Below are positions 1 through 64,000 of a stretch of 64,000 nucleotides of DNA, one piece after another. The translations under genes and the position numbers were made by a program. Under the pieces are notes generated by a model that was not told the DNA's origin, searched no databases, and saw only the letters and a program-made list of their open reading frames with translations. The stretch is from Rubripirellula amarantea (GTDB taxonomy: Bacteria > Planctomycetota > Planctomycetia > Pirellulales > Pirellulaceae), in NCBI RefSeq assembly GCF_007859865.1, contig NZ_SJPI01000001.1:372001-436000 (forward strand), read 5' to 3'. Within the stretch, counting starts at the first letter, position 1, and every line of letters starts with the position of its first letter.

Positions 1-1
1 A

Positions 2-2197
2 CTCGGCGCTAGCTCGCTGCCGCGTCTGAGTGAACGATGGTTGCTGAAGTTACGGGGCTCCATCCGACCAGGCGCTACCGAAGATACTTGGCCATTGGCT
101 CGCAAGTTCTTTGATTACCTTGAAGCCAATGCAGAAGAGTATTGGTCAGCACCGCGGTTTAGTCTCGGGGAAAGCCGCACGATCCAGCGAGATTGGGACC
201 GCGAACTGTTAGCCGCCGATGGCGAAGACCCGGACCAAGACGACGGCGAATCGGCTGGTCTGTTTGACGCCGCTTACGAAGGCATGACCTATCGTGACAC
301 GACGGACGACGGAAACGAAGGTGCGATCTACGATCCTGACGCAGAAAATAGCGGTGACGAACTCGAAGCCGAATCCAAGCGACTGATCGAGCATCTTAGC
401 TTCTTGCAATCGCTTGCTCGAATGTGGGCGGTAGCGGCCGACATCGCCGTCACGGACCAGAGCAGTGCCGACCTGGGTGATCGCTGGCATTCGCTTCAAT
501 CTTGGGCCAAACGAGCCAAAGAAAATCGAATTGGTTTGCTTGAACTTCTCGATGCGGTTCGCGCCTACAAAATTGCTCCCGCTGGCAGCGATAAAGATTC
601 GATGCGCAGCTACGATCGTCGGCGAGTCCTGCGTGATTCGTTGATGGAACGAATCATCAATACCGCCGTCGAAATGTCCGACGCGAGACGATTGATCAGC
701 GGCGCGATGATGTCACTTCCTAATCTGGAAGAAAGCGATACCAACCAAGGCAAAACGACGTTCGTCAAAGCAGCCATCGACGACGACTTGGCGGAAGATG
801 ACGCCGGTGCAATACGCGTCTTTGGAGCCGTAATTGCCGGCGACAAAAAAGAAGCGCAGCGACAGTTCCCCATGTTTCTTGACGCGTTGAGCGACAAGAG
901 TTTGCTTTACATTCCGCTATCGCGAGGCGGCGATCCGGTCAAAATCTATGTGGCCCGACTTCGCCAACGCGCGCTTCGCCACTTGATGCACTGGCTTCCA
1001 AGACGAGGCTTGATCGCTGAAACGTGTCGCCTGATCGAAGTGGCTCGTGAGATGGAACAACAAAACCCTATCGGAATTGGTGCTGTCACTGAATTCGACT
1101 CACTGTTTCAGGCAGGCTTCCGATCACTCGTCGCTTCATTGGTAGAATCAACGAAACACGCAGCCGATGTCGAGAAACGATCAGAACTTACCGAAGACGC
1201 TCTGATCAATTCACTCGAGCGATTAACTGAAACCATGCTCGCCAGTTGGCTTGCGCACTCCCAAACGCTTCGCCTTTCACCTTTAGAAATCGTTACCGAT
1301 CCCAAGAAGTGGGAACAGATGGTTGCGTTCATCAAGACCTATGGCGACCCGATCTTTACGCAAACGTTCTTGCAGCTTGGGAATGTTCGCGCAATCCTGC
1401 ACCAAGGAGTTGCTGACTGGATCGAGCGAGCGATGGAGCAGGATGATGAACACTTTCGCGAAACAAAGTTGTTTGAAGATCTAGAAAACGGAACGCTGCG
1501 TTTGTCGCAAGCCGAACGATGGATGACGCTCGTTTATGAAGCGTTGATCGATCACCATGCCGAGTACCTTGATTACAACAGCACAACTACGCAAAGCGAT
1601 CGCGGAGACATGGTTTACATGTTTCTTGATTTCCTGCGACTGCGAGTTCGCTATGAACGAATCGCGTGGAACTTGAAACCCGTCATGTGGGCTCATGAAG
1701 TTCTGGTACGAGGTGGCCTCGAAAAGGCTGCAATCATTTGGCGACGAAGCTTAAGCGAACGCATCGGCGCCGAAGCAGAAATCTATGTCAAGCGTCTTCG
1801 TGACTTGCAAAAGACTTACGCGATGCGGATGCCGACAGTGGCCGATCGGATCATGGAACGTTTTGTGCAACCGATGACCATTGATCGCATGCGAGCACTC
1901 GTCGGCCCCGCAATGCGAGACGCTGAGTCGGGTGAAGAAAGCAAAGCGTTTGAAATCCTTGAGCAAGAAGCGGAAATCTTGACGCGGCATCCCACCGGTG
2001 TCGGATTAGAAGTGCCAGCATGGCTCGATGCCTTAGAAGACGAAGTCGAACAGCTAGCAAAACAACGCACTAGTAGTGAAATTGACCCGCACGCGTTGAT
2101 GACTATCGCCATCGTACCGCTTTCCACCGTCGAGGTGAGCGAACAACTCGACACCGCACGAAGCCAAGGTCGGCGACTGCCTCACATGAAGCCGTAG
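2..2197 (+). CDS. Hypothetical protein, N-terminus outside window
   Basis: The frame is open from the first complete codon at base 2, so the true start probably lies upstream; the first start-type codon inside the window is a TTG at 41 with no clear ribosome binding site. At least 731 residues are visible. A very acidic, Asp/Glu-rich stretch lies about 55-110 residues after the TTG; the rest looks largely alpha-helical, rich in Leu, Ala, Glu and Arg, with no obvious membrane helix or signal peptide in the visible part. I do not recognise the family. Base composition and codon use look native. The large size and absence of in-frame stops support a real gene; antisense reading frames under it are shadows. 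Confidence 0.72.
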   Translation, partial: LGASSLPRLSERWLLKLRGSIRPGATEDTWPLARKFFDYLEANAEEYWSAPRFSLGESRTIQRDWDRELLAADGEDPDQDDGESAGLFDAAYEGMTYRDTTDDGNEGAIYDPDAENSGDELEAESKRLIEHLSFLQSLARMWAVAADIAVTDQSSADLGDRWHSLQSWAKRAKENRIGLLELLDAVRAYKIAPAGSDKDSMRSYDRRRVLRDSLMERIINTAVEMSDARRLISGAMMSLPNLEESDTNQGKTTFVKAAIDDDLAEDDAGAIRVFGAVIAGDKKEAQRQFPMFLDALSDKSLLYIPLSRGGDPVKIYVARLRQRALRHLMHWLPRRGLIAETCRLIEVAREMEQQNPIGIGAVTEFDSLFQAGFRSLVASLVESTKHAADVEKRSELTEDALINSLERLTETMLASWLAHSQTLRLSPLEIVTDPKKWEQMVAFIKTYGDPIFTQTFLQLGNVRAILHQGVADWIERAMEQDDEHFRETKLFEDLENGTLRLSQAERWMTLVYEALIDHHAEYLDYNSTTTQSDRGDMVYMFLDFLRLRVRYERIAWNLKPVMWAHEVLVRGGLEKAAIIWRRSLSERIGAEAEIYVKRLRDLQKTYAMRMPTVADRIMERFVQPMTIDRMRALVGPAMRDAESGEESKAFEILEQEAEILTRHPTGVGLEVPAWLDALEDEVEQLAKQRTSSEIDPHALMTIAIVPLSTVEVSEQLDTARSQGRRLPHMKP

Positions 2198-2395
2198 CGT
2201 GCGTTCCGCGAACGGCAGCGGTCTTCTTGCACGTGGGCACCAATTTAGCGCTCCCCGACAGGTGGTAATTGCAGAGCGATGATCGCCCAAACACAGTGAC
2301 CGTTGTGGCAAGGTGGTTAAAACACCGATTAAATACTCAAGCAACACTCGTTAAGTGCAACGGTGGCTTGGCACAAAGAAGACGTGTACGCAACG

Positions 2396-2516
2396 GCAAA
2401 TCGTGCAACACAGCAAATCGTGCAACACGGAGTCGTGCAACACCGCACTGTGTAACGCTGAACCGTGTAACGCTGAACCGTGTAACGCTGAACTGTGCAA
2501 CACTGCACTGTGCAAC
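2396..2516. repeat. Tandem ~15-bp repeat array in intergenic region
   Basis: The 502-base stretch between the first gene and the isomerase (2198-2699) holds a short tandem array. The clearest units are two identical copies of AACCGTGTAACGCTG at 2461-2475 and 2476-2490, a variant AACTGTGCAACACTG at 2491-2505, and diverged units on both sides built around the core GTGCAAC/GTGTAAC. Because the period is divisible by three, several frames show artificial 5-residue peptide repeats (Cys-Asn type on one strand, Val-Gln-Arg-Tyr-Thr type on the other), which should not be taken as genes. The rest of the stretch shows no convincing gene. Confidence 0.85.
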
Positions 2517-2699
2517 TTCCATGGAATGACACATTGTTCCCTTACGCGGATGTCGATCATTTTTTGTTGCGCACGATCTTTGCGAAGCGATCTTTACAAA
2601 CCAGAAGCTTCCACCGATACTCAGCCCCGTTGATGCGGCGAAGCATGAGGCCCGCCCACTGGTTTCCGTCTGATATAAATCAAGGGCTACGACGCAAGG

Positions 2700-3518
2700 A
2701 TGAATACGTTTGCGGTCAGTCAATTATCGACGCTCCGATGGAGCATGGAACAAGACGCATCAGCGTACTCGGCAATGGGCTTTGAAGGGATTGGACTTTA
2801 TCGGCCCAAGCTCGATGACTTTGGAATTGATCGCACCATTGAATTGCTTTGCGAATCTTCCCTCCATGTAACCTCGCTTTCGTGGGCGGGCGGATTTACC
2901 GGAAGCTGTGGTCTGGGCGTGGACGATTCCGTTCGAGACGCGATTAAAGCGGTTCGCGAAGCGGCAAATCTTCGCGCCGACACGCTGATTGTTTTAGCCG
3001 GTGGTCGCAACAACCACATTCGATCGCATGCACGACGCACACTATGCGATGCTCTTCGTGAAGTCTCTGCGGCCGCTGAGAGTTTTGACGTTCACCTATC
3101 ACTTGAACCGATCCATCCCGGCTGTGGCGACGAGTGGTCTTTCATCCATGATCTACGCACCACACTAGACATCATCGAGGATGTCGGCAGCACTCATTTA
3201 GGCCTTGCCTTGGACACGTATCACGTCGGCATGGATGACGACACCATCAAATGGCTGCCGGATCTAAAACCGCATTTGAACTTGGTGCAGTTTGGCGATG
3301 GCCGCCACAGTCCCGTGGGCGAAATGAACCGCTGCTTGCTTGGTGAAGGATGCGTTCCTTTGCAGCGTTTCTACGAAGCACTTGTGGAACAAGGTTATCA
3401 AGGTCCTATGGAAGTCGAACTGCTAGGCGAAGACATCGAAAACGTTTCGTATGAGCAGGTCTTGCAACACGCAAAGTTGTTTTTCGATCGCTTGAGTGGT
3501 TCAGTCAGCCGTTCGTAG
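2700..3518 (+). CDS. Sugar phosphate isomerase/epimerase-like TIM-barrel protein
   Basis: This 272-residue protein fits the xylose isomerase-like / AP endonuclease family 2 TIM barrel, whose members isomerise or epimerise sugars and related polyols in the cytoplasm using a divalent metal. The visible features are an N-terminal strand with 'GFEGIGLY', a central 'LIVLAGGR', 'LSLEPIHP' with the likely first metal-ligand Glu, 'LALDTYHVG' with Asp and His ligands, 'QFGDGRHSP', and a late 'MEVELLGE' with the final Glu. The length is normal for the family. The ATG at 2700 follows 'GCAAGG' closely. The gene stands alone, so the substrate cannot be inferred. Family assignment is firm; the exact reaction is unknown. 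Confidence 0.85.
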   Translation: MNTFAVSQLSTLRWSMEQDASAYSAMGFEGIGLYRPKLDDFGIDRTIELLCESSLHVTSLSWAGGFTGSCGLGVDDSVRDAIKAVREAANLRADTLIVLAGGRNNHIRSHARRTLCDALREVSAAAESFDVHLSLEPIHPGCGDEWSFIHDLRTTLDIIEDVGSTHLGLALDTYHVGMDDDTIKWLPDLKPHLNLVQFGDGRHSPVGEMNRCLLGEGCVPLQRFYEALVEQGYQGPMEVELLGEDIENVSYEQVLQHAKLFFDRLSGSVSRS

Positions 3519-3617
3519 CAGGCGAGTTCTCTTGTTGTCGTCAATCGCTCGCCAACTTCGCTCACACAGAATCGCATGACTAGCTGACGTCACCTAGCCA
3601 CAGCACTTCAAACGCGG

Positions 3618-4133
3618 CTATCGCACGCCACTGTCTTTTTGCTTGGCGAACAGTGGGATTCGTTGATCCTCTGGTAAGAAGGCTCGGTTTACTCGCTCAG
3701 GATCCTGCTGAGTCCAAGTCTCTCGTAGTTGCGAAGCGTTGACCTGGCGGCAAGACGCATTTTCGTGCCATCGTATTTCATAGCGTGCTGGCTTCCATCG
3801 GCGCAGCGGCAATTGCGATTCATCCTTGATCAGCCGCCACCCTCGAACGTGAAATCGGCGATCCGTTTTCGACCAATCATAGAAGATGACCTGCCGAAAC
3901 ACTTCTCGGCCGTCTTCGTCGACAAAGTGGTTGAGTTCGACCAAGTCCACTTCCTCCACCTCCCATTCGGTGACATCGACCGTGGAAGAGCCGGAACCGC
4001 TTTGCGAATCCGCGTTTGCTTTGCCCGTAGCCAAGGCTATGGAGCCTACCCCCACACACAAACACCAGGCCACAAGCACAAGTGTGTATGCCCGGCATAC
4101 AATGAAAGACATGGACAGCGAACGAAGCTTCAT
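3618..4133 (-). CDS. Secreted hypothetical protein
   Basis: This gene encodes 171 residues from the ATG at 4133, which I chose because 'GAGGGAGT' lies about 5-12 bases ahead of it; an in-frame ATG at 4157 would add eight residues. The N-terminus has a basic start, a hydrophobic stretch including 'LVLVAWCLCVGVGSIALA' and small residues, consistent with a signal peptide. The mature part includes 'EVFRQVIFYDWSK' and 'FHVRGWRLI', a Trp- and Arg-rich segment that looks beta-stranded. I do not recognise a named family. It is divergent from the next gene, and the two proposed starts almost coincide at 4132/4133, so at least one start or promoter arrangement is unusual. Confidence 0.7.
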   Translation of the reverse strand: MKLRSLSMSFIVCRAYTLVLVAWCLCVGVGSIALATGKANADSQSGSGSSTVDVTEWEVEEVDLVELNHFVDEDGREVFRQVIFYDWSKTDRRFHVRGWRLIKDESQLPLRRWKPARYEIRWHENASCRQVNASQLRETWTQQDPERVNRAFLPEDQRIPLFAKQKDSGVR

Positions 4134-5061
4134 GACCGACTCCCTCTGTGAAAACACTTCATCATCAAGTCAGTTCGGCGCTAGCCAGAGCGTTGACTTC
4201 GGCCAGAAAAACGGTGTTTTCAACGCGTCGAACCATCCATGCCTAGATTCTTTGCCGAGGGGTTGTAAAGGGCACTTTGGTTTATCGGAAGAATCTCCTC
4301 CCCAGCGAAAGGTTTCACTTCTGCGAGGCTGGGGAGCCTGTTTTTGGCTGCTGTTCGTTTGGGGGGACGTATCTTCCAGCAGCGCCGAGACGCTGGATTA
4401 TCCGCCGCCGATACCGCTGCTGAGATCCGAATTGCCGCGACCGCCCAGCGAAGAAATTTTTTTACTCGACGAAGGCTCGGTCACGATGAACTATGGGGAC
4501 CGAGATCCAGACCAAGAACGGAGATCTGGCCCTCGGGTCGCTGCGGAAACGCGATTCAAAATGGAATACAACTATCGCAGTTCCCCTCGCTGGCAAATTC
4601 AAAATCGCGAGTCCGATCGAGTGCTAATCATTCGACTTCGGCTCAGGGACGTGAAGCTAGAGACGACGCATGAAATTTGGTTTCGACGCAAACCAAAGCT
4701 CGAGAACTTTTGGCAAGATCCCCTTGTCCAACATGAACTCGACCATGTCCGAATCTCGTCGGATCCACGACTCAGGAAGCGTTTCTTGGAACTCGTTGGC
4801 AAACCCGGAAAAATTGAACTGACGCTAGAACCGACCGACAAAGTAGACGCCGCCTTTGTTCGACAGGCGGTTCAGAAGCATGTGGCTAATTCCTTCGATC
4901 AGGTTTCGGAATTGGCCTCGATACGTTACCGAGAACTTGATCGTCTCACGCGGCACGGTCGTTCCCCCGTGCCCGCCGAATTTCAGCGAGACATTCTGGA
5001 CCTACCAACACCGGAAAATGCCTCACATGATGCTTCTCCGGATTCGTCGGAAACGAAATGA
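4132..5061 (+). CDS. Secreted protein with HExxH motif, possible Zn-dependent protease
   Basis: The ATG at 4132 gives 309 residues, but the start is uncertain: the first ~60 residues look non-conserved and a TTG at 4252 is an alternative that would put the hydrophobic segment ('ACFWLLFVW', then 'SSSSAE') nearer the N-terminus as a signal peptide. The mature region has 'FKMEYNYRSSPRWQIQ', alternating strands, and then 'VQHELDHVRIS', which contains the sequence H-E-L-D-H, a match to the HExxH zinc-protease motif. The layout resembles DUF922-type predicted secreted Zn-dependent proteases, but I can only call that tentative. It diverges from the secreted hypothetical protein at 3618-4133. The C-terminus is polar and Ser/Asp-rich. 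Confidence 0.65.
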   Translation: MTDSLCENTSSSSQFGASQSVDFGQKNGVFNASNHPCLDSLPRGCKGHFGLSEESPPQRKVSLLRGWGACFWLLFVWGDVSSSSAETLDYPPPIPLLRSELPRPPSEEIFLLDEGSVTMNYGDRDPDQERRSGPRVAAETRFKMEYNYRSSPRWQIQNRESDRVLIIRLRLRDVKLETTHEIWFRRKPKLENFWQDPLVQHELDHVRISSDPRLRKRFLELVGKPGKIELTLEPTDKVDAAFVRQAVQKHVANSFDQVSELASIRYRELDRLTRHGRSPVPAEFQRDILDLPTPENASHDASPDSSETK

Positions 5062-5255
5062 TCGGGTACCCCAGCGGCGGCGTGCTTCCCCAAGACCGAT
5101 TTCCGAAGTTTCCTGGCGTCTGAGTCCCAGCGGTGTCTCAATTCAAGAACCGTCGTCACCACTGCTGTCGGGGGTATGGGGATCGTGGGGCATCATGGTA
5201 AATTGCTATTTGGCGAAACTCCTCCTTTTCCATCCACTGACTGGCTCGCTTCGCG

Positions 5256-7424
5256 ATGACTGTTGACACCTATGCTGTATGCCCTTGTGGCAACGGCAAG
5301 AAAATTAAATTCTGCAAGTGCAAAGACTCTGTCCACGAACTCGATGCCGTTATCAAGATGGTCGAAGGCGGCCAAGTTGTTCCTGCGCTTGATCGTCTTT
5401 CCACAATCCTGCAAGAGAACCCGGATGCTGCATGGGCGCTTGCGATCCGAGGTCGCTTGTTGCTCGATTTGCGAGAATATGAATCGCTATCCGAGAACGC
5501 TGAACGTTTCATTCGCCTGCAACCAAGCAACCCACTCGCGTTGACTCAGCGAGCAGCGGCGATGATCTTCAAGGGTGACGCCGAAAGTGCGACCTCGACG
5601 ATCCTTCAAGCACTCACCGAGAGCGGACGTGATGTTGATTCGTTCGTACTCGACGTTGCATCGGTGCTTGCGTTTTCGCTTGCTCAATCCGGGGCGTTTC
5701 TAACCGCCCGTGTATATGCCACGCTCGCCATGATGGCGTCTGGCTACGAAGGTGGACGGACAGCGGTTTCGGTGCTTCGGCAACTCAACCAAGCACCGAC
5801 GATCAGTCAATTGATGAAGTCCATTCCGGAAACCATCGAGCGTCCCGCCGACGCGAGTTGGGGCGAACGCTATGACGAAGCAGCAGGTCTGCTTCAAAGC
5901 AACCAAGTGCTGCTGGCCGAGAATAAATTCCAATCGCTGCAACGTACCGTTGCAGACGAACCAGCGATCTTGTCGGGACTGTTGACCTGTGCGATTTGGC
6001 GAGGCGATACCGATACCCAATCGGACATGCTCAGGAAGTTGTCGGAATGCGAATCGCTCGACTTTGACACCCGAGCCAAGTACTTGGCGATGTCGGCGAT
6101 GGCTAAACCGAGCACTCCCGACGTTTGCATCCCTACAGTGGAACTGACTTGCGACATAGAGAACACCGAAGAGATCGAATTGTCGATGACCGCCAGTTCT
6201 TACTTCGTGTCGCTTCCGCCGGACTTGCTTTCCGGCATGCGCGCTAGTGAGGACGATATTCCACCGCGTGCTGGGTTCCAAATTCTGGATCGCGAAAAGC
6301 CAACGGAATTGGATAAGCTTCCGCCCATCTCTGAAGTTCCAGAAGCTGTCGCGATGGTTTTCATTTACGGAAAGCAAACCGACCGTGCTGCTCGGATTGA
6401 GGTTGTCGAGGTTCGGCAAGATCGAATCGAACAAGTGAAATCACGCATCAATGACGCAGTCGAATCGGCGTTTGAATTCACCCAATCCGACGGCGAACCC
6501 TTGCCCTTGCTTGTTGCTAGTCAACCAGCAATCGCGATGGTGCGTTTTCAAGCCAGCCCGTTGGACGCCGAAAAGCTTCAACTCGATTTGGTTCAAGAGC
6601 GGATGCCGGAAGCCGTCGCGTCACTCAAACTGCCTTTGCTAGGCAACGCGTCGTTGAAGGATCTCGCGGGCGATGAATCCAAGCTGCTCGTTCGCACGGC
6701 GGTAATGCAAATCATCGAGCAATACGACGCGGTTTCATCAAAGCTCGGTGACTCGATCGAAAAGGTTTATGAATTTGCTGGTCTTCAACGACGAGGGATG
6801 ATCGTTGCGAACAACGAGGACATCGAATCGCTTGCCAATGAAGATCTTGCTTTCGTTGATCCATCCCAACTCAATACCGAGTCGCTGATTTATTTAGTGC
6901 AGCGTGCTCAGCAGGTTTCATCAACCAATGCCATGCGTCGATTCGCGTCGGCTCTTCTTGAATCAGAAATGAGCGAGGAACAACGTCCCGCGAAGTTGCT
7001 TGCGTACATGACTCTGATCAACACCGCTACTGATAACGCCGTAGCATTGAAGCTGCTTGAAGAAGCCAAAGCGTTTGCCGCTGCGAATCAAATATCCACG
7101 GCGAACCTGTTGCTGACTGAAATTGGCTTGCGTTTACAAGGTGGCGATGGTCCTGGATTCCAATCAGCTCTGCAAGCGATCTCGTCACAATACGGTCAAG
7201 AACCCGAAGTGATGGCACAGCTTCAGCAGATGTTGATGGCTTATGGGTTGATTGGACCCGATGGACGTCCACGGGGAGGGCCAGGCGGTCCACCTTCAGC
7301 TGCTGCTCCCGCGGCGGCGGGTGGCGGGTTGTGGACTCCCGATGGAGGAGCCCCCGCTCCATCGCCGGCTGCTGGCGGCGAAGGCGACGGCGGCAGTAAG
7401 CTGTGGGTTCCCGGCATGGACTAG
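5256..7424 (+). CDS. SEC-C motif protein with helical repeats and low-complexity tail
   Basis: This 722-residue protein begins with a SEC-C zinc-binding motif: Cys9, Cys11, Cys20 and Cys22 in 'CPCGNGKKIKFCKC', the motif known from the SecA C-terminus and many unrelated proteins. Residues from about 28 onward look like TPR-type helical pairs ('ALDRLSTILQENPDAAWALAIRGRLLLDL'-like blocks), followed by a mixed middle region and more helical repeats near 545-660. The last ~60 residues are Gly/Pro/Ala-rich and carry two similar blocks, 'GLWTPDGG' and 'KLWVPGMD'. No signal peptide or membrane helix is seen, so it is probably cytoplasmic. It ends 20 bases before ribD. The function is unknown; a role in protein interaction is inference from the repeats. 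Confidence 0.8.
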   Translation: MTVDTYAVCPCGNGKKIKFCKCKDSVHELDAVIKMVEGGQVVPALDRLSTILQENPDAAWALAIRGRLLLDLREYESLSENAERFIRLQPSNPLALTQRAAAMIFKGDAESATSTILQALTESGRDVDSFVLDVASVLAFSLAQSGAFLTARVYATLAMMASGYEGGRTAVSVLRQLNQAPTISQLMKSIPETIERPADASWGERYDEAAGLLQSNQVLLAENKFQSLQRTVADEPAILSGLLTCAIWRGDTDTQSDMLRKLSECESLDFDTRAKYLAMSAMAKPSTPDVCIPTVELTCDIENTEEIELSMTASSYFVSLPPDLLSGMRASEDDIPPRAGFQILDREKPTELDKLPPISEVPEAVAMVFIYGKQTDRAARIEVVEVRQDRIEQVKSRINDAVESAFEFTQSDGEPLPLLVASQPAIAMVRFQASPLDAEKLQLDLVQERMPEAVASLKLPLLGNASLKDLAGDESKLLVRTAVMQIIEQYDAVSSKLGDSIEKVYEFAGLQRRGMIVANNEDIESLANEDLAFVDPSQLNTESLIYLVQRAQQVSSTNAMRRFASALLESEMSEEQRPAKLLAYMTLINTATDNAVALKLLEEAKAFAAANQISTANLLLTEIGLRLQGGDGPGFQSALQAISSQYGQEPEVMAQLQQMLMAYGLIGPDGRPRGGPGGPPSAAAPAAAGGGLWTPDGGAPAPSPAAGGEGDGGSKLWVPGMD

Positions 7425-7444
7425 GTAGCAGCGTTCATGCTGCG

Positions 7445-8653
7445 ATGGAGCAGTCTTGCCTCGTGCTTTCGTTTTCTATTGACCCCGTTCCAGTGAACCT
7501 ATCCGTGGAAAAAGACAACGAAATCCGGTTCGAGCAAGACCGCGAGTTCATGAAGCTTGCCATCGACCTTGCCAAACATGGCGAAGGATCAGTCGAGCCC
7601 AACCCTATGGTGGGCTGCGTTTTGGTACGCGATGGCAAAGTGATTGGGCGGGGGTTTCACCGTGTCTTTGGTGGCCCGCACGCCGAAGTCGACGCAATCA
7701 TGTCGTTGGCAAGCCAGGATCATGCACGCGGATCGACAGCCTACGTCTCACTTGAACCTTGCTGCCACCAAGGAAAAACACCACCATGCACCCGAGCACT
7801 CATTGCTTCGGGGGTCTCGCGAGTGGTGATCGCGATGAAAGATCCTTTTGCCAAAGTCGACGGCGGAGGAATTTCGGAACTGACGGACCATGGTATCGAT
7901 GTCAGCGTCGGAGTGATGGAATCGGAAGCGACGCAATTGTTAGCTCCCTACCTAAAGCGAATTCGCACCGGCATTCCGTGGGTGATCGCCAAGTGGGCGA
8001 TGACGATGGACGGCAAGATCGCAACGGTTGACCGGCAGAGCAAATGGATCACTGGCGATAACTCACGCGCTGAAGTCCACAGGCTTAGAAATCGTGTCGA
8101 TGCAGTCATCGTTGGCATGGGAACCGTGGAAGCGGATGACCCCCAATTGACGACACGCCTGCCCGAAGGCGAAGCTCCCAAACGTACTGCTGTCCGCGTT
8201 GTATTGTGTCATCACAGGGTCCCTTCGATTGACTCGAAGCTCATTCAGACCGCGAATCAGACTGCGACGTTACTGCTCGTCTCGCGCGCCGTACCCACCT
8301 CAATGCTTGAAGACTTGCATGCGACGGCGGTCGAAATCGTGCAGCTCGATGCGGAGAACCGAAACGAAATTGTCATCGCTGCGCTGCAACATTTGGGCGA
8401 AAGAGGCTTCACGAACGTAATGATTGAGGGTGGCGGAGAGATTTTTTCAAGTTTTTTTTCCGTCGACCAAATCGACGAAGCACACGTTTTTGTTGGCCCT
8501 AAAGCCTTCGGTTCAGCGGCGGCTCCTGGCCCCATTTCCGGCGATGGCGTGAAAGAAGTTGCCCAAGCTTGGCAGTTCACGGTCGCGGACGTGCGTCAAT
8601 TCGATGACGACGTACGCATCATTTACCGTAGGAAAAGCGATCCATTGCGCTGA
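7445..8653 (+). CDS. ribD: Bifunctional riboflavin biosynthesis deaminase/reductase RibD
   Basis: RibD deaminates 2,5-diamino-6-ribosylamino-pyrimidinone 5'-phosphate and then reduces the ribosyl group with NADPH, two steps of riboflavin synthesis. The deaminase half shows 'PNPMVGCVLV', the zinc ligand His79 and catalytic Glu81 in 'HAEVDAI', and the ligands Cys106 and Cys115 in 'PCCHQGKTPPC'. The reductase half shows 'KWAMTMDGKIAT', 'WITGDNSRAEVH', 'DAVIVGMGTVEADDP' and, late, 'MIEGGGEIFSSF'. The ATG at 7445 gives 402 residues, slightly longer than usual; a GTG at 7403 and one at 7493 are other options. The spacing between His79 and Cys106 is two residues longer than in E. coli RibD. No other riboflavin gene is adjacent. 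Confidence 0.95.
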   Translation: MEQSCLVLSFSIDPVPVNLSVEKDNEIRFEQDREFMKLAIDLAKHGEGSVEPNPMVGCVLVRDGKVIGRGFHRVFGGPHAEVDAIMSLASQDHARGSTAYVSLEPCCHQGKTPPCTRALIASGVSRVVIAMKDPFAKVDGGGISELTDHGIDVSVGVMESEATQLLAPYLKRIRTGIPWVIAKWAMTMDGKIATVDRQSKWITGDNSRAEVHRLRNRVDAVIVGMGTVEADDPQLTTRLPEGEAPKRTAVRVVLCHHRVPSIDSKLIQTANQTATLLLVSRAVPTSMLEDLHATAVEIVQLDAENRNEIVIAALQHLGERGFTNVMIEGGGEIFSSFFSVDQIDEAHVFVGPKAFGSAAAPGPISGDGVKEVAQAWQFTVADVRQFDDDVRIIYRRKSDPLR

Positions 8654-8844
8654 CTTCCACGAAGTTCCCCTTTTGCAAACTGCGCATTTTTGTCGATAAC
8701 CTTCGTTGGACTCGTCGGCTTGCCCGATGAGGGCCGGCCTACGCGTTCACCTAAGCGTTTGCACCCATGCGTTGCGATTGATCATGTGCTGATCCATTGG
8801 CAACGCATCTCCCGCAAGATTCGGGGAAGGAACAGGGTACTGGT

Positions 8845-9864
8845 ATGAGGTGGCGTTTGCTGTTTGCCTTAATCGGCTTGTCCATCACGGGCGTGTCATC
8901 TTTGGGACAAAGACCGCCTGAGGCTGAAGGTCTCCCCCCGCAACGACGGGACTCAGGTGACGGCGAGGAACTACACGCCGACTACTTCAAACCCTCGGGC
9001 GTCGTGCGTTTTCAACTTGTCCAAGCTCGGATCTGTTTGGATGCACCAAGGCATCGCAAAGGCTCACAAAGCCGTACCGAAAACCAGATCTACGAAAGTA
9101 TCACGGTTACCGCCAATCGCGGCATTCCCTCAGTTCATTACATTTGCGAGACGCCTCAGCAGTCGATCACACTGCACGTTCAGGATGCACAGCACCTCAG
9201 GATCGAATCGCACATTTCAGATGACGGCAACGGCACCGCCCAACGTTGCGTCCTTGATCAGCCCGAAACCGGAATGATTACCCTGGCCATTGGTGACTTG
9301 ACGTCGGAATCGGCGCAGTCCTATCAATCCAGCAACCTGCTGCATTTGCGCCTGCAAACACCGGAGATTTTCGACAAACACTTTGCTCGAGTGATTTCCA
9401 GGATGCTACATGGCGAGTCGCTCAAGCACCTTAGCGAGCGAACTCTGCAAGCCGTGATCGCCGAATCACGCCAGCCAATTGTTCTGAACCAGCAGCAAGT
9501 CGAAGCATTGATCCAGCAACTAGACCATCCACAGCGACGCAAGCGAGTCCAGGCCGAACGAGAACTGCTGAGTCACGGAACGTCAATCCTACCGATGCTT
9601 CATCAGTCGCTTGATCACGACCGACTTTCCGTTGAGCAACGATCTTGTATCAAAGCGATCCTGTCTCGACTGCGACCAACAACGCCGGATCGCCCTGCAT
9701 CACTTGCGAAGATGCTGATCAACGATGCGTCATATTGGGAAGCCGTGATTCCTGAGCTTAGCTTTGTACAGCGAGAGATAGCTGACGCACGGTTTACATC
9801 TCTGGGTTGCGAAACCACGTTCATCAGCAACCCCGCTCCCAAGGCTCGACTGTCCGAAAGGTGA
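8845..9864 (+). CDS. Secreted hypothetical protein
   Basis: The ATG at 8845 lies behind the purine-rich 'GGGGAAGGAACAGGG' and gives 339 residues starting with a signal peptide (basic start, then 'LLFALIGLSITGVSSLGQ'). Residues ~50-190 look beta-rich; residues ~210-290 are helical with 'RKRVQAERELLSHG' and 'LPMLHQSLDH', reminiscent of a single HEAT-like pair. Its last part has no recognisable domain. I do not recognise the family; it resembles the many planctomycete exported proteins without known function. It is flanked by non-coding DNA on both sides and looks monocistronic. The 190 bases upstream hold no clear hairpin. Confidence 0.7.
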   Translation: MRWRLLFALIGLSITGVSSLGQRPPEAEGLPPQRRDSGDGEELHADYFKPSGVVRFQLVQARICLDAPRHRKGSQSRTENQIYESITVTANRGIPSVHYICETPQQSITLHVQDAQHLRIESHISDDGNGTAQRCVLDQPETGMITLAIGDLTSESAQSYQSSNLLHLRLQTPEIFDKHFARVISRMLHGESLKHLSERTLQAVIAESRQPIVLNQQQVEALIQQLDHPQRRKRVQAERELLSHGTSILPMLHQSLDHDRLSVEQRSCIKAILSRLRPTTPDRPASLAKMLINDASYWEAVIPELSFVQREIADARFTSLGCETTFISNPAPKARLSER

Positions 9865-10042
9865 GTAGACACCGGTTTCGGCGAAGACAGGTATGATCAC
9901 GTGGATAGAAATATCTTTGTGGTCAGACCAAAGTGTTCGGTGTTGCCTTGGCAATCCCAGCTAGTTGAATGAAACGTATCAGCAAGCCAACGCAGTAGAG
10001 AATTGACTCTGCCGCAGAATCAAAATCCACACGTGATGAGCG

Positions 10043-10246
10043 TCACGGCGAACTCTTGTTCTTCAGGTTCTTGTCCAGACGCTCTGCCATTTCTTTCGCT
10101 TTGCGATCTTCCTTTCGCTTCAACTTCTCGAAAGGATCGCTGTACTTGATCCACCAAGCCCATAGCTGTCGCAAATACTGCACTGCGTCCCTTTCCAAAG
10201 ACATGATTCTCGGTCTAAATAGATCGGGCCAGAATTGAACTGACAT
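10043..10246 (-). CDS. Small basic hypothetical protein
   Basis: A 67-residue frame starts at the ATG at 10246; a later ATG at 10204 would give 53 residues. The C-terminal half is a strongly charged helix with 'KLKRKEDRKAKEMAERL' preceded by a Trp-rich 'LWAWWIKYSDP'. The amphipathic, lysine-rich ending and the Trp cluster look protein-like rather than random, but there is no recognisable domain and the ribosome binding site is weak. The 228 bases on its 5' side (10247-10475) hold an imperfect hairpin around 10366-10386 (GACTC-GAGAA-GAGTC) and nothing else I can name. Real-gene status is uncertain. Confidence 0.42.
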   Translation of the reverse strand: MSVQFWPDLFRPRIMSLERDAVQYLRQLWAWWIKYSDPFEKLKRKEDRKAKEMAERLDKNLKNKSSP

Positions 10247-10475
10247 ATCGGGCCGACCTCGGTCCCGATGCTCACCAATACGCCGCCGATCTCTTGGCTG
10301 TTTCAAGCCACCAGTACTCAGGAGCCGGTTACACGTAACTCTCAGCACCGATTCGCGAAGACTTGACTCGAGAAGAGTCGAAGTCGGAGATTATCTTCGA
10401 CGAAGACAATTTCATGGCAATCGCTAAACGCAAACCTTCAACGGATCTTACCGCGGTGTTCACATTTGCAGTTTG

Positions 10476-10853
10476 CTAACGCGATAGAGGCGCGTTGTAG
10501 AGGATTTCGAACAAGAAAATCCCAGAAGAATGCCCGTCGGAAAACTGAATGTTGTAGCCGTACTGCCCGACTGGCTGCATAGCCTCGATTCGCAACGGAC
10601 GCGCCTCGGCGGCTGACAGGACAGGTAACAACATGGCGCTCTTTGGCTTCTCGGCATCGTTTTCGAGGGCTCGTTTTTTCTCTCGGCAAGTTGCACAAGG
10701 GCAGGCCTTACGAAGTTGATCGACTGTCCATCGCGTTACCTTTCCATCATTGAAATGAATCAGGATCACGTTGTTTCCATCTCGTTCAATTGATTCCGGC
10801 ATGCAGCCTGCGGGCATGGACGTGTCGTCGGGATTGGCAGTGGGTTCAGACAT
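10476..10853 (-). CDS. DUF971 / gamma-butyrobetaine hydroxylase N-terminal-like protein
   Basis: The protein of 125 residues (ATG at 10853; an upstream in-frame start at 10925 would add 24 residues) matches the DUF971 family, the small domain also found at the N-terminus of gamma-butyrobetaine hydroxylase. The typical features are visible: 'PESIERDGNNVILIHFNDG' giving the first strands, 'WTVDQLRKACPCATCR' with a Cys cluster that can bind metal, and 'VGQYGYNIQFSDGHSSGIF' near the end. Stand-alone members are often linked to iron-sulfur cluster metabolism, but nothing here confirms that. It lies 111 bases downstream of the PaaK-like gene on the same strand, so co-transcription is possible. Confidence 0.85.
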   Translation of the reverse strand: MSEPTANPDDTSMPAGCMPESIERDGNNVILIHFNDGKVTRWTVDQLRKACPCATCREKKRALENDAEKPKSAMLLPVLSAAEARPLRIEAMQPVGQYGYNIQFSDGHSSGIFLFEILYNAPLSR

Positions 10854-10964
10854 ATGTTGACTTGAAAGCGGCGAACGAGGGACACCTAATGTTTGGCATC
10901 GACGATTCAGACACCATTGGATCAAAGTTGTTGCTTTTTGACGACGGGCAGTTGTCGGCCACCA

Positions 10965-12233
10965 TCAACGCAAATCCACCACACGCTTCGACTTGGCTTC
11001 AAAACGGGGCAATTCACCTACTGACAGCGATCGGACATCAATCCGCATCGCCAACCGTTCTCGCAACAATTGAGCTAACTTGGTTGCACTCTGAGTATTT
11101 CCTTCCAACCCCACCGACAATTGATCCATCTCATCGACGCGAGTGATCGTAATTTGAAATTCTGCAGATGGCTCTATTTCCCGAACGATTGCTTCGACGC
11201 TACTTGGAAACACGTTCACACCTCGAATAACGACCATGTCATCGGCTCTTCCCAACACGCCACCATCGAGCCAAAGATAAGGAATCGAATGTCCATGCTG
11301 TCGGAACGGACGCACGATATCACCGGTGCGATACCGGATTGCTGGTCCCCCATGTCGCCCCAAATTTGTTAGCACCAACTCACCTTCCTCGCCATCCTTA
11401 CACGGATGCCCACTCGGATGCTGATCACTGATCTGCAACACTTCCGCAATGAACTCCGCTTCATTGACGTGCAACCCTTTGCCATCGTCACTACCAAAAC
11501 CCCAAGCACCGACTTCGCTGCCACCAGCATGGTCAATGACCTTCGCCCCCCAGGTCTGTTTGATACGAGCGCGAACTGTTGGCAATGATCCGCCTGGCTC
11601 GCCCGCGACGATCACTCGCGTTACGGAACTGGAAACGAGATCAAAACCAATCTCATCGGCAACTTTCCCTAAGTGCAAGGCATAGGTGGGAGTGCAACAA
11701 ACGATCGTGCATTTGTGATGCTCGATCATCTTTAAGCGAGACTCGCTTGATACGCCTCCACCGGGAACCACCAGTGCGCCTCGCTGAACCAAGGAGTCGT
11801 TGGCTGTCCAGAAGCCGATGAAGGGACCGAACGAAAATGCCATCAGGGCAACGTCCTCGGCATTCACATTCGCGGCATCAAGCACTGCATCCCAGCACCT
11901 CAACCACCATCGCCAATCTTCCAAGGTATCGAGAACCACCATGGGATGTCCTTGCGTACCACTGGTTTGATGCAATCGTGAGTAGTGATGCTTTGGCAAG
12001 TCAAAAATGCGTGCAGGCAATCCCGGCTTGGAACTCACCAGATCATCTTTGCACAACAGCGGCAGATCGATGAGCTGGTCCGGCGAGGTTAAAGGAAGCG
12101 ACAATCCAGCGAATCGACTTTTGTAGAAAGGCCGTTGGATGGCTTTGCTCAACACCTCGTTCAAACGCATCAACTGACTGGTCTGGAGCTCGCTGAAGGT
12201 TGGAAAACCGGTACGTTCTTTGTGATCCGACAA
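10965..12233 (-). CDS. PaaK-like phenylacetate-CoA ligase family enzyme
   Basis: This 422-residue protein is an ANL-superfamily adenylate-forming enzyme of the PaaK type, which activates a carboxylic acid with ATP, usually onto coenzyme A. Visible motifs are the phosphate loop 'HQTSGTQGHP' (~89-98), 'FSFGPFIGFW', 'VAGEPGG' (~217-223), 'YRTGD' (~303-307), and the C-terminal hinge 'GRADDMVVIRGVNVFP'. 'FYKSRF' and 'LPLLCKDDL' near the N-terminus are also PaaK-like. No paa catabolic genes are nearby, so phenylacetate is unlikely to be proven as substrate; other aryl or acyl substrates are equally possible. It diverges from the first DUF1559 gene. Confidence 0.87.
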   Translation of the reverse strand: MSDHKERTGFPTFSELQTSQLMRLNEVLSKAIQRPFYKSRFAGLSLPLTSPDQLIDLPLLCKDDLVSSKPGLPARIFDLPKHHYSRLHQTSGTQGHPMVVLDTLEDWRWWLRCWDAVLDAANVNAEDVALMAFSFGPFIGFWTANDSLVQRGALVVPGGGVSSESRLKMIEHHKCTIVCCTPTYALHLGKVADEIGFDLVSSSVTRVIVAGEPGGSLPTVRARIKQTWGAKVIDHAGGSEVGAWGFGSDDGKGLHVNEAEFIAEVLQISDQHPSGHPCKDGEEGELVLTNLGRHGGPAIRYRTGDIVRPFRQHGHSIPYLWLDGGVLGRADDMVVIRGVNVFPSSVEAIVREIEPSAEFQITITRVDEMDQLSVGLEGNTQSATKLAQLLRERLAMRIDVRSLSVGELPRFEAKSKRVVDLR

Positions 12234-12346
12234 GTCAATGTCCCGAAGTCAGGTGTGGAATGCGGATTGCGAATGTGAAGATCTCGTGATGCTCCTTTGC
12301 CCTCCTAATTTAACAGCAAGCCAGTTTGTTGACTGCTAGCCTAAGA

Positions 12347-12377
12347 AGGTGCCAAAACCCCTGCTTACTTGGCACCT
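12347..12377. promoter_or_regulatory. 9-bp perfect inverted repeat in divergent intergenic region
   Basis: The 320-base gap between the divergent PaaK-like and DUF1559 genes contains AGGTGCCAA at 12347-12355 and its exact complement TTGGCACCT at 12369-12377, with a 13-base spacer. No T-run follows, so it reads more like an operator or leader hairpin than a terminator. No other gene is seen in 12234-12553. Confidence 0.5.
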
Positions 12378-12553
12378 AGTGCGGCCACTGAATTCGAAAT
12401 GTTTTGAGGGGAGCGGAGGGGTCGCGACAGCAATTATGAAGAGTCTGTGAGCCCGCTAATTCGCTGTTGCATCACGTGCCGATGCCGTCAGAATCCCTGT
12501 CGTGCAAGGGACGCGATGAAGGAGTTTCAGAGCGGTGCCCTAGCGAGAACAAC

Positions 12554-13816
12554 ATGTCTGAACGAAGCATGCCGGCTCGGATCCCCACGCTTAACACCCG
12601 CCGTCGCGATTTACACGCGACACACAATGGCTTCACGCTCATTGAAATGCTGGTCGTTATTTCGATCATCGGCATCCTTGCTTCGTTGCTATTGCCGGCC
12701 GTTTCCAAGGCCCGAGAAGCCGCCAGAGCAGTGCAGTGCCAAAGTAACCTCAAGAACTTCGGTGTTGTGTTTGCCGCTTATTCCAACTCGGCTCCCGACG
12801 GGTCGTTTTGCAGTGGTGCATTCGATCTTAAGCGTGACGGTGTGCCCACGGAAATCGGATGGGTCGCTGACTTGGTAAACCGCGGAGTGCTCACGAGTGA
12901 GATGCGTTGCCCCAGCACAAGCGCCGAAACAAGCAGCGCTATTGAAGATTTGCTGACGCTTTCAACCTCTGAATTTCTAAAGGACGATTGCCATGATCGT
13001 TTGGGAGCCGAAACGTTTACTAATGAATTAGGGCAAACCGTCACCAACGTGTGTCGCAAAATAGCGGATGATTCGCTGGCCCCGTCCAGTACCGCGCGTG
13101 CCAATTTAATCAATGCAAAACTGCTCGAGCAGGGCTACAACACAAACTTCGCTGCATCGTGGTTTCTTGTTCGCAACGAACTTCGACTTGATGAGAACGG
13201 AAATCCAAAAGCGGGAGATTCCGCTTGCACGGACACGGACCCGAAAGGTCGAAACGTCACCCGCGGACCGCTCACGACGAAGGCACTCGATGGCGGTAAA
13301 GCTTCATCGAGTACCGTCCCATTCCTATGCGACGCCGCAGTTTCCGGGTTTCTATCCGCTCAAGTTGGCGAAATGGCCAGTGGAGCTTTTTATACGACAT
13401 CGATCGTGGGCAGCCCGATTGGGAACACCGTCGAAGTCGACAACGATGCTGACGGCGTGCCTGAAACCACCAGCACTCACTTCATGGAACTACCGGTCAT
13501 CGCCAGCGGAACCCCACGCGAAGGCGCAAGCGGTTGGCTCAAGACCTGGAACCACGACACACGTCAAGACTATCGCGGAATGCTGCCCGTTCACCAAGGA
13601 ACCGCCAACGTTTTAATGGCTGACGGTTCAGTGCGAGGCATCATTGATATCAACAACGATGGCTTCATCAACAACGGCTTCGATGGCCCAGACGCAAGCG
13701 GATGGCCTGGGACCGCAACGATCTCGTCACCTTACTGGACCAACTCAAAAATCGAAGCCGAAACGCTGCAGCTCGCCAGCTACTTTTCTCTGCAATCCAA
13801 GGGCAGTGAAAACTAA
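12554..13816 (+). CDS. DUF1559 family protein with prepilin-type N-terminus
   Basis: This is a planctomycete DUF1559 protein of 420 residues. The N-terminus has a class III prepilin signal: a basic leader, then '[35 protein letters not shown]' in essence, with cleavage expected after the Gly and methylation of the Phe. The conserved '[12 protein letters not shown]' follows. The C-terminus carries the H-x9-D-G motif ('[12 protein letters not shown]') and directly after it an EF-hand-like loop 'DINNDGFIN'. The protein is probably exported and assembled or displayed by a type II secretion or type IV pilus-like machine, such as the one at 56945-64000, though that link is inference. I chose the ATG at 12554; earlier in-frame ATGs at 12467 and 12479 would lengthen the leader. 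Confidence 0.88.
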
Positions 13817-14278
13817 TGCGTGCACTTACCAAATCCATTCTCGTTCTTATTCCGATCTCGAAGATTGTTGATCGGATTCCGTCACTTAAGGGAGGAAAGC
13901 GACCTAACCAATTTCGACACCGATAAAGTTTAGGCCTGCGTTTGCGGTGGGTAGCTTTGAGGCTGAAGCAATCAGCATCAATGTAGGCACCGACAACGGC
14001 AAAGGAAGCACCAATCAATCTTGGTCTTATCAACCTTAAGAAAAAGTTCGGTCGCTTTCCAAGAAACCTCGCCCAGTAATCGCTAAGTCGAGCAATTGCC
14101 AAGTGAGGAAGCAATGAACGGGACTTCGATCCTGTTCTTTTAACGAAGTACAGCAGAGTGGGCAGCGAGAACGTAAACGGGTCAATGTAGACGCCACTCG
14201 CCACCACACTCCACCTAACTAGCCCCATTCTGACCGAAAACAGTGTTTTTCGTCCAGAGAAATCCAAGGAATTTACTT
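13817..14278. other. Non-coding spacer/leader with long-range inverted repeat
   Basis: These 462 bases between the two DUF1559 genes hold no convincing gene; an antisense frame of 199 codons running into the first gene is basic, Arg/Ser/Leu-rich and looks random. GGAAAGCGACC at 13894-13904 is exactly complementary to GGTCGCTTTCC at 14050-14060, so an RNA could close a ~145-base loop. A degenerate 15-base direct repeat (ATCAATGTAGGCACC at 13977-13991, GTCAATGTAGACGCC at 14181-14195, 12 of 15 identical) is also present. A promoter or 5' leader for the second gene probably lies here, but I cannot assign boxes. Confidence 0.5.
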
Positions 14279-15577
14279 ATGTCGCGTATGCGAAAAGCGG
14301 GTTTTACCCTCATCGAATTGTTGGTGGTTATCGCCATCATCGCCCTTTTGGCAGCTCTCCTCCTTCCAGCCATCACCAAGGCTCGTGAAGCTGCTCGTCA
14401 AGCACAATGCCAAGCCAACCTCAAGAACGTTGGTGTTGGTCTGTTCAAGTTCAGCAACCGTGACCCACAAACCCGCTACAGCTCGGGTGCTTCGGACTTC
14501 CGTCGTGACGGATGCATGGACACCTACGGCTGGGTTGCCGACATCGTTAACGTTGGCGATGGCAACATGAACGAGTCGCTTGACCCATCGAACCCACTCA
14601 AGGGTTCAGAAAAGCTTAACGACCTTCTTGGCCAAAACACTGACTCGTCCGACGGGAAAGACGGCGCTCCAGTATCGCGTCTGCGTGCTGGTGTTTGCGG
14701 CTCGGCGACGTTCCCAGGAACGACTATTACGGGCGGCGGAACGCGTTTTGCCGGAACCGGGAATGACACAACAGAGCGTGCTGAGTTGGTATCCCGCTAC
14801 TTCCTGACCAGCGGTTACAACACCAACTATGCCGCTAGCTGGCACATGGTCCGTGGCATGATCAAAACCCAGAACCTAACGCCAGGCGTTAACGGTCCAG
14901 GTGGATTGCACAGCGCAGCCAACGCGCAGTTCAAGGGCCTTGGTGCCACAACCGGCCCTCTTACCGCCAGCGTGATGGACAAGAGCCGAGTCAGCAGCAG
15001 CAATGTCGGCATGGTCGGTTGTGCAGCGCCTGGCGACCTTGACGAAGCCATCCTTGATCTTGCGATTGCTCATGGTCCGGCTACCAGCCAGGAACTTTTC
15101 GCCAATGGTTCGACTGAGTCAGTGACCTACATCAATGCTGGTGACTTGCTGTCCGAAGCCTTCAACGATGGTCCTGCGTATGTTGACGCCACGGGCGACA
15201 ACGTTCGTTTGCTTGCAGCAGGTCAGTCTTTGGTCAACCAAGTCAATTGCGAGCGTGGACAACCAACCACCGCATCGTGCCCAATGCCCACCGGACCTGT
15301 TGCCGGTAACGGCCAGGGTATCTACCTTCAAGACACTCGTGACTGGTTCGCCGTTCACCAAGGTAGCTTGAACCTTCTGATGGCCGACGGAAGCATCAAG
15401 ACGTTCTTCGACCAAAACGGCGACGGCTTCTTGAATCCTGGCTTCGTTGTTAGCCCAGCGGCAGACGATATCGACGGAGTTGGATACTCAGACGGCACTC
15501 TCGAAATGGCTCGCGACGACTTCTTCGCGGGCATCTTCTTGAACGACGCGTACGTCAAGGGAATCTTCGAGGATTGA
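14279..15577 (+). CDS. DUF1559 family protein, probably highly expressed
   Basis: A second DUF1559 protein, 432 residues, starting at the ATG at 14279, which has 'AAGGAA' about 7 bases ahead. The leader is very short ('MSRMRKAG') before the prepilin helix '[20 protein letters not shown]'; '[17 protein letters not shown]' follows. The C-terminus has H-x9-D-G ('[12 protein letters not shown]') and an EF-hand-like 'DQNGDGFLN'. Codon use differs from its neighbours: CGT for Arg, AAC for Asn, TTC for Phe and GTT for Val dominate, as expected for a highly expressed gene. It ends in a strong intrinsic terminator. It shares the 'YNTNFAASW'/'YNTNYAASW' block with the gene at 12554, so the two are paralogues. 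Confidence 0.92.
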
Positions 15578-15628
15578 TCTCGAAGTTTGAGTAGTCAGCT
15601 CGTCTGAGCAACTATTTAAAAAGTATCG

Positions 15629-15662
15629 CCTCCGCAGTTCGCAAGAGCTGCGGAGGTTTTTT
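15629..15662 (+). terminator. Intrinsic terminator of the DUF1559 gene
   Basis: CCTCCGCAG (15629-15637) pairs perfectly with CTGCGGAGG (15648-15656). The stem can extend by a T-G wobble, a T-A and a C-G pair to a GCAA tetraloop (15641-15644) of the stable GNRA class. Six T residues follow at 15657-15662. It sits 52 bases after the stop of the second DUF1559 gene. Confidence 0.93.
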
Positions 15663-15719
15663 ATTCAAATTCGATTGAAGACTTCGACTTCTATCTCTAA
15701 TTGAACCCGTGGAACCGTA

Positions 15720-17438
15720 GTGAAGCCAACGCTCTTATCAACATCGTCGTGTCTTGGCATTGTTCTCTTGTGGGTTACAGCCGTTCACTGCACAGGGATG
15801 GGTGGTGAATTCATTTTTGACGACAACACCTTGCTGCAAAATCCCTCGCTTCGCGACTTCTTCGGCTATGAATGGTTTCGCATCAAGCACCGACCAGTCG
15901 TCGCCGCTACCTTCGCAGCAAATTTTTCATTCGTCGGCGAAGAGCCACTCAGCTTTCACGTCGTCAACATAGCGGTTCATGTCGCGTCAGTTGGGTGCTT
16001 GTTCTTTTTGATCGAGCGGTCTTTATTGCTGTACCGGCCTGAGCTGCCTAACGTCCAGGCACAGATCATCGGATTAATTGCAGCGATGATTTGGGGGCTG
16101 CATCCGCTCTCGACCGCCGCTGTCGTGTATATCGTACAGAGAAGCGAAGCGATGGCATCGCTATTCATTATGATGACGCTGTTTTCATGGTCCAAAGCAT
16201 TTGGACGGACTTCGAATGAGCAACTAAACGTATCGCACGAAACAAGTAATTCGCATGTGTGGTGGGCAATCATTTCCATCGGGACGGCTTATTTGGCTTA
16301 CGGTAGTAAGGAACTATCTGCGGGGCTATGCGGCATCGTCATGTTGTACGACCGCACATTCATCGCCAAAGCTTGGCGTCCAATGAGCAGTCGCTGGCAG
16401 TGGTATTTGTTACTTGCGTTACCGCTAGCGATTGGTTGCTACCTGTTGCTGCCCGGAATGCTAAGTACTGATGTAGGACGGAATACAGTAGGGTTTCATC
16501 TGCCCGGCATGACGCCCTGGAGCTACTTGATGAGCCAGCCGTTTGTGTTTTTTCAGTATTTAAAACTAACGTTTCTCCCAATCAATCAGTCGCTTGATTA
16601 CGGCTGGCTACCCTCGAAAGACTGGCGTGTTCAGGCATTCGGTTTACTCGGATGGCTGTTGATTATTTGTGCCGCTATAACCCTATGGCGTCGTTCGCGT
16701 GGCCTCGTATTTTGTCTCGTCGCCGCGATGATTGTTTTAGCGCCCACTTCGACGATCGTTCCGCTGCAAGACATTATTTTCGAACATCGGATGTACTTTC
16801 CGTTGGCATGTTTCGTAGCCGCCTTTGTGAGTTGGCTGGGGCTTCGTTCAAAATATTCGTGTCCGATAAATGTCGACAGGCCAGCATTTCAATCATGGCA
16901 TCTGGTTGGGTTGCTTTTCATTCCACTATCGATTCTTTCCATCAATCGCAACATGGAGTGGTGGTCGGTACAGGGCATGTACGAAAACGACGTACGCAAC
17001 AATCCGAACAATCCGCGGGCGATTGTGGCCGCTGCGGGCGCCGTCGAAGACGATTCAGTCGATCCCGAGCCGACACTTCAGAGTCTCCGAAAGGCGATAA
17101 AGATTTCGAATGACAGAGGCTACTTCTATGCCGGTACCGACTACAAATGGACACGGTATTTAGCCGATATCTTGTTCTTGACGCGACGTGGAAATGAAGC
17201 GAAACCGCACTACGAAGCGGCACTAAAAATGAGTTATGACGATTTGCAGCGAACGGAGATCTTATTCCAGCTTGCCATGATCGCCTCAATGGATGGACGC
17301 AACGCAGAGGCCGAGCGATTGTTTCAAGAGAGTTTGGCGGGGCATCCTCAAATTCGCAAAGACGTCGAAACGGTCTATGCAGAACATCGACGTCGCTTGA
17401 CCGTGAAGGAAACGCCGGTTCGCGAGGTCATTCCGTGA
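15720..17438 (+). CDS. TMTC-like multispanning membrane protein with C-terminal TPRs
   Basis: This 572-residue protein starts at a GTG (15720) preceded by 'GTGGAAC'. It has about ten membrane helices and the layout of TMTC/PMT-type mannosyltransferases: 'FIFDDNTLLQNP' with the acidic pair in the first periplasmic loop, 'HRPVVAATF', 'SFHVVNIAVHV', then 'GLHPLSTAAVVYIVQRSE' and 'YGSKELSAGL'. The C-terminal ~150 residues are soluble with TPR-like pairs ('EAKPHYEAALKMSYDDLQRTEILFQLAMIASMDGRNAEAERLFQESL' in outline). Related eukaryotic proteins O-mannosylate targets with a lipid-linked donor, but bacterial members are mostly uncharacterised. The stop overlaps the start of the propeller lipoprotein gene (GTGA). 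Confidence 0.82.
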   Translation: MKPTLLSTSSCLGIVLLWVTAVHCTGMGGEFIFDDNTLLQNPSLRDFFGYEWFRIKHRPVVAATFAANFSFVGEEPLSFHVVNIAVHVASVGCLFFLIERSLLLYRPELPNVQAQIIGLIAAMIWGLHPLSTAAVVYIVQRSEAMASLFIMMTLFSWSKAFGRTSNEQLNVSHETSNSHVWWAIISIGTAYLAYGSKELSAGLCGIVMLYDRTFIAKAWRPMSSRWQWYLLLALPLAIGCYLLLPGMLSTDVGRNTVGFHLPGMTPWSYLMSQPFVFFQYLKLTFLPINQSLDYGWLPSKDWRVQAFGLLGWLLIICAAITLWRRSRGLVFCLVAAMIVLAPTSTIVPLQDIIFEHRMYFPLACFVAAFVSWLGLRSKYSCPINVDRPAFQSWHLVGLLFIPLSILSINRNMEWWSVQGMYENDVRNNPNNPRAIVAAAGAVEDDSVDPEPTLQSLRKAIKISNDRGYFYAGTDYKWTRYLADILFLTRRGNEAKPHYEAALKMSYDDLQRTEILFQLAMIASMDGRNAEAERLFQESLAGHPQIRKDVETVYAEHRRRLTVKETPVREVIP

Positions 17439-18808
17439 GATCCGTTTGGATTGTGAGGGCCTATAGTGGGCTGCAGGTTCTGTTGCTGTTGGGGTGCGGT
17501 GCCAATCCATCGCCAATCCATCGCATCGACCAAGCTGCGACCGTGAAGATTCAGGCCACGAGTAACACGCCGATCCATTCAGAAGCTAGTAGCGACACGA
17601 AGCATCCGGCAAACTGGCCTGCTCTCTTTGGAGCTGATCGGACCAGCCACACGTCTTTTCCACTCACCCCGACTTGGACAAGCGAAGGTCCACCGCTGAT
17701 TTGGGAAGTCGAAGTTGGTACCGGATACGGTAGCCCGGTGACGGCGGACGGCAAGGTGATCGTGAACTACCGCGACGGTGACGAAGAGTTCGTTCAGTGT
17801 CACGACGTGGAAACGGGCGAGCAGATTTGGCAACATCGCTATCCGACCGCGGCTGTTTGCGAGTTTGAATACAGCGACGGTCCCTACAGCACTCCGATTA
17901 TCGACGAAACGTCCGGTCGTGTTTTTAACGTTGGCGCACAAGGACAAATGCAATGCTTGGAACTCGATTCGGGTAAGGAGATGTGGTCACGAGATCTGCA
18001 TCAGGAGTACGACGTCGACGCCGATATCTTTCCCGTGGGAGCGAGTCCGATTTTGGATCGAGACTCGTCACATGAGGGCGGTCAATTGATCTTCAACCTG
18101 GGTGCTATCAGCACCGTAGCCGGAATCGTGTCGCTCGATGCCCGGACGGGGGAGACGATCTGGCAAGCCACCGATCACGGTCCCAGCTACGCAACGCCTG
18201 TTGTTGCCCGCATTCACGATCAGCGTTTCGCCTTTGTCTTGACCGACTTCGGGCTGGTTTGCCTTGATCCTGATACCGGCAAAGTCGACTGGGAATTCGA
18301 ATATCGCCGCCGTGGCGACCTGACGCGCAACGCGACCTCGCCGCTCGTGCATGGCAATCATGTTCTCGTTGTCTGCAGTGGTCTCGGCGCGCTGGACATC
18401 GAAGTCATGCCTGACCGCAGTTACCGCGAACATTGGCGTGACCGACGCTCCATCGATTCCCAGTACAACACGTTGATCCTGGGTGATGATCACGTTTACT
18501 CGTTCACATCGGGTGGCCAGGGCGGAGCTGAGTTCCGCTGCGTCGATTTGACTGACGGCAAGATCACTTGGAAATACCACAGTGTGCTCAAGCGAGGGAT
18601 GGGTTTTGCCACTGAGAACAGCATTATCTTGCTGGGGGAAAAAGGACACCTCGCGTCGATGGTCAAAACGCCACAAGATCCGGAAGTCATCTCGTTCACT
18701 CGATCGCCACTGATGGCCGAGCCCTGCTACTGCAGCCCGGCATTTTATGGAGACATGCTATTCCTTAAAGACGAGCAACGGCTGGCAGCGTTCCGTTTAC
18801 GAGAATGA
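17435..18808 (+). CDS. PQQ-type beta-propeller lipoprotein
   Basis: The 457-residue product starts at a GTG that overlaps the previous stop by four bases, so the two are probably translated together. The N-terminus has a lipoprotein signal ending 'LLLLGC', with the Cys at residue 22 as the likely lipid-modified residue. The rest is a repeated propeller of the PQQ-binding-like type: recurring blocks such as 'HDVETGEQIWQHRY', 'LELDSGKEMWSRDL', 'LDARTGETIWQATD', 'LDPDTGKVDWEFEY' and 'VDLTDGKITWKYHS', each the Trp-docking motif of one blade. There are five clear blades and probably more. Similar planctomycete proteins are usually non-enzymatic or of unknown function. It is likely periplasmic or anchored in a membrane. 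Confidence 0.87.
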   Translation: MRSVWIVRAYSGLQVLLLLGCGANPSPIHRIDQAATVKIQATSNTPIHSEASSDTKHPANWPALFGADRTSHTSFPLTPTWTSEGPPLIWEVEVGTGYGSPVTADGKVIVNYRDGDEEFVQCHDVETGEQIWQHRYPTAAVCEFEYSDGPYSTPIIDETSGRVFNVGAQGQMQCLELDSGKEMWSRDLHQEYDVDADIFPVGASPILDRDSSHEGGQLIFNLGAISTVAGIVSLDARTGETIWQATDHGPSYATPVVARIHDQRFAFVLTDFGLVCLDPDTGKVDWEFEYRRRGDLTRNATSPLVHGNHVLVVCSGLGALDIEVMPDRSYREHWRDRRSIDSQYNTLILGDDHVYSFTSGGQGGAEFRCVDLTDGKITWKYHSVLKRGMGFATENSIILLGEKGHLASMVKTPQDPEVISFTRSPLMAEPCYCSPAFYGDMLFLKDEQRLAAFRLRE

Positions 18809-18958
18809 AGAGTTGATGAAGACCCTAGGATTTCAGCAGGCTTTGCGTGAGAATGTGCGGACGCTAAGCGATTGCTTGTCATCGAAGCCGCAAAGTCTCG
18901 ACTGCGTTTTCTTCCCGCGAATTGTCACACCGATTTCCGATTTACCAATCCCGTTTTC

Positions 18959-20143
18959 ATGAATCCATTCACACGTAACTTAGTTCTGATGGTCACCGGC
19001 TTTGCGGGCCTTTTTGTTGTCGGCGTCGCCCTTTCGCTATCGGTCGGCTACAAGCCGTATGGCGTGCCGGATAGCCGTCGTGAGGAATACGAGAACAAAA
19101 TTGCGGAGATCAAACTCAAGCGAGAGTTGTTATCCAACCCTGATGCGACCAATGCGCCGCTCGCGGTCGTCCGTGAAACCACTCACGACTTTGGCTTGCT
19201 TGACCCGCACACGACGATGACTCATTCGTTCACCATTTCCAACGAGGGCACGGATCCACTTGCAGTTGAAGTGCTGGGTACAAGTTGCAAATGCACAACG
19301 GGAAAGTTGACGGATGGTTTACTCGAACGTGGCGAATCAACCGAAATCACTCTGGAATGGAACACGGGATACGAGGACGAGTCGTACGAACAGAACGCGG
19401 TCGTCAAGACGAGCGATCCGCTTAATCGAGAAATCACGCTCACGGTGAAAGGCACCGTACGGACCAAACTCGCCATGCCCGAGGCGATAGGACTACCGAA
19501 TTCGGATCCGCTTAAGACGGTAGCAACCTCTTTTATCGTTCACAGCCAGTTGTACGAAGATTTCACAGTGAGTGACGTCCGTAGCGAGGGCTTGAAGGAA
19601 TTCACATGGCGAGCCGAACCAACATCGACGAACATCGCCGAGCTTGGTGACGCCAATGCTCGGGCGGCTTGGCGCGTGACCATTGAAACGGTGGCATACG
19701 ATTACGGAAAGTATGGTGGCTCGCTGGAAGTTGATGTAGAGCCAGCGGGCGGAGAAGAAAAGATTACGCGTGAAGTGAAAGTCGAAGGCAAAGTTCGCGT
19801 TCCAATCGCGTTTAAAAGTCCGATGCTCCATAGGACTGAGGGCCTGAATTTCGGCACCGTCAATTCGGGCAAGGAGCATGTCTATCACGTTGGCGTTCAG
19901 GTCCGCGGCAAGCAACCTGAAAAGCTTGCCGTCTTAGATATCGAACCGAAGGAATTGACGGCGTCGATCGAGCCAACAAGTATTGAAGGCAAGTATCGAT
20001 TGACGATCACCGTCCCTGCCGATTGCCCCAACGTCATGTTTAATCGCAAGGACAAGCACGGCTATGTTCACGTTGGCGACCCAGACAATCCAGAGTTTAT
20101 GAACTGGTTTCCCATGTATGGCGGCGTCGCAGTTTTGGAATAA
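18959..20143 (+). CDS. DUF1573 domain membrane-anchored protein
   Basis: The ATG at 18959 gives 394 residues with an N-terminal membrane anchor (roughly residues 8-31, 'LVLMVTGFAGLFVVGVALSL'). After a short helical linker comes a DUF1573 domain with its typical 'THDFGLLDPHTTMTHSF', 'ISNEGTDPL', 'TSCKCTTGKL' and 'ITLEWNTG' segments, an Ig-like ASPM/HYDIN-related fold. Two further beta-rich segments follow, including 'NFGTVNSGKEHVYHV', a second partial DUF1573-like strand pair. The domain is frequent in Bacteroidetes and planctomycetes, and its role is unknown. An upstream in-frame start at 18872 would add 29 residues without a signal, so I prefer the ATG. It is convergent with the next gene, with only 10 bases between stops. 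Confidence 0.87.
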   Translation: MNPFTRNLVLMVTGFAGLFVVGVALSLSVGYKPYGVPDSRREEYENKIAEIKLKRELLSNPDATNAPLAVVRETTHDFGLLDPHTTMTHSFTISNEGTDPLAVEVLGTSCKCTTGKLTDGLLERGESTEITLEWNTGYEDESYEQNAVVKTSDPLNREITLTVKGTVRTKLAMPEAIGLPNSDPLKTVATSFIVHSQLYEDFTVSDVRSEGLKEFTWRAEPTSTNIAELGDANARAAWRVTIETVAYDYGKYGGSLEVDVEPAGGEEKITREVKVEGKVRVPIAFKSPMLHRTEGLNFGTVNSGKEHVYHVGVQVRGKQPEKLAVLDIEPKELTASIEPTSIEGKYRLTITVPADCPNVMFNRKDKHGYVHVGDPDNPEFMNWFPMYGGVAVLE

Positions 20144-20153
20144 AATTGCGGAT

Positions 20154-23100
20154 TCAGCGGTTCTTGTTGTACCGAAACTCCAGCAGGTCTTGCTGCGAAC
20201 GGCTCAACAGCGGATGGCTAGCACGACGGTAGATGGAAACGCGTTTTTCTAAGAACCATTCTTTCCAAGGTACATAGGGTTCGATCTCTGCAAGCGCCTC
20301 AATGGTCTGTTCGCGGCTTAGGCTTTCGGAGACCACGTAACGAGACAGCAAACGTTTGTCTTCAAAACTTTTGATCGCGAAGTGAGAATCCAGCGACTTG
20401 AAGACGGCCTCCGCATTCGGTTTGTCTTGCTCGGCCAAACTGATTGCGACGCGAAAGAGTCCGTCGGCCAACGATCTCAAAATCCAGGGATCAGTCTTTG
20501 AACGGTCTAACGCAAGCAGGCAACTTTCGAGTGCTTCTTTCGTCATGCCTTGTCTTTGCCATCCAATCGCTTCGACGCACAACGCCTCTGTTTCATTTCT
20601 TTCTCGGATCTTGGCAAGTAAAACCGCAGCGACTGGCTTTCCAACTTCGGCTCTCGCGTGTGCCACCACCACCGACTCAGTCCAACAGTCGTCATTGATC
20701 GAGATTTGCTCAAAGGTATCTACGGCGATCTGGTAGCGTCCATCCAAATAGGCATTCATGGCGAGCGCTCGTTGAATGTCTTGACTGATGTCAGCGTTAT
20801 CGTTCTTACTCGACGCAGTTATGCCGGAATCGGCACTGACTTCACCGCCCAGGTGCAGATTCATCGCCAAACGGCGTTGACGGATGACCGCGAGTTCGTC
20901 ATCCGTGACAGGAAAGGGACTGCGGTCATCGAGCTTATTTGCTAAGACAGTCAGATCATCCACGGAGAAGCGGACGTCTTTGCCGACGCTTTTGGCAAAC
21001 GCATACTCTAAAACGTTGCGGTCGTCATGATTAAGTTCCCGAGGACGTTCTCGCAGTAGGTCGTCGATGGTCGTTTCGGTGCAAACGAAATGCGCTAGCA
21101 CACCAAGCCGATCATTTGTTCGCCATGCCTTGCCCATTCCATCGCTAATTTCGGGTTGCTGCAGTGAGTTCGTGAGCGTCTCTTTACTGAAACCTTTCCA
21201 TGCTGTTTCCGCTCCCGCAACAAAAACCAAGTCGCGAGATTTGGACTGCCAGACCTGAACTCGCGGAAACACCGATCGCAGTGTAGCCATCACGATCTCG
21301 ACCGTTCGCAAGTCCACTTCGTAGGCTTGTAGCCATTGCAGGAATAATCCGTCGCTCGTCAGTCGCTCAGAAGCTGAAGCGTAAAATTCATGCGTGTAAA
21401 GATTCGCGATTCCCGCCCGGTAAGGATTCGACGGTTCAGAAACGATCAAGTCATACCGGCGATCTGCGGTTAACAGGAACTCACGAGCATCCTCGAAGTG
21501 AACTTGAATCTTGGGATGGTTCATCACGTCATGGTTCACCGAAGAACAAAGCCGAGCCATCTCAGTAACCGTCGGCTCGAGTTCGACGACGTCAACGGAC
21601 CTCAGACTCGAAACATGCGCCATCCAGCCTGCTGATTCCCCTGTTCCCAAACCAATGACCAATCCCGTTTGCGGCTCAGGATGAATAAGCGTTCCCAGCA
21701 ACCCAAGGCCAATTTGCGTGCCCGCATCCGAAATCGCGTTTCCATCTACTTTGCCATTGACGATAAAGGACAACCCATCAGTCGCAGAAATTGCTACACT
21801 CGATTCGATGCCTTCGGCTTCCCAAATGATCCGGCGCTTCATTTGATTTGCGAAATCACGTTGCTCATTTGCACCCCGCCCCTCCATCACCGCACGTCCC
21901 GCGCCGATTCCCGAATGGCGCCACACGGCTGTTGGGCCCGCGGCGCTAACGAAGTAAATCGCGATCAGGCACAATGCGAAGGTAGCCAGCGTTGGAAAGC
22001 TAATCCAACTTATCGCTTTGACGTTATCGTTTTGCGGATCTTTGACTTGCGAATCTCTCGAGGTGAAAGCTCCCAACCACAAACTGACGCCAAGCAGGAT
22101 CAACATCACGACTGATGTCTTCCACAATCCCGGTGCGGTCAAAAGTGGCAACAAGACAAAGCCGCCTGCGATTGAACCAACGATGGCTCCGGCGGTGTTC
22201 CAGGCAAATGTTCGACCAAGCTGGCTGCCAACATGATCGCGTCCTCGTCCCACGCACGCGATCAGCAACGGAAACTGAAACCCCGACACAACGGCGGCTG
22301 GGCCTATCACTATCGACGTCACGCAGAACCAGTTCCAGACTTGTTGTGAAAAGTTTTCCAGCGGAACCCGGCCTTGCTCGAGCACCCAAAACGCGATGTC
22401 ATCGCCGTACCAATACGGCAGGGCGATGACAGCGGCTTCCAAAGAACAAATCGCCGCCAGCCAGGTCAGCGACGGAGTGATCCAGCGTGACGCCACGCTG
22501 TAAACAGCTCCCCCGATTCCAATCCCTAACAAGGCCGTGCAAAGTATTAGCCCGAACGTGTAAGTCGTTCCTCCCAAAAGCGGCCCAAGCATTCGGTACC
22601 AAACGATTTCCATCAAAAAGAAAACACATCCCACCGTGGCGGAAGAGGCATAGATTAACCAAGCCTGAGGTAGCGCTGCCGGTTCATGGTTCGATGCTTT
22701 CTTGCCTTGATCCAACGGCAACGAAGACACGTTCTCGCCTAGATCCAACTTCGAAGAGAGCCTTGACGAGTAGCACCATGCAGCAAGCGACAGCAGCAGA
22801 TTAACGACACAGGCCGACCAAAGTAGCGTGCGATTACCAAGCCACTCCAGCAACATAAAGTTTCCGATCGCGGCGCCAACAACGGCACCTATGGTGTTGA
22901 GTCCGTAGAGCAGTGCGAGGCCACTTCGTTTCGTATCGGATTGACGCGATACCGCGCGAGCGGTCGCTGGCAGCGTGCCTCCCATCAGGAAAGTGGGAAC
23001 GGCTAAGACGATCACAGAACCTGCAACTCGCATCACCGTAGCCAGTGTACTGCCCAGTGCGGCTTGCCCACCCGCACCGACATAAGCGGTGCGAATAAGA

Positions 23101-23417
23101 TCTACTAAGAACGGACTGATCGCGGCTGTGATCGAAATTCCGGCTTCAAGCGATGCATAAAACCGAAGGGGAGTGGACGAACGATCGACGCGTCGGCCGA
23201 AAAACAGGTTGCCAAACCCCAAGCCACCCATGAAGATTGCCAATACCGCCGCGGATGCTGACGTTGACGCGCCAAAGATCAGACGTAGTTCGCGAATCCA
23301 AACCATTTGAAAAATTAACGCGCAACTGCCTGACATGAACAACAGGCAAGCCAGCGGCAAAACCGGCGCTAAACGTTCGGTACCGCTGGTCGTCAAATTC
23401 TTTATAAAGCTCAACAT
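20154..23417 (-). CDS. Membrane-bound spermidine synthase-like protein with TPR-like tail
   Basis: This 1087-residue protein joins three parts. Residues ~15-490 hold a dozen or more membrane helices in two blocks, with 'MGGLGFGNLFFGR', 'FLMGGTLPATARA' and 'YGLNTIGAVVGAAIGNF', as in the integral-membrane partners of spermidine synthase-like proteins. Residues ~545-790 form a SpeE-like Rossmann domain with 'VIGLGTGESAGWMA', 'VDVVELEPTV', 'HFEDAREFL' and 'YDLIVSEPSNPYRAG'. The last ~250 residues are helical and repeat-like. The enzymes of this fused type are uncharacterised; aminopropyl transfer to a polyamine is inferred from the fold only. The gene is solitary and convergent with the DUF1573 gene. 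Confidence 0.88.
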   Translation of the reverse strand: MLSFIKNLTTSGTERLAPVLPLACLLFMSGSCALIFQMVWIRELRLIFGASTSASAAVLAIFMGGLGFGNLFFGRRVDRSSTPLRFYASLEAGISITAAISPFLVDLIRTAYVGAGGQAALGSTLATVMRVAGSVIVLAVPTFLMGGTLPATARAVSRQSDTKRSGLALLYGLNTIGAVVGAAIGNFMLLEWLGNRTLLWSACVVNLLLSLAAWCYSSRLSSKLDLGENVSSLPLDQGKKASNHEPAALPQAWLIYASSATVGCVFFLMEIVWYRMLGPLLGGTTYTFGLILCTALLGIGIGGAVYSVASRWITPSLTWLAAICSLEAAVIALPYWYGDDIAFWVLEQGRVPLENFSQQVWNWFCVTSIVIGPAAVVSGFQFPLLIACVGRGRDHVGSQLGRTFAWNTAGAIVGSIAGGFVLLPLLTAPGLWKTSVVMLILLGVSLWLGAFTSRDSQVKDPQNDNVKAISWISFPTLATFALCLIAIYFVSAAGPTAVWRHSGIGAGRAVMEGRGANEQRDFANQMKRRIIWEAEGIESSVAISATDGLSFIVNGKVDGNAISDAGTQIGLGLLGTLIHPEPQTGLVIGLGTGESAGWMAHVSSLRSVDVVELEPTVTEMARLCSSVNHDVMNHPKIQVHFEDAREFLLTADRRYDLIVSEPSNPYRAGIANLYTHEFYASASERLTSDGLFLQWLQAYEVDLRTVEIVMATLRSVFPRVQVWQSKSRDLVFVAGAETAWKGFSKETLTNSLQQPEISDGMGKAWRTNDRLGVLAHFVCTETTIDDLLRERPRELNHDDRNVLEYAFAKSVGKDVRFSVDDLTVLANKLDDRSPFPVTDDELAVIRQRRLAMNLHLGGEVSADSGITASSKNDNADISQDIQRALAMNAYLDGRYQIAVDTFEQISINDDCWTESVVVAHARAEVGKPVAAVLLAKIRERNETEALCVEAIGWQRQGMTKEALESCLLALDRSKTDPWILRSLADGLFRVAISLAEQDKPNAEAVFKSLDSHFAIKSFEDKRLLSRYVVSESLSREQTIEALAEIEPYVPWKEWFLEKRVSIYRRASHPLLSRSQQDLLEFRYNKNR

Positions 23418-23606
23418 TCGCTCACCGGGTCATAGATCTCGTTTCGATTTAGAACCAAATCTAACATCGGGCGAAGCGATTCAGCAGGCCTAGTCACTAC
23501 TCTCACTCGCAATCTTCATGAGGCATTGTGCAGCCAACGCTAAGTTCGGTCAGTCAACTAGTGAAGCAAAGTCGTTCGCGAAAAAGAGTTCCGCAGAAAC
23601 CAGTTG

Positions 23607-23948
23607 CTAAGACTCGTCGTCAAGGCTTGTCTTCTCAGACTCTTCCAGGACGCAGTGACTTTCGCAGGGGCAACCACGGTTATGCCCCTCCAAGCCCGAC
23701 AAGTTTCCGGCAAGCGAATCAGGGATGAATTTGCCAATTTGCTGGCTCAGCGAGGGCGATGCGTAGAGCGTTGCGTTGAACAACAGCAAAGCAACGACAA
23801 TCGTGCCCAAAGCCCACTTCATTACCCGGTGCGAACGACTACATCCGCACGCCTCAAGTGTGTCCGAAGATGCTCGATCGAGCGACTCGCTCGTTTCAAC
23901 GGATGAGTTTGACGAGTCCACTAACGCGGGTAAGTAAGGATTTTCCAT
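23607..23948 (-). CDS. Small single-helix membrane protein with Cys motifs
   Basis: The 113-residue product begins 'MENPYLPALVDS', a start common in small planctomycete membrane proteins, and the ATG has 'GGAGAAAC' ahead of it. 'EACGCSRSHR' precedes one hydrophobic helix (about residues 44-64, 'WALGTIVVALLLFNATLY'). After the helix, 'CPCESHC' supplies a second cluster of cysteines, and the end is acidic. The two Cys clusters lie on opposite sides of the helix, so at least one is in a compartment where it could bind metal or be oxidised. No family is recognised. The gene stands alone in otherwise sparse DNA; 23418-23606 show nothing. Confidence 0.6.
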   Translation of the reverse strand: MENPYLPALVDSSNSSVETSESLDRASSDTLEACGCSRSHRVMKWALGTIVVALLLFNATLYASPSLSQQIGKFIPDSLAGNLSGLEGHNRGCPCESHCVLEESEKTSLDDES

Positions 23949-24370
23949 CGCAGAGTTTCTCCAGCAAGAGATAGGGAGAATGAGGCTTGTGAATGAGGTT
24001 TGGGACCGCGATCGGCGACCAAAGCGTTTTACCGGACATCAACGTTTAATGCAGCTTCAACGGTCGCATCCGTCGATGAATTTCCGCTCACTGTTTCTAC
24101 ATCAACTCTTCATCAAGATCGAAAGCAATGGAACAAAAAATAGCCACGAACGTGTTTCGCATGGCAGGCGAAGTTTCTAAAAAGTGATTCCGTGACTCAG
24201 GAGTTCGTCTGGTTGCCGAGTTCGCAAATTTAGTCGACGTTGATCGCCAATCCTGAAAGCAAGACGCTTCTGGCAATTTCTCCCGGTGCGAATTCTTGAG
24301 CAACGCAGTAATCATCGCCATCGAGTGTCCGCACTGTCACTGGCAACTCTTCGGGAACAGAGCAAAGAGA
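23949..24370. other. Gene-poor stretch upstream of pseudogene
   Basis: I see no gene, stable hairpin or repeat here. Short frames on both strands are interrupted and have no protein-like composition. The stretch may hold decayed 5' sequence of the methyltransferase pseudogene that follows, but I could not recognise any of it. Confidence 0.4.
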
Positions 24371-24610
24371 ATCAATACAAACCACAACTACCCCACAACC
24401 GAACGAGAGCTCGAACAGGGCGAAGACAAGGTCACACCAGAAGGCTTCATCTGCGGCCACGACGACACAATTGGTTCGAGGCCCACTCACCATCGCTACG
24501 GCGTGATCGAAGCCGTCGACCATTTTTGTGTAGAACATACCTGGCAATTTGCCTTTCTCAGCCACGAACCCAACCGGAACCTGAGTTTCGCTCTCGCTAG
24601 GTTCACCTGA
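24371..24610 (+). pseudogene. C-terminal remnant of a class I methyltransferase
   Basis: Codons from 24371 to the TGA at 24608-24610 encode a piece that aligns with the C-terminal 80 residues of the intact methyltransferase at 24970-25653. Shared blocks are 'TNHNYPTT', 'KV-P-G-ICGHD-TIG', 'RYGVIEAVDHFCVEH' against 'RFGVVEAVNEFCVNH', and 'HEPNRNLSFAL' against 'HEPRRHLSFAL'. The part that should carry the SAM-binding motif is missing upstream, so this cannot be a working enzyme. A tandem duplication followed by decay, or two gene-family copies of which one was truncated, explains the picture. Confidence 0.85.
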
Positions 24611-24969
24611 ATTACCATGCGTTCATCTAGTGCAGCCGAACGATTCAAACCAAGTGGACCCCACTAAAAAACAAACCCCATCAGGTCGAACACGCCCTCT
24701 TGTTATTGCGTCCTTTTTTGATCCAAGCGACGGCGAGCACTGGTGCTCGAAGGAAATACCTGGCAAAACAGGAAATCCGGCGTCTCCATTGAAACTGTGG
24801 TGGGCGGGTAAGCACGCTCTGTAACCGCGTAAGATGACGATGCCTAGAAATTTGGCTTTCAATGGAACCAAAGGGAAGACGCACCGAGCGAGAAACGCCG
24901 TTCGCAACTGCCTGTGAATGACATACTTCGCGAGCGAACAAAGTTCGAAAATTACCTGCAACGGAAAAG
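24611..24969. other. Spacer between pseudogene and intact methyltransferase
   Basis: No convincing gene. A 64-codon frame beginning with GTG at 24630 has a partly protein-like start ('RPLVIASFFDPSDG'), which could be a decayed fragment, but it has no ribosome binding site and ends quickly. A promoter for the downstream methyltransferase pair presumably lies here. Confidence 0.4.
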
Positions 24970-25653
24970 ATGATGAGCATTCTTCATATGGCGTACCGCC
25001 AACTGGTTCGAGGTCTTCAACGTTTTCAGCACCAACCGCCTCCGGGCATCAACGTTCCGCAGCCACTTCTAGACGACACGAAACTAGTCACGGATCGCCT
25101 TGAGATGCTTCGCCGACTTCCCAAGGGAGGCCGCGTGATGGAATGTGGTGTGGACGAGGGCAAGTTCTCGCGACAAATTTTGGACCTCTGCCAACCGGAT
25201 GAATTGATCTTGGTTGATACTTGGGGTAGCAGCCGATTCTCGTCGGCTAAGCTGCATTGCATTGAGCAAGATTTTGCGGGGGAGATCGCATCGGGTCAGG
25301 TGCGAATCGAGCGATCGCTTTCTACCGATGCGCTCGCAAACGTCGACGACGCCTCGCTGTGTTGGGTATACATCGACACCAATCACAACTACCCAACCAC
25401 GAAAGCCGAACTTGAACTTGCTAGACTAAAAGTCAAACCCGATGGCCATATATGTGGGCACGACTACACGATCGGAACCTGGGAGTCCTACACACGATTC
25501 GGCGTCGTAGAAGCGGTGAATGAGTTCTGCGTCAATCACCAATGGCGAATCGATATGCTAACCCACGAACCACGTCGCCACTTGAGTTTTGCATTGCAAC
25601 AATCCGGCATTCCCGATTCAACGGGAACGGCAGCCTTCACCCAGTCGAGTTGA
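24970..25653 (+). CDS. Class I SAM-dependent methyltransferase
   Basis: This 227-residue protein is a Rossmann-fold methyltransferase of the Methyltransf_24 type. 'VMECGVDEGKFSRQIL' is SAM motif I, with the acidic residue at the end of the next strand in 'ELILVDTWG'. 'VYIDTNHNYPTT' and 'ICGHDYTIG' are typical of this subfamily, which in polysaccharide clusters often methylates sugars, though the substrate here is unknown. Two ATGs stand in tandem at 24970 and 24973, behind 'GGAAAAG'. It lies 9 bases ahead of the next methyltransferase, so the two form an operon. The pseudogene upstream is a truncated paralogue. Confidence 0.85.
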   Translation: MMSILHMAYRQLVRGLQRFQHQPPPGINVPQPLLDDTKLVTDRLEMLRRLPKGGRVMECGVDEGKFSRQILDLCQPDELILVDTWGSSRFSSAKLHCIEQDFAGEIASGQVRIERSLSTDALANVDDASLCWVYIDTNHNYPTTKAELELARLKVKPDGHICGHDYTIGTWESYTRFGVVEAVNEFCVNHQWRIDMLTHEPRRHLSFALQQSGIPDSTGTAAFTQSS

Positions 25654-25662
25654 TCGAACCTC

Positions 25663-26568
25663 ATGGAAAGTGAATCCTACGCATTTGTTGAACGCCACCA
25701 GTGCCCGGTATGCAACTCACAAAACCAAGAGACGATTTTTCAAGAACCGTTTGTCTCGGGCGCGACTTGGCATTTTTTGGAGAGCTACTATAGAGGTCGA
25801 ATCACGAAAGCGGCACTCAGAAATGGTGTCTATACGATCAAACAATGCATTGATTGTTCGTTTTGCTTTCAGTCGCAAGTGCTTGGTGACCATGGGATGC
25901 AAACACTGTACGAAGAATGGATCAGCCCGGCCGAAAGTCGTGAGAAACAGCGTCTCAGCGGCGACAACGATTCTGTCGCCATCGCCACTCAGGTACAGAC
26001 GCTTGCCCGGTTGCTCGGTCGTCCTCCGTCGGAATGCAGCGTCCTGGATTTTGGGATGGGTTGGGGGCATTGGTGCCAAATGGCCGGCGCGCACGGTTAC
26101 CAAGCCTTTGGTTTGGAATTGTCAGAACAACGGATCGCGGCAGCCCAGGAAAACGGGGTTCAGGTGATTCGAGATCTCGAAACTTGCGACAGAAATTTTG
26201 ACTTTGTCAATTGCGAACAAGTGCTCGAGCATGTCTCTGATCCTGTCGGCACACTTAAGACGATATGCCAAATCTTACGGCCAGGCGGTTACACGCGGAT
26301 TTCGGTCCCCAACGGCAGGCAGTTGCCAGATCAAATCCGTCAAGGAACGTGGAAACCCTCAAAGGATTCGATTCATCCTCTCGAGCACATCAACAGCTTT
26401 TCTAACTTGACGCTGAAACTCGCTGCCAAACACGCTGGCCTAGAGTTTATCCGACAACCCATTCTTCAATATCCAACATCTTCTTCCCTGGGGATTCTCC
26501 GAAATCGAATTTTGCCGATTCATTTGGCTCGACGCTCGACCAATCTCTATTTTCAACACGCTGGCTAA
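25663..26568 (+). CDS. Zinc-finger plus class I methyltransferase (Methyltransf_23 type)
   Basis: The 301-residue product starts with two Cys pairs, 'CPVCNS' (~13-18) and 'CIDCSFCF' (~60-67), a small zinc-binding module seen in many sugar methyltransferases of polysaccharide clusters. The methyltransferase domain follows: 'VLDFGMGWGHWCQMAG' is motif I, 'FGLELSEQRI' ends with the ribose-binding region, and 'VNCEQVLEHVSDPVGTL' is motif IV. 'LRPGGYTRISVPN' completes the core. The start at 25663 follows the previous stop by 9 bases. It probably acts in the cytoplasm on a nucleotide sugar or a lipid-linked sugar; that is inference from the context. Confidence 0.87.
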   Translation: MESESYAFVERHQCPVCNSQNQETIFQEPFVSGATWHFLESYYRGRITKAALRNGVYTIKQCIDCSFCFQSQVLGDHGMQTLYEEWISPAESREKQRLSGDNDSVAIATQVQTLARLLGRPPSECSVLDFGMGWGHWCQMAGAHGYQAFGLELSEQRIAAAQENGVQVIRDLETCDRNFDFVNCEQVLEHVSDPVGTLKTICQILRPGGYTRISVPNGRQLPDQIRQGTWKPSKDSIHPLEHINSFSNLTLKLAAKHAGLEFIRQPILQYPTSSSLGILRNRILPIHLARRSTNLYFQHAG

Positions 26569-26612
26569 GACCTGACGAGAGTCCGAGAAGACCGGATTTA
26601 GACATTCTCGTC

Positions 26613-26628
26613 GAGTAACGCGTTACTC
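26613..26628. promoter_or_regulatory. Perfect 16-bp palindrome between convergent genes
   Basis: GAGTAACGCGTTACTC is a perfect 16-base palindrome in the 402-base gap (26569-26970) between the plus-strand methyltransferase pair and the end of the minus-strand operon. There is no spacer, so as RNA it would need to open a few central pairs; no clean T-run follows on either strand. It may be a protein-binding site or part of bidirectional termination. I see no gene in the rest of this gap; two short antisense frames near 26750-26970 are not convincing. Confidence 0.55.
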
Positions 26629-26970
26629 ATTTAGTTTGGTTTGATTGGGCTGGTGAATAGTTCTTCTGTGGCGTCTCTTGCCGTCTAGGTACTGCAACAA
26701 CCTAAACAGTCAACCAGCAGAGGTTCGCTATCGAGTAAGCCTGTACGTCAGGCAAAGGTAGCGAGAGCGGCGCTCAAGATGACGGCCCCCATCACGTCAT
26801 CGCAACACTTGGTGAAATCCACTCGGAACCAAATGTTGATTCGGGTAAATGCCGGCAACTTCGAAAGATGATCGCGTAAGCGATCGTTCCAAGCCCCAGC
26901 GCGCAGGAGAACAGTGTCGTTCGATGCTCCGACCATCTATGGCTACGCTGAGCATTGTGTTCTCGGGTCA

Positions 26971-27648
26971 TCATTGACTCTTCGTTGCTACTACGTGAAA
27001 ACCACTGGCATAGGCGTCGGAGCTAACGATGCGGTCCAACAGCCACAATGCGGGATATGCCATGACCGCTAGGCAAAGCAATATGCGGCCAATGCATTTG
27101 TCAACCAAATTCGGTTGGAATGCCAGTCGTAAAAGTGGCGTCAACGACGCCGTCACGTAGCCGCCTCTTGGGACGATGTCGACGGCTTCAAAACTGGCGA
27201 GCAAATGTTTGAGCGAGAACGGGGTGAATCGCCAGTAATCGTGGGGCGCCAGATGGATTTCGATGGCGTAGGGGACGGAAAGATACAGCTTGCCACCGGG
27301 TTGAAGGACACGATGAAGTTGATGTACCGCCGTTGCCGGATCGGGGACATGCTCAAGGACTTCGATCATGAACACAGTCGCAAAGGATTCCGCTTCGGTG
27401 TGCTGATCAAGCTTGCAAACGTCCGCAACGATATCGGGTCCGTACTCCGGATCAAAATCAACCGTCTTGAAATCACCGTGCTCGATGATTCTGCCAATGA
27501 TCCCACCGGCGCCCACGTTCAAAATCGGCTCTACAGCCTCTTTCCGCTGCTCCCGTACCCAACGATGCAAGCCAGGTCGCGAAAACATGCAGCAGGCATA
27601 CCAGCAAACCTTGCGAATTGCAAAACGAACCTTACGGAAGAATATCAT
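26971..27648 (-). CDS. Class I SAM-dependent methyltransferase
   Basis: This is the last gene of the 13-gene minus-strand operon. Its ATG at 27648 overlaps the previous stop by four bases (ATGA), which is why I prefer it over the TTG at 27675. The 225 residues contain 'ILNVGAGGIIGRI' (SAM motif I), 'TVDFDPEYGPDIVADV', 'MIEVLEHVPDPATAV' (motif IV) and 'LQPGGKLYLSVPY'. The C-terminal part has hydrophobic stretches near 'LLRLAFQPN' and 'LLCLAVMAYPALWLLD', suggesting membrane association. The substrate is unknown; cluster context suggests a sugar or lipid-linked oligosaccharide. Confidence 0.87.
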   Translation of the reverse strand: MIFFRKVRFAIRKVCWYACCMFSRPGLHRWVREQRKEAVEPILNVGAGGIIGRIIEHGDFKTVDFDPEYGPDIVADVCKLDQHTEAESFATVFMIEVLEHVPDPATAVHQLHRVLQPGGKLYLSVPYAIEIHLAPHDYWRFTPFSLKHLLASFEAVDIVPRGGYVTASLTPLLRLAFQPNLVDKCIGRILLCLAVMAYPALWLLDRIVSSDAYASGFHVVATKSQ

Positions 27649-28610
27649 GGCTGTGCGGTCGCCCGAAATGCCCAAGCGCCCGTATTCAGCGCCAACTGCG
27701 CCTGAACGCTAGAATTCTTGATTCCAAATCGTCGCCTTAGCCACCAATACGATCGGTATGCGGCGACCACTGGCGAAACCATCAGGTAGCTGACGGAACG
27801 AGGCAAGCCTTGGAACATCCCTGTGTAAGACAATGCTCGGATCCCTAAGTAGTTCGGATCTGATTTGATCCAGTCAACCGAGAAACCTGCGTCAACAAGC
27901 GCGGCGTGGACACCGAAATGGGTCATGTTGAAATAGCTAGCGTGGTCATGGAAGGGAACCAAATAGGCAACACTTCCGATAAAGGTGCCTCCAGGCTTCA
28001 GCACCCGTTTCACCTCGCGAAGAACGACGGCCGGGCACAAAACATGCTCAAGCACGGCAAGTGATATCACAAAATCAACGGTGCAGTCCGCAAGTGGAAT
28101 TGCATGAGCGTCAGCCCAGAACGGAGCTTCCTTGTGTTCGTAGTCAAATCCAATCCATTCGTATCCAGCATCTTCAAGTGAGTTTCTGTAGTCACCTGCA
28201 CCGCAACCCAGATCCAAGCATCGGCTGCCCGAACCTTCAGCGGCAGGGATGTGGCTTGCCAATTCCGGCGTCAAGTGCCTTGGCAGCTTCGCAGGATCAA
28301 CACACCATGAATGATCAGCCGCGAACTCCAACACGTCGTGCTCGACAACACTGAAGTTGGATTGATGCGGCAATCGAAAACTTAGCGGTATTTCCACCGG
28401 GTGCCTTGGACGAAAGTCCGCCTTCTTTGATTCATCATTCCAGTAGTTCTGCTGGCAATCCGTGCAGAAAGTTTTCTGGAGTCCCCAGGCTAAGCTACCA
28501 GAACAAATCGGACAGCGCAGAACAGCAGGCCACCAAGAATCGTACTTGGCCAAGTCTGCGTCTTGTGACATCTCGAATGAAAGATCTGGCATTGATTCGC
28601 TTTGATTCAT
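27645..28610 (-). CDS. Zinc-ribbon class I methyltransferase
   Basis: The 321-residue product has an N-terminal zinc ribbon, 'CPICSG' and 'CTDCQQNYW' (~33-56), followed by a methyltransferase core: 'CLDLGCGAGDYRNSL' (motif I), 'WIGFDYEHKEAPFWADAHAIPLADCTVDF' in outline, 'SLAVLEHVLCPAVVL' (motif IV), and 'LKPGGTFIGSVAY'. 'HDHASYFNMTHFGVHAAL' after the core is common in SAM enzymes of polysaccharide loci. Both ends overlap neighbouring genes by four bases, so its translation is probably coupled to theirs. Confidence 0.88.
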   Translation of the reverse strand: MNQSESMPDLSFEMSQDADLAKYDSWWPAVLRCPICSGSLAWGLQKTFCTDCQQNYWNDESKKADFRPRHPVEIPLSFRLPHQSNFSVVEHDVLEFAADHSWCVDPAKLPRHLTPELASHIPAAEGSGSRCLDLGCGAGDYRNSLEDAGYEWIGFDYEHKEAPFWADAHAIPLADCTVDFVISLAVLEHVLCPAVVLREVKRVLKPGGTFIGSVAYLVPFHDHASYFNMTHFGVHAALVDAGFSVDWIKSDPNYLGIRALSYTGMFQGLPRSVSYLMVSPVVAAYRSYWWLRRRFGIKNSSVQAQLALNTGAWAFRATAQP

Positions 28611-29632
28611 GACTGCACTTTGGATCGCAAGAGGGTAATCCCACCTCGTTCCTCAATTTCAAAGGGTTGGTTCAAGCACGTTGATGCGATCTCCCGCATT
28701 CGTTTGGCACTCATTGGGTGATCATGCTTGGGACTCAGGGCATCAAAAGTGTCATGAATCGCATGTTCTTTGAGTGTCTCCGAATCCATATGTCCATAGC
28801 CCCGCGCAAAACGGCGGTTGTAGACGGGGATAATATTCTGCGAGAGCAGCATTAAGAGCTTGCCAAGGTACTGTTCTGGCGGAGCTTTCCGAAGTGCCGT
28901 TGATAATCCCAGGAGTGGTGGAGTTGTCCAACGCAAACATTTCAACAGACGGTCAGGGTCCATGCGCGTCGTGATTGGTCGCAGTACGTACTTCCAGTGC
29001 ATCATCTGCTGAATGGTACGAGCGTAGGAATGCACAAAGACGAGCCCGTCTGGTTTGACGAATTGGAGGATGTGTTGAAGCGTCTCGTCGGGATTTGGCG
29101 TGTGCTGAAGCACACGATGACAAAAGACGATGTCGAAAGAAGCCTTCTTAAAAGGCAAATCGACAATCGAGGCCTGCAAGAATGCCGCGCCCTCATCCCC
29201 TGCAAGGTTGGCTCTCGCCGTGTCCACGCCAGCCAAGTCGGCGGCAATCACCCGCGAACCAAGATGACGCAATATCTGAGTATCTGGCCCTGCACCACAA
29301 CCGCATTCGAGAACCAGTTTGTCTTGGAAGACACTCGGATCCCAGCGAGTACGATCCAGAATCGTGTCCATGCGTAATTTACCGCCCGCGACATTGTCGA
29401 GCTGTAGCTTGGGAAACTCATCACGCAGTTTGCTGAAGTTTCCTCTTGAGTAGCTTTCATCAGCCACGAATCGCGGGATGCCGCCGATGATAGGTACAGT
29501 TCGATTTCCCGATCGAAGCTGACCACCGTCATGCTCCCAGTCCTCCGTGAGCTGGCGGAGCAACCAGTCAGGACAGACATTTGAATTGTGAGTTTTCATG
29601 TGGCTAGTTGAAGACATCCTGTTCTCGGTCAA
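28607..29632 (-). CDS. Trm112-like domain plus class I methyltransferase
   Basis: A TTG at 29632 overlaps the stop of the upstream gene as TTGA, giving 341 residues; an ATG five codons later is the alternative. The N-terminal ~70 residues resemble a Trm112/UPF0434-like module ('RTVPIIGGIPRFV'), here without clear zinc ligands. The methyltransferase core follows: 'VLECGCGAGPDTQIL' (motif I), 'VIAADLAGVDTARANL', 'DIVFCHRVLQHTPNPDE' (motif IV) and 'VKPDGLVFVHSYA'. The C-terminal ~120 residues are helical with 'WKYVLRPITTRMDP'. It is probably a small-molecule or sugar methyltransferase; no closer call is possible. Confidence 0.86.
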   Translation of the reverse strand: MTENRMSSTSHMKTHNSNVCPDWLLRQLTEDWEHDGGQLRSGNRTVPIIGGIPRFVADESYSRGNFSKLRDEFPKLQLDNVAGGKLRMDTILDRTRWDPSVFQDKLVLECGCGAGPDTQILRHLGSRVIAADLAGVDTARANLAGDEGAAFLQASIVDLPFKKASFDIVFCHRVLQHTPNPDETLQHILQFVKPDGLVFVHSYARTIQQMMHWKYVLRPITTRMDPDRLLKCLRWTTPPLLGLSTALRKAPPEQYLGKLLMLLSQNIIPVYNRRFARGYGHMDSETLKEHAIHDTFDALSPKHDHPMSAKRMREIASTCLNQPFEIEERGGITLLRSKVQS

Positions 29633-30336
29633 GTAACGGCATCAGCGTGGCACAAGATCATCATGCAAGGAGACTTGCTCGACTTTCCAAGCAGGACATC
29701 CCACCATTCCAGACACGCGTGAACAGACAGTGTGCGTTTCATCAACGGAAAAAATTTCGCTTCGACAACTGAAAAACCTCTGGCTTGGAGGAACAGTTGT
29801 AACTCATCACGCGTCCATTCACGCACGTGGGCTTTGTTGTTGGGTGATCGTACATCTGTGCCGTTGAGACGAATACGATCGGGTGTGCTGAGAAGGATTT
29901 GAGTGTGTCTTCCACTCATTCGTCGAATGTGCTCAAGAAGACGTTCGGGATACTCCAGGTGCTCGATAACATCAGCGCAAATGACAAGGTCAAAGATGTC
30001 TACCTTCTCCTCACAAGCCATCACGTCATCGAGATCAAGGACTTCAAACTCACCACGGTCATATCGAGAACGACATATCTCGATCGCTTCGGGCTGATCA
30101 AATCCATGTACATCAAACTCTGTTCCAAACATATTCATCAGCTTGGTGCCGGGGCCGCAACCGATATCAGCGATTCGGTGCAATCGATGCTCGTCGGCTA
30201 GTCGTCGCGCCCATTGATAGACATGGTATTGAAAGTAACTGCTTGACTTGATCCTTCGCGGCGTCCAGTACGGACCATCGTGTTCCTTAAGCGGCGGGTT
30301 GCAGACATAATCATCTGGCAAAAAGTAGTCCGTCAT
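29629..30336 (-). CDS. Class I SAM-dependent methyltransferase
   Basis: The 235-residue product has 'IADIGCGPGTKLMNMF' as SAM motif I, 'VHGFDQPEAIEICR', 'LVICADVIEHLEYPERLLEHIRRM' (motif IV region, given in outline) and 'ILLSTPDRIRLNGTDVRSP'. The last block, with 'HVREWTRDELQLFLQARGF', is the typical C-terminal cap of Methyltransf_23/25 enzymes in O-antigen and capsule loci. ATG 30336 overlaps the flippase stop by four bases. No signal peptide is seen; it should act in the cytoplasm. Confidence 0.88.
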   Translation of the reverse strand: MTDYFLPDDYVCNPPLKEHDGPYWTPRRIKSSSYFQYHVYQWARRLADEHRLHRIADIGCGPGTKLMNMFGTEFDVHGFDQPEAIEICRSRYDRGEFEVLDLDDVMACEEKVDIFDLVICADVIEHLEYPERLLEHIRRMSGRHTQILLSTPDRIRLNGTDVRSPNNKAHVREWTRDELQLFLQARGFSVVEAKFFPLMKRTLSVHACLEWWDVLLGKSSKSPCMMILCHADAVT

Positions 30337-31682
30337 GGAATTGATTTTTCAAGAAGAGAGTGTTTCGAGAATCCACGCCTTGCGATGACCAACAAGCAAG
30401 CCCACCAAGCCATTTGTCCCAGTAAAAAGGAGTAAGCCGCGCCAATGGCCATGCCATTCGGGATAAGCAGCAGCCCAGCAGAAATCTGAATGACAACGGT
30501 CAAAAGACCCGCCCAAGCCAATACTGAAATATTTTGTGAACAGGCCACATAGGGACGAAGCCACAGGATTGGGATCGTGACGTAGACTAGCATTAGCAAT
30601 TGCGACGGAAAAGCAGCGTCTGAGTACGAGTCTCCAAAGACGAGTGGAATTCCCCAGGGAAGAGCAAGGATGGTAAGAATCAGAACTGGCAGTCCCGTCA
30701 CTGCGAGGATCGAGGTCAACTGCACCAAAAAACGGTTACGGACCAAGATTTCGTTTCCAGCAAGCTGAGTCGAAATCTTCGGAAAGATGACCTGGGTAAT
30801 TGGTTCTAACACCAGGGATACCTGCGAAGTCAAGCGCCGGGCGAGGTCGTAGGGAGCGAAAACCTCAGGGACGGCAAACCATCCAAGAATGACCAAGTCA
30901 ACCCGATTCGCCAGGCGACCTGCGATGGCGGCAACTGCGGCGCTTGAGAGCATCGAACGATTCTGTTTGATGGAAGCCCAAGCTCGTCGGTTGTTTGATT
31001 CGCCAATCGGATCAATTTTCATCGACCGAAGCGATCTCTTCGCGAGCCACGCAAGGCATGTTAAGCGAATGCACCACGCCAGCATGGTGGCTAGGGCAAC
31101 CGAGACCGGCGTCGGCCAGAACATTAGCGCTGCGGAGACCAACACGAGTTGGAAGACACCCGAAATGCTTCGCCAAATCGCGAGGCTTCGAAAATCTCCG
31201 TTGAGACGCAACAGAGTGCGCGCGGGTTCATCAACGGACATCAGTAGTGGTTGTACCGCCAGGGCTGCAAATAGCGTGACCGCATGCCCATTATTCGTGA
31301 ACTGTTGTGCGAAGACTGGCGCGAGCAAAAGCAACGCGACGGTAACGACGAAACCACCAAAAAACTCTAACAAAAAGCAGCCGCGTACTAGCGATGCTGC
31401 TTCCTGAGAATCATCGCTCGCTTGTAGTTTTGGAATGCGGATCGTCATCACTTCCCAAACTCGAAAGTCGAAAACAGCGCAGGCGAGCAACGTCACGGCC
31501 ATTGCGATTCCCAGTTCACCAAATTGTTGTTTCGATAACAACTGAGTCGTAATGAATATCTGACCGAGCATGGCGAACGCGTCAGCAAAATGGGCCAATG
31601 ACAGTGTGCCCGCTGCCCACGCGGAGGGTAAGGTCCGCTGTGTTCTTGCTATTCTGGATATCGCAGACCGCAAGCGAATCAT
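30333..31682 (-). CDS. Oligosaccharide flippase (Wzx-like, MOP superfamily)
   Basis: This 449-residue protein has about twelve to fourteen hydrophobic helices with the spacing of polysaccharide-transport flippases of the MOP superfamily, which move undecaprenyl-linked repeat units from the inner to the outer face of the plasma membrane. Family-like features are 'LLSKQQFGELGIAMA' in the first third, 'DLVILGWFAVPEVFAPYDLARRL' in the middle and 'ITQVIFPKIS' after it. It is the only exporter candidate seen in the cluster; no ABC-type exporter is present. Overlaps on both sides are four bases. Confidence 0.88.
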   Translation of the reverse strand: MIRLRSAISRIARTQRTLPSAWAAGTLSLAHFADAFAMLGQIFITTQLLSKQQFGELGIAMAVTLLACAVFDFRVWEVMTIRIPKLQASDDSQEAASLVRGCFLLEFFGGFVVTVALLLLAPVFAQQFTNNGHAVTLFAALAVQPLLMSVDEPARTLLRLNGDFRSLAIWRSISGVFQLVLVSAALMFWPTPVSVALATMLAWCIRLTCLAWLAKRSLRSMKIDPIGESNNRRAWASIKQNRSMLSSAAVAAIAGRLANRVDLVILGWFAVPEVFAPYDLARRLTSQVSLVLEPITQVIFPKISTQLAGNEILVRNRFLVQLTSILAVTGLPVLILTILALPWGIPLVFGDSYSDAAFPSQLLMLVYVTIPILWLRPYVACSQNISVLAWAGLLTVVIQISAGLLLIPNGMAIGAAYSFLLGQMAWWACLLVIARRGFSKHSLLEKSIP

Positions 31683-32812
31683 GAGTCCGACATTTCTGCG
31701 GTAGTGGAGAGTCGTTTAAAGATCCGTTGGGCTCTCGCGTTCCATGTGAAGTCACTGCGTACCAATTTTTGTGCAGCCATGCCGAGCGATTGACGTTGGG
31801 TAACATCCTGAAGTTGAAGTAGAGCCGCTTTCCACTGTTGCAAGTCGCCGGTCGAAACCATCCACGCCGTTTTGCCATGGGTCACAACTTCGCGAAGTAC
31901 CGGTAGATCCGACACCACAATTGGTTTTCCGGCGTCCATGTATTCAAACAACTTCATTGGAGAGATCCACTTGGCAATGTTCTCTTTCCCAAATGCTTGG
32001 ACACGATCCTGGTAGGGTGCTACCAAAATGTCAAATGCCTTTAGGAATTGAGGGATTGACTGAGGGCGGACGAAGTCATGGAAAATGAGGTTGCTTAGCC
32101 CATCGCTCAGTTTTTGGCATCGTTCGATGTCAGATGGCTCACCACCAACTAAATGGAAGTCCATCTGCGGAAGCATGCGGGCGAGCTCGACAAGAAACTC
32201 ACCGCCGCGTCCTGGATAAAGATGCCCACAATAGCCTACTTTCAAACGATCGACGCCTGGTAAGGAAATCGGTGTGATGGTGTCGTAGTCCACCGGATTC
32301 ACAGCATCCGGTTCGACGTGAATGGGAGCTTCGTAAGAATGTTGGTGCTGGAAGTCCTCACTGAGCTTTTGCGTGATGGACACAACCCCAGCAAAGCCAC
32401 GAGAACGAATCAGTCGTCGTTCGATCAACTCCGTCAATCCGGACCTCACCGAGTGAATCTCGTAAACCGTACGAGCGATGTGCCGGCAGGCGAACAACCC
32501 CAAGGTGTGACGGCCATAAATTAGATCCGGTTTCTGTTGCGAGATCCGTCTTCGCAGGCTGAGCGCGTACCAAAACTCGCGTCCCTGGGCAAAGCGAGAC
32601 TTCGGCAGAATTGCCAATCCAGCTGTACCTGGGACGTCGTAGAATTCGTGAAGCTGCGCCACGTTCATCGATTGACCATCTATTTCTCCACGTCGCGCAT
32701 ATAGCGTTACGTCGTGTCCCAGCGAAGCCATCGCCTCCGACATTCGCATCACATGAATGCTGTTGGCTTGCCGGGACGGCAAATAGGATCCAGAGATGTA
32801 CGCGATCTTCAC
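31679..32812 (-). CDS. Glycosyltransferase family 4 protein
   Basis: A GTG at 32812 overlaps the asparagine synthase stop as GTGA; this gives 377 residues and puts 'KIAYISGSYLPSRQANSIHVMRM' at the N-terminus, the normal start of a GT4 fold, so the longer frame from 32863 is not used. 'HVEPDAVNPVDY' and 'VGYCGHLYPGRGGEFLVE' form the hinge before the donor-binding domain, and 'KLFEYMDAGKPIVVSDL' is the E-x7-E-like nucleotide-sugar region. It probably adds a sugar to the growing lipid-linked repeat in the cytoplasm. Donor and acceptor are unknown. Confidence 0.88.
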   Translation of the reverse strand: MKIAYISGSYLPSRQANSIHVMRMSEAMASLGHDVTLYARRGEIDGQSMNVAQLHEFYDVPGTAGLAILPKSRFAQGREFWYALSLRRRISQQKPDLIYGRHTLGLFACRHIARTVYEIHSVRSGLTELIERRLIRSRGFAGVVSITQKLSEDFQHQHSYEAPIHVEPDAVNPVDYDTITPISLPGVDRLKVGYCGHLYPGRGGEFLVELARMLPQMDFHLVGGEPSDIERCQKLSDGLSNLIFHDFVRPQSIPQFLKAFDILVAPYQDRVQAFGKENIAKWISPMKLFEYMDAGKPIVVSDLPVLREVVTHGKTAWMVSTGDLQQWKAALLQLQDVTQRQSLGMAAQKLVRSDFTWNARAQRIFKRLSTTAEMSDS

Positions 32813-34542
32813 GACAATCCCTTCGCAATCTCGAAACCGTCTGGATAAGGGACGCCAAAGCACTCGTGAAGCAACATCGCAGGACGGTAGGCCGAGTAGG
32901 TCGGCAAGTACCCTCGCGGCACTCCAAATCCTCTTTTCTTTCGGTCCAAGGTCTCATCACCGATGAGGCCTCGGTACGCCGCTCGCAGAGCTCCTTTTAA
33001 CCCGCCGCTGAATCGTAGGGCCTCAGGAATGCGAAAGGCAAACTCAATGAGGTTGCGGGACAAGAAAGGGACGCGAACTTCCAATGAAACCGACATGGAT
33101 GTGCGGTCGACTTTCGTGAGTAGGTCGTCTGGCAGGTAGCGGTGAAAATCAAGGTACTGCAACCTTGTACGTGCGGTAAGGTCTTCGCGCCAAAACTCTC
33201 GCCACGCCCAATAGTCATCGTAGTCGTCAGCAATCGAGAAGGGGGCTCGATATTTTTGCTTTTCCAAGGCTGTTAACCGGCCGGTCAACTTAGTGTAGTG
33301 GTCCAGTGGGGGCGCTAAGTGTGAACTAAGCAAATTCATCGAGCGACGCCGGACTGTTCGATGCCCGAATGTCTGTTTGGATTGCTCACACCAGCGGAAG
33401 AATGTCTCCGACCGAGGCAAGCGATCTACGAAATCCATGTAGTGGCTATAACCGCCGAATAATTCGTCTCCTCCGTCCCCTGACAAAGCCACGGTAACAT
33501 TTGCCTTGGCATGTTGGGCGACCTGATAGGTTGGAAAGGCAGAGGTGTCGACAAATGGATCGTCAAACCATTCTCGCAATCGACTAAGTTGTATTTCCGA
33601 ACGAGGGAGTTCGGCCGGATGGTGAGTCGTGTTCAAGCGGTTGGCGAAGGAATTCGCATAAGGCAGTTCATCTTTGTCGTCTTCAAACCCAATCGAGAAC
33701 GTTTGCAAATCGTTCGTCTTCAGAGCAGCTTCGTAACTCAGGACACTCGAGTCGATGCCGCCTGATAAGAAGCAGCCCACGGGAACGTCAGCAATTAATT
33801 GATCGCTGATGGAACCGCTGACTTCATCACGAATCCGACCACTGATCGTTGTTTGATCCAACTTCGGATCAGGATCCACGACCAATTCCCAGTAGCTTTG
33901 GGCTTGATCAAGCCGTTCGTTGCCGACATCAAAACGGATTGAATGAGCCGGTCGAAGTTGAAAAACATTCTGTAGCGAGGTCTTGGGGCACGGAATATAT
34001 TGATATGTTAAGAAGTCATAAAAGGCATCCAATCTGGGCGCAGGGTTTTGCGGGAGGACGGCAAGGATCGCCTTGATTTCCGAACCGAAAACGAAGTGCT
34101 TACCGTCCCAGAAATAGTACAACGGTTTGATTCCGACCCGGTCTCGCCAGAGTCCGATTTTGTCGGTGGACTTGTCATAGATCGCGATTGCAAACATGCC
34201 GTCGATGTGCTCGACGAAGCTATCGCCCCACTGCAAATAGGCATGCAGCAAGACTTCGGTATCAGATTGAGTTCGAAACTTGTGCCCGAGACCGGCAAGA
34301 CGATCTCGCAAGTTGCGATAGCCGTAGATTTCACCGTTGAAGACGATCACGACCTGACCATCAGGACTGTGCATTGGCTGGGCCGATCGCGAATCCAAAT
34401 CAATGATCGAAAGCCGTGCGAACGCCAGCGTAACTCGCTCGTCTCGCCAGACTTGTTGGTCATCGGGGCCACGATGGCGAATGCGCTGAATGCCCCGGTC
34501 GTAATTGCCCTCACGAAGTGTTCCGCCTATGAATCCACACAT
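32809..34542 (-). CDS. asnB: Asparagine synthase (glutamine-hydrolysing)
   Basis: The 577-residue protein begins Met-Cys-Gly, so Cys2 is free to act as glutaminase nucleophile. The N-terminal half shows 'RHRGPDDQQVW', 'ARLSIIDLDSRSAQPM', 'VFNGEIYGYRNL' and 'RTQSDTEVLLHAY'. The C-terminal synthetase half shows the ATP-binding 'SGGIDSSVLSYEAALK' and 'ALSGDGGDELFGGY'. It makes Asn from Asp, Gln and ATP, but copies within polysaccharide clusters are thought to amidate a sugar acid or modify a donor, which may apply here. It is separated from the next gene by two bases and overlaps the GT4 gene downstream. Confidence 0.93.
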   Translation of the reverse strand: MCGFIGGTLREGNYDRGIQRIRHRGPDDQQVWRDERVTLAFARLSIIDLDSRSAQPMHSPDGQVVIVFNGEIYGYRNLRDRLAGLGHKFRTQSDTEVLLHAYLQWGDSFVEHIDGMFAIAIYDKSTDKIGLWRDRVGIKPLYYFWDGKHFVFGSEIKAILAVLPQNPAPRLDAFYDFLTYQYIPCPKTSLQNVFQLRPAHSIRFDVGNERLDQAQSYWELVVDPDPKLDQTTISGRIRDEVSGSISDQLIADVPVGCFLSGGIDSSVLSYEAALKTNDLQTFSIGFEDDKDELPYANSFANRLNTTHHPAELPRSEIQLSRLREWFDDPFVDTSAFPTYQVAQHAKANVTVALSGDGGDELFGGYSHYMDFVDRLPRSETFFRWCEQSKQTFGHRTVRRRSMNLLSSHLAPPLDHYTKLTGRLTALEKQKYRAPFSIADDYDDYWAWREFWREDLTARTRLQYLDFHRYLPDDLLTKVDRTSMSVSLEVRVPFLSRNLIEFAFRIPEALRFSGGLKGALRAAYRGLIGDETLDRKKRGFGVPRGYLPTYSAYRPAMLLHECFGVPYPDGFEIAKGLS

Positions 34543-34544
34543 AC

Positions 34545-35702
34545 CTAGACGCTCCCCACAAGCGGATTCTTAGCAACTGGGGCTGATCCAGTCGGAGCAC
34601 TTCCCTCGGACGCAATAAGTGATTGCCAGTCACTCATGACTCGACCGCTCGATGCATGACCCCGTACCCAGTCGCTCGCTGCATTGGATCGTTGCTCAGC
34701 TTCATGTCGACTGGACAGGACTTCCTTCAACGCGTGTGCGATTGCCGGCGAATCTCCGACCGGAACGAGCCAACCTCGATCATCGCCAATTAACTCGGCA
34801 GGGCCGAACGGGCAATTAGTGCTGATGACGGGGGTTCCAATCGCCATCGCTTCAATCAGCACGTTAGGGGATCCTTCGTGGTCACTGGTGAGTACGAAAC
34901 AGGATGCCTTGGCGAGCCACTGGTGTAGGTCTTCGCGGAAACCAATCAGTTTAACGATGTCGGTTAGGCCTAATGACTCTATCTGGTTTTGTGTCTTTTC
35001 ACGTAAAGGTCCGTCACCACACCAGACGACTTCAACTTCTCTGGGTTGGCCAGTCTCTTCTAGTCGCCGAAGAAGCAGACGAATAGCGTCGACAAAAATG
35101 TCAGGGCGTTTCTGCTCCGCCAAACGTCCGGCCGCAACAATGAGTGGCTTTAACGCGGCGACTCGCTGGGCCTGAGATAGCGTTTGCTGCACATTGACAC
35201 CGTTCCGAATCGTTTTCATGCGAGATTCTAGATGCGGCCAGCGTTGGCGAATGTCGCCGCGAACGCCTTCGGAGTTGGCGACCAATGTTTCGCTGCGGCC
35301 AATGTTGCGATCCAACCAAAGCCACCCCAGTTGCTGGGCGAGCGTTCTATTGGAGTGCTCTATATTCCCGGAAAACCTGGCGATCCAGCGTACCGGTACT
35401 TTGCGAACAGCTTGTCCGACGAATTGTGCGGTGTAGTTGCCGTTGGATATGACCACGTCGGGCTCTGTTTTCGCGAACAACTGGCGCAGGCGACCGACGG
35501 TCCTTAGCGTATGGAGCGTCGAATGATGCTCAAGACATTCGACTTGCACCTGACCAGGGCACGGATAGTCGATTTGGCGTCGGAAAAGCACCAAGGTCAT
35601 TTCACATGTTTCGAAACCAAGATGGCAGGCCATGAAGCTGGCCCATCGTTCGGCACCGCCTTCGGCCAACGTGTTGCTGACGATCATCACTCGCGTCTTC
35701 AT
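34545..35702 (-). CDS. Glycosyltransferase family 4 protein
   Basis: The ATG at 35702 overlaps the upstream stop by four bases and gives 385 residues. The start has 'RVMIVSNTLAEGGAERWASFMA', a GT4 phosphate-loop-like region with the 'GGAER' seen in many capsule glycosyltransferases. 'IRNGVNVQQTL' and 'IVAAGRLAEQKRPDIFVDAIRLL' form the domain hinge, and 'LTSDHEGSPNVLIEAMAIGTPVI' holds the two glutamates of the E-x7-E motif. The family retains anomeric configuration and uses a nucleotide sugar. The downstream gene is asnB, two bases away. Confidence 0.92.
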   Translation of the reverse strand: MKTRVMIVSNTLAEGGAERWASFMACHLGFETCEMTLVLFRRQIDYPCPGQVQVECLEHHSTLHTLRTVGRLRQLFAKTEPDVVISNGNYTAQFVGQAVRKVPVRWIARFSGNIEHSNRTLAQQLGWLWLDRNIGRSETLVANSEGVRGDIRQRWPHLESRMKTIRNGVNVQQTLSQAQRVAALKPLIVAAGRLAEQKRPDIFVDAIRLLLRRLEETGQPREVEVVWCGDGPLREKTQNQIESLGLTDIVKLIGFREDLHQWLAKASCFVLTSDHEGSPNVLIEAMAIGTPVISTNCPFGPAELIGDDRGWLVPVGDSPAIAHALKEVLSSRHEAEQRSNAASDWVRGHASSGRVMSDWQSLIASEGSAPTGSAPVAKNPLVGSV

Positions 35703-36967
35703 GTCTTGGCCATTTCCGATAAGTGTGAGCCTGGCTCCACTAGACGACCGTGCCGCTGCGATGGTTCGGGGATGGACCACCAAGCGAGAAGATCACGCAC
35801 AGTTTGGCGAATATCGAATTTGTCGAGAACCTGTGACGGAGTCGACGTAGCGGAAGCCTTGGCCCCACCTGCCAGATAGTCCTCAATGCTAGCCGCCCAG
35901 AGATCCAATTTGCCCGCCGGCAGGATCTTGCCGACCGTGTCGTCGGTGATCAATTGTTCGACGTCAGGTGACGGCGTCGTCAGGCAATAACAACCGGCCG
36001 CAATGGCTTCTTTGAGGACGTTGGGCAAACGCTCTGCGGAATGGGTCGAATGAAGCAAGAACAATCCCGCCGACGCAAGACCGGCGGCTAGTCTCGATGG
36101 ATCCACGTGGCCATGGAAAGTCACCTGATCCTTGATCATCAATTGGTCTGCTAAACACCGCAAGGCGTGGCGTTCGGGGCCGTCACCGTACACCTGTAGG
36201 TGGACTGCAGGATTGCTTTTGGATACTAGGGTGATAATTTCCAATGCTTCGGCGACTCCTTTTTGCGGGATAAGCCTTCCCGCAAAGGCGATTAGGCTCG
36301 GTATCTTCCGTCGCTGTTCATCGGATAAGCGCGTGTAAAGATTCAGGTTGATCCCTTGATGCACAACTTTCACGCTGGAAGCATCAACGCCGTGATCAGA
36401 GAGTGTTGCAACGTTGGCAGGCGACCAAGTTCGCACACCTGCACCGCGACGTGCGACTTCAAAGCTGAGTGGAATGGCCATCTCGATATCGTATGCCGAC
36501 AAGCTTGTCGTAACGCGCTGATTGGGTGCGATCTGCAAGATGAGCCAGCCGAGAATTGCTGGAACGTGTCCCCAATACAGATGCACAATCTCCGGGCGTT
36601 CCCGTTTGATCTTGCTAAGCAAATCGAAACACCGGAGCGACCACCAAACGCAACCGGTGAGCACAGCAGGCCGGCGCCAGAGCGAACTGAACAAAGTGGC
36701 GCCGAGTCGCAAGGTTGTCCATGGATGTCTCATCATCCCGGTAAGCCCGCGCAGCAAAGAGAAACACGAAGCGTGATCGAGGTCGAGCTCACACGCATTT
36801 TGTTGCTTGCAAACACGATGGTAGTCACGGCGTTTGCCGCGCAGAGTTTTGACTCGAACATCGACTCCCTGGCGGCGGAGTTCGTTGATCTCAACGGTTG
36901 CGAACGCTTCGGAGGGTACCGGAAACGCCATCGTCACGTACCAGATGGTGGGTGGCTTGTGACTCAT
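35699..36967 (-). CDS. Glycosyltransferase family 4 protein
   Basis: This 422-residue GT4 enzyme has 'FPVPSEAFATVEINELRRQGVDV' at the N-terminus, typical of transferases like those in exopolysaccharide loci, then 'IVHLYWGHVPAILGW', 'VHQGINLNLYT' and 'FAGRLIPQKGVAEALEII' at the hinge. The donor region, 'STHSAERLPNVLKEAIAAGCYCL', includes the two motif glutamates. Residues 70-120 carry hydrophobic stretches that may sit at the membrane. It overlaps its neighbours on both sides by four bases. Specificity cannot be inferred. Confidence 0.9.
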   Translation of the reverse strand: MSHKPPTIWYVTMAFPVPSEAFATVEINELRRQGVDVRVKTLRGKRRDYHRVCKQQNACELDLDHASCFSLLRGLTGMMRHPWTTLRLGATLFSSLWRRPAVLTGCVWWSLRCFDLLSKIKRERPEIVHLYWGHVPAILGWLILQIAPNQRVTTSLSAYDIEMAIPLSFEVARRGAGVRTWSPANVATLSDHGVDASSVKVVHQGINLNLYTRLSDEQRRKIPSLIAFAGRLIPQKGVAEALEIITLVSKSNPAVHLQVYGDGPERHALRCLADQLMIKDQVTFHGHVDPSRLAAGLASAGLFLLHSTHSAERLPNVLKEAIAAGCYCLTTPSPDVEQLITDDTVGKILPAGKLDLWAASIEDYLAGGAKASATSTPSQVLDKFDIRQTVRDLLAWWSIPEPSQRHGRLVEPGSHLSEMAKT

Positions 36968-37941
36968 GACTGGATTCGATCGTCGGCTGCCGCAACGAAC
37001 GTCAAATACTGCTTGGCGAGATCGTCATCGGAATATTCCCTCCAGCGAGGCTCCGCAGGCCGAAAACTCTTAAGATCTTCCAGACTCTTGGGATTCGTCG
37101 TGCTGTCAAACCTCTCAATCCGAAACGAAGAGGCTTGGATTAGCTTTTTGTAGTCGGGTACTCGCAAGCGGTTGTGATAAGCGATGCCAGTGCCTGACAA
37201 ATGTTCCCACGTCGCGTCATCGTATCTGAGGAAATGAACCGGACTGATGTTCGGATCGTGATGGGATGAATGATCGGATGGATCCACCAAATGGACCGTC
37301 CGACCCGATGGTTTGAGAATGCGAATCATCTCCTCAAAAAGCTCTGCAATCGTCGGAGCAGGGATATGTTCGAGCGTCACGTTGGATAGTACCAAATCGA
37401 CCGACCGATCGGCCAGTTCAAGCGAGCAGGCATCTGCGGGGGCGTGATAGTGCATCGGAGGGTTGTCGAACAGCGATGCCGGTTCGGTTTGTTGAAGGGC
37501 TTTCGCTAGACGGTTGCCAAAGTGTTTCTCATCGGCTCGTTGACGAATCATTTCGATCGAGTCGCGATCGTTCACGAGCCATCGTATGATACGATTCGCG
37601 GACACCGGAAGCAGGTGTCGATAAAGGTCGACGCTGTGAATTTCACGTGCTCCCATTAGCCAAAGAATAAATGGCATGAGTGGTACCCAACCCGTGCCAA
37701 TCTCGACGACCCGGCTGCCCGAGACTGAGCAACCGGAGTCGATTGCCAGGTCGATCAGATGGATAATCTGATCGCGTTTCTTGGCAAAGTAGACCGGTGA
37801 GCGATGAAAACTCGAGTAGATCTGTAGGCGACGATAGATCACCTGACCCAAGGGATGATCGAATAGGTTCCTGAGTAACCACAATCGCTGTCGCCAAGCC
37901 AATCGCATCGGTAGCACTTTCGAAGTCATGAAACCATTCAT
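36964..37941 (-). CDS. Class I SAM-dependent methyltransferase
   Basis: I start this gene at the ATG at 37941, which overlaps the GT2 stop as ATGA; the frame extends to 37995 but that would overlap the GT2 gene by over 50 bases. The 325-residue product has 'VVEIGTGWVPLMPFIL' as SAM motif I, 'IHSVDLYRHL', 'VDLVLSNVTLEHIPAPTIAELF' (motif IV region) and 'LKPSGRTVHLVDP'. The C-terminal part includes 'HDPNISPVHFLRYDD'. It differs from the other methyltransferases of the operon in lacking an N-terminal zinc module and in its longer lead-in helix. The substrate is unknown. Confidence 0.87.
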   Translation of the reverse strand: MNGFMTSKVLPMRLAWRQRLWLLRNLFDHPLGQVIYRRLQIYSSFHRSPVYFAKKRDQIIHLIDLAIDSGCSVSGSRVVEIGTGWVPLMPFILWLMGAREIHSVDLYRHLLPVSANRIIRWLVNDRDSIEMIRQRADEKHFGNRLAKALQQTEPASLFDNPPMHYHAPADACSLELADRSVDLVLSNVTLEHIPAPTIAELFEEMIRILKPSGRTVHLVDPSDHSSHHDPNISPVHFLRYDDATWEHLSGTGIAYHNRLRVPDYKKLIQASSFRIERFDSTTNPKSLEDLKSFRPAEPRWREYSDDDLAKQYLTFVAAADDRIQS

Positions 37942-39026
37942 TCTTGGTTGAGAGCGAATTTGCGTTGGCTTTGCGATTGGTCGGAGGATTCGCACTGAGT
38001 ATCCGACCCGCGGATGTGATCATTGCGTTTCCTCGATGGATGCCGCAGAAGGCCCCATGTCATGCCAATCCCCCGGGACATGGCGCGCTGCGAGCTAAAA
38101 AGAGGGAAACTGAAGGCCAACCAGTACCAAGGCCTGTTTGTCTCGGGGGCTTGGAGGATCGCTCGAGTCATAGAGACCTGACAGATCAGCAGGAGACTAA
38201 GGATCAGCATTGAAACAATCAAAAGCAGTTCAACGTTAATCTGTCCGATTTTACACAGCGTGAGCCATACTAGTAGTAACATCGCCAGCGGAGGCTGGAC
38301 GTAGTCCAGCCAGCCGGCGTATGAGTCTCCTCTCACCTTCTCGGGATGAAGCCGGTATAATCCCATACGGTGGTAACCTTGTCGGCACTGCGTCTTGAGA
38401 TATTTCCAAAAGCGTGTTGGATGGTGGTGCCCGACACGTGAATCGATTGTAAATTGCAAGCCATACCCACGATCGCAGATTCGAAAGGCGAGTTCCGCGT
38501 CTTGCGCGAGTTTCAGGTTTTCATCAAATCCGCCTGTCTGCTCGAGCACCGCTTTGCGATAGAGCACGTTGAACGTCGCCAGGAAGTTGACCTCGGATGG
38601 CATGCGCCGGTGCCGGGCAATGATCTCTTCATGAATGAGTGTCGCGAGTAACGAGTTAGGATAGAGATTGTCGTAACTGCCGCCGGCACCGGCAACTTGA
38701 TCTTCTTCCAGATGAGGTAAAAGAAGTTGCAACGCATCGCGGCGGGCGACGCAGTCGGAATCAATGAACCATACGAGGTCAGTTATCGCGTGACGCCACC
38801 CCAGGTTGCGGGCCGAACCAGGGCCTTCGCCTTTGCCGGTAAGAACCGTGATGGGATACTTAGCAGCGATATCGGCGGTGTTGTCGGTTGATCCGTCGTT
38901 GACGAAAATAATCTCAGACAAGTCCCCGGATTCGAGTAGACCGACGACTGAATCGAGGCATTTCCCCAGCGTCTTTTCGCAGTTCTTTCCGGGGATCACG
39001 AGGCTGACGGATGGCGATTCAGTCAT
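37938..39026 (-). CDS. Glycosyltransferase family 2 membrane protein
   Basis: The 362-residue protein has an inverting GT2 domain: 'SLVIPGKNCEKTLGKCLDSV', 'IIFVNDGSTDNTADIA', 'VWFIDSDCV' (metal-binding Asp cluster) and 'ATFNVLYRKAVLEQTGGFDENLKLAQDAELAFR'-type acceptor region in outline. 'QCRQGYHRMGLY' is the RxxRW-like helix. Two hydrophobic helices follow near residues 237-280, and a third hydrophobic stretch near 300, so it is membrane-bound. Its start overlaps the DUF2304 gene by eight bases, a pairing that recurs in polysaccharide loci. Confidence 0.9.
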   Translation of the reverse strand: MTESPSVSLVIPGKNCEKTLGKCLDSVVGLLESGDLSEIIFVNDGSTDNTADIAAKYPITVLTGKGEGPGSARNLGWRHAITDLVWFIDSDCVARRDALQLLLPHLEEDQVAGAGGSYDNLYPNSLLATLIHEEIIARHRRMPSEVNFLATFNVLYRKAVLEQTGGFDENLKLAQDAELAFRICDRGYGLQFTIDSRVGHHHPTRFWKYLKTQCRQGYHRMGLYRLHPEKVRGDSYAGWLDYVQPPLAMLLLVWLTLCKIGQINVELLLIVSMLILSLLLICQVSMTRAILQAPETNRPWYWLAFSFPLFSSQRAMSRGIGMTWGLLRHPSRKRNDHIRGSDTQCESSDQSQSQRKFALNQE

Positions 39027-39393
39027 TCGTCAGATTCTCTGTTTCGGACTCGACATAGCCTGCGCCGGTGATGGCGGTGCGAGTTGCCTCAATCCGCGCC
39101 AAGCGAATGATTTGACGCTGCAGCGAATGGGCTTGTGCTTGCATTCGAAACCAGACAACCGGGGCGACCAGCATGAAGATGTAGACCATCAAGTCGGTGC
39201 CGCGGCCGATCCCGAGCCTGCGAGACAATTCGCTCGTCCAAGTAGGTTGCGCGATCAGGGCGAATGCCACGCACCACGCCAGAATACGGATCACTCGCAA
39301 CGTCAGGTTGCCGCGGCGCTGACGCAGTCCACGAATGTCGAGCAGAACGACTCCACAGAGGATCGGCAGTACGATGTACTGGAACGTATTCAT
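39019..39393 (-). CDS. DUF2304 family small membrane protein
   Basis: The protein has 124 residues. An N-terminal helix ('YIVLPILCGVVLLDI'), a second ('VIRILAWCVAFALIAQP'), the family-typical 'LGIGRGTDLMVYIFMLVAPVVWF' and a charged helical tail fit the DUF2304 family. Such proteins sit next to GT2 enzymes in many bacterial surface-polysaccharide loci and are assumed to partner them; the role is unproven. It overlaps the upstream GT2 gene by four bases and the downstream GT2 gene by eight. Confidence 0.8.
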   Translation of the reverse strand: MNTFQYIVLPILCGVVLLDIRGLRQRRGNLTLRVIRILAWCVAFALIAQPTWTSELSRRLGIGRGTDLMVYIFMLVAPVVWFRMQAQAHSLQRQIIRLARIEATRTAITGAGYVESETENLTND

Positions 39394-40250
39394 TTGACGA
39401 ACCGCCCTAGCATCAAGTCACCACCGATTCTCGCGGCATCAAAAGTTGACTGGCCTTTCTCGAGCGTGGCTTCGGTGTAGCGGATGGTGACCGGGACCTC
39501 TTCGTATCGCAAATTCTTACGAGCAATCTGGTCAAGGATTTCCGAGGCGTGCGCCATTCGCGGTTGCTTGATCTCGATGGACTCCGCGGCATGGCGGTTC
39601 ATTGCGCGGAAGCCATTATGAGCATCGGTGAGTGGAAGCCCGGTGGTTAGTCGCGTGAAAACAACAGCCGCTTTTAGCAAGCAGCGTCTTTGCAATGGCA
39701 TCCTTTCAGTCTGGCCTCGAAAACGCGACCCCAGAGCAAGATCAGCCCTTCCCGAACGCACCGGTTCGAGCAGGCATTCAATTTCGCTGGCTTCGTGCTG
39801 ACCGTCAGCGTCGAAAGTGACAATAAAGTCAGCTCCCTTTGCTAACGCGAACTCTATTCCCGTCCTAAGCGCCGCGCCTTGACCACAGTTAAGAGGATGA
39901 CTGAGCACCCAAACCGGAAAACCTCTCGCAATCGCCACCGTTTTATCGGCGGAACCATCATCGACCACCACCACATGAAAGTTACCTTCCGCGAGCAATT
40001 TCATTAGCGTCGCTGAAATCCGGCTTTCCTCGTTGTATGCCGCAACCACAATCCAAATGCTTAGTGAGTCTTGGCGTGGTTTACTCACGATCGCGTCGCA
40101 ACCAGATCCGTGCGTTGTCGCTACCACCGACTCACTCTTCATGTGCTGCCTGCTCGACGAGAGTTCACTAGTCGCGACCCAATCCCGATCCTGATCGCCC
40201 CCAGACGATTGACAGATTTCAGACGCATTTTGAACTTCGCTCGAATGCAT
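39390..40250 (-). CDS. Glycosyltransferase family 2 (DPM/DPG synthase-like)
   Basis: First gene of the operon. The 286-residue protein has about 65 poorly conserved residues before 'IWIVVAAYNEE', so the real start may lie downstream of the ATG at 40250. The core has 'VVVVDDGSADKTVAIA', 'NCGQGAALRTGIEFALAKGAD', 'VTFDADGQHEASEI' with the DxD metal site, 'LALGSRFRG', and 'DAHNGFRAMNRHAA', as in dolichyl/polyprenyl-phosphate mannose or glucose synthases. It may make a polyprenyl-linked sugar or start the chain. The regulatory region for the whole operon should lie in 40251-40639. Confidence 0.88.
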   Translation of the reverse strand: MHSSEVQNASEICQSSGGDQDRDWVATSELSSSRQHMKSESVVATTHGSGCDAIVSKPRQDSLSIWIVVAAYNEESRISATLMKLLAEGNFHVVVVDDGSADKTVAIARGFPVWVLSHPLNCGQGAALRTGIEFALAKGADFIVTFDADGQHEASEIECLLEPVRSGRADLALGSRFRGQTERMPLQRRCLLKAAVVFTRLTTGLPLTDAHNGFRAMNRHAAESIEIKQPRMAHASEILDQIARKNLRYEEVPVTIRYTEATLEKGQSTFDAARIGGDLMLGRFVK

Positions 40251-40368
40251 GTCTGTGATCGGTACGTAGAGAGAGGACTGGATAGAAGACTCGCGAGGCA
40301 GTCCTATTCGCTTGTCGCCATCGGAATGCCGCGGTGCACTGAAAGTGTCCCCGCTGGACTCAAATCAA

Positions 40369-40402
40369 CAACCTTCACCCCGTTAAAGTTTGATGAAGGT
40401 TG
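40369..40402. promoter_or_regulatory. 9-bp perfect inverted repeat in divergent promoter region
   Basis: The 389-base gap between the polysaccharide operon and the zinc-ribbon/PilM-like gene has CAACCTTCA at 40369-40377 and its exact complement TGAAGGTTG at 40394-40402, with a 16-base spacer. Its place between divergent genes and the lack of a T-run suggest an operator or leader structure. I cannot assign -35/-10 boxes with confidence, and I see no gene in the gap. Confidence 0.5.
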
Positions 40403-40639
40403 CGAGTCTGGGATTCACATCTCAATGCACGAACGGTCGACTACTGGACAAGCGCAAAAGCAACGCCTTCTAAAGCCCCATAAATATTGTGTAGAGGTCT
40501 TTGGTTGCTGCACTACGATCACGGCAATTTCGGTTGACGTGACAGTCAGTAGCAAGCAAGCGTGCTAGGAAGTCAACGCTAACGATTTCAGTCCCTGTTG
40601 CACTGCCAACCACACAATGAGTTGGCTACGATAATTCCC

Positions 40640-42865
40640 ATGACAATCAAACACGCCAGCAGTCCCGCAGTTGTCTGCGCGCCTTGCCAAGCCACCAATT
40701 CGCCGGAAGCAAAATTCTGCAAGGGATGTGGTCACGCCTTGTATGAAGCGTGTGCCAAGTGCAACGAGCCGGTACTTTTGGATCAGAAGTTCTGCAACGC
40801 CTGCGGCGCAGATTTAAACGCGATAATCGCGGCGAAGACCCAGCAGCAGGAAGAGAAACTTGCTTCCGCCGTGGAGGCTGCCAAACGCAGTGATTTCACG
40901 TATGCCATGGAAGCATTGGAACCGATCGCAAGTCTAGAAGACTTTCGATTCAGAGGATTGGCTGAGGTCGCCAAAAAAGCGTTGGGTCAAATCTCAACCT
41001 TGCAACGACAAAGCATCGCTAATGCTGATCAGATGAAAGCGTTGGCGTCAGAAGCGTTCCAGAACGACAACCGTGAAGACGTGGTCAAGTATCTGAAGAA
41101 TGTACCGGAGCCTTTGCTCGACGACGAGTTTCGGGTGATGCTGGCAGAATCAAAGAACTTTGTGCAAGAGTTACAGATCCTGAAAACCGAACTAACCCAG
41201 TCTAGCCAAAAGGGCGACTGGCTTTCATGCGGAGGCCTGATTGATCAACTATTGAACTTGTGTCCACAGAATCAAAAGTACGGAAAGACGGCTGAGACGG
41301 TGGCGTCAAAACTACTTTCCAAGGCCAAGAAATACTACGGTGCGCAGCGTTACGCGGATGCCGCCAAACACCTAGAAGCGATTCCCAAACAACACATTAA
41401 CGATGAAGCTCGGAAGCTAACGGACACAATCAACGATGTTCGCTGGTTATTCGAAACCATCGAGGCTGAGCCATACATGACTCCCGCGATGGGGCAAATG
41501 GCAGCGAAACTAGCTCAACTCGTCCCCGACGACGCTCGCTTGAAGAAGCTGTTAACGCGGCTGAAAGAAAAGAAGCAGCAACCATCCAACGAAGCACGTT
41601 GCCAACTCTCGCGGTCACTAGGCGATAGCACAGCATGGACGGGCGGCGAAGTGAAGGTACTTTCCCGACCGACTCAGTTCGAAGCAGAAGACCAGATCTT
41701 TAAGTCTAACGAAGGTGTTCTTTCCGTTGCGATTGGGCTTTGCATCCAAGGACTTGGTAAAGGCCGCATTTCGGACGAACTTTCTGGCAACAAAAAAGGC
41801 TTCTTCGGGCGAAGAAAGGCCCGGTCATGCTGGGGAATCGACATTGGTTCGTCCAGCTTCAAGGCGGTGCGAATGGAAGTGGTCGGCGAAAGCCTGCGTA
41901 TCACCGACTCGTTCGTGCGAAACATCTCACCAAGCCGAATACTTCAACCGAGCAGGGATCGCACTGAAGAAGACGAGAACTCGGCACTGCGAGGTGCGCT
42001 GGAATCAACGATCAAAGACTTCACTGAAACCTACGACTTAACCAAAGAAACGCTTTGGGGAAATCTACCGTCGTCGGAAATGACGACTCGATTCGTTCGG
42101 CTCCCCCCCTTGCCCGACAAGAAGGCCCTCCCTTTGATGGATGCCGAAATCACGAACCGAATCCCACTGCCTCTCGATGATCTCGTCGCCACCAGAACGC
42201 TTAGCCCATTCGACAAAGACGAAATCCATGGCCGAGCGGCCATTTTCTCTGCGGCACGAAAGAAGCGAGCAATGCGGCGTATGGAGTTGCTTGAGGGGCT
42301 TGGATTGAAACTTGATGGACTTCAAGCGGACGCGAACGCGATCGTCAACTTCGCCTACTACGAATTTGCGGACTTCTTTGGCCCCACGGTCGGTGACAAC
42401 ACCGAAGCCGAAACCGACGCTTCTGCCGTGAGCTTTGAAGACGAAACCCCAACGATTTGTCTTGTCGATGCTGGCGCAAATACCACAACCATCATTTTTG
42501 TCTCCTCAGAAACCCACTGGTTCTGGAGCCTGGACCATGGTGGTGAGCGACTAACGACCTCCTTGGCCCGATCGACAAAATCGACAACCGCGCAGGCAGA
42601 AGCACTTAAACGTTCACCAGCAAAACTGACGTCCCCCGAGTCTCAGTTTGCTCCTCTTGAAGAACGAATGGAGCAGCTACGCGTCCGCCTCAAGCAACTT
42701 AAGAAGGACGCCAAATCGCAGAACTCGCGATTCAAATTCGTGCAAACTTGGTGTGTGGGAGGGAACTGCCAAACTTACCAATGGATTCGACGAGTCCTGG
42801 TGTCGAGATCCGACGAAACAATGCAAACGAAGAACTCAAACGAGGCAGAACCGATCGGAACTTAG
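40640..42865 (+). CDS. Double zinc-ribbon protein fused to PilM-like ATPase fold
   Basis: The ATG at 40640 gives 741 residues. Two zinc ribbons open the protein: Cys13, 16, 27 and 30, then Cys38, 41, 52 and 55. About 300 mostly helical residues follow, with repeat-like blocks ('YADAAKHLEAIPKQHINDEARKL'). From ~397 a PilM-like actin-fold domain starts: 'CWGIDIGSSSFKAVRME' (phosphate 1), 'LDGLQADANAIVNFAYYEF', 'CLVDAGANTTTIIFV' (phosphate 2), and 'WCVGGNCQTYQWIRRVL' near the end. PilM in type IV pili binds ATP and the PilN tail under the inner membrane. The zinc-ribbon front is not part of normal PilM. No other pilus gene is adjacent; the type II secretion operon is 14 kb away. Confidence 0.83.
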   Translation: MTIKHASSPAVVCAPCQATNSPEAKFCKGCGHALYEACAKCNEPVLLDQKFCNACGADLNAIIAAKTQQQEEKLASAVEAAKRSDFTYAMEALEPIASLEDFRFRGLAEVAKKALGQISTLQRQSIANADQMKALASEAFQNDNREDVVKYLKNVPEPLLDDEFRVMLAESKNFVQELQILKTELTQSSQKGDWLSCGGLIDQLLNLCPQNQKYGKTAETVASKLLSKAKKYYGAQRYADAAKHLEAIPKQHINDEARKLTDTINDVRWLFETIEAEPYMTPAMGQMAAKLAQLVPDDARLKKLLTRLKEKKQQPSNEARCQLSRSLGDSTAWTGGEVKVLSRPTQFEAEDQIFKSNEGVLSVAIGLCIQGLGKGRISDELSGNKKGFFGRRKARSCWGIDIGSSSFKAVRMEVVGESLRITDSFVRNISPSRILQPSRDRTEEDENSALRGALESTIKDFTETYDLTKETLWGNLPSSEMTTRFVRLPPLPDKKALPLMDAEITNRIPLPLDDLVATRTLSPFDKDEIHGRAAIFSAARKKRAMRRMELLEGLGLKLDGLQADANAIVNFAYYEFADFFGPTVGDNTEAETDASAVSFEDETPTICLVDAGANTTTIIFVSSETHWFWSLDHGGERLTTSLARSTKSTTAQAEALKRSPAKLTSPESQFAPLEERMEQLRVRLKQLKKDAKSQNSRFKFVQTWCVGGNCQTYQWIRRVLVSRSDETMQTKNSNEAEPIGT

Positions 42866-43109
42866 CAGCCACTCAGCGCCGAACTGCTCAATTTCCCCAG
42901 CTAACACTGGCGAACAGATGCGACGTTTATCATGCCAGAAGAACAACTCCGAAGCTTTGTGACTATCAACGCATCAAAACGCCTCCATCAATACTTCACG
43001 GATAGTCTTAACTAACATCGCGTTCTAATTCTTTGCGACCGTCTTTATTGAGAGTACCGCAACCCACCGCTAGAAAGAACTGAGCTTGTTAGTTCCTCGC
43101 ATTTAAATA

Positions 43110-45707
43110 ATGGCCCCACCTGTTCCGCCCTCTCATCGCTGGCAGACCGATCTTCGACCCACTGAATCGCAGACACGGTTTTTTGATTCGATAGGCCTGC
43201 GAACGCCAACAGACTTTAGTCTGCCGATAGACATGGGTGAGTACACGATTACTCGCTTGCTCGGTCGCGGCGGTATGGGTGTGGTTTTTGAGGCGACGCA
43301 TCGTCGAATGCAACGGCGGGTGGCAATCAAGTTTGTCAGTTCTTCATCGAACCAAAGCTTCCATACCGAAGACCAATTCCTTGCCGAGATCCGGGCTGTA
43401 GCCAGACTGTTGCATCCTCGAATTGTGACAGCCTTTGACGCAGGACAATTCGGACAAACCGCCTACCTAGTGATGGAGTACGTTGATGGCTTCACCTTGA
43501 CTGAACTGCTATCCCAACGTGGGCCTCGATCTGTTGACGAAGCGTTGAACCTAACCGCTCAGGCGGCCGAAGGACTCAGGTACGCTCACCTGAATTCCAT
43601 CATTCATCGCGACGTCAAACCGAGCAACTTGATCATCACGCAGAGCGGAGAACTCAAGATCCTGGACCTGGGTCTGGCGTCGTTCTTGCAATCAGCCGTC
43701 CCAACAACGAGCCATGATCAGCTTCGCCAACAATCGGAGCCTATCTGCGGAACGCCGGAATTCATGTCGCCCGAACAATTTGAGGGACGCGAGCTGGACG
43801 AATCGGCTGACATATACTCGCTCGGATGCACCCTACATTTCCTGCTGACCGGTCGTCCCCCCTATACCGGCGAGCCAATCCCACTGCTCAAGCAACACTG
43901 CTGTGCAGAAATCCCTGCATTGTCGACATCGAAGCGCCCGGTGTCCGATGAGGTGCAGCAACTCTTCGAGACAATGATCGCTAAGGACCGTGCGAATCGT
44001 TTTTCCAACATGCAATCCGTGATTGAGGCAATTACCGAAATCGTGGGGTTACATGACGTCAAGCAACGGATACCTCCAGGACCATCGAAAGCCGGCGTCG
44101 CAGGAAGGCGACATGTCCCGGCGAGTGTTCCGCTGGAATCGAATTCATCACGCCCCAAGAAATCAGATTCCGCGAACTGCCATTCCGCAGCGATAACTTT
44201 AGCCGTCAACGTCGGTGCGAGATTCATTTCGGCAGCGTTGGCCAGCGAGAAAAGGGCGTCCATCCCTTTGCAGTTTGGATCCAAGAAGTCTCTCGTTTTC
44301 CCCGCTGCGTTTTCAGTTCAAGACAACAAGGTGGTGCTGGGGTCTCGTGCACTGCGTGCGATTGAGAATGGCGACCCTGGTGTTGCCCGCGCATTTGATG
44401 CCGTCCGCGGAGGACAATTGCTTCGTATCGGCGCCACAACTCACCCGTCGACCATGCCCTTGACAATGCTGTTCTCCCGACTTCGCTTCGATGCGGAAAC
44501 GTTCGCGGGGGCGATGGGCAGTGCCAAGGTCTTTGGTGCCGACGGAATCAGCGATGCTCAGCCCAGGATTGAATCGGTCATCATCAACGTGGCATCGTGC
44601 TTCGGACAAACAGTGCGCGAACGCTTGGTCGCGGCAGCGACTCTCGACGGCATAAAGAATGTGCGGTTACTCGATCGCAATATTGCTGCAGTGTTGTCGC
44701 AATTCACATTCAGCGACCTGAATTCTCGCCCACTACTGAATCAGGCCGCAGGATATTGGCTTGTGATTTCGATCGACGACATTGCGATGGAAGTAGCGTT
44801 ATTCGGGGTGAGTAACCGTCGCATCCACATGCTTTCGGTCGTCAGTCATCCGAACAGCAATCAATGTCGTTGGAACGGTAGGCTGCGTCGACACCTGGGT
44901 AAACAAATTGAGCGACATCGGCCAACCGATTCGCCGGGCCGAAGCAACCACCATTCGGAAGCTAGAAACTCTAGCGATGACTTAAGTGCGGAAGAACTTG
45001 AGCGGCGAGCTGCAGAATCGCTGCAGCTTAAGAATCGAATAGACGCCGGACTGGATTTACTGGCCGAGCAGGAAAGTTGTGGGATCGCTTTCAAATCGAG
45101 TGGCAAGCGAGTAAAAGCGGTCGTCACATCAATCACCATCAACGTGACATGCGCGGACCTGCTGGTCGAACTTGGTTCGGCCATCGCGAAAGTGCTTTCG
45201 GAATCCGGCGTCGATGCAGAAGAGATCGGATGCGTTCTAGCGATTGGCGGACTTCCGATGACGAGCGTGGTTGCAAATTTGCTACGCAACTTTGGTATTG
45301 AACCAGGCTGCACGCACGTATCATCCGCTGAGTTGGCAACGTCAGCGACAAAGATTACCCAAATTGATCGACTGTCCACTTCGCTGGCACCGCGACTGGT
45401 TCCCTGCTTGGGGCATGACATTGCTTGGACGAGCATCGCTGACGGAGACGAGGCTCCGTCGATCGAAGCCGCTAACCCCAATTTGCTGATGCCGCGTCTT
45501 ACATCCTTACCAGCGTCCGTTGTGCAGCGTATTCCCATGGTAAAAAATCAAGTCGGAAAAATCACATTACTGGAACGACCGGTCGCGAGGGACAGTGATT
45601 GGATCCCTTTCGATACGGTCGAGCTCAACGGCATCAGCGAGTGTGAGACCAAGGCGACGTTTGAAATAGACAGCGAAGGAAAACTAAGCGTTCGTCTTGA
45701 TCGTTAA
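43110..45707 (+). CDS. Ser/Thr protein kinase fused to degenerate Hsp70-like domain
   Basis: This 865-residue protein joins two large domains. Residues ~44-313 are a Hanks-type kinase with all key residues: 'LLGRGGMGVVFEA', Lys74 in 'VAIK', His166-Arg-Asp168 in 'IIHRDVKPSNLII', Asp186-Leu-Gly, 'GTPEFMSPEQF' and 'DIYSLGCTLHFLLTG'. From ~360 an Hsp70-like fold runs to the end. 'VNVGARF' (366-372) stands where Hsp70 has IDLGTT, and 'ISIDDIAME' (553-561) where it has DLGGGT, so nucleotide binding looks impaired. 'VLAIGGLPMTSVV' matches the VGGxxRxP region, and 'ATFEIDSEGKLSVRL' the substrate-binding domain strand. No membrane helix is seen. The start is the ATG at 43110. Confidence 0.85.
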   Translation: MAPPVPPSHRWQTDLRPTESQTRFFDSIGLRTPTDFSLPIDMGEYTITRLLGRGGMGVVFEATHRRMQRRVAIKFVSSSSNQSFHTEDQFLAEIRAVARLLHPRIVTAFDAGQFGQTAYLVMEYVDGFTLTELLSQRGPRSVDEALNLTAQAAEGLRYAHLNSIIHRDVKPSNLIITQSGELKILDLGLASFLQSAVPTTSHDQLRQQSEPICGTPEFMSPEQFEGRELDESADIYSLGCTLHFLLTGRPPYTGEPIPLLKQHCCAEIPALSTSKRPVSDEVQQLFETMIAKDRANRFSNMQSVIEAITEIVGLHDVKQRIPPGPSKAGVAGRRHVPASVPLESNSSRPKKSDSANCHSAAITLAVNVGARFISAALASEKRASIPLQFGSKKSLVFPAAFSVQDNKVVLGSRALRAIENGDPGVARAFDAVRGGQLLRIGATTHPSTMPLTMLFSRLRFDAETFAGAMGSAKVFGADGISDAQPRIESVIINVASCFGQTVRERLVAAATLDGIKNVRLLDRNIAAVLSQFTFSDLNSRPLLNQAAGYWLVISIDDIAMEVALFGVSNRRIHMLSVVSHPNSNQCRWNGRLRRHLGKQIERHRPTDSPGRSNHHSEARNSSDDLSAEELERRAAESLQLKNRIDAGLDLLAEQESCGIAFKSSGKRVKAVVTSITINVTCADLLVELGSAIAKVLSESGVDAEEIGCVLAIGGLPMTSVVANLLRNFGIEPGCTHVSSAELATSATKITQIDRLSTSLAPRLVPCLGHDIAWTSIADGDEAPSIEAANPNLLMPRLTSLPASVVQRIPMVKNQVGKITLLERPVARDSDWIPFDTVELNGISECETKATFEIDSEGKLSVRLDR

Positions 45708-45888
45708 AGACATCCACATCGACGTATCACCTGTGCGGCACAACGCCTAAGAGCAGTTCGCAAACAGATCGCGTGAAGAATGCGTTAAGAGCTAGGCGAA
45801 ATGGTTTGAATCGGTATGCGATTTCTAAAGCCTGTTTTAAGATTCCATCTTCAGTCGACGAACTAATCTTCCTCTTGGATCTGGGTCT

Positions 45889-48800
45889 ATGAACCGCTTA
45901 CCGTGGTGCTTCATTTTGCTTTTCAGCCTACTCTTGGCTGGCTGTGGAGGCGAGAGCAACGCTGACAAGTTCCAGCGTTTGGCCAAAGCTCGAGCTGAAA
46001 AACGCGCGGCGCAATCAACCGAAACCGAATCTGACACCGAATCAAAGAAGGTGCCGGAATCGAAAACCGACGAAGCGAACGCTGAGGTGAAACCTGAGCC
46101 GACGAAAGTTGATGTCGCAGTGGTCGAGAGCGATCAACCCAAGCCACTCTCCGCCGAAAAGAAGAAGGATGACGACGATGATTACAATCCCAACTTGGGT
46201 CGGAATTCAGCAAACGCAAACAGCGCTGGAAACGTCGAAACAAGTGACACCATTCTCGCCTTTGCAAAGAACGGCGAAAAAGTTGCTTACGCAGGAGCTA
46301 ACGAAACGGTAGGGATTTATGACGTCGGTTCCAAGAACCTGCAACGCCGGATTTACAATCCATCGATTGTTCCATCGGCACTTGCGATTGGCGAACAAGG
46401 CAACGTGATTGCAGTGGGCGGTAGAGCAGGCAATTTCAAGGTGTTCTCGCTTGAAACCACCGAGGGGCTTGATCGTTTCCAAGAAGCCCGAGTTCGCCGG
46501 CTCGACGCTCAGCCGGCGAGATTGGCGCACGAACAACCGATCAGCGCGATCGCGATCGACGAAGCGAATCAGTTGGTCGTTACCGGTGACGACGTTGGAA
46601 ACGTGCGACTCTGGTCGAGTGTGGCAGACGAAAATCCCCTGCAACTTCGCGGCAACGCCGAAGTTTATAAGGGCATACTCAGCTACCAAAACGGGGCAAC
46701 CGTGTTCGCAGCCACATCGAGTGGTGTCTCGTACTGGGATGTCCAAGGAGGGCACACAAACGCGGTTACATTGTCCACTCAGTGGCGTGACGAGCCTACC
46801 GTCATGGCTACTGGTTTAGATGGAAAGGGTCTCGCGGTTGGGAACGCAGCCGGACGAATCATGCTGTGGAATCCCAAAGCTGACACGCTCGTCGAAGAAT
46901 CCATCACTGCTCATCAGGATCCAATCGCTGCGATTGGTTTTTCGAGTGGCTCCAAGGCGATGTTGTCGGTTTCCGACCGAGGAGAAATCCGTAGGTGGTC
47001 GTTACCGATCAAGCCGCAAACCGGCATTAAGATGGCCGAAGCAACGCCAACGGTGATACCGGTAAACAGTGCCGATTTGGTGGCAACGTTCAGCCGCGAC
47101 AGCAACCTTGATCTGTATTCACTCTCGGACGGCTCTGCGGTCCGCCGACACACGATCCCTCGTGGCAGGTTAATAGCAGGCGGTACTAACAGCGACGGAA
47201 ACTTAGTTGGCCTCGCTTCGGATGACTCGAAAGTTTACTTCCAAGACGAATCACGAAAGACGATCTCGTTCGTCAATTTTGATTCGCCTGTGAAGCACTG
47301 GAATGCGATCCCCGACCATCCGGAATTATTCTGTTTCCAATCCAATGATGGCCAAATAGGCGTTGGCCGGTACCCACATCGTTCTCCTGAGCAGATGGAT
47401 GGAATCGTCGCGCAACAGATGATCGTCAACGAAAGCGGCACACAGATGTTGGTAAGCCGCGGTACGGAAGTGCTGTTGTATGACCTGCCCAGTGGAAACC
47501 TAAGAAACCGGTCTAGGTCTGAGAATGGTGAAATCACAGCCATCGCTTTCGACCAAAACATCGCATTGATTGGAACTTCAAGGGGCGACGTTTCGATCTG
47601 GCCTTTCACGGTCGACCGTTCTGCCTTGAAGGTGGTTGGCAACAAGGTTCACCCCAATGCAGTCAGTAATATCGGCATCACTCGTTTCGGACACCTTTGG
47701 TCGAGTGATGCCAGTGGCCAAACGTTTCAAACCAGTATCGAATCACCTACAACAGATTTAGAGAAACGACCAACAAGCATTTCAGCACGAGGCCTAGCAT
47801 TGCTAGGTGAAGACGGTGTTCTTGCAGTTGACCGTTCGGGAAAGTTGCATCTTGCCAAGAATATCGTTTCAGAAATGGGACCGAACTCGTTTCAACCGAT
47901 CGACGCACTCGATGCCAAAGAACTATTTGCCGGCGATGGATGTGTGTTGATTAAGAATAAGACTCCGGATCAATGGACCATTCTAGGACCGGAGGCGAGA
48001 ACGATCGCCGAGATTGCAACTGGCAAGGGAACTGTGATTGGCAATGCCAGCGTCTCCGCCGACGGAGCCATTTTTGTGGACGATGTGGGAACAGCATCAA
48101 CTATTCGTTGGGGAAATCTTCCTGCGAAGTCAGAGTTGCTGAACACTGGTCGCTTAAACGAATTGATATGTTCCAACGATGGAACCATCGCGGTCGCCAT
48201 TGATGAAGCGGGTCGCTATTGGAAAATCAGCAACAGCAATAGTCCTCAAGAGTTAAAGATACCTGTCGGTTCACAACTTCTTGCGGTCACCAACGACGGC
48301 AAACTTGCAACGACGACACCTACCGGCGGCACGGTCTTCGATTTAAATCAGATACCCGGCTTATCGCCCCAACCACTGCCCGACTTTTTCTCAAGTGCCA
48401 TCACAGGCTGCTTCGATCACAGCGGAGAAGCTCTCTTCATCCGACTTAGTGCGGGTCAGCTCATTGAGGTCGCGGTTGCTTCGGGTAAATTCCGTAGCAT
48501 TGCGGAAACGGGCCCCCTTCGAAACGTTCTGCAAATTGGCGCGTTGGCGACGACCCTGTTTGTTGTTGAAGAGAATGGCGATTGCCAGTTGCTTTCGACG
48601 AGCAATGGAGAATCCATCAAGTCGTTTGACACTCCAGCTATGAGCAATGCAGTCGCGACAAACAACTCGGTTTACTTTGTCAACAGAAATGGCGAATTAG
48701 TGCAGGTTCAAGCGAAGGATGGACAAAGCCAGGTCCTGCTCGCCGGATTGGACACAGCCCAGTCGCTGGCGTTGTCACCTGATCAGTCAACGGCAATCGC

Positions 48801-51800
48801 TTGGGACAAAAAGGGGATCATGCAAACCATTCGGCTGGGCAGTGCCCCCCTGAGTGTCCAAACTGCAGCGACACTGCCGTTGGATTCTATCGCTATGCTT
48901 TGGCACCAATCCAAGGGATGCCACGTTGTCGATAACCAAGGAACAATCACGGAAGTGTTTCCATCAGAGATCGCGACATGGAACACCGCCGACGCAAAGA
49001 AAATGGTCAATGTCGCCGCTAGCGGCTCATGGGCCGTAGGAACCAGCAATGCGGGTAAGCTCCTCGCATCGAAGTTCGGTGCTGGAATCGCCCCCGATAC
49101 AATCTCGACTCAGTGGACCATTCATGATGTCGAGAGCCTGGAATCAGGAAGGTTTGTAATCAGTTCTCTGGATGGAAAAGTTGCTACGTTTGATGCCGCT
49201 TCCAAAGCTGTTGCGAACGAAATTGATACCCATGCAAAGTTGAAAGATATCTACTCGGCCGCTCCCAACGGCGAGGTAGTAATTCAAACAGACACGATTC
49301 CTGTCGTGGTAGATTTTGCTCGGAGTTCGCATGATCGAGTGGACGCATCACTTGCAGATGCTCTCTCCACTGGCACGTTGTGCCCGACCAATCATGCCGG
49401 TGGAAGTTGGTGCATCGCGAACTCCAATGGCGAAACAATTCTTTCGAAACGACTAAACAACGTCGACGCCGGAGAGGGATTTTCCGTCGCGAGAAAGCCC
49501 AACGGCGTTTTAGTTTTCGCTGGAGGCTTGGTCTGGACTAGCAATGGTGGATTGATATCAGCCAGACGCGAGAACGGAAAACTTCATGGAGAATGGAAGG
49601 TCTCGCAGAGTGACGTGACACGGCTCGCCATCGCCCCGAGGAACCGAGGCTTTGCCGCTTACGATGCGTCGGGCAATTTGATGTTAGTACCGATCGAGAG
49701 CTCTCAACAAGAAATTACCCAAGTCAAGTTGCAGGTCGGCAAAGCAAATTCCAAGGACGACGTTTCGCTGGCATGGTCTCCCGATGGCCAACATATTGTT
49801 GTCGGTGAGGGTCGACGGCTCTTTGTCGTGAATGCTCGATCGGGCACATTGGATTCAACTCACGCGTTACCAAAAGCGATGGGCAGCATCGCGGGTTGGG
49901 ACCGCACAGCAGTCCTGCTTCACGATGTTCGAGGGCAGGTGTTCCGCGTCCAGCTTGCCGAGATATCTTGGAAAGCCAAACCCGACGCGGCCATCGAATC
50001 GTTTTTTCCCGACGAATTGGGCACCCGCCTGGTTGTGGCCCTGGAAAGTGGCGACGTCATCAAACTGGACATTGCAACTGGCACTGAAGTCTCTCGCCTT
50101 CGCGTTACTCCAACGCGCCTCATTGCGGCCTCACCAATCCCTAGCACAGGATCGTTCGTAGTACTCGACGATCAATCCGAGGTTCATCTGGTAGACGACG
50201 ATGGTGAGGTCGCCCTGCTGCCGATCAAGTCAAGCTCTTCTCTCACCGGGGTTTGCGGAGGCTACCAAGGTCAACACGTATATGCAACGACTCTGGACGG
50301 CGATGTGCTGATGTGGCCAATTGATAAGCTCGACAAGCCTGGGCGAGTCATCCCCTGCAGCTTAAAGGCAGAAACGGTTCATTCAGTTTCGCGATCTCAA
50401 CTATTGATCAGCAATCCAACATCGCAGGAGCTAGCACTGGTTGCTTCCGACGCGACCATCGAAACGCTTCGTCCTGCGGGAGCGAAAATTACCGGCGCCT
50501 GCGTAGCCGCCGACGCGACGCTCGTCGCGTTCTGCGACAACTCGCCTAACGTCACGCTTTATTCGAACCGACGTGGCGAAAGCAACATTTTTGTCGACGA
50601 AGCCGACATTTCTTTCGCGAGCGTCAATCCGTCGGGTCAATCACTAGCTGCGATCGCGACTACGCATGAAACAGGTTCAACACGACTGTTATTGTTTGGT
50701 GTGAATGATGGCGAAAAAGTTGCCGATGTGGAGCTTCCAACGTTAGCTCGTGACGTCATCCATTCTGCCAACGGAAAAGTCGTCGCGGTTACCTTGCGTG
50801 ACAACACCGTTCATCTATTCAAGTCCGAGACTCTGGAAAGCATGGAAGTCGTGGGGCCAACCGCTGGACTACAAACGGTATCGCTAACCGAAGATGGCTC
50901 TTCAGTGCTAATGGGGTTGAGTGAAGGCACAATCAAAATCGCGGCACTATCTTCGCTTGGTAAGACTCGATCCAGCGAAAGTGAAATTGCTTCTTTGAGT
51001 TTTCACGGCAATGGAAAGTACGTTCTAAGCAGTGACAAAGGAGGTAATATCGCGCTTTGGGCAGTGGAGGATTTCAATCATCCTAGAGCCACGCTTGAGG
51101 GTACCGACACACCTGTCTTACAGTCGAGCGTCGCACCGGACGGACGCTACGTCGCTGCGGTTTACCAAGGTGACGAAAACTTGGTTCGTGTATGGGACAT
51201 TGATCAAACGGTGAAGGCAGGAAGCAAAATTGAGCCGTCGTTGGTCATCACACATCAATCCGTTCCCACTTCAGCCGACTTCACGTCTGATTCGCGATAC
51301 CTTTTGGTAGGTGGCGCTGATGGTGTGATCCGTGCTTGGAGCATTGACGAGAACCGTGAGATCGCTCAGTTTTCCGGTCATCAAGGATCGGTCGTTGACA
51401 TTGCGCCTTTGGCAGACTCGCTCGCGTTTGTGAGCGGAGGTGTCGATCGTTCCATCCGTTCCTGGAAGTTCCCGACCAATCTGCCTGCTCCGGGCGGCCA
51501 AATCCCTAAAGGTGCTTTAGCGGATTCTACCGACGTCTATGATCTTCGGCGTCCAACGACACTGAAGCAATTGTCAGAGACCGACCCCTTGGAAGCTGCT
51601 CGCCAGGCTTTGATCTCGGGCGCAAAAACGACCGAGATTGTCGATCTGATGAATATTGGTGAAGACGTCAAAGACAAGGTTAAGTCAACGATTGCATCGG
51701 TCATGAAATCCGAGCAAGATCGCCGAATTAGCGCTAAAGAACTCTCGCAACGACGCAGAGCCCTCGCCAAGACCCAGGAGCGTCTGCACTCGGCCGAGCA

Positions 51801-53421
51801 AGCGGAGACCTTATCTATGTTTGCCGATGGTTTTAGCAACTTGACGTTTGTGGGCGAAAGTAACTTTGTATTTGGGATGGATCGAAATTTCCGCCCGGTC
51901 AAACTCCTGTTTTCCGATCGGTTTCTGTACGCCGCACGGCCTTCCGCTCGAACTCCTGCTGCTCGCAAACGCGGTCGTTATCGGAACGTGAACGAAGTCA
52001 GGGACATCGCCGGTAAAAAGACGGATCGCCAAGGCAACTTGCTTGATGAAGATGGCAAAGTGATCAAGGACCCCGAGGCGGAATTGAACCTTGATGGTGA
52101 CAATGGGTCATTGCTCAGTTGGGATTATCGTTTCTCACAATTGCAAGCTCATGCTTGGTCGATCGACGATTTGAACGTGCGGCAACTGTTGGCGATGCCT
52201 GGCGGAGCGGGTGTGTTTACAGCTCCACAAATGGTGGTGTTCAATCAAGACGGTTCCTCTCGCCTACTGGGAAACGCTGCCTCCTTCGCCGTCTCGGATC
52301 AACCTACTCCTGCTAAACAGTACGTTGCGTTGGGGACCGCCGGCACGGTCCGAAACGAGGAAAACATTCTTACGGTGTTCGATATCGACACGCTGAGTGA
52401 CGAATCAGCCGCACCCACTTCTCAGTACCGAAGCTACGAAGGTGTCGTGACGGCAATGGCATTTGCTCACAATGCACCTTATGTCGCCTTCTGTGTTCGC
52501 GAGCGTGCAGTTCATCGCTTGTTCATTGCCGATACGGAAACGCTACAGCTTCAGAAGCTGGAAGAATTCAATCATTCAAAGCCGTGGATCACTGAGGATG
52601 GCAATATAAACGGATCATTTAAGGTGGATCCAGACGCTGCTCGAGGGATCGATGCCATAGCTTTCTCGCCTGATGATTCCATGCTGATCGCGCACGGGCA
52701 CTACGACGAGAAGCTCTATAAGTTTTCTCGTTGGGACTTTAAGTGGGACGGAAATCAGCTGGCGAGTTTTCAACGATCGCGCAAGGAACACACAAAAACC
52801 GATGGGCCGTTTTTCAGCGTGGTTGGTGATGAACCGATCAAGTTCATCTCACGACCGCTCCGCGAGCACGAACGCGGTCCCAATGACTCCTACAGTGAAT
52901 TACGACGTACTGCTGGTGCATCGCCCAAGATTGTGGTGCAAAGTAGCCGCGGTTTCCACGTCGTGAACCTAAATACGGCACTAGCCGAACGAAACATCCC
53001 TTATCTTAAGACGCACTTCGGTCGTCCAGAGTATGCGTTTAGCAACGATGGTCGCTGGTTGTGCATGGGCGATGACAATGGCAAGGCGTTTATTTACGAC
53101 TTGCTTGATGGATCCACTTATGGCCTAACCATCGATGATGGCATAGAGCAACTTATTTCAGATAGATCGGTCGCGCGTCCAACGCTGGTCGATCGGCCCG
53201 CCCATTCGGGCCCAGTCGTCGGCGTCGCATTTTCGGATCCCGATCCCGGCCGAGATTACCCTGCATTCGCAGCTACATTTGGCGAAGAAAACAAAGTCAA
53301 AGTTTGGGAACTGTACCCTATCTTAGACCCTGATTCGGGGATCCGTTCTAGGAACTGGGTTCCACAGATCAAGCGTGAGATCTATCGCGACAACGACGAC
53401 AAACGAAGCCGAAGGCGTTAA
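45889..53421 (+). CDS. Giant WD40-type beta-propeller lipoprotein
   Basis: The gene encodes 2510 residues, the largest product in the window. The start has a lipoprotein signal, 'LLFSLLLAGC', with Cys19 as the likely lipidated residue, followed by ~100 charged low-complexity residues (Lys/Glu/Thr/Asp). From ~115 to ~1880 the sequence is a long series of WD40-type blades with recurring 'G.I.LW', 'V.VWD' and 'R.W.I' ends ('IMLWNPKA', 'IRRWSLPI', 'VRVWDIDQ', 'IRAWSIDE', 'IRSWKFPT'). A helical, coiled-coil-like segment follows at ~1905-1975, then more propeller blades to the end. Several propellers in tandem are likely. It should be outside the cytoplasmic membrane. It is 5 bases ahead of the next gene. 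Confidence 0.88.
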   Translation: MNRLPWCFILLFSLLLAGCGGESNADKFQRLAKARAEKRAAQSTETESDTESKKVPESKTDEANAEVKPEPTKVDVAVVESDQPKPLSAEKKKDDDDDYNPNLGRNSANANSAGNVETSDTILAFAKNGEKVAYAGANETVGIYDVGSKNLQRRIYNPSIVPSALAIGEQGNVIAVGGRAGNFKVFSLETTEGLDRFQEARVRRLDAQPARLAHEQPISAIAIDEANQLVVTGDDVGNVRLWSSVADENPLQLRGNAEVYKGILSYQNGATVFAATSSGVSYWDVQGGHTNAVTLSTQWRDEPTVMATGLDGKGLAVGNAAGRIMLWNPKADTLVEESITAHQDPIAAIGFSSGSKAMLSVSDRGEIRRWSLPIKPQTGIKMAEATPTVIPVNSADLVATFSRDSNLDLYSLSDGSAVRRHTIPRGRLIAGGTNSDGNLVGLASDDSKVYFQDESRKTISFVNFDSPVKHWNAIPDHPELFCFQSNDGQIGVGRYPHRSPEQMDGIVAQQMIVNESGTQMLVSRGTEVLLYDLPSGNLRNRSRSENGEITAIAFDQNIALIGTSRGDVSIWPFTVDRSALKVVGNKVHPNAVSNIGITRFGHLWSSDASGQTFQTSIESPTTDLEKRPTSISARGLALLGEDGVLAVDRSGKLHLAKNIVSEMGPNSFQPIDALDAKELFAGDGCVLIKNKTPDQWTILGPEARTIAEIATGKGTVIGNASVSADGAIFVDDVGTASTIRWGNLPAKSELLNTGRLNELICSNDGTIAVAIDEAGRYWKISNSNSPQELKIPVGSQLLAVTNDGKLATTTPTGGTVFDLNQIPGLSPQPLPDFFSSAITGCFDHSGEALFIRLSAGQLIEVAVASGKFRSIAETGPLRNVLQIGALATTLFVVEENGDCQLLSTSNGESIKSFDTPAMSNAVATNNSVYFVNRNGELVQVQAKDGQSQVLLAGLDTAQSLALSPDQSTAIAWDKKGIMQTIRLGSAPLSVQTAATLPLDSIAMLWHQSKGCHVVDNQGTITEVFPSEIATWNTADAKKMVNVAASGSWAVGTSNAGKLLASKFGAGIAPDTISTQWTIHDVESLESGRFVISSLDGKVATFDAASKAVANEIDTHAKLKDIYSAAPNGEVVIQTDTIPVVVDFARSSHDRVDASLADALSTGTLCPTNHAGGSWCIANSNGETILSKRLNNVDAGEGFSVARKPNGVLVFAGGLVWTSNGGLISARRENGKLHGEWKVSQSDVTRLAIAPRNRGFAAYDASGNLMLVPIESSQQEITQVKLQVGKANSKDDVSLAWSPDGQHIVVGEGRRLFVVNARSGTLDSTHALPKAMGSIAGWDRTAVLLHDVRGQVFRVQLAEISWKAKPDAAIESFFPDELGTRLVVALESGDVIKLDIATGTEVSRLRVTPTRLIAASPIPSTGSFVVLDDQSEVHLVDDDGEVALLPIKSSSSLTGVCGGYQGQHVYATTLDGDVLMWPIDKLDKPGRVIPCSLKAETVHSVSRSQLLISNPTSQELALVASDATIETLRPAGAKITGACVAADATLVAFCDNSPNVTLYSNRRGESNIFVDEADISFASVNPSGQSLAAIATTHETGSTRLLLFGVNDGEKVADVELPTLARDVIHSANGKVVAVTLRDNTVHLFKSETLESMEVVGPTAGLQTVSLTEDGSSVLMGLSEGTIKIAALSSLGKTRSSESEIASLSFHGNGKYVLSSDKGGNIALWAVEDFNHPRATLEGTDTPVLQSSVAPDGRYVAAVYQGDENLVRVWDIDQTVKAGSKIEPSLVITHQSVPTSADFTSDSRYLLVGGADGVIRAWSIDENREIAQFSGHQGSVVDIAPLADSLAFVSGGVDRSIRSWKFPTNLPAPGGQIPKGALADSTDVYDLRRPTTLKQLSETDPLEAARQALISGAKTTEIVDLMNIGEDVKDKVKSTIASVMKSEQDRRISAKELSQRRRALAKTQERLHSAEQAETLSMFADGFSNLTFVGESNFVFGMDRNFRPVKLLFSDRFLYAARPSARTPAARKRGRYRNVNEVRDIAGKKTDRQGNLLDEDGKVIKDPEAELNLDGDNGSLLSWDYRFSQLQAHAWSIDDLNVRQLLAMPGGAGVFTAPQMVVFNQDGSSRLLGNAASFAVSDQPTPAKQYVALGTAGTVRNEENILTVFDIDTLSDESAAPTSQYRSYEGVVTAMAFAHNAPYVAFCVRERAVHRLFIADTETLQLQKLEEFNHSKPWITEDGNINGSFKVDPDAARGIDAIAFSPDDSMLIAHGHYDEKLYKFSRWDFKWDGNQLASFQRSRKEHTKTDGPFFSVVGDEPIKFISRPLREHERGPNDSYSELRRTAGASPKIVVQSSRGFHVVNLNTALAERNIPYLKTHFGRPEYAFSNDGRWLCMGDDNGKAFIYDLLDGSTYGLTIDDGIEQLISDRSVARPTLVDRPAHSGPVVGVAFSDPDPGRDYPAFAATFGEENKVKVWELYPILDPDSGIRSRNWVPQIKREIYRDNDDKRSRRR

Positions 53422-53426
53422 GTCCC

Positions 53427-55427
53427 ATGGCTTCCCCCATCAATCCCTATGCCGAAGTATTGGGCCTGCCTGAATCGAATTCGCGGCCGACCTATTACGA
53501 ACTGCTTGGAATCGCCAGCGGCGAAGATAACGAGCGGAGCATCAAAGCCGCCTACTATCAGCGGGTAGCTCAAGTGAGCGTTTTGCAAGGTGGCAGTCTT
53601 GCCAACACCTGTGATGTGTTGCTCGCAGAACTAGCAGAAGCTCGAGATTGTTTGGCGGATGCGGAACAGCGACATGCTTACAACCAACGCCTGGAAAAAA
53701 AGCCGGGGCAACATGGCATCATAAATTCCAAGGAGCGAAAATCCCGACAAAATCGGTCAGAACAATCGATTGTGCAAACCGTTCGCATTAGCCATTCCAA
53801 GGAGGTGGGTCAGTTCCTATTCGCCCCCGAATCAGGTGAAGCCGAACTGCCTAATGATCCTGAGTCAAAAGTGGAAGCCACGATCGGTGGGCATGCCGCC
53901 AATGGGACTGACCCCTTCGCGACCCTGAACTATGGCGAAATGGGTCATGCAACAAAAACCGCCACGCCTACACTTGGTGCGGCGAAGACAACGAAAAAAG
54001 CAAGCGGTGTCGACCGTGAGATCGTTAAGACGATTGCAACGCAATACAAGAAGCCGACGCTACTAGCACGCATGCTCCCCTGGCGAACCGCTCAAGAACT
54101 GGTGAAAGAACTCTTTGCTAGAGGTGACGCCACAGACCTTCAACAACAATTACTTCGAGACAACCAACTCGAATCCTTGGTTATTGGCTCTTATTTGATC
54201 GAAGCGGCTCTGCCCCGAACTAGGCTGCAGGCGATCGTTGGTGCGTTGAGACTGACTAACCAGGATGTCAATAGTATCCATTCGGGACACAGCTTCCTGG
54301 CGTCACGAATGAGTGATGGTGAGTTGGTTTCGTTGCGAATCTTGCCGCGGACATTTCGCGACCATCTGCGTTCCCTGCGAACGTGGACTAACCGATCCAA
54401 CCAAATCTCTTCACCTGCGGTTATGAAAACGCTTGAGTGTGGTTTTGATCAAGGTCGAGCATTTGTGGCAACAGAGTATCGCGTTGGCGAAGACTTGCGA
54501 ACTCTCGTTAACCGTCTAGGACCACTATCACTAGCCCAGGCATTGAATGTGATCATTCAGTGCTCTCAATGCCTCGAGGCAGCGTTGGATACTGGAATCC
54601 AACATCCCGCACTCCATCCCGGTAAGATCCTCGTCGATTCCAAAGGTAAGCTCAGCATCAGGCATTTCGCTTTGGACAATTGCATTTGGACGAATCGACT
54701 TGAACAAGGAAACTTAGCGCAAGTCATTCCGTTCTTGCCTCCCGACAACCTTCAGTTCGTCGCGGCGGAAACGTGCGTGATTGGACTGTCAACCGACAAT
54801 ACCCGAACACTGCAAAACAAGTCCTTCATTAGCACAGACTGTCGAGCCAATATCTATTCACTGGGCTGCCTGCTGTACTACCTGTTGACAGGCGAAGCTC
54901 CGATCAAGGGAACATCCGCTAACGAAATTGCAAAGGGGCAAGCCGAAAGATTGCTCCCCCGTGTGACGACCAAGCGATCGGGTATACCCGAAGTCATAGA
55001 TCAATTGATTGGTCGAATGACCGCTAAGCATCCTGAGCGAAGATTCGATAGCTACAGCCATCTGCGAAAAGCCTTATCCGAGGTTTGTCGCATCGCAAAA
55101 TTGAGCGGGGAAGATGTACGACGCGGATGGAACGGCACAGGGCTGGATGATCGGATTCCGATCAAACGTCGTCGCGGTGTGAAACGCTTACACGTTGGAC
55201 GTTTCATCAAAAGCGTTTCGCTCGCAGTCGTACTCGCCACACTGCTGGGCTATGCGGGTATCCAAGGATATCAAGCAATTCTTCCCCAGGTCCAAGAGGA
55301 TCACCAAGCGCCCAAGATCGATCCAACTTCAAAACCTAAGCGTGAACCACAGCCAAAAGTGTTCCAGTTCAACGACGTTGGCGAGATCCCGGAAGTCGAA
55401 AGTTTTGACGCGTTTCAACTCGATTGA
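53427..55427 (+). CDS. J-like domain fused to pseudokinase, one membrane helix
   Basis: The 666-residue protein starts with 'INPYAEVLGLPE' and 'YYELLGIASGEDNERSIKAAYYQRVAQV', the J-like module common at planctomycete N-termini. The His-Pro-Asp loop needed to stimulate Hsp70 is absent (Ser-Val-Leu-Gln follows the second helix), while the third helix ('CLADAEQRHAYNQRL') is kept. Residues ~283-575 form a kinase fold without the catalytic residues: Arg304 stands for the ATP-binding Lys, 'HPALHPGKILVD' at 393-404 for HRDxKxxN, and 'RHFALDN' for the DFG region. 'DCRANIYSLGCLLYYLLTG' is kept. A membrane helix lies at ~595-615, followed by a 47-residue acidic/Pro-rich tail. It is co-transcribed with the giant propeller gene. 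Confidence 0.85.
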   Translation: MASPINPYAEVLGLPESNSRPTYYELLGIASGEDNERSIKAAYYQRVAQVSVLQGGSLANTCDVLLAELAEARDCLADAEQRHAYNQRLEKKPGQHGIINSKERKSRQNRSEQSIVQTVRISHSKEVGQFLFAPESGEAELPNDPESKVEATIGGHAANGTDPFATLNYGEMGHATKTATPTLGAAKTTKKASGVDREIVKTIATQYKKPTLLARMLPWRTAQELVKELFARGDATDLQQQLLRDNQLESLVIGSYLIEAALPRTRLQAIVGALRLTNQDVNSIHSGHSFLASRMSDGELVSLRILPRTFRDHLRSLRTWTNRSNQISSPAVMKTLECGFDQGRAFVATEYRVGEDLRTLVNRLGPLSLAQALNVIIQCSQCLEAALDTGIQHPALHPGKILVDSKGKLSIRHFALDNCIWTNRLEQGNLAQVIPFLPPDNLQFVAAETCVIGLSTDNTRTLQNKSFISTDCRANIYSLGCLLYYLLTGEAPIKGTSANEIAKGQAERLLPRVTTKRSGIPEVIDQLIGRMTAKHPERRFDSYSHLRKALSEVCRIAKLSGEDVRRGWNGTGLDDRIPIKRRRGVKRLHVGRFIKSVSLAVVLATLLGYAGIQGYQAILPQVQEDHQAPKIDPTSKPKREPQPKVFQFNDVGEIPEVESFDAFQLD

Positions 55428-55477
55428 TTAGTAGCGATCGCTTACGATCTCTACCAAACTTCAACCCATGGAACGTG

Positions 55478-55990
55478 ATGACAGATAAAACCTTCCCAAA
55501 AAGCGGACGCATAGCAGCCGTCGACTTTGGTAGCGTGCGGATTGGGATCGCGGTTTGTGACCCCGACCGAATTTTGGCCAGCCCGCTGGAAATTCATCCA
55601 GCCGAACGATGGCGTGAATCGGAAGACTACTTCCGAGGCCTCGTGAAGTCAGAAAAACTGGTGGGCTTTATCGTGGGCTTGCCCATTCACCTCGATGGAG
55701 GCGAAAGCCAGAAGAGCAAAGAATGCCGCGAATTCGCGGTTTGGCTTGCCGAGGTGACAGAAATGCCAACTCGGTTATTCGACGAGCGGTTTACAACGGC
55801 GGACGCGAAACAAAGGATCGCCGGTGCGGGCTACACTCGCAAAAAAAAGAAGGATCGCATTGATGCTATCGCAGCTTTGGTCCTCCTCGAATCGTTCATC
55901 GAGGCGTGCCGTTATCGTGGTGAAATTGCGGGGACGCCGGTCTCATCCGCCGCAGAAGGCGGCGAAAGTCTAGATGACGAATCGAACTGA
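55478..55990 (+). CDS. ruvX: Holliday junction resolvase-like RuvX (YqgF)
   Basis: The ATG at 55478 has 'GGAAC' ahead of it and gives 170 residues, near the usual size; a TTG at 55424 overlapping the upstream stop would add 18 atypical residues. 'IAAVDFGSVRIGIAVCD' is the RNase H-fold start with its catalytic Asp, 'VGFIVGLPIHLDGGESQKS' the second block, 'TRLFDERFTTADA' the third and 'KDRIDAIAALVLLESFI' the fourth with its Asp. The protein takes part in pre-16S rRNA 5'-end maturation in E. coli and is named for its resolvase fold. It is probably read through from the upstream operon, though functionally unrelated to it. Confidence 0.93.
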   Translation: MTDKTFPKSGRIAAVDFGSVRIGIAVCDPDRILASPLEIHPAERWRESEDYFRGLVKSEKLVGFIVGLPIHLDGGESQKSKECREFAVWLAEVTEMPTRLFDERFTTADAKQRIAGAGYTRKKKKDRIDAIAALVLLESFIEACRYRGEIAGTPVSSAAEGGESLDDESN

Positions 55991-55997
55991 GATTTCC

Positions 55998-56204
55998 TTA
56001 GGCTGCTTCGGAAAGAGCCAAAGCATCCAGGAGTTCGACGAATCGTTCGTTAGCTTCTCGCTTGCGACGAACTCGCTCGCCGACAGTCCAACCGCTTCGG
56101 ATTGCCAACACTCGGCGTGAGATCTCTGCATCGGTTGGCAAAGTCTCATTTTGAGCGACAGTAGTGCATTCTGCGACGTTAGTTTCGAAAGTGGCGGTCA
56201 ACAT
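55998..56204 (-). CDS. Small hypothetical protein with strong ribosome binding site
   Basis: The 68-residue frame is preceded by 'AGGAGGATATCCCC', a near-perfect Shine-Dalgarno sequence with 8 bases spacing to the ATG at 56204; such strong sites are rare in this window. The N-terminus is Thr/Glu-rich; the C-terminal half is a charged helix with 'RRVLAIRSGWTVGERVRRKREANERF', ending 'ELLDALALSEAA'. No family is recognised. It is convergent with ruvX (7 bases between the stops) and probably translated at a good rate. 56205-56420 show no gene. Confidence 0.72.
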   Translation of the reverse strand: MLTATFETNVAECTTVAQNETLPTDAEISRRVLAIRSGWTVGERVRRKREANERFVELLDALALSEAA

Positions 56205-56420
56205 GGGGATATCCTCCTGAATAGTGATTCGACGTCACCGAGACAATCTTGGTGCGACAGATGAGTCAGACAACGTTCGTGTCTGATGAGTGCTGGTTGA
56301 AGCAAGCCTCGTGCCAATCATCTCAATCGACACGTTCGGAACGTCGGAGTTCGCGTTAAAACCAGCAAAAACGCTACCAAAAAAACTTTCACGTGTTTTA
56401 AAGGCCGAATTTCAAGCTGC

Positions 56421-56798
56421 TCATCGGTCACTGGGCGTCCATGTTAAATGTTCAAAGCTTTGAAAATCCTGCCACTGTGATTCGGGCAAACGCATGATTT
56501 GCAGGTTAGGAAGGTGGTCGGTACCTGATACCGCCTGACACAACTGGCGAAACGTATCGCGCTGACATTTGCCTCGCATGTCGCAGTATTGGACAACACC
56601 AGCGGCGTCGTACAGCATTCCGTACACCTGTTCGTTGCCTCCATCTCGTGCCCAAACGAATGACCCATCGGGTTCAAAGTACAACTTGGGCATTCTTTCC
56701 AATCGTTCGGCCGCGTCCTCAAAGCTGGTCGTCATCGCACCGCGCTTGGGCCCATACAGGTAAAGATGGAATGCTTCGCAAATCATTGTTGGATTCAT
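56421..56798 (-). CDS. Hypothetical protein
   Basis: The 125-residue product starts 'MNPTMICEAFHLYLYGPKRG' and has 'YFEPDGSFVWARDG' and 'GMLYDAAGVVQYCDMRGKCQ' in the middle, giving a mixed alpha/beta pattern without a signal peptide or membrane helix. I do not recognise the family, but the composition looks like a conserved cytoplasmic protein and not a chance frame. The gene diverges from gspD across a 146-base gap with GTGAAAC repeats, so the two could share control. Confidence 0.68.
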   Translation of the reverse strand: MNPTMICEAFHLYLYGPKRGAMTTSFEDAAERLERMPKLYFEPDGSFVWARDGGNEQVYGMLYDAAGVVQYCDMRGKCQRDTFRQLCQAVSGTDHLPNLQIMRLPESQWQDFQSFEHLTWTPSDR

Positions 56799-56825
56799 TT
56801 GACGGCGTGGTTTGAAAAGGGCGAT

Positions 56826-56900
56826 GTGAAACAGCGTGTGAAACGTGAATGATCAACACTGTTGTCGCGGATAAACATTGACATCACCAGCGTGTTTCAC
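56826..56900. promoter_or_regulatory. Three GTGAAAC heptamers upstream of gspD
   Basis: GTGAAAC occurs directly at 56826-56832 and 56838-56844 (12-base period) and inverted as GTTTCAC at 56894-56900. The outer pair extends to 8 perfect bases (GTGAAACA / TGTTTCAC). All three lie in the 146-base gap between the divergent hypothetical gene and gspD, a plausible place for an operator. No regulator gene is adjacent. Confidence 0.5.
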
Positions 56901-56944
56901 CTAACTCAAGCAAGTTCTATCCCCATCCTAATGGACCGGCGATC

Positions 56945-59419
56945 TTGTTCGACTCACGCGACTTCGCGACTGCCACTCGCAAATTCACTCACGCAATCAT
57001 CTTGGTCTGCTTATTTTTGGCAGGTCAGACGACCGTCCATGCGCAGAACCGTGACGACGACTTGGTTGAGTTGAACCTAGCGGGAAAGGTCAGTCTCTCG
57101 AATCTCGTCGAAGCGATCTCACGCCAAATCGATGTGCGTTTTCTTTACAGTGCCGATCTGGCGGATAAGCAAGTCACGATTTACACGCCCACTCAACTCC
57201 CTCGCCGAGCGCTCCCTGTCCTGATTGGTAGTTTGCTTAAGAGTGAAGAACTAGCGGTCGTTGACTCGGACGTGCCGGGTTGGAAACGAATCGTCGAAGT
57301 CAGCAAGATGGTCCCTTATGCTCAAACCGGCGACCCGAACGAAGCCATTCGTCGAAGTGGACCTGCGGCCGCAGTCACACAGGTCATTCCGATCGAGAAC
57401 CTGAACATCACGGGAGTCAAGACATCGTTCAGCCCGTTCCTTTCCAAAGGGGCAAACTTCGTAGCGATTCCCGAAAGCAATTTGATCATCGTGACGGACT
57501 ACGCCGAGAACGTTCGAACTTTGGTGGAACTGTTAAAAGTCATTGACCGACCGGTGGGTCAACCGACCATTGATTTCTATGAAGTCAAGAACCGTTCCAC
57601 AGACGAATTGATTGACCAAGCAGAAAGCCTATTAGTTCAGCAAGCGGGCAACGACCAAGCCAAAGATTTCAAACTATTCAACGACGCTTCCGGGAAGCGA
57701 ATCGTGGTGGCGGGAGAGAAAGGAATCGTCGAACGTGCGTTAGCACTGCTTCAACGGCTCGACACGGGGACAGGATTCAGAACGCGTGCTTACCGTCTAC
57801 AGAATGTGTCAGCGGACCGCATCGAGAAACTTATTCGCGGATTAGTTCAGAACAACGGCGAAGAAAAAGCAAACGCGAACCTCGAGACAACGATTGACGA
57901 AGAGGGCAATTTATTGATCGTTCGGGCTGCGCCGGAGGTTCATCAGCAGATCGAAACACTGCTGCGAGAGCTAGACCAGCCAGTCAGCGCCGCCGAAAGC
58001 CCGATCCAATTCTACAAACTTAAGAATGCCAACGCGGTAGAAGTGCTTTACTCGCTACTAGCGCTTCAGCAAGCAGCAGGCATTGGAGGCAACGCGCAAG
58101 CGGGAGGCGTGGGAGCATTTGGCTCGCTCGGCGGATTGAACGTAGGCGGTGTCCTGCCGGCTGGTTTCACCGCAGCTACGGGCTTTGGGCAGACAGCCAT
58201 TCAACCATCGGCGTTCGGAGCCACCCAGGGGCAAAACGTCAGACTGCCGTTTAATGATGGAAGTCGTGACCAAGAAGCCATTGGTTCGGCCATGCAAAAT
58301 CAAAACCAAGCGTTAAGCCCACTCATTGGTGGCGTTAACACCGCGGGCGGCTTCGCCGGAGGTGGATTGCTTGGCGGCGGCTTAGGAGCAGGCGGTTTGG
58401 GTGGCGGACAAGTGGCAACGCTCCCTGGTGGTGCCCGCGTCTCGGCTGATGTGGCAACGAATAGCCTGATCGTTTTCGCCCCGTCATCCGTGCAGCCTCT
58501 CTACGAAAAACTGATCAAGTCTCTCGATCAAAGACGTCCTCAGGTGATGATCGAGGCGGAAATCGTGGCCGTCAACACAAGCGACAACTTCTCGCTCGGC
58601 GTCGAAGTATCGATCGGCGACCGAACGGGCTCCAAGAAGCTATTCAAGTTCACCTCCTTTGGACTGAGCGAAATTGATGTCGATACCGGCGCACTCACCG
58701 TCAACCCAAGCCTGGGATTCAATGGGGTTTTGATTGATCCTGAGGTTGCCGACGTGATTGTGCAAGCGTTGTCGTCTCACACTCGCAGCCGCGTTCTGGC
58801 TTCGCCAAAGATTCTGGTCAACGACAACCAGACGGGAACGCTCGAGAGCATCGCCAGCGTACCGTTCCAAAGCATCAACACGATCAACACGATCAGCAGC
58901 CAGAGTCTGGGGGGGAGCCAAGAAGCCGGAACAATCATTACTGTCACACCGCACATTAACGAGGACGACCACCTACAATTAGAATTTGAGGTGGAGTTCA
59001 GCTCGTTTGCAGCGACGGGCGGCTCAGCAACGCTTCCGCCGCCGCGGCAGATTGATCGTGTCGGCAGTGTCGTCACAATCCCCGACGGTCAAACGATCGT
59101 GGTGGGTGGTCTGAAACGAAACGGCGAACGCGATACCTTCACCGGGATCCCGTGGGCCGAGAAGATCCCGGTGCTGCGTGAACTGACCAGCCTATCGACT
59201 TCCGATAAAGACTCCACATCGTTTTTCCTGTTCATCCGACCGAAGATCCTGCGAGACTCGCGTTTTCGTGACCTGCAATACCTTTCGGACATCGATGCCT
59301 CCGATGCACAAATCCAAAGTGACGCTCCTACTAGCAGGCCAATCCTGATCCCATGCGAGAAGCCCCCCAATTCGATGATCCAGACGCCATCAGAACGGAT
59401 GATGCTTTCGCAGCCGTAG
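56945..59419 (+). CDS. gspD: Type II secretion secretin GspD
   Basis: The first start-type codon in frame is a TTG at 56945, giving 824 residues; no in-frame ATG fits. A signal peptide follows ('AIILVCLFLAGQTTVHAQ'). Residues ~35-370 hold N-domains with 'NLAGKVSLSNLVEAISRQ', 'TSFSPFLSKGANFVAIPESNLIIVTDYAENV' and three repeats of 'VIDRPVGQP', 'LLQRLDTG', 'LLRELDQP'. A Gly-rich insert spans ~375-500. The secretin core at ~510-780 has 'NSLIVFAPSSVQPLYEKLI', 'QVMIEAEIVAVN', 'VLASPKILVNDNQTG' and 'IPDGQTIVVGGL'. It forms the outer-membrane channel. The start of gspE lies inside this gene, a 67-base overlap. Confidence 0.93.
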   Translation: MFDSRDFATATRKFTHAIILVCLFLAGQTTVHAQNRDDDLVELNLAGKVSLSNLVEAISRQIDVRFLYSADLADKQVTIYTPTQLPRRALPVLIGSLLKSEELAVVDSDVPGWKRIVEVSKMVPYAQTGDPNEAIRRSGPAAAVTQVIPIENLNITGVKTSFSPFLSKGANFVAIPESNLIIVTDYAENVRTLVELLKVIDRPVGQPTIDFYEVKNRSTDELIDQAESLLVQQAGNDQAKDFKLFNDASGKRIVVAGEKGIVERALALLQRLDTGTGFRTRAYRLQNVSADRIEKLIRGLVQNNGEEKANANLETTIDEEGNLLIVRAAPEVHQQIETLLRELDQPVSAAESPIQFYKLKNANAVEVLYSLLALQQAAGIGGNAQAGGVGAFGSLGGLNVGGVLPAGFTAATGFGQTAIQPSAFGATQGQNVRLPFNDGSRDQEAIGSAMQNQNQALSPLIGGVNTAGGFAGGGLLGGGLGAGGLGGGQVATLPGGARVSADVATNSLIVFAPSSVQPLYEKLIKSLDQRRPQVMIEAEIVAVNTSDNFSLGVEVSIGDRTGSKKLFKFTSFGLSEIDVDTGALTVNPSLGFNGVLIDPEVADVIVQALSSHTRSRVLASPKILVNDNQTGTLESIASVPFQSINTINTISSQSLGGSQEAGTIITVTPHINEDDHLQLEFEVEFSSFAATGGSATLPPPRQIDRVGSVVTIPDGQTIVVGGLKRNGERDTFTGIPWAEKIPVLRELTSLSTSDKDSTSFFLFIRPKILRDSRFRDLQYLSDIDASDAQIQSDAPTSRPILIPCEKPPNSMIQTPSERMMLSQP

Positions 59420-61017
59420 GTTCAACGGGCGCGGATTGGCAGTCGCGACAACTCGCGACAAGACTCGACTTGCCGTTTCATGAACAGCTTGATGCGTTCA
59501 TCCCCGCCGCGAAGTACCTACAGAACTTCTCGATCTCCTACTCCCGATCACATCGAGTGATGGGATTGCGTGAAAAGGCAAACACAGAAGAAGGTTCCAT
59601 CTTGTTGGCTGTTTGCGATCACGAAGGACTCGCTCATCTCGATGTGATCAGCCGCGCGCTGGGCAAAAATGTGACTCCGATTGTTTCGTCACCTTCAACC
59701 ATCGAGCGTGCCGTTAACACTGCCTATGCCGATCGGTCCAGTGGTGCCCAACAGGTGATCGACGCCATGGACGGCGAGAATGTCCTTCGCGAGATCCAAT
59801 CGCTTTCGGCTCGAGAGGACCTGCTCGATACCGAAGGCCGAGCCCCGATCATTCGTCTGGTCAACCATCTACTCTTTGACGCAGTGAAGGCCGGTGCTTC
59901 GGATGTTCACATCCAACCATACGAAGACCGCGTGATTGTTCGACAACGAATCGATGGTGTGTTATTCGACAGTTTTGAAATCCCCAAAATGGTGCAAGAA
60001 GAAGTTCTCACACGCATCAAAGTGCTCGGCAAGATGAACATCGCCGAGAAACGATTGCCGCAAGACGGCCGGGCAACCGTCACCTTGGGCGATCGTATTG
60101 TCGACCTTCGCATAGCGTCGCTGCCAACAAGTCACAATGAACGGATCGTGATTCGGTTGCTGGACAAGAGTGCGAGACTATATAGCCTCGGCGAACTCGG
60201 GATGCCGCCGCACTACTTGGAAGTGTTTCAACAACTCATCACTCGCGACCACGGAATGATCCTGGTGACGGGGCCCACCGGTTCGGGCAAGAGCACAACG
60301 CTCTACGGAGCTTTGCAACAAATCAATTCGCATGACTTGAATGTGCTCACACTTGAAGATCCCATCGAGTACCAGCTTGATGGAATTAGCCAAACACAAA
60401 TTAACGAAAAGAAGGGAATGACGTTCGCATCAGGAATGCGAAGCGTATTGCGACAGGACCCCGACATCATCATGGTTGGTGAAATTCGTGACGCCGAAAC
60501 AGCGGTGATGGCAATTCAAGCGTCCCTCACCGGGCACTTGGTCTTCAGCACGTTGCACACCAACGATGCAGCGAGCGCCGCAACGCGTCTATTGGACCTC
60601 GGTATCGAACCTTATTTGGTGAGCAGTTCGCTCGTGGCATCACTTGCTCAGCGATTGGTCCGTAAGCTGTGTGAACACTGCAGCACACCTGATCCTCACG
60701 CCACCGCCAGCCTGCCCAAGGTTCCACAAAGTTTGCTCGACGATCAGGGTATCACGCTTAAGGAACTCAAAGGCGTCTACCAGCCTGTCGGATGTCCGTC
60801 ATGTCGAGGTACAGGTTATCGCGGAAGAGTCGGGCTGTTCGAGTTCTTATTCATCGACGACGCATGCCGTGATCTAATTCAAACGCGAGCGAACGCATCC
60901 CGGCTTCGACAAGCGGGCATGGATGCTGGGATGCACTTGCTGTCCACGGATGGAATCTTGAAAATCCACCAGGGCATTACGACACTTGATGAAGTGTTGC
61001 GAGTGACAAGTTTGTAA
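59353..61017 (+). CDS. gspE: Type II secretion ATPase GspE
   Basis: The 554-residue hexameric ATPase powers pseudopilus assembly from the cytoplasmic side. Visible motifs are Walker A 'GPTGSGKSTTLY' (~307-318), the Asp box 'LEDPIEYQLDGI', Walker B 'DPDIIMVGEIRDAET', and the His box 'GHLVFSTLHTNDAASA'. The tetracysteine zinc site reads 'CEHC' and 'CPSCRGTGYRGR'. The N-terminal ~130 residues match the GspE N1/N2 region that contacts GspL. The ATG at 59353 lies 67 bases inside gspD; no later ATG precedes the N-domain, so the overlap seems real unless a TTG near 59470 is used. Confidence 0.95.
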   Translation: MREAPQFDDPDAIRTDDAFAAVGSTGADWQSRQLATRLDLPFHEQLDAFIPAAKYLQNFSISYSRSHRVMGLREKANTEEGSILLAVCDHEGLAHLDVISRALGKNVTPIVSSPSTIERAVNTAYADRSSGAQQVIDAMDGENVLREIQSLSAREDLLDTEGRAPIIRLVNHLLFDAVKAGASDVHIQPYEDRVIVRQRIDGVLFDSFEIPKMVQEEVLTRIKVLGKMNIAEKRLPQDGRATVTLGDRIVDLRIASLPTSHNERIVIRLLDKSARLYSLGELGMPPHYLEVFQQLITRDHGMILVTGPTGSGKSTTLYGALQQINSHDLNVLTLEDPIEYQLDGISQTQINEKKGMTFASGMRSVLRQDPDIIMVGEIRDAETAVMAIQASLTGHLVFSTLHTNDAASAATRLLDLGIEPYLVSSSLVASLAQRLVRKLCEHCSTPDPHATASLPKVPQSLLDDQGITLKELKGVYQPVGCPSCRGTGYRGRVGLFEFLFIDDACRDLIQTRANASRLRQAGMDAGMHLLSTDGILKIHQGITTLDEVLRVTSL

Positions 61018-61021
61018 CGCC

Positions 61022-62227
61022 ATGGCAGTATTTTCTTACACCGGAACCGATCGCACTCAAGCAACCGTTCGTGGAACGATCGCTGCTGACACCCCACGTC
61101 AAGCTCGCGATCAGCTTCGTGCTGAGGGTGTGCGGGTTCGCAAGTTGGTAACGTGCGCCACCGAGCAAGCGAGAGGCTGGCGGCCTCGTTTTTCTCTTAC
61201 GTCGACCAAAGCCGCCTGGGCAACCGCCGTCCATGAACTTGCGATGATGTTGCATGCCGGTATTCCGATGCTCGATGCGCTTGACACCTTGGCGGAGCAA
61301 AACACAGGATCGTTTCAAGCGGCGATATTGAATGTTCGCGACCAAGTCTCAGCGGGTGTGTCGCTTGCCGAAGCGCTCGCAAAGCGACCCGACCTTTTTG
61401 ACGCCGCTTCGGTACACATGGTCGAGGTCGGTGAAAACTCGGGCACTCTCGATACGGTGCTGACTCAGTTGGCCGATTTCAAACGTCGCCAACTGGGATT
61501 ACGCGACTCGGTCACGACGGCGATGGTGTATCCGTTGTTCCTTGTGTTCTTTGGTGGTGCAGCAGGACTATTCTTGATGACCTGGGTGCTTCCGCCATTG
61601 CTGGAAAACTTGCAAGAAACCATGGACGTCCTTCCCTGGCCAACTCGTGTCGCCAAGGCGATGAGCGACCTACTACTTTCCTACGGCTGGTTATTAGCAA
61701 TCGTTGCGTTGGTCTGCGTGGCAGCAACCGTCATGGTCCTTCGCACTCCCAAGGGCAAGCGAGCGCTTCATCGAGCGATTTTGAAATTGCCCATCATTGG
61801 GCCTATGGCGATCAAGCAAGGCGTTTCGCGAATTGCAATGATCATTGCCACGCTATCACGTAGCGGTGTCGAACTAACGCGTGCGGTCGAACTTGCGGGG
61901 CGTTCGACAGACAACCTTGTGTTCCGCGACGCCCTGGAACAGTGCGAACAACGAATCGCTGCGGGTGAGGAGGTGTCGGACGCCTTGCGTCAAAGTGAAG
62001 CCTTCCCGCCGCTGGCGATTCGAGTTTTTTCGGTGGGGCAAGAGTCTGGAAAGCTAGATGAAATGTTATTTCGCTTAGCCGAAGACTATGATTCACAAGT
62101 AGCCACTTCGTCAGCCAGACTCACTGCATTGATTGAACCGGCACTTATTCTCGTCCTAGCCGCGATGGTCGGCTTTCTTCTCTTAGCAACCATCCTACCC
62201 ATCTTGGAGGCAGGCAATGTCATGTAA
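61022..62227 (+). CDS. gspF: Type II secretion inner-membrane protein GspF
   Basis: The 401-residue protein has two T2SSF domains. 'AVFSYTGTDRTQATVRGTI' opens it, 'ELAMMLHAGIPMLDALDTLAEQ' starts the first domain, 'VEVGENSGTLDTVLTQLADF' ends it; the second has 'FPPLAIRVFSVGQESGKLDEMLFRLAEDY' and the final 'ALIEPALILVLAAMVGFLLLATILPIL'. Three membrane helices are visible, as expected for the family. It starts 4 bases after gspE and ends at 62227, upstream of the gspG ATG at 62253. Confidence 0.94.
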   Translation: MAVFSYTGTDRTQATVRGTIAADTPRQARDQLRAEGVRVRKLVTCATEQARGWRPRFSLTSTKAAWATAVHELAMMLHAGIPMLDALDTLAEQNTGSFQAAILNVRDQVSAGVSLAEALAKRPDLFDAASVHMVEVGENSGTLDTVLTQLADFKRRQLGLRDSVTTAMVYPLFLVFFGGAAGLFLMTWVLPPLLENLQETMDVLPWPTRVAKAMSDLLLSYGWLLAIVALVCVAATVMVLRTPKGKRALHRAILKLPIIGPMAIKQGVSRIAMIIATLSRSGVELTRAVELAGRSTDNLVFRDALEQCEQRIAAGEEVSDALRQSEAFPPLAIRVFSVGQESGKLDEMLFRLAEDYDSQVATSSARLTALIEPALILVLAAMVGFLLLATILPILEAGNVM

Positions 62228-62252
62228 ACCCAAACGTGGAAACCACTCGCCC

Positions 62253-62681
62253 ATGAAACGAGTGACGTTTTATTCTCGAACCGGATTTTCCTTAGTTGAG
62301 TTAATCGTGGTCATGGTGATCCTTGGCATGCTGGCGGGATTGGTAGCGGTGCGAACGCGAGGCTACTTGATCTCGTCGAAACAGAACGCGGCGAAGGCAG
62401 AAATCGCCAACATCGTCAAAGCAATCGAAACGTTCTATGCCGATCAAGGCCGTTATCCGACGACCGATGAAGGACTGCAAGCTTTGGTTGAAGGAACAGA
62501 TTCATGGCCCGATGGGTTCTTGAACAAGTTGCCCAAAGACCCTTGGAAAAACCCTTACGAGTACGTCAGCCCGGGAAGCAATGGTCCGTATGAAGTAGTG
62601 TCGCTAGGCGGTGATGGACGAGAAGGGGGAGAAGGAGAGAATCAAGATTTTTCCAGCGAGCAAATTGATGAGGACTCGTAA
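62253..62681 (+). CDS. gspG: Major pseudopilin GspG
   Basis: Starting at the ATG at 62253 gives 142 residues with a short prepilin leader ('MKRVTFYSRTG') before 'FSLVELIVVMVILGMLAGLVA', Glu at +5. An ATG at 62217 overlapping gspF by 11 bases would add 12 residues and cannot be ruled out. The family core is clear: 'AKAEIANIVKAIETFYADQGRYPTTDEGLQALV', 'LPKDPWKNPYEYVSPG' and 'YEVVSLGGDGREGGEG', the last being the calcium-binding region of GspG. It forms the shaft of the pseudopilus after cleavage by a GspO/PilD peptidase not encoded in this window. Confidence 0.93.
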   Translation: MKRVTFYSRTGFSLVELIVVMVILGMLAGLVAVRTRGYLISSKQNAAKAEIANIVKAIETFYADQGRYPTTDEGLQALVEGTDSWPDGFLNKLPKDPWKNPYEYVSPGSNGPYEVVSLGGDGREGGEGENQDFSSEQIDEDS

Positions 62682-63174
62682 GGCCTTCACGTTAGTCGAG
62701 TTAGTCGTCGCGCTGGTGATCTTGGTTGTATTGTCGTCGATCGCATCCCTATCGCTGACCGGCACAATGGACCGGTATCAACTGACTCGTGCTACACAAA
62801 CACTTGAGATGTTTGACGCGCGAGCTCGACGTGATGCGCGATCAAGTGGGCAAGCCATACAAACACGCATTGATACGGCTCGAGGCAACCTTCAGCTTGC
62901 ATCGCTCAGCGAGAACCGCGATGGTCGATCGCAAACGTCACAGGCAGCATTTCGTTTACCTCGCACGGTTACCATCGAAGAAATTCAATTGGTTCGAAAG
63001 ATGCAAGTGGGTCGATCGTTTGACTACGTAGTGAATCCTGAGGGGCGGAGTGTGTCCTATGCGGTTCACTTCCAACACGGAAACATGTCTCGATGGATCG
63101 TCGTCATCGGCAGCAGCGGTCAAACGGTGGTCGCCAAAGACAAGCGAGAGGCCAATGAAATTCTTTCGCTCTAG
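62668..63174 (+). CDS. gspH: Minor pseudopilin GspH
   Basis: The ATG at 62668 lies 14 bases inside gspG, gives 168 residues and places the leader 'MRTRKA' directly before the helix 'FTLVELVVALVILVVLSSIASL'. A GTG at 62611 would add 19 residues without sense. The rest ('YQLTRATQTLEMFDARARRDARSSGQ' in outline, then beta-strands to 'WIVVIGSSGQTVV') fits a GspH-like minor pseudopilin. The leader ends in Ala instead of the usual Gly before Phe, a variation worth noting for processing. Confidence 0.82.
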   Translation: MRTRKAFTLVELVVALVILVVLSSIASLSLTGTMDRYQLTRATQTLEMFDARARRDARSSGQAIQTRIDTARGNLQLASLSENRDGRSQTSQAAFRLPRTVTIEEIQLVRKMQVGRSFDYVVNPEGRSVSYAVHFQHGNMSRWIVVIGSSGQTVVAKDKREANEILSL

Positions 63175-63571
63175 CGATCGCCGCGAACAACATGTCAACG
63201 CACCCCGGGGGCAAGGCTTCACTTTGATTGAAGTCGTCGTAGGACTAGTGCTAATGGCGAGCGTCCTTGTTTCCTCGTTGTTGGCCTATTCATCGCATCA
63301 GCGGCAACGCGCGTTTGCCAATGCAAAACGGGAAGCCGTAATCATAGCCGACCAGATCCTGCAACAGCTCTCGGTTCGAAGAGCCGGCATGTCGGCCGGG
63401 GATCAGGGGTTAATCGCTGACAAGCCCAATTGGTTTTGGCGCACTTCCTTGGTCGGAACCACTGCGCCAGCGGGTGTACCGATGCGAGTGATCCAGTTTC
63501 AGATCGCCAAGCAGAACCCCGACGGAACGGTTACGGCGCTGACGTCTGTCGAATTGGTGGAGCGAATTTGA
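63155..63571 (+). CDS. gspI: Minor pseudopilin GspI
   Basis: The ATG at 63155 has 'GCGAGAGG' ahead of it and overlaps gspH by 20 bases; it gives 138 residues. The leader ('RGQG') precedes 'FTLIEVVVGLVLMASVLVSSLL', then 'QRQRAFANAKREAVIIADQILQQL' gives the helix of a minor pseudopilin. The position between gspH and gspJ supports the GspI call. It lies at the pseudopilus tip with GspJ and GspK in known systems. Confidence 0.83.
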   Translation: MKFFRSSDRREQHVNAPRGQGFTLIEVVVGLVLMASVLVSSLLAYSSHQRQRAFANAKREAVIIADQILQQLSVRRAGMSAGDQGLIADKPNWFWRTSLVGTTAPAGVPMRVIQFQIAKQNPDGTVTALTSVELVERI

Positions 63572-64000
63572 TGGTGATATCTGTACCGAAAAACGCAAAC
63601 CGACGATCGGCATTCACGTTGATTGAGTTGGTCATCTCTGCGGTGCTGACATCCATCATGATGACAGCATTGTTGAGTGTTTTGTGGGCGTCGCTTCGCC
63701 AGTCCAATGAATTGAAGTCGGCGGATTCAGACCAGGCTTCGATGACAATACTTGCCGAACAAATTCGCCGTGACATCCAGAATGCGCGAGGTTTCGACGT
63801 TACCAGTACTGGCTTTTTGATTCACGGCTTCCTTGGATCGGACAGTCAGTCAGGTTTGCCAAATCTGACACCCGCAACCGTCCGCTATGAAGTGATTCCC
63901 GTCAATGGCCGTGGTGTGTTGTACCGACGCGAGATGCCATTCAATCCCATCACCAGTGGAGCCGTGCGGGTCGGGGTTGCCATGATAGACCTGCAACCAC
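63571..64000 (+). CDS. gspJ: Minor pseudopilin GspJ, truncated by window edge
   Basis: The ATG at 63571 shares its A with the gspI stop (TGATG). The frame is open to base 64000, giving 143 complete codons without a stop. The leader 'NRRSA' precedes 'FTLIELVISAVLTSIMMTALL', then 'QASMTILAEQIRRDIQNARGF', the helix typical of GspJ/PulJ proteins, and beta-strands ending 'VGVAMIDLQP'. As in gspH, Ala stands where Gly is usual before Phe. gspK and others should follow outside the window. Confidence 0.8.
   Translation, partial: MVISVPKNANRRSAFTLIELVISAVLTSIMMTALLSVLWASLRQSNELKSADSDQASMTILAEQIRRDIQNARGFDVTSTGFLIHGFLGSDSQSGLPNLTPATVRYEVIPVNGRGVLYRREMPFNPITSGAVRVGVAMIDLQP

Follow-up and report, generated by a model that had tools for sequence, protein, structure and literature searches.

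A fusion of an N-terminal Hanks kinase with a C-terminal Hsp70 homologue is known from Pirellula (Krupa and Srinivasan 2005, PMC1262709). In RAC, the Hsp70 relative Ssz1, which has neither a lid nor ATP hydrolysis and keeps SBD-beta, is paired with the J protein Zuo1 (PMC7083937). The mycobacterial membrane pseudokinase MviN is phosphorylated by the Hanks kinase PknB and brings in a partner for the control of the envelope (PMC12599244), and in STRAD–LKB1 a pseudokinase controls an active kinase by binding (PMC2686265).

Layout of the locus

The window analysed here, a stretch of 64,000 nucleotides from Rubripirellula amarantea, carries four same-strand genes in a row that encode a PilM-fold protein, a kinase–pseudo-Hsp70 fusion, a propeller lipoprotein and a J-pseudokinase (genes 1–4; all features below lie on the + strand and are given in window positions). 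Our analysis confirmed this gene set as reported in the preliminary description, and further observations made there were borne out: the PilM, Hsp70-like and J-like folds, an Hsp70 half without phosphate loops, a J-like domain without HPD, a second, membrane-bound kinase fold that has lost Lys, HRD and DFG, a lipoprotein of 2,510 residues, and only one active-looking kinase domain.

Gaps of 244 bp, 181 bp and 5 bp precede genes 2, 3 and 4, respectively; with the two larger ones, a single transcript is not demonstrated by spacing. Scanning the locus returned 2 promoter-like sites compared with 10.0 expected from shuffled sequence and 21 terminator-like sites compared with 21.0; as neither count exceeded the shuffles, we dropped an operon call on this basis. 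Downstream follows ruvX (55424..55990), a conserved neighbour that probably lies outside the function of the unit; it shares 4 bases with gene 4, provided that the TTG listed as its start is correct.

The kinase–pseudo-Hsp70 fusion

Gene 2 (43110..45707, 865 aa) begins with a Hanks-type Ser/Thr kinase domain (43242..44015) in which the Gly loop, the VAIK Lys, HRDxKPxN and the DFG-type Asp (as DLG) are all present, as they are in the orthologue from a second genus (genome G207). Among 36 full-length kinase–Hsp70 relatives, the Gly loop and the HRD motif were found in 36 and the Lys in 35. We predict that this kinase domain is active.

The remainder of the protein (44205..45704) has the NBD and SBD-beta fold of an Hsp70 chaperone, with RAC structures among its fold matches. 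The SBD-beta-like part (45462..45695, limits chosen by alignment) is kept in both the type-2 family, to which gene 2 belongs, and the type-1 family of kinase–Hsp70 proteins, whereas an SBD-alpha lid is missing, the gene 2 protein ending right after the SBD-beta-like strands. Phosphate loop 2 of Hsp70 carries the motif DLGGGT, which occurs in none of 43 aligned kinase–Hsp70 rows, and the catalytic Glu is not kept either, all 43 having Arg where BiP has the Glu of INEPTAA. Loop 1 is partly lost in the type-1 family, most rows keeping I-D-x-G. Within the NBD-like part, all 43 rows keep both Arg of an RLLDR stretch.

By sequence, gene 2 belongs to a type-2 form, distinct and more degenerate. Within a family set of 241 genomes, R. 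amarantea counted, a search that scored the best six or fewer candidates per genome returned 23 genomes at a threshold of 1e-30, of which two stood out at E < 1e-220; we count these two as type 2, since the values then drop from 1.6e-227 to a next best of 1.3e-57. The Pirellula fusion has the domain order of gene 2 and fits the type-1 family of R. amarantea and many relatives; unlike at the R. amarantea locus, no lost loops, partner pseudokinase or propeller are mentioned in the accessible part of that report (PMC1262709). Database names of type-1-like proteins include 'Hsp70 family protein' and 'PrkC/PknB' among the matches listed.

A membrane pseudokinase with a J-like domain

Gene 4 (53427..55427, 666 aa) starts with a J-like domain without HPD (53490..53684). 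A five-row profile matched DnaJ homologues at 5.6e-6, and single J-like sequences of the family stay below the Pfam cut-off. HPD was absent from all six proteins that have the domain (R. amarantea and five homologues). In each of the five homologues, the J-like domain (51–77% identity) is better conserved than the linker behind it (12–33%) and the pseudokinase domain (33–75%), so that it seems to be under constraint even though HPD is gone.

The pseudokinase domain (54177..55094, PknB matches) has lost the Lys, the HRD Asp, the catalytic Asn and the DFG Gly in seven of seven pseudokinases. The DFG Asp is lost in three, R. amarantea included, and kept in four, which may retain metal or nucleotide binding. 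A single TM helix preceded by basic residues (55194..55280; AF2 helix 590–618) is followed by a conserved, PxVESxDAFxL-like C-terminal tail (55389..55424), in which all seven sequences share the Pro, Asp and Phe. Like MviN, the protein couples a pseudokinase domain to a membrane part; the ActPs3 motifs in the MviN paper are VALT and Lsidhpsr, compared with VSLR and HPALHPGK in gene 4 (PMC12599244).

Gene 4 shares its missing HPD, its J helices and an N-terminal motif (~DPYHKWLGIPPxxQPPNHYRLLGI) with a planctomycete family of J-like proteins, and is itself fused to a pseudokinase and a TM helix. None of 30 planctomycete J-like stretches at an i-Evalue of 2e-5 or below had HPD (29 loci; L215, the thirtieth returned, was left out, and three spurious sub-matches were dropped), a count in which HPD-less matches are favoured because the profile derives from members without HPD. 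Eight of ten scanned proteins of this family had no Pfam family at 1e-3.

A giant propeller lipoprotein

Between the two kinase-fold genes lies gene 3 (45889..53421, 2,510 aa), a giant WD40 or multi-propeller protein with a lipoprotein signal peptide and the lipobox LLLAGC (45889..45945). Judged by eye, the residues after the lipobox Cys resemble those of DUF1559 lipoproteins in the same slot of relatives, which would suggest an 'outer domain swap' among slot lipoproteins.

With the C-terminal region as a module marker (51589..53418; main matches at 37–67% identity), the propeller was found in at least 12 of the 241 family genomes, R. amarantea counted and the best five or fewer candidates scored per genome, with two weak matches (G107, 8.5e-21; G160, 9e-4). 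In a sample of 396 genomes from the order, which overlaps the family set, at least five carried it at E ≤ 1e-10 among the best three or fewer candidates scored per genome: four in the family, R. amarantea among them, and one outside (G267). A broad spread of the propeller is therefore rejected for the candidates scored. Because few candidates were scored per genome, weak orthologues could be missed in the family and order searches.

Gene order in relatives

The module of four genes proposed in the preliminary description held in part: among the loci read, all four stand in a row only in R. amarantea, and a three-gene core without PilM is adjacent in another genus. In that genome, G207, kinase–Hsp70, propeller and J-pseudokinase have the same order and strand, at roughly 30–57% identity and with gaps of 45 and 8 bp compared with 181 and 5 bp in R. 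amarantea. These are the only two genomes of the 241 in which the trio was found, and in both the type-2 kinase–Hsp70 lies directly upstream of the other two genes. A pseudokinase orthologue rose above the kinase background in at least four family genomes (best of the rest, 3.9e-36; the best four or fewer candidates scored per genome, R. amarantea counted), and in 4/4 it directly follows the propeller. The chance of such nesting would be 2e-4 and 4e-6 if genomes were independent, values that overstate the case because the genomes are related. The G077 pseudokinase has no J domain. Protein homologue searches scored about 8,000 candidates each, with at most the best 120 matches listed, and gene orders were compared without the contigs of P0001–P0003 and P0122.

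On this evidence we tentatively favour, at somewhat less than even confidence, a reading in which the trio forms a signalling unit of the cell envelope around one active kinase and one pseudokinase. Against this reading, neither partner gene adjoins the propeller in G206. The strongest rival, which we regard as rather unlikely, is that the genes are neighbours without joint function: the propeller would go with the envelope locus and PilM, and the kinase genes would be lineage-specific insertions beside it that signal elsewhere. In favour of the rival, the propeller directly precedes ruvX, with no kinase gene between, in five same-genus genomes (G004, G007, G010, G015 and G016). R. obstinata (G021) has propeller, J-pseudokinase and a type-1 kinase–Hsp70, and the type-2 kinase was found neither beside the first two nor elsewhere in its genome, so that the pairing is not obligatory. 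Chance adjacency is also easier in a genome with 68 kinase-type matches, as in R. amarantea. Against the rival speak the identical order and strand of the trio in a second genus and the adjacency of propeller and pseudokinase in 4/4.

PilM and the secretion locus

Gene 1 (40640..42865, 741 aa from ATG, or 755 aa from an alternative TTG at 40598) encodes a double zinc ribbon (40676..40807), a helical part and a PilM_2 or FtsA-like domain (41834..42616). The eight cysteines of the ribbon (C13, C16, C27, C30, C38, C41, C52 and C55) are invariant across 12 aligned sequences. The protein reached 31.4 bits for PilM_2 (cut-off 27), and 31.2 bits for the subfamily TIGR01175, below its cut-off of 133.

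The PilM-fold gene has its older partnership with the propeller rather than with the kinases: in the PilM loci read, it accompanies the propeller or another lipoprotein, mostly without kinase genes. Of the 18 PilM loci with the strongest matches, 14 were read (all but those of G002, G005, G006 and G011). The following gene was a DUF1559-type lipoprotein in seven and the propeller in six, one contig ending there (G007); the six include R. amarantea, with the kinase gene between, and G004, a fragment at a contig edge. Upstream, a DUF1573-type gene was present in 11 of 14, absent there in R. amarantea and R. obstinata, and the G015 contig begins inside PilM. Pfam names of these neighbours come from one or a few members, the remainder having been placed by sequence clustering.

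Beyond ruvX lies a type II secretion locus, beginning with a GspD-like secretin gene (56945..59419) and continuing with the GspE, GspF and GspG genes (59353..62681). This succession, from PilM and propeller through ruvX to GspG, would fit a regulator of secretion, with PilM or GspE under the control of the kinase and the propeller serving the machinery as cargo or for docking. PilM also lies near a secretin gene in five relatives (L061, L064, L066, L075 and L080), and the type-1 kinase–Hsp70 paralogue of R. amarantea likewise adjoins secretin, GspE and GspF-like genes. We nevertheless consider this improbable. PilM and propeller are on separate contigs in G207, G206 and G077 (in G077 the contig breaks off where the downstream neighbour of PilM would be). 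PilM is unlikely to stand in for GspL, since the locus has its own weak, below-cut-off GspL- and GspC-like genes (GspL_C, 25.5 bits compared with 29.6); the secretion machinery thus probably does not lack a part that PilM would supply. Within the signalling explanation taken as a whole, and held as tentatively, the PilM gene and the type II secretion locus would be long-standing neighbours beside which the unit arose.

A candidate envelope signalling unit

In the signalling unit that we favour, the propeller lipoprotein, to judge by its lipobox, would be exported and anchored, offering an outside sensing or binding surface. The J-pseudokinase would cross the inner membrane once, with its J-like and pseudokinase domains in the cytoplasm and its short conserved tail outside, possibly touching the propeller. 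The type-2 kinase would phosphorylate cytoplasmic targets, among which could be the pseudokinase, the long linker of that protein or PilM. With the residues lost from the Hsp70 half and the J domain, the chaperone cycle would be gone, and both remnants may be kept as protein-binding parts that join kinase and pseudokinase or recruit clients. That all four genes form a joint signalling complex, as proposed in the preliminary description, is an inference, and that interpretation overall is partly supported.

The nearest working models, by analogy, would be MviN–PknB, which is bacterial, Ssz1–Zuo1, in which a J protein holds an Hsp70 that has no lid and does not hydrolyse ATP, and STRAD–LKB1, which is eukaryotic and serves only as a model of how the R. 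amarantea pair could work. To our knowledge, MviN has no J or Hsp70 domain and STRAD–LKB1 no chaperone or membrane domains. As in RAC, the Hsp70 half would be a lidless relative with SBD-beta kept and a J-like protein as its putative partner; however, Ssz1 still binds ATP, and the Zuo1 J domain stimulates another Hsp70 whereas gene 4 lacks HPD (PMC7083937). In R. amarantea, moreover, both putative partners are fused to kinase folds, one with a TM helix.

More specifically, the pseudo-Hsp70 and the HPD-less J domain might still bind each other, without ATP, and so couple kinase and pseudokinase under a propeller receptor, which we think doubtful. Conservation of the three genes in another genus suggests that chaperone parts may be reused as signalling docks, and the J-like family is so common in planctomycetes that its presence next to an Hsp70 relative may be fortuitous. 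If the dock exists, planctomycetes turned the Hsp70–J interface into a device coupling kinase to pseudokinase, perhaps many times, given their many HPD-less J-like proteins and kinase–pseudo-Hsp70 fusions, and a Hsp70–J partnership without chaperone chemistry wires the two across a bacterial envelope. It would also give two large planctomycete families a first function and a direct test system: in the accessible parts of the open-licence literature we found no functional study of either family, nor, by titles and abstract starts, a paper on the type-2 trio. The text of PMC11032199 does not mention Hsp70, DnaJ or pseudokinase, and the accessible part of PMC12599244 mentions neither planctomycetes, DnaJ nor Hsp70.

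The retained SBD-beta of both kinase–Hsp70 families, the adjoining secretion system and the precedent of Ssz1, lidless and non-hydrolysing yet an active chaperone in yeast (PMC7083937), could also point to a unit that acts as a holdase, or in quality control, on membrane or exported proteins, and whose SBD-beta-like and J-like parts bind unfolded clients while the kinase reports load. We give this little credence, as ATPase loops and lid are missing, HPD is not there to drive a true Hsp70, and no heat-shock gene was found among the genes scanned at 37.9–63.6 kb. An anti-phage or conflict system is very improbable and was rejected: no nuclease, toxin or other effector domain appeared in the Pfam tables (for the propeller, the best 25 of 38 families), the sole propeller match is a repeat model, and the PD-T4-6 and mad6 matches sit in the generic kinase domain.

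Conserved core of the four-gene locus

Four long genes run in the same direction from 40640 to 55427 within a genome of 6.95 Mb, followed by ruvX and then a type II secretion locus encoding GspD, GspE, GspF and GspG (Pfam and NCBIfam); genes further along this locus, outside the window, gave weak GspC and GspL matches. The preliminary description had seen here a module with kinase, pseudo-Hsp70, pseudokinase, J-like domain, PilM fold and propeller, and we confirm this composition. Its joint interpretation of the four genes was supported in part. Comparing gene orders, we recognize a conserved core of propeller and J-pseudokinase, which the type-2 kinase joins in two genera. Among the loci compared, all four genes were consecutive only in this genome. 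Conserved synteny was otherwise partial: G207, from another genus, carries kinase-Hsp70, propeller and J-pseudokinase, with PilM on a separate contig; Rubripirellula obstinata has PilM, propeller and J-pseudokinase without the kinase gene; and G077 has the propeller and then the pseudokinase. Neither partner adjoins the propeller in G206, and ruvX directly follows it in five same-genus genomes. The strongest rival explanation is that these genes are plain neighbours with no joint function.

A degenerate J domain and pseudokinase

Homologues of gene 4 (53427..55427) were found in R. obstinata (39% identity), G207, G077, the database proteins P0002 and P0003, and a protein named R. amarantea (63%), the closest among the database matches listed. 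As claimed, its N-terminal region has a J fold, matching solved J domains at 5.6e-6, and lacks HPD, which is absent from all six gene-4-type proteins possessing a J region. Planctomycetes have a J-like family, marked by an N-terminal motif resembling DPYHKWLGIPP, of which this region is a member; of 13 genomes searched, 12 gave a match. None of 30 J-like stretches read contained HPD, although the search profile is biased. Across the five J-bearing homologues, identity to the window protein was 51–77% for the J domain, 12–33% for the linker and 33–75% for the pseudokinase, with J exceeding pseudokinase in every case. The J domain therefore looks constrained despite the loss of its known catalytic motif. 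The G077 pseudokinase has no J domain, which argues against the domain being essential.

The second kinase has indeed lost catalytic residues: Lys, HRD Asp, catalytic Asn and DFG Gly are missing in 7/7 pseudokinases, and DFG Asp, missing here, is retained in four of the seven. A membrane location is also supported, by a single TM helix after the pseudokinase domain. The helix is followed by a stretch of low confidence and then by a conserved tail, whose Pro, Asp and Phe do not vary among the seven proteins.

J-like domains without HPD are plentiful in planctomycetes (19 matches in G040; also loci L198–L226), and one, at L200, is fused to MshEN. Eight of ten J-like proteins scanned had no Pfam family at 1e-3, and in none did the J-like part exceed the Pfam cut-off.

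Two types of kinase-Hsp70

The kinase-Hsp70 of gene 2 (43110..45707) is a distinct type-2 form, which stands out in 2/241 family genomes and in one further protein among the database matches listed (P0122). Type 1 is the common form: its Hsp70 half retrieved 200 database proteins over threshold among candidates scored, and nearly all of the best 120 have both kinase and HSP70 domains (six, counted by eye, have HSP70 without kinase). A Pirellula protein with kinase and HSP70 was already described in 2005 (PMC1262709). The type-1 gene lay away from the propeller in the 13 loci examined (L082–L092 among them), 11 of which share one neighbour family, porphobilinogen deaminase in this genome. This genome's own type-1 copy (L082) adjoins a second group of genes resembling those for secretin, GspE and GspF (region L082:2011-10748, contig C2). 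Two other type-1 loci, L087 and L091, have GspE-like matches nearby as well.

The propeller slot and PilM

Gene 3 (45889..53421) has long WD40-like stretches and the lipobox expected of a giant propeller lipoprotein. Its C-terminal region, a fairly specific marker, was found in 12/241 family genomes, two of them weakly. Strong matches to the zinc-ribbon PilM protein (gene 1, 40640..42865) occurred in 17/22 same-genus genomes, this one counted, and one genome of another genus; contig37 of R. obstinata CECT 8602 was among the matches. In the 14 loci read, PilM was followed by a DUF1559 lipoprotein of ~740 aa in seven and the propeller in six, often with ruvX and a secretin beyond; a DUF1573-type gene lay 5' of PilM in 11, usually preceded by DUF1559 prepilin-like genes. 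Both occupants of this slot (45889-45990; L061, L062, L063, L064, L066, L075) have similar post-lipobox sequence, by eye about CGxSxxDxMMRxAxxR, as though the outer domain had been swapped on a retained anchor.

A candidate signalling arrangement

The locus combines known kinds, namely Hanks kinase signalling, pseudokinase scaffolds and degenerate Hsp70; its unusual feature is a kinase with a dead Hsp70 opposite a dead kinase with a dead J domain. The data show the folds, which residues were lost and which retained, a single TM helix, a single lipobox and gene adjacency. Beyond this, we propose that the propeller would lie outside the cell, contacted by the pseudokinase tail, that kinase and pseudokinase may work jointly, and that the Hsp70 and J remnants could serve as docking parts. 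Single steps have precedents in MviN/PknB (PMC12599244), Ssz1/Zuo1 (PMC7083937) and STRAD/LKB1 (PMC2686265).

Two minor observations concern PilM. In G107, contigs C6 and C129 gave PilM matches of equal score, which may reflect assembly duplication or contamination (9%). In G039, a zinc-ribbon PilM protein bears its own J-like N-terminal region (L078:8780-11299).
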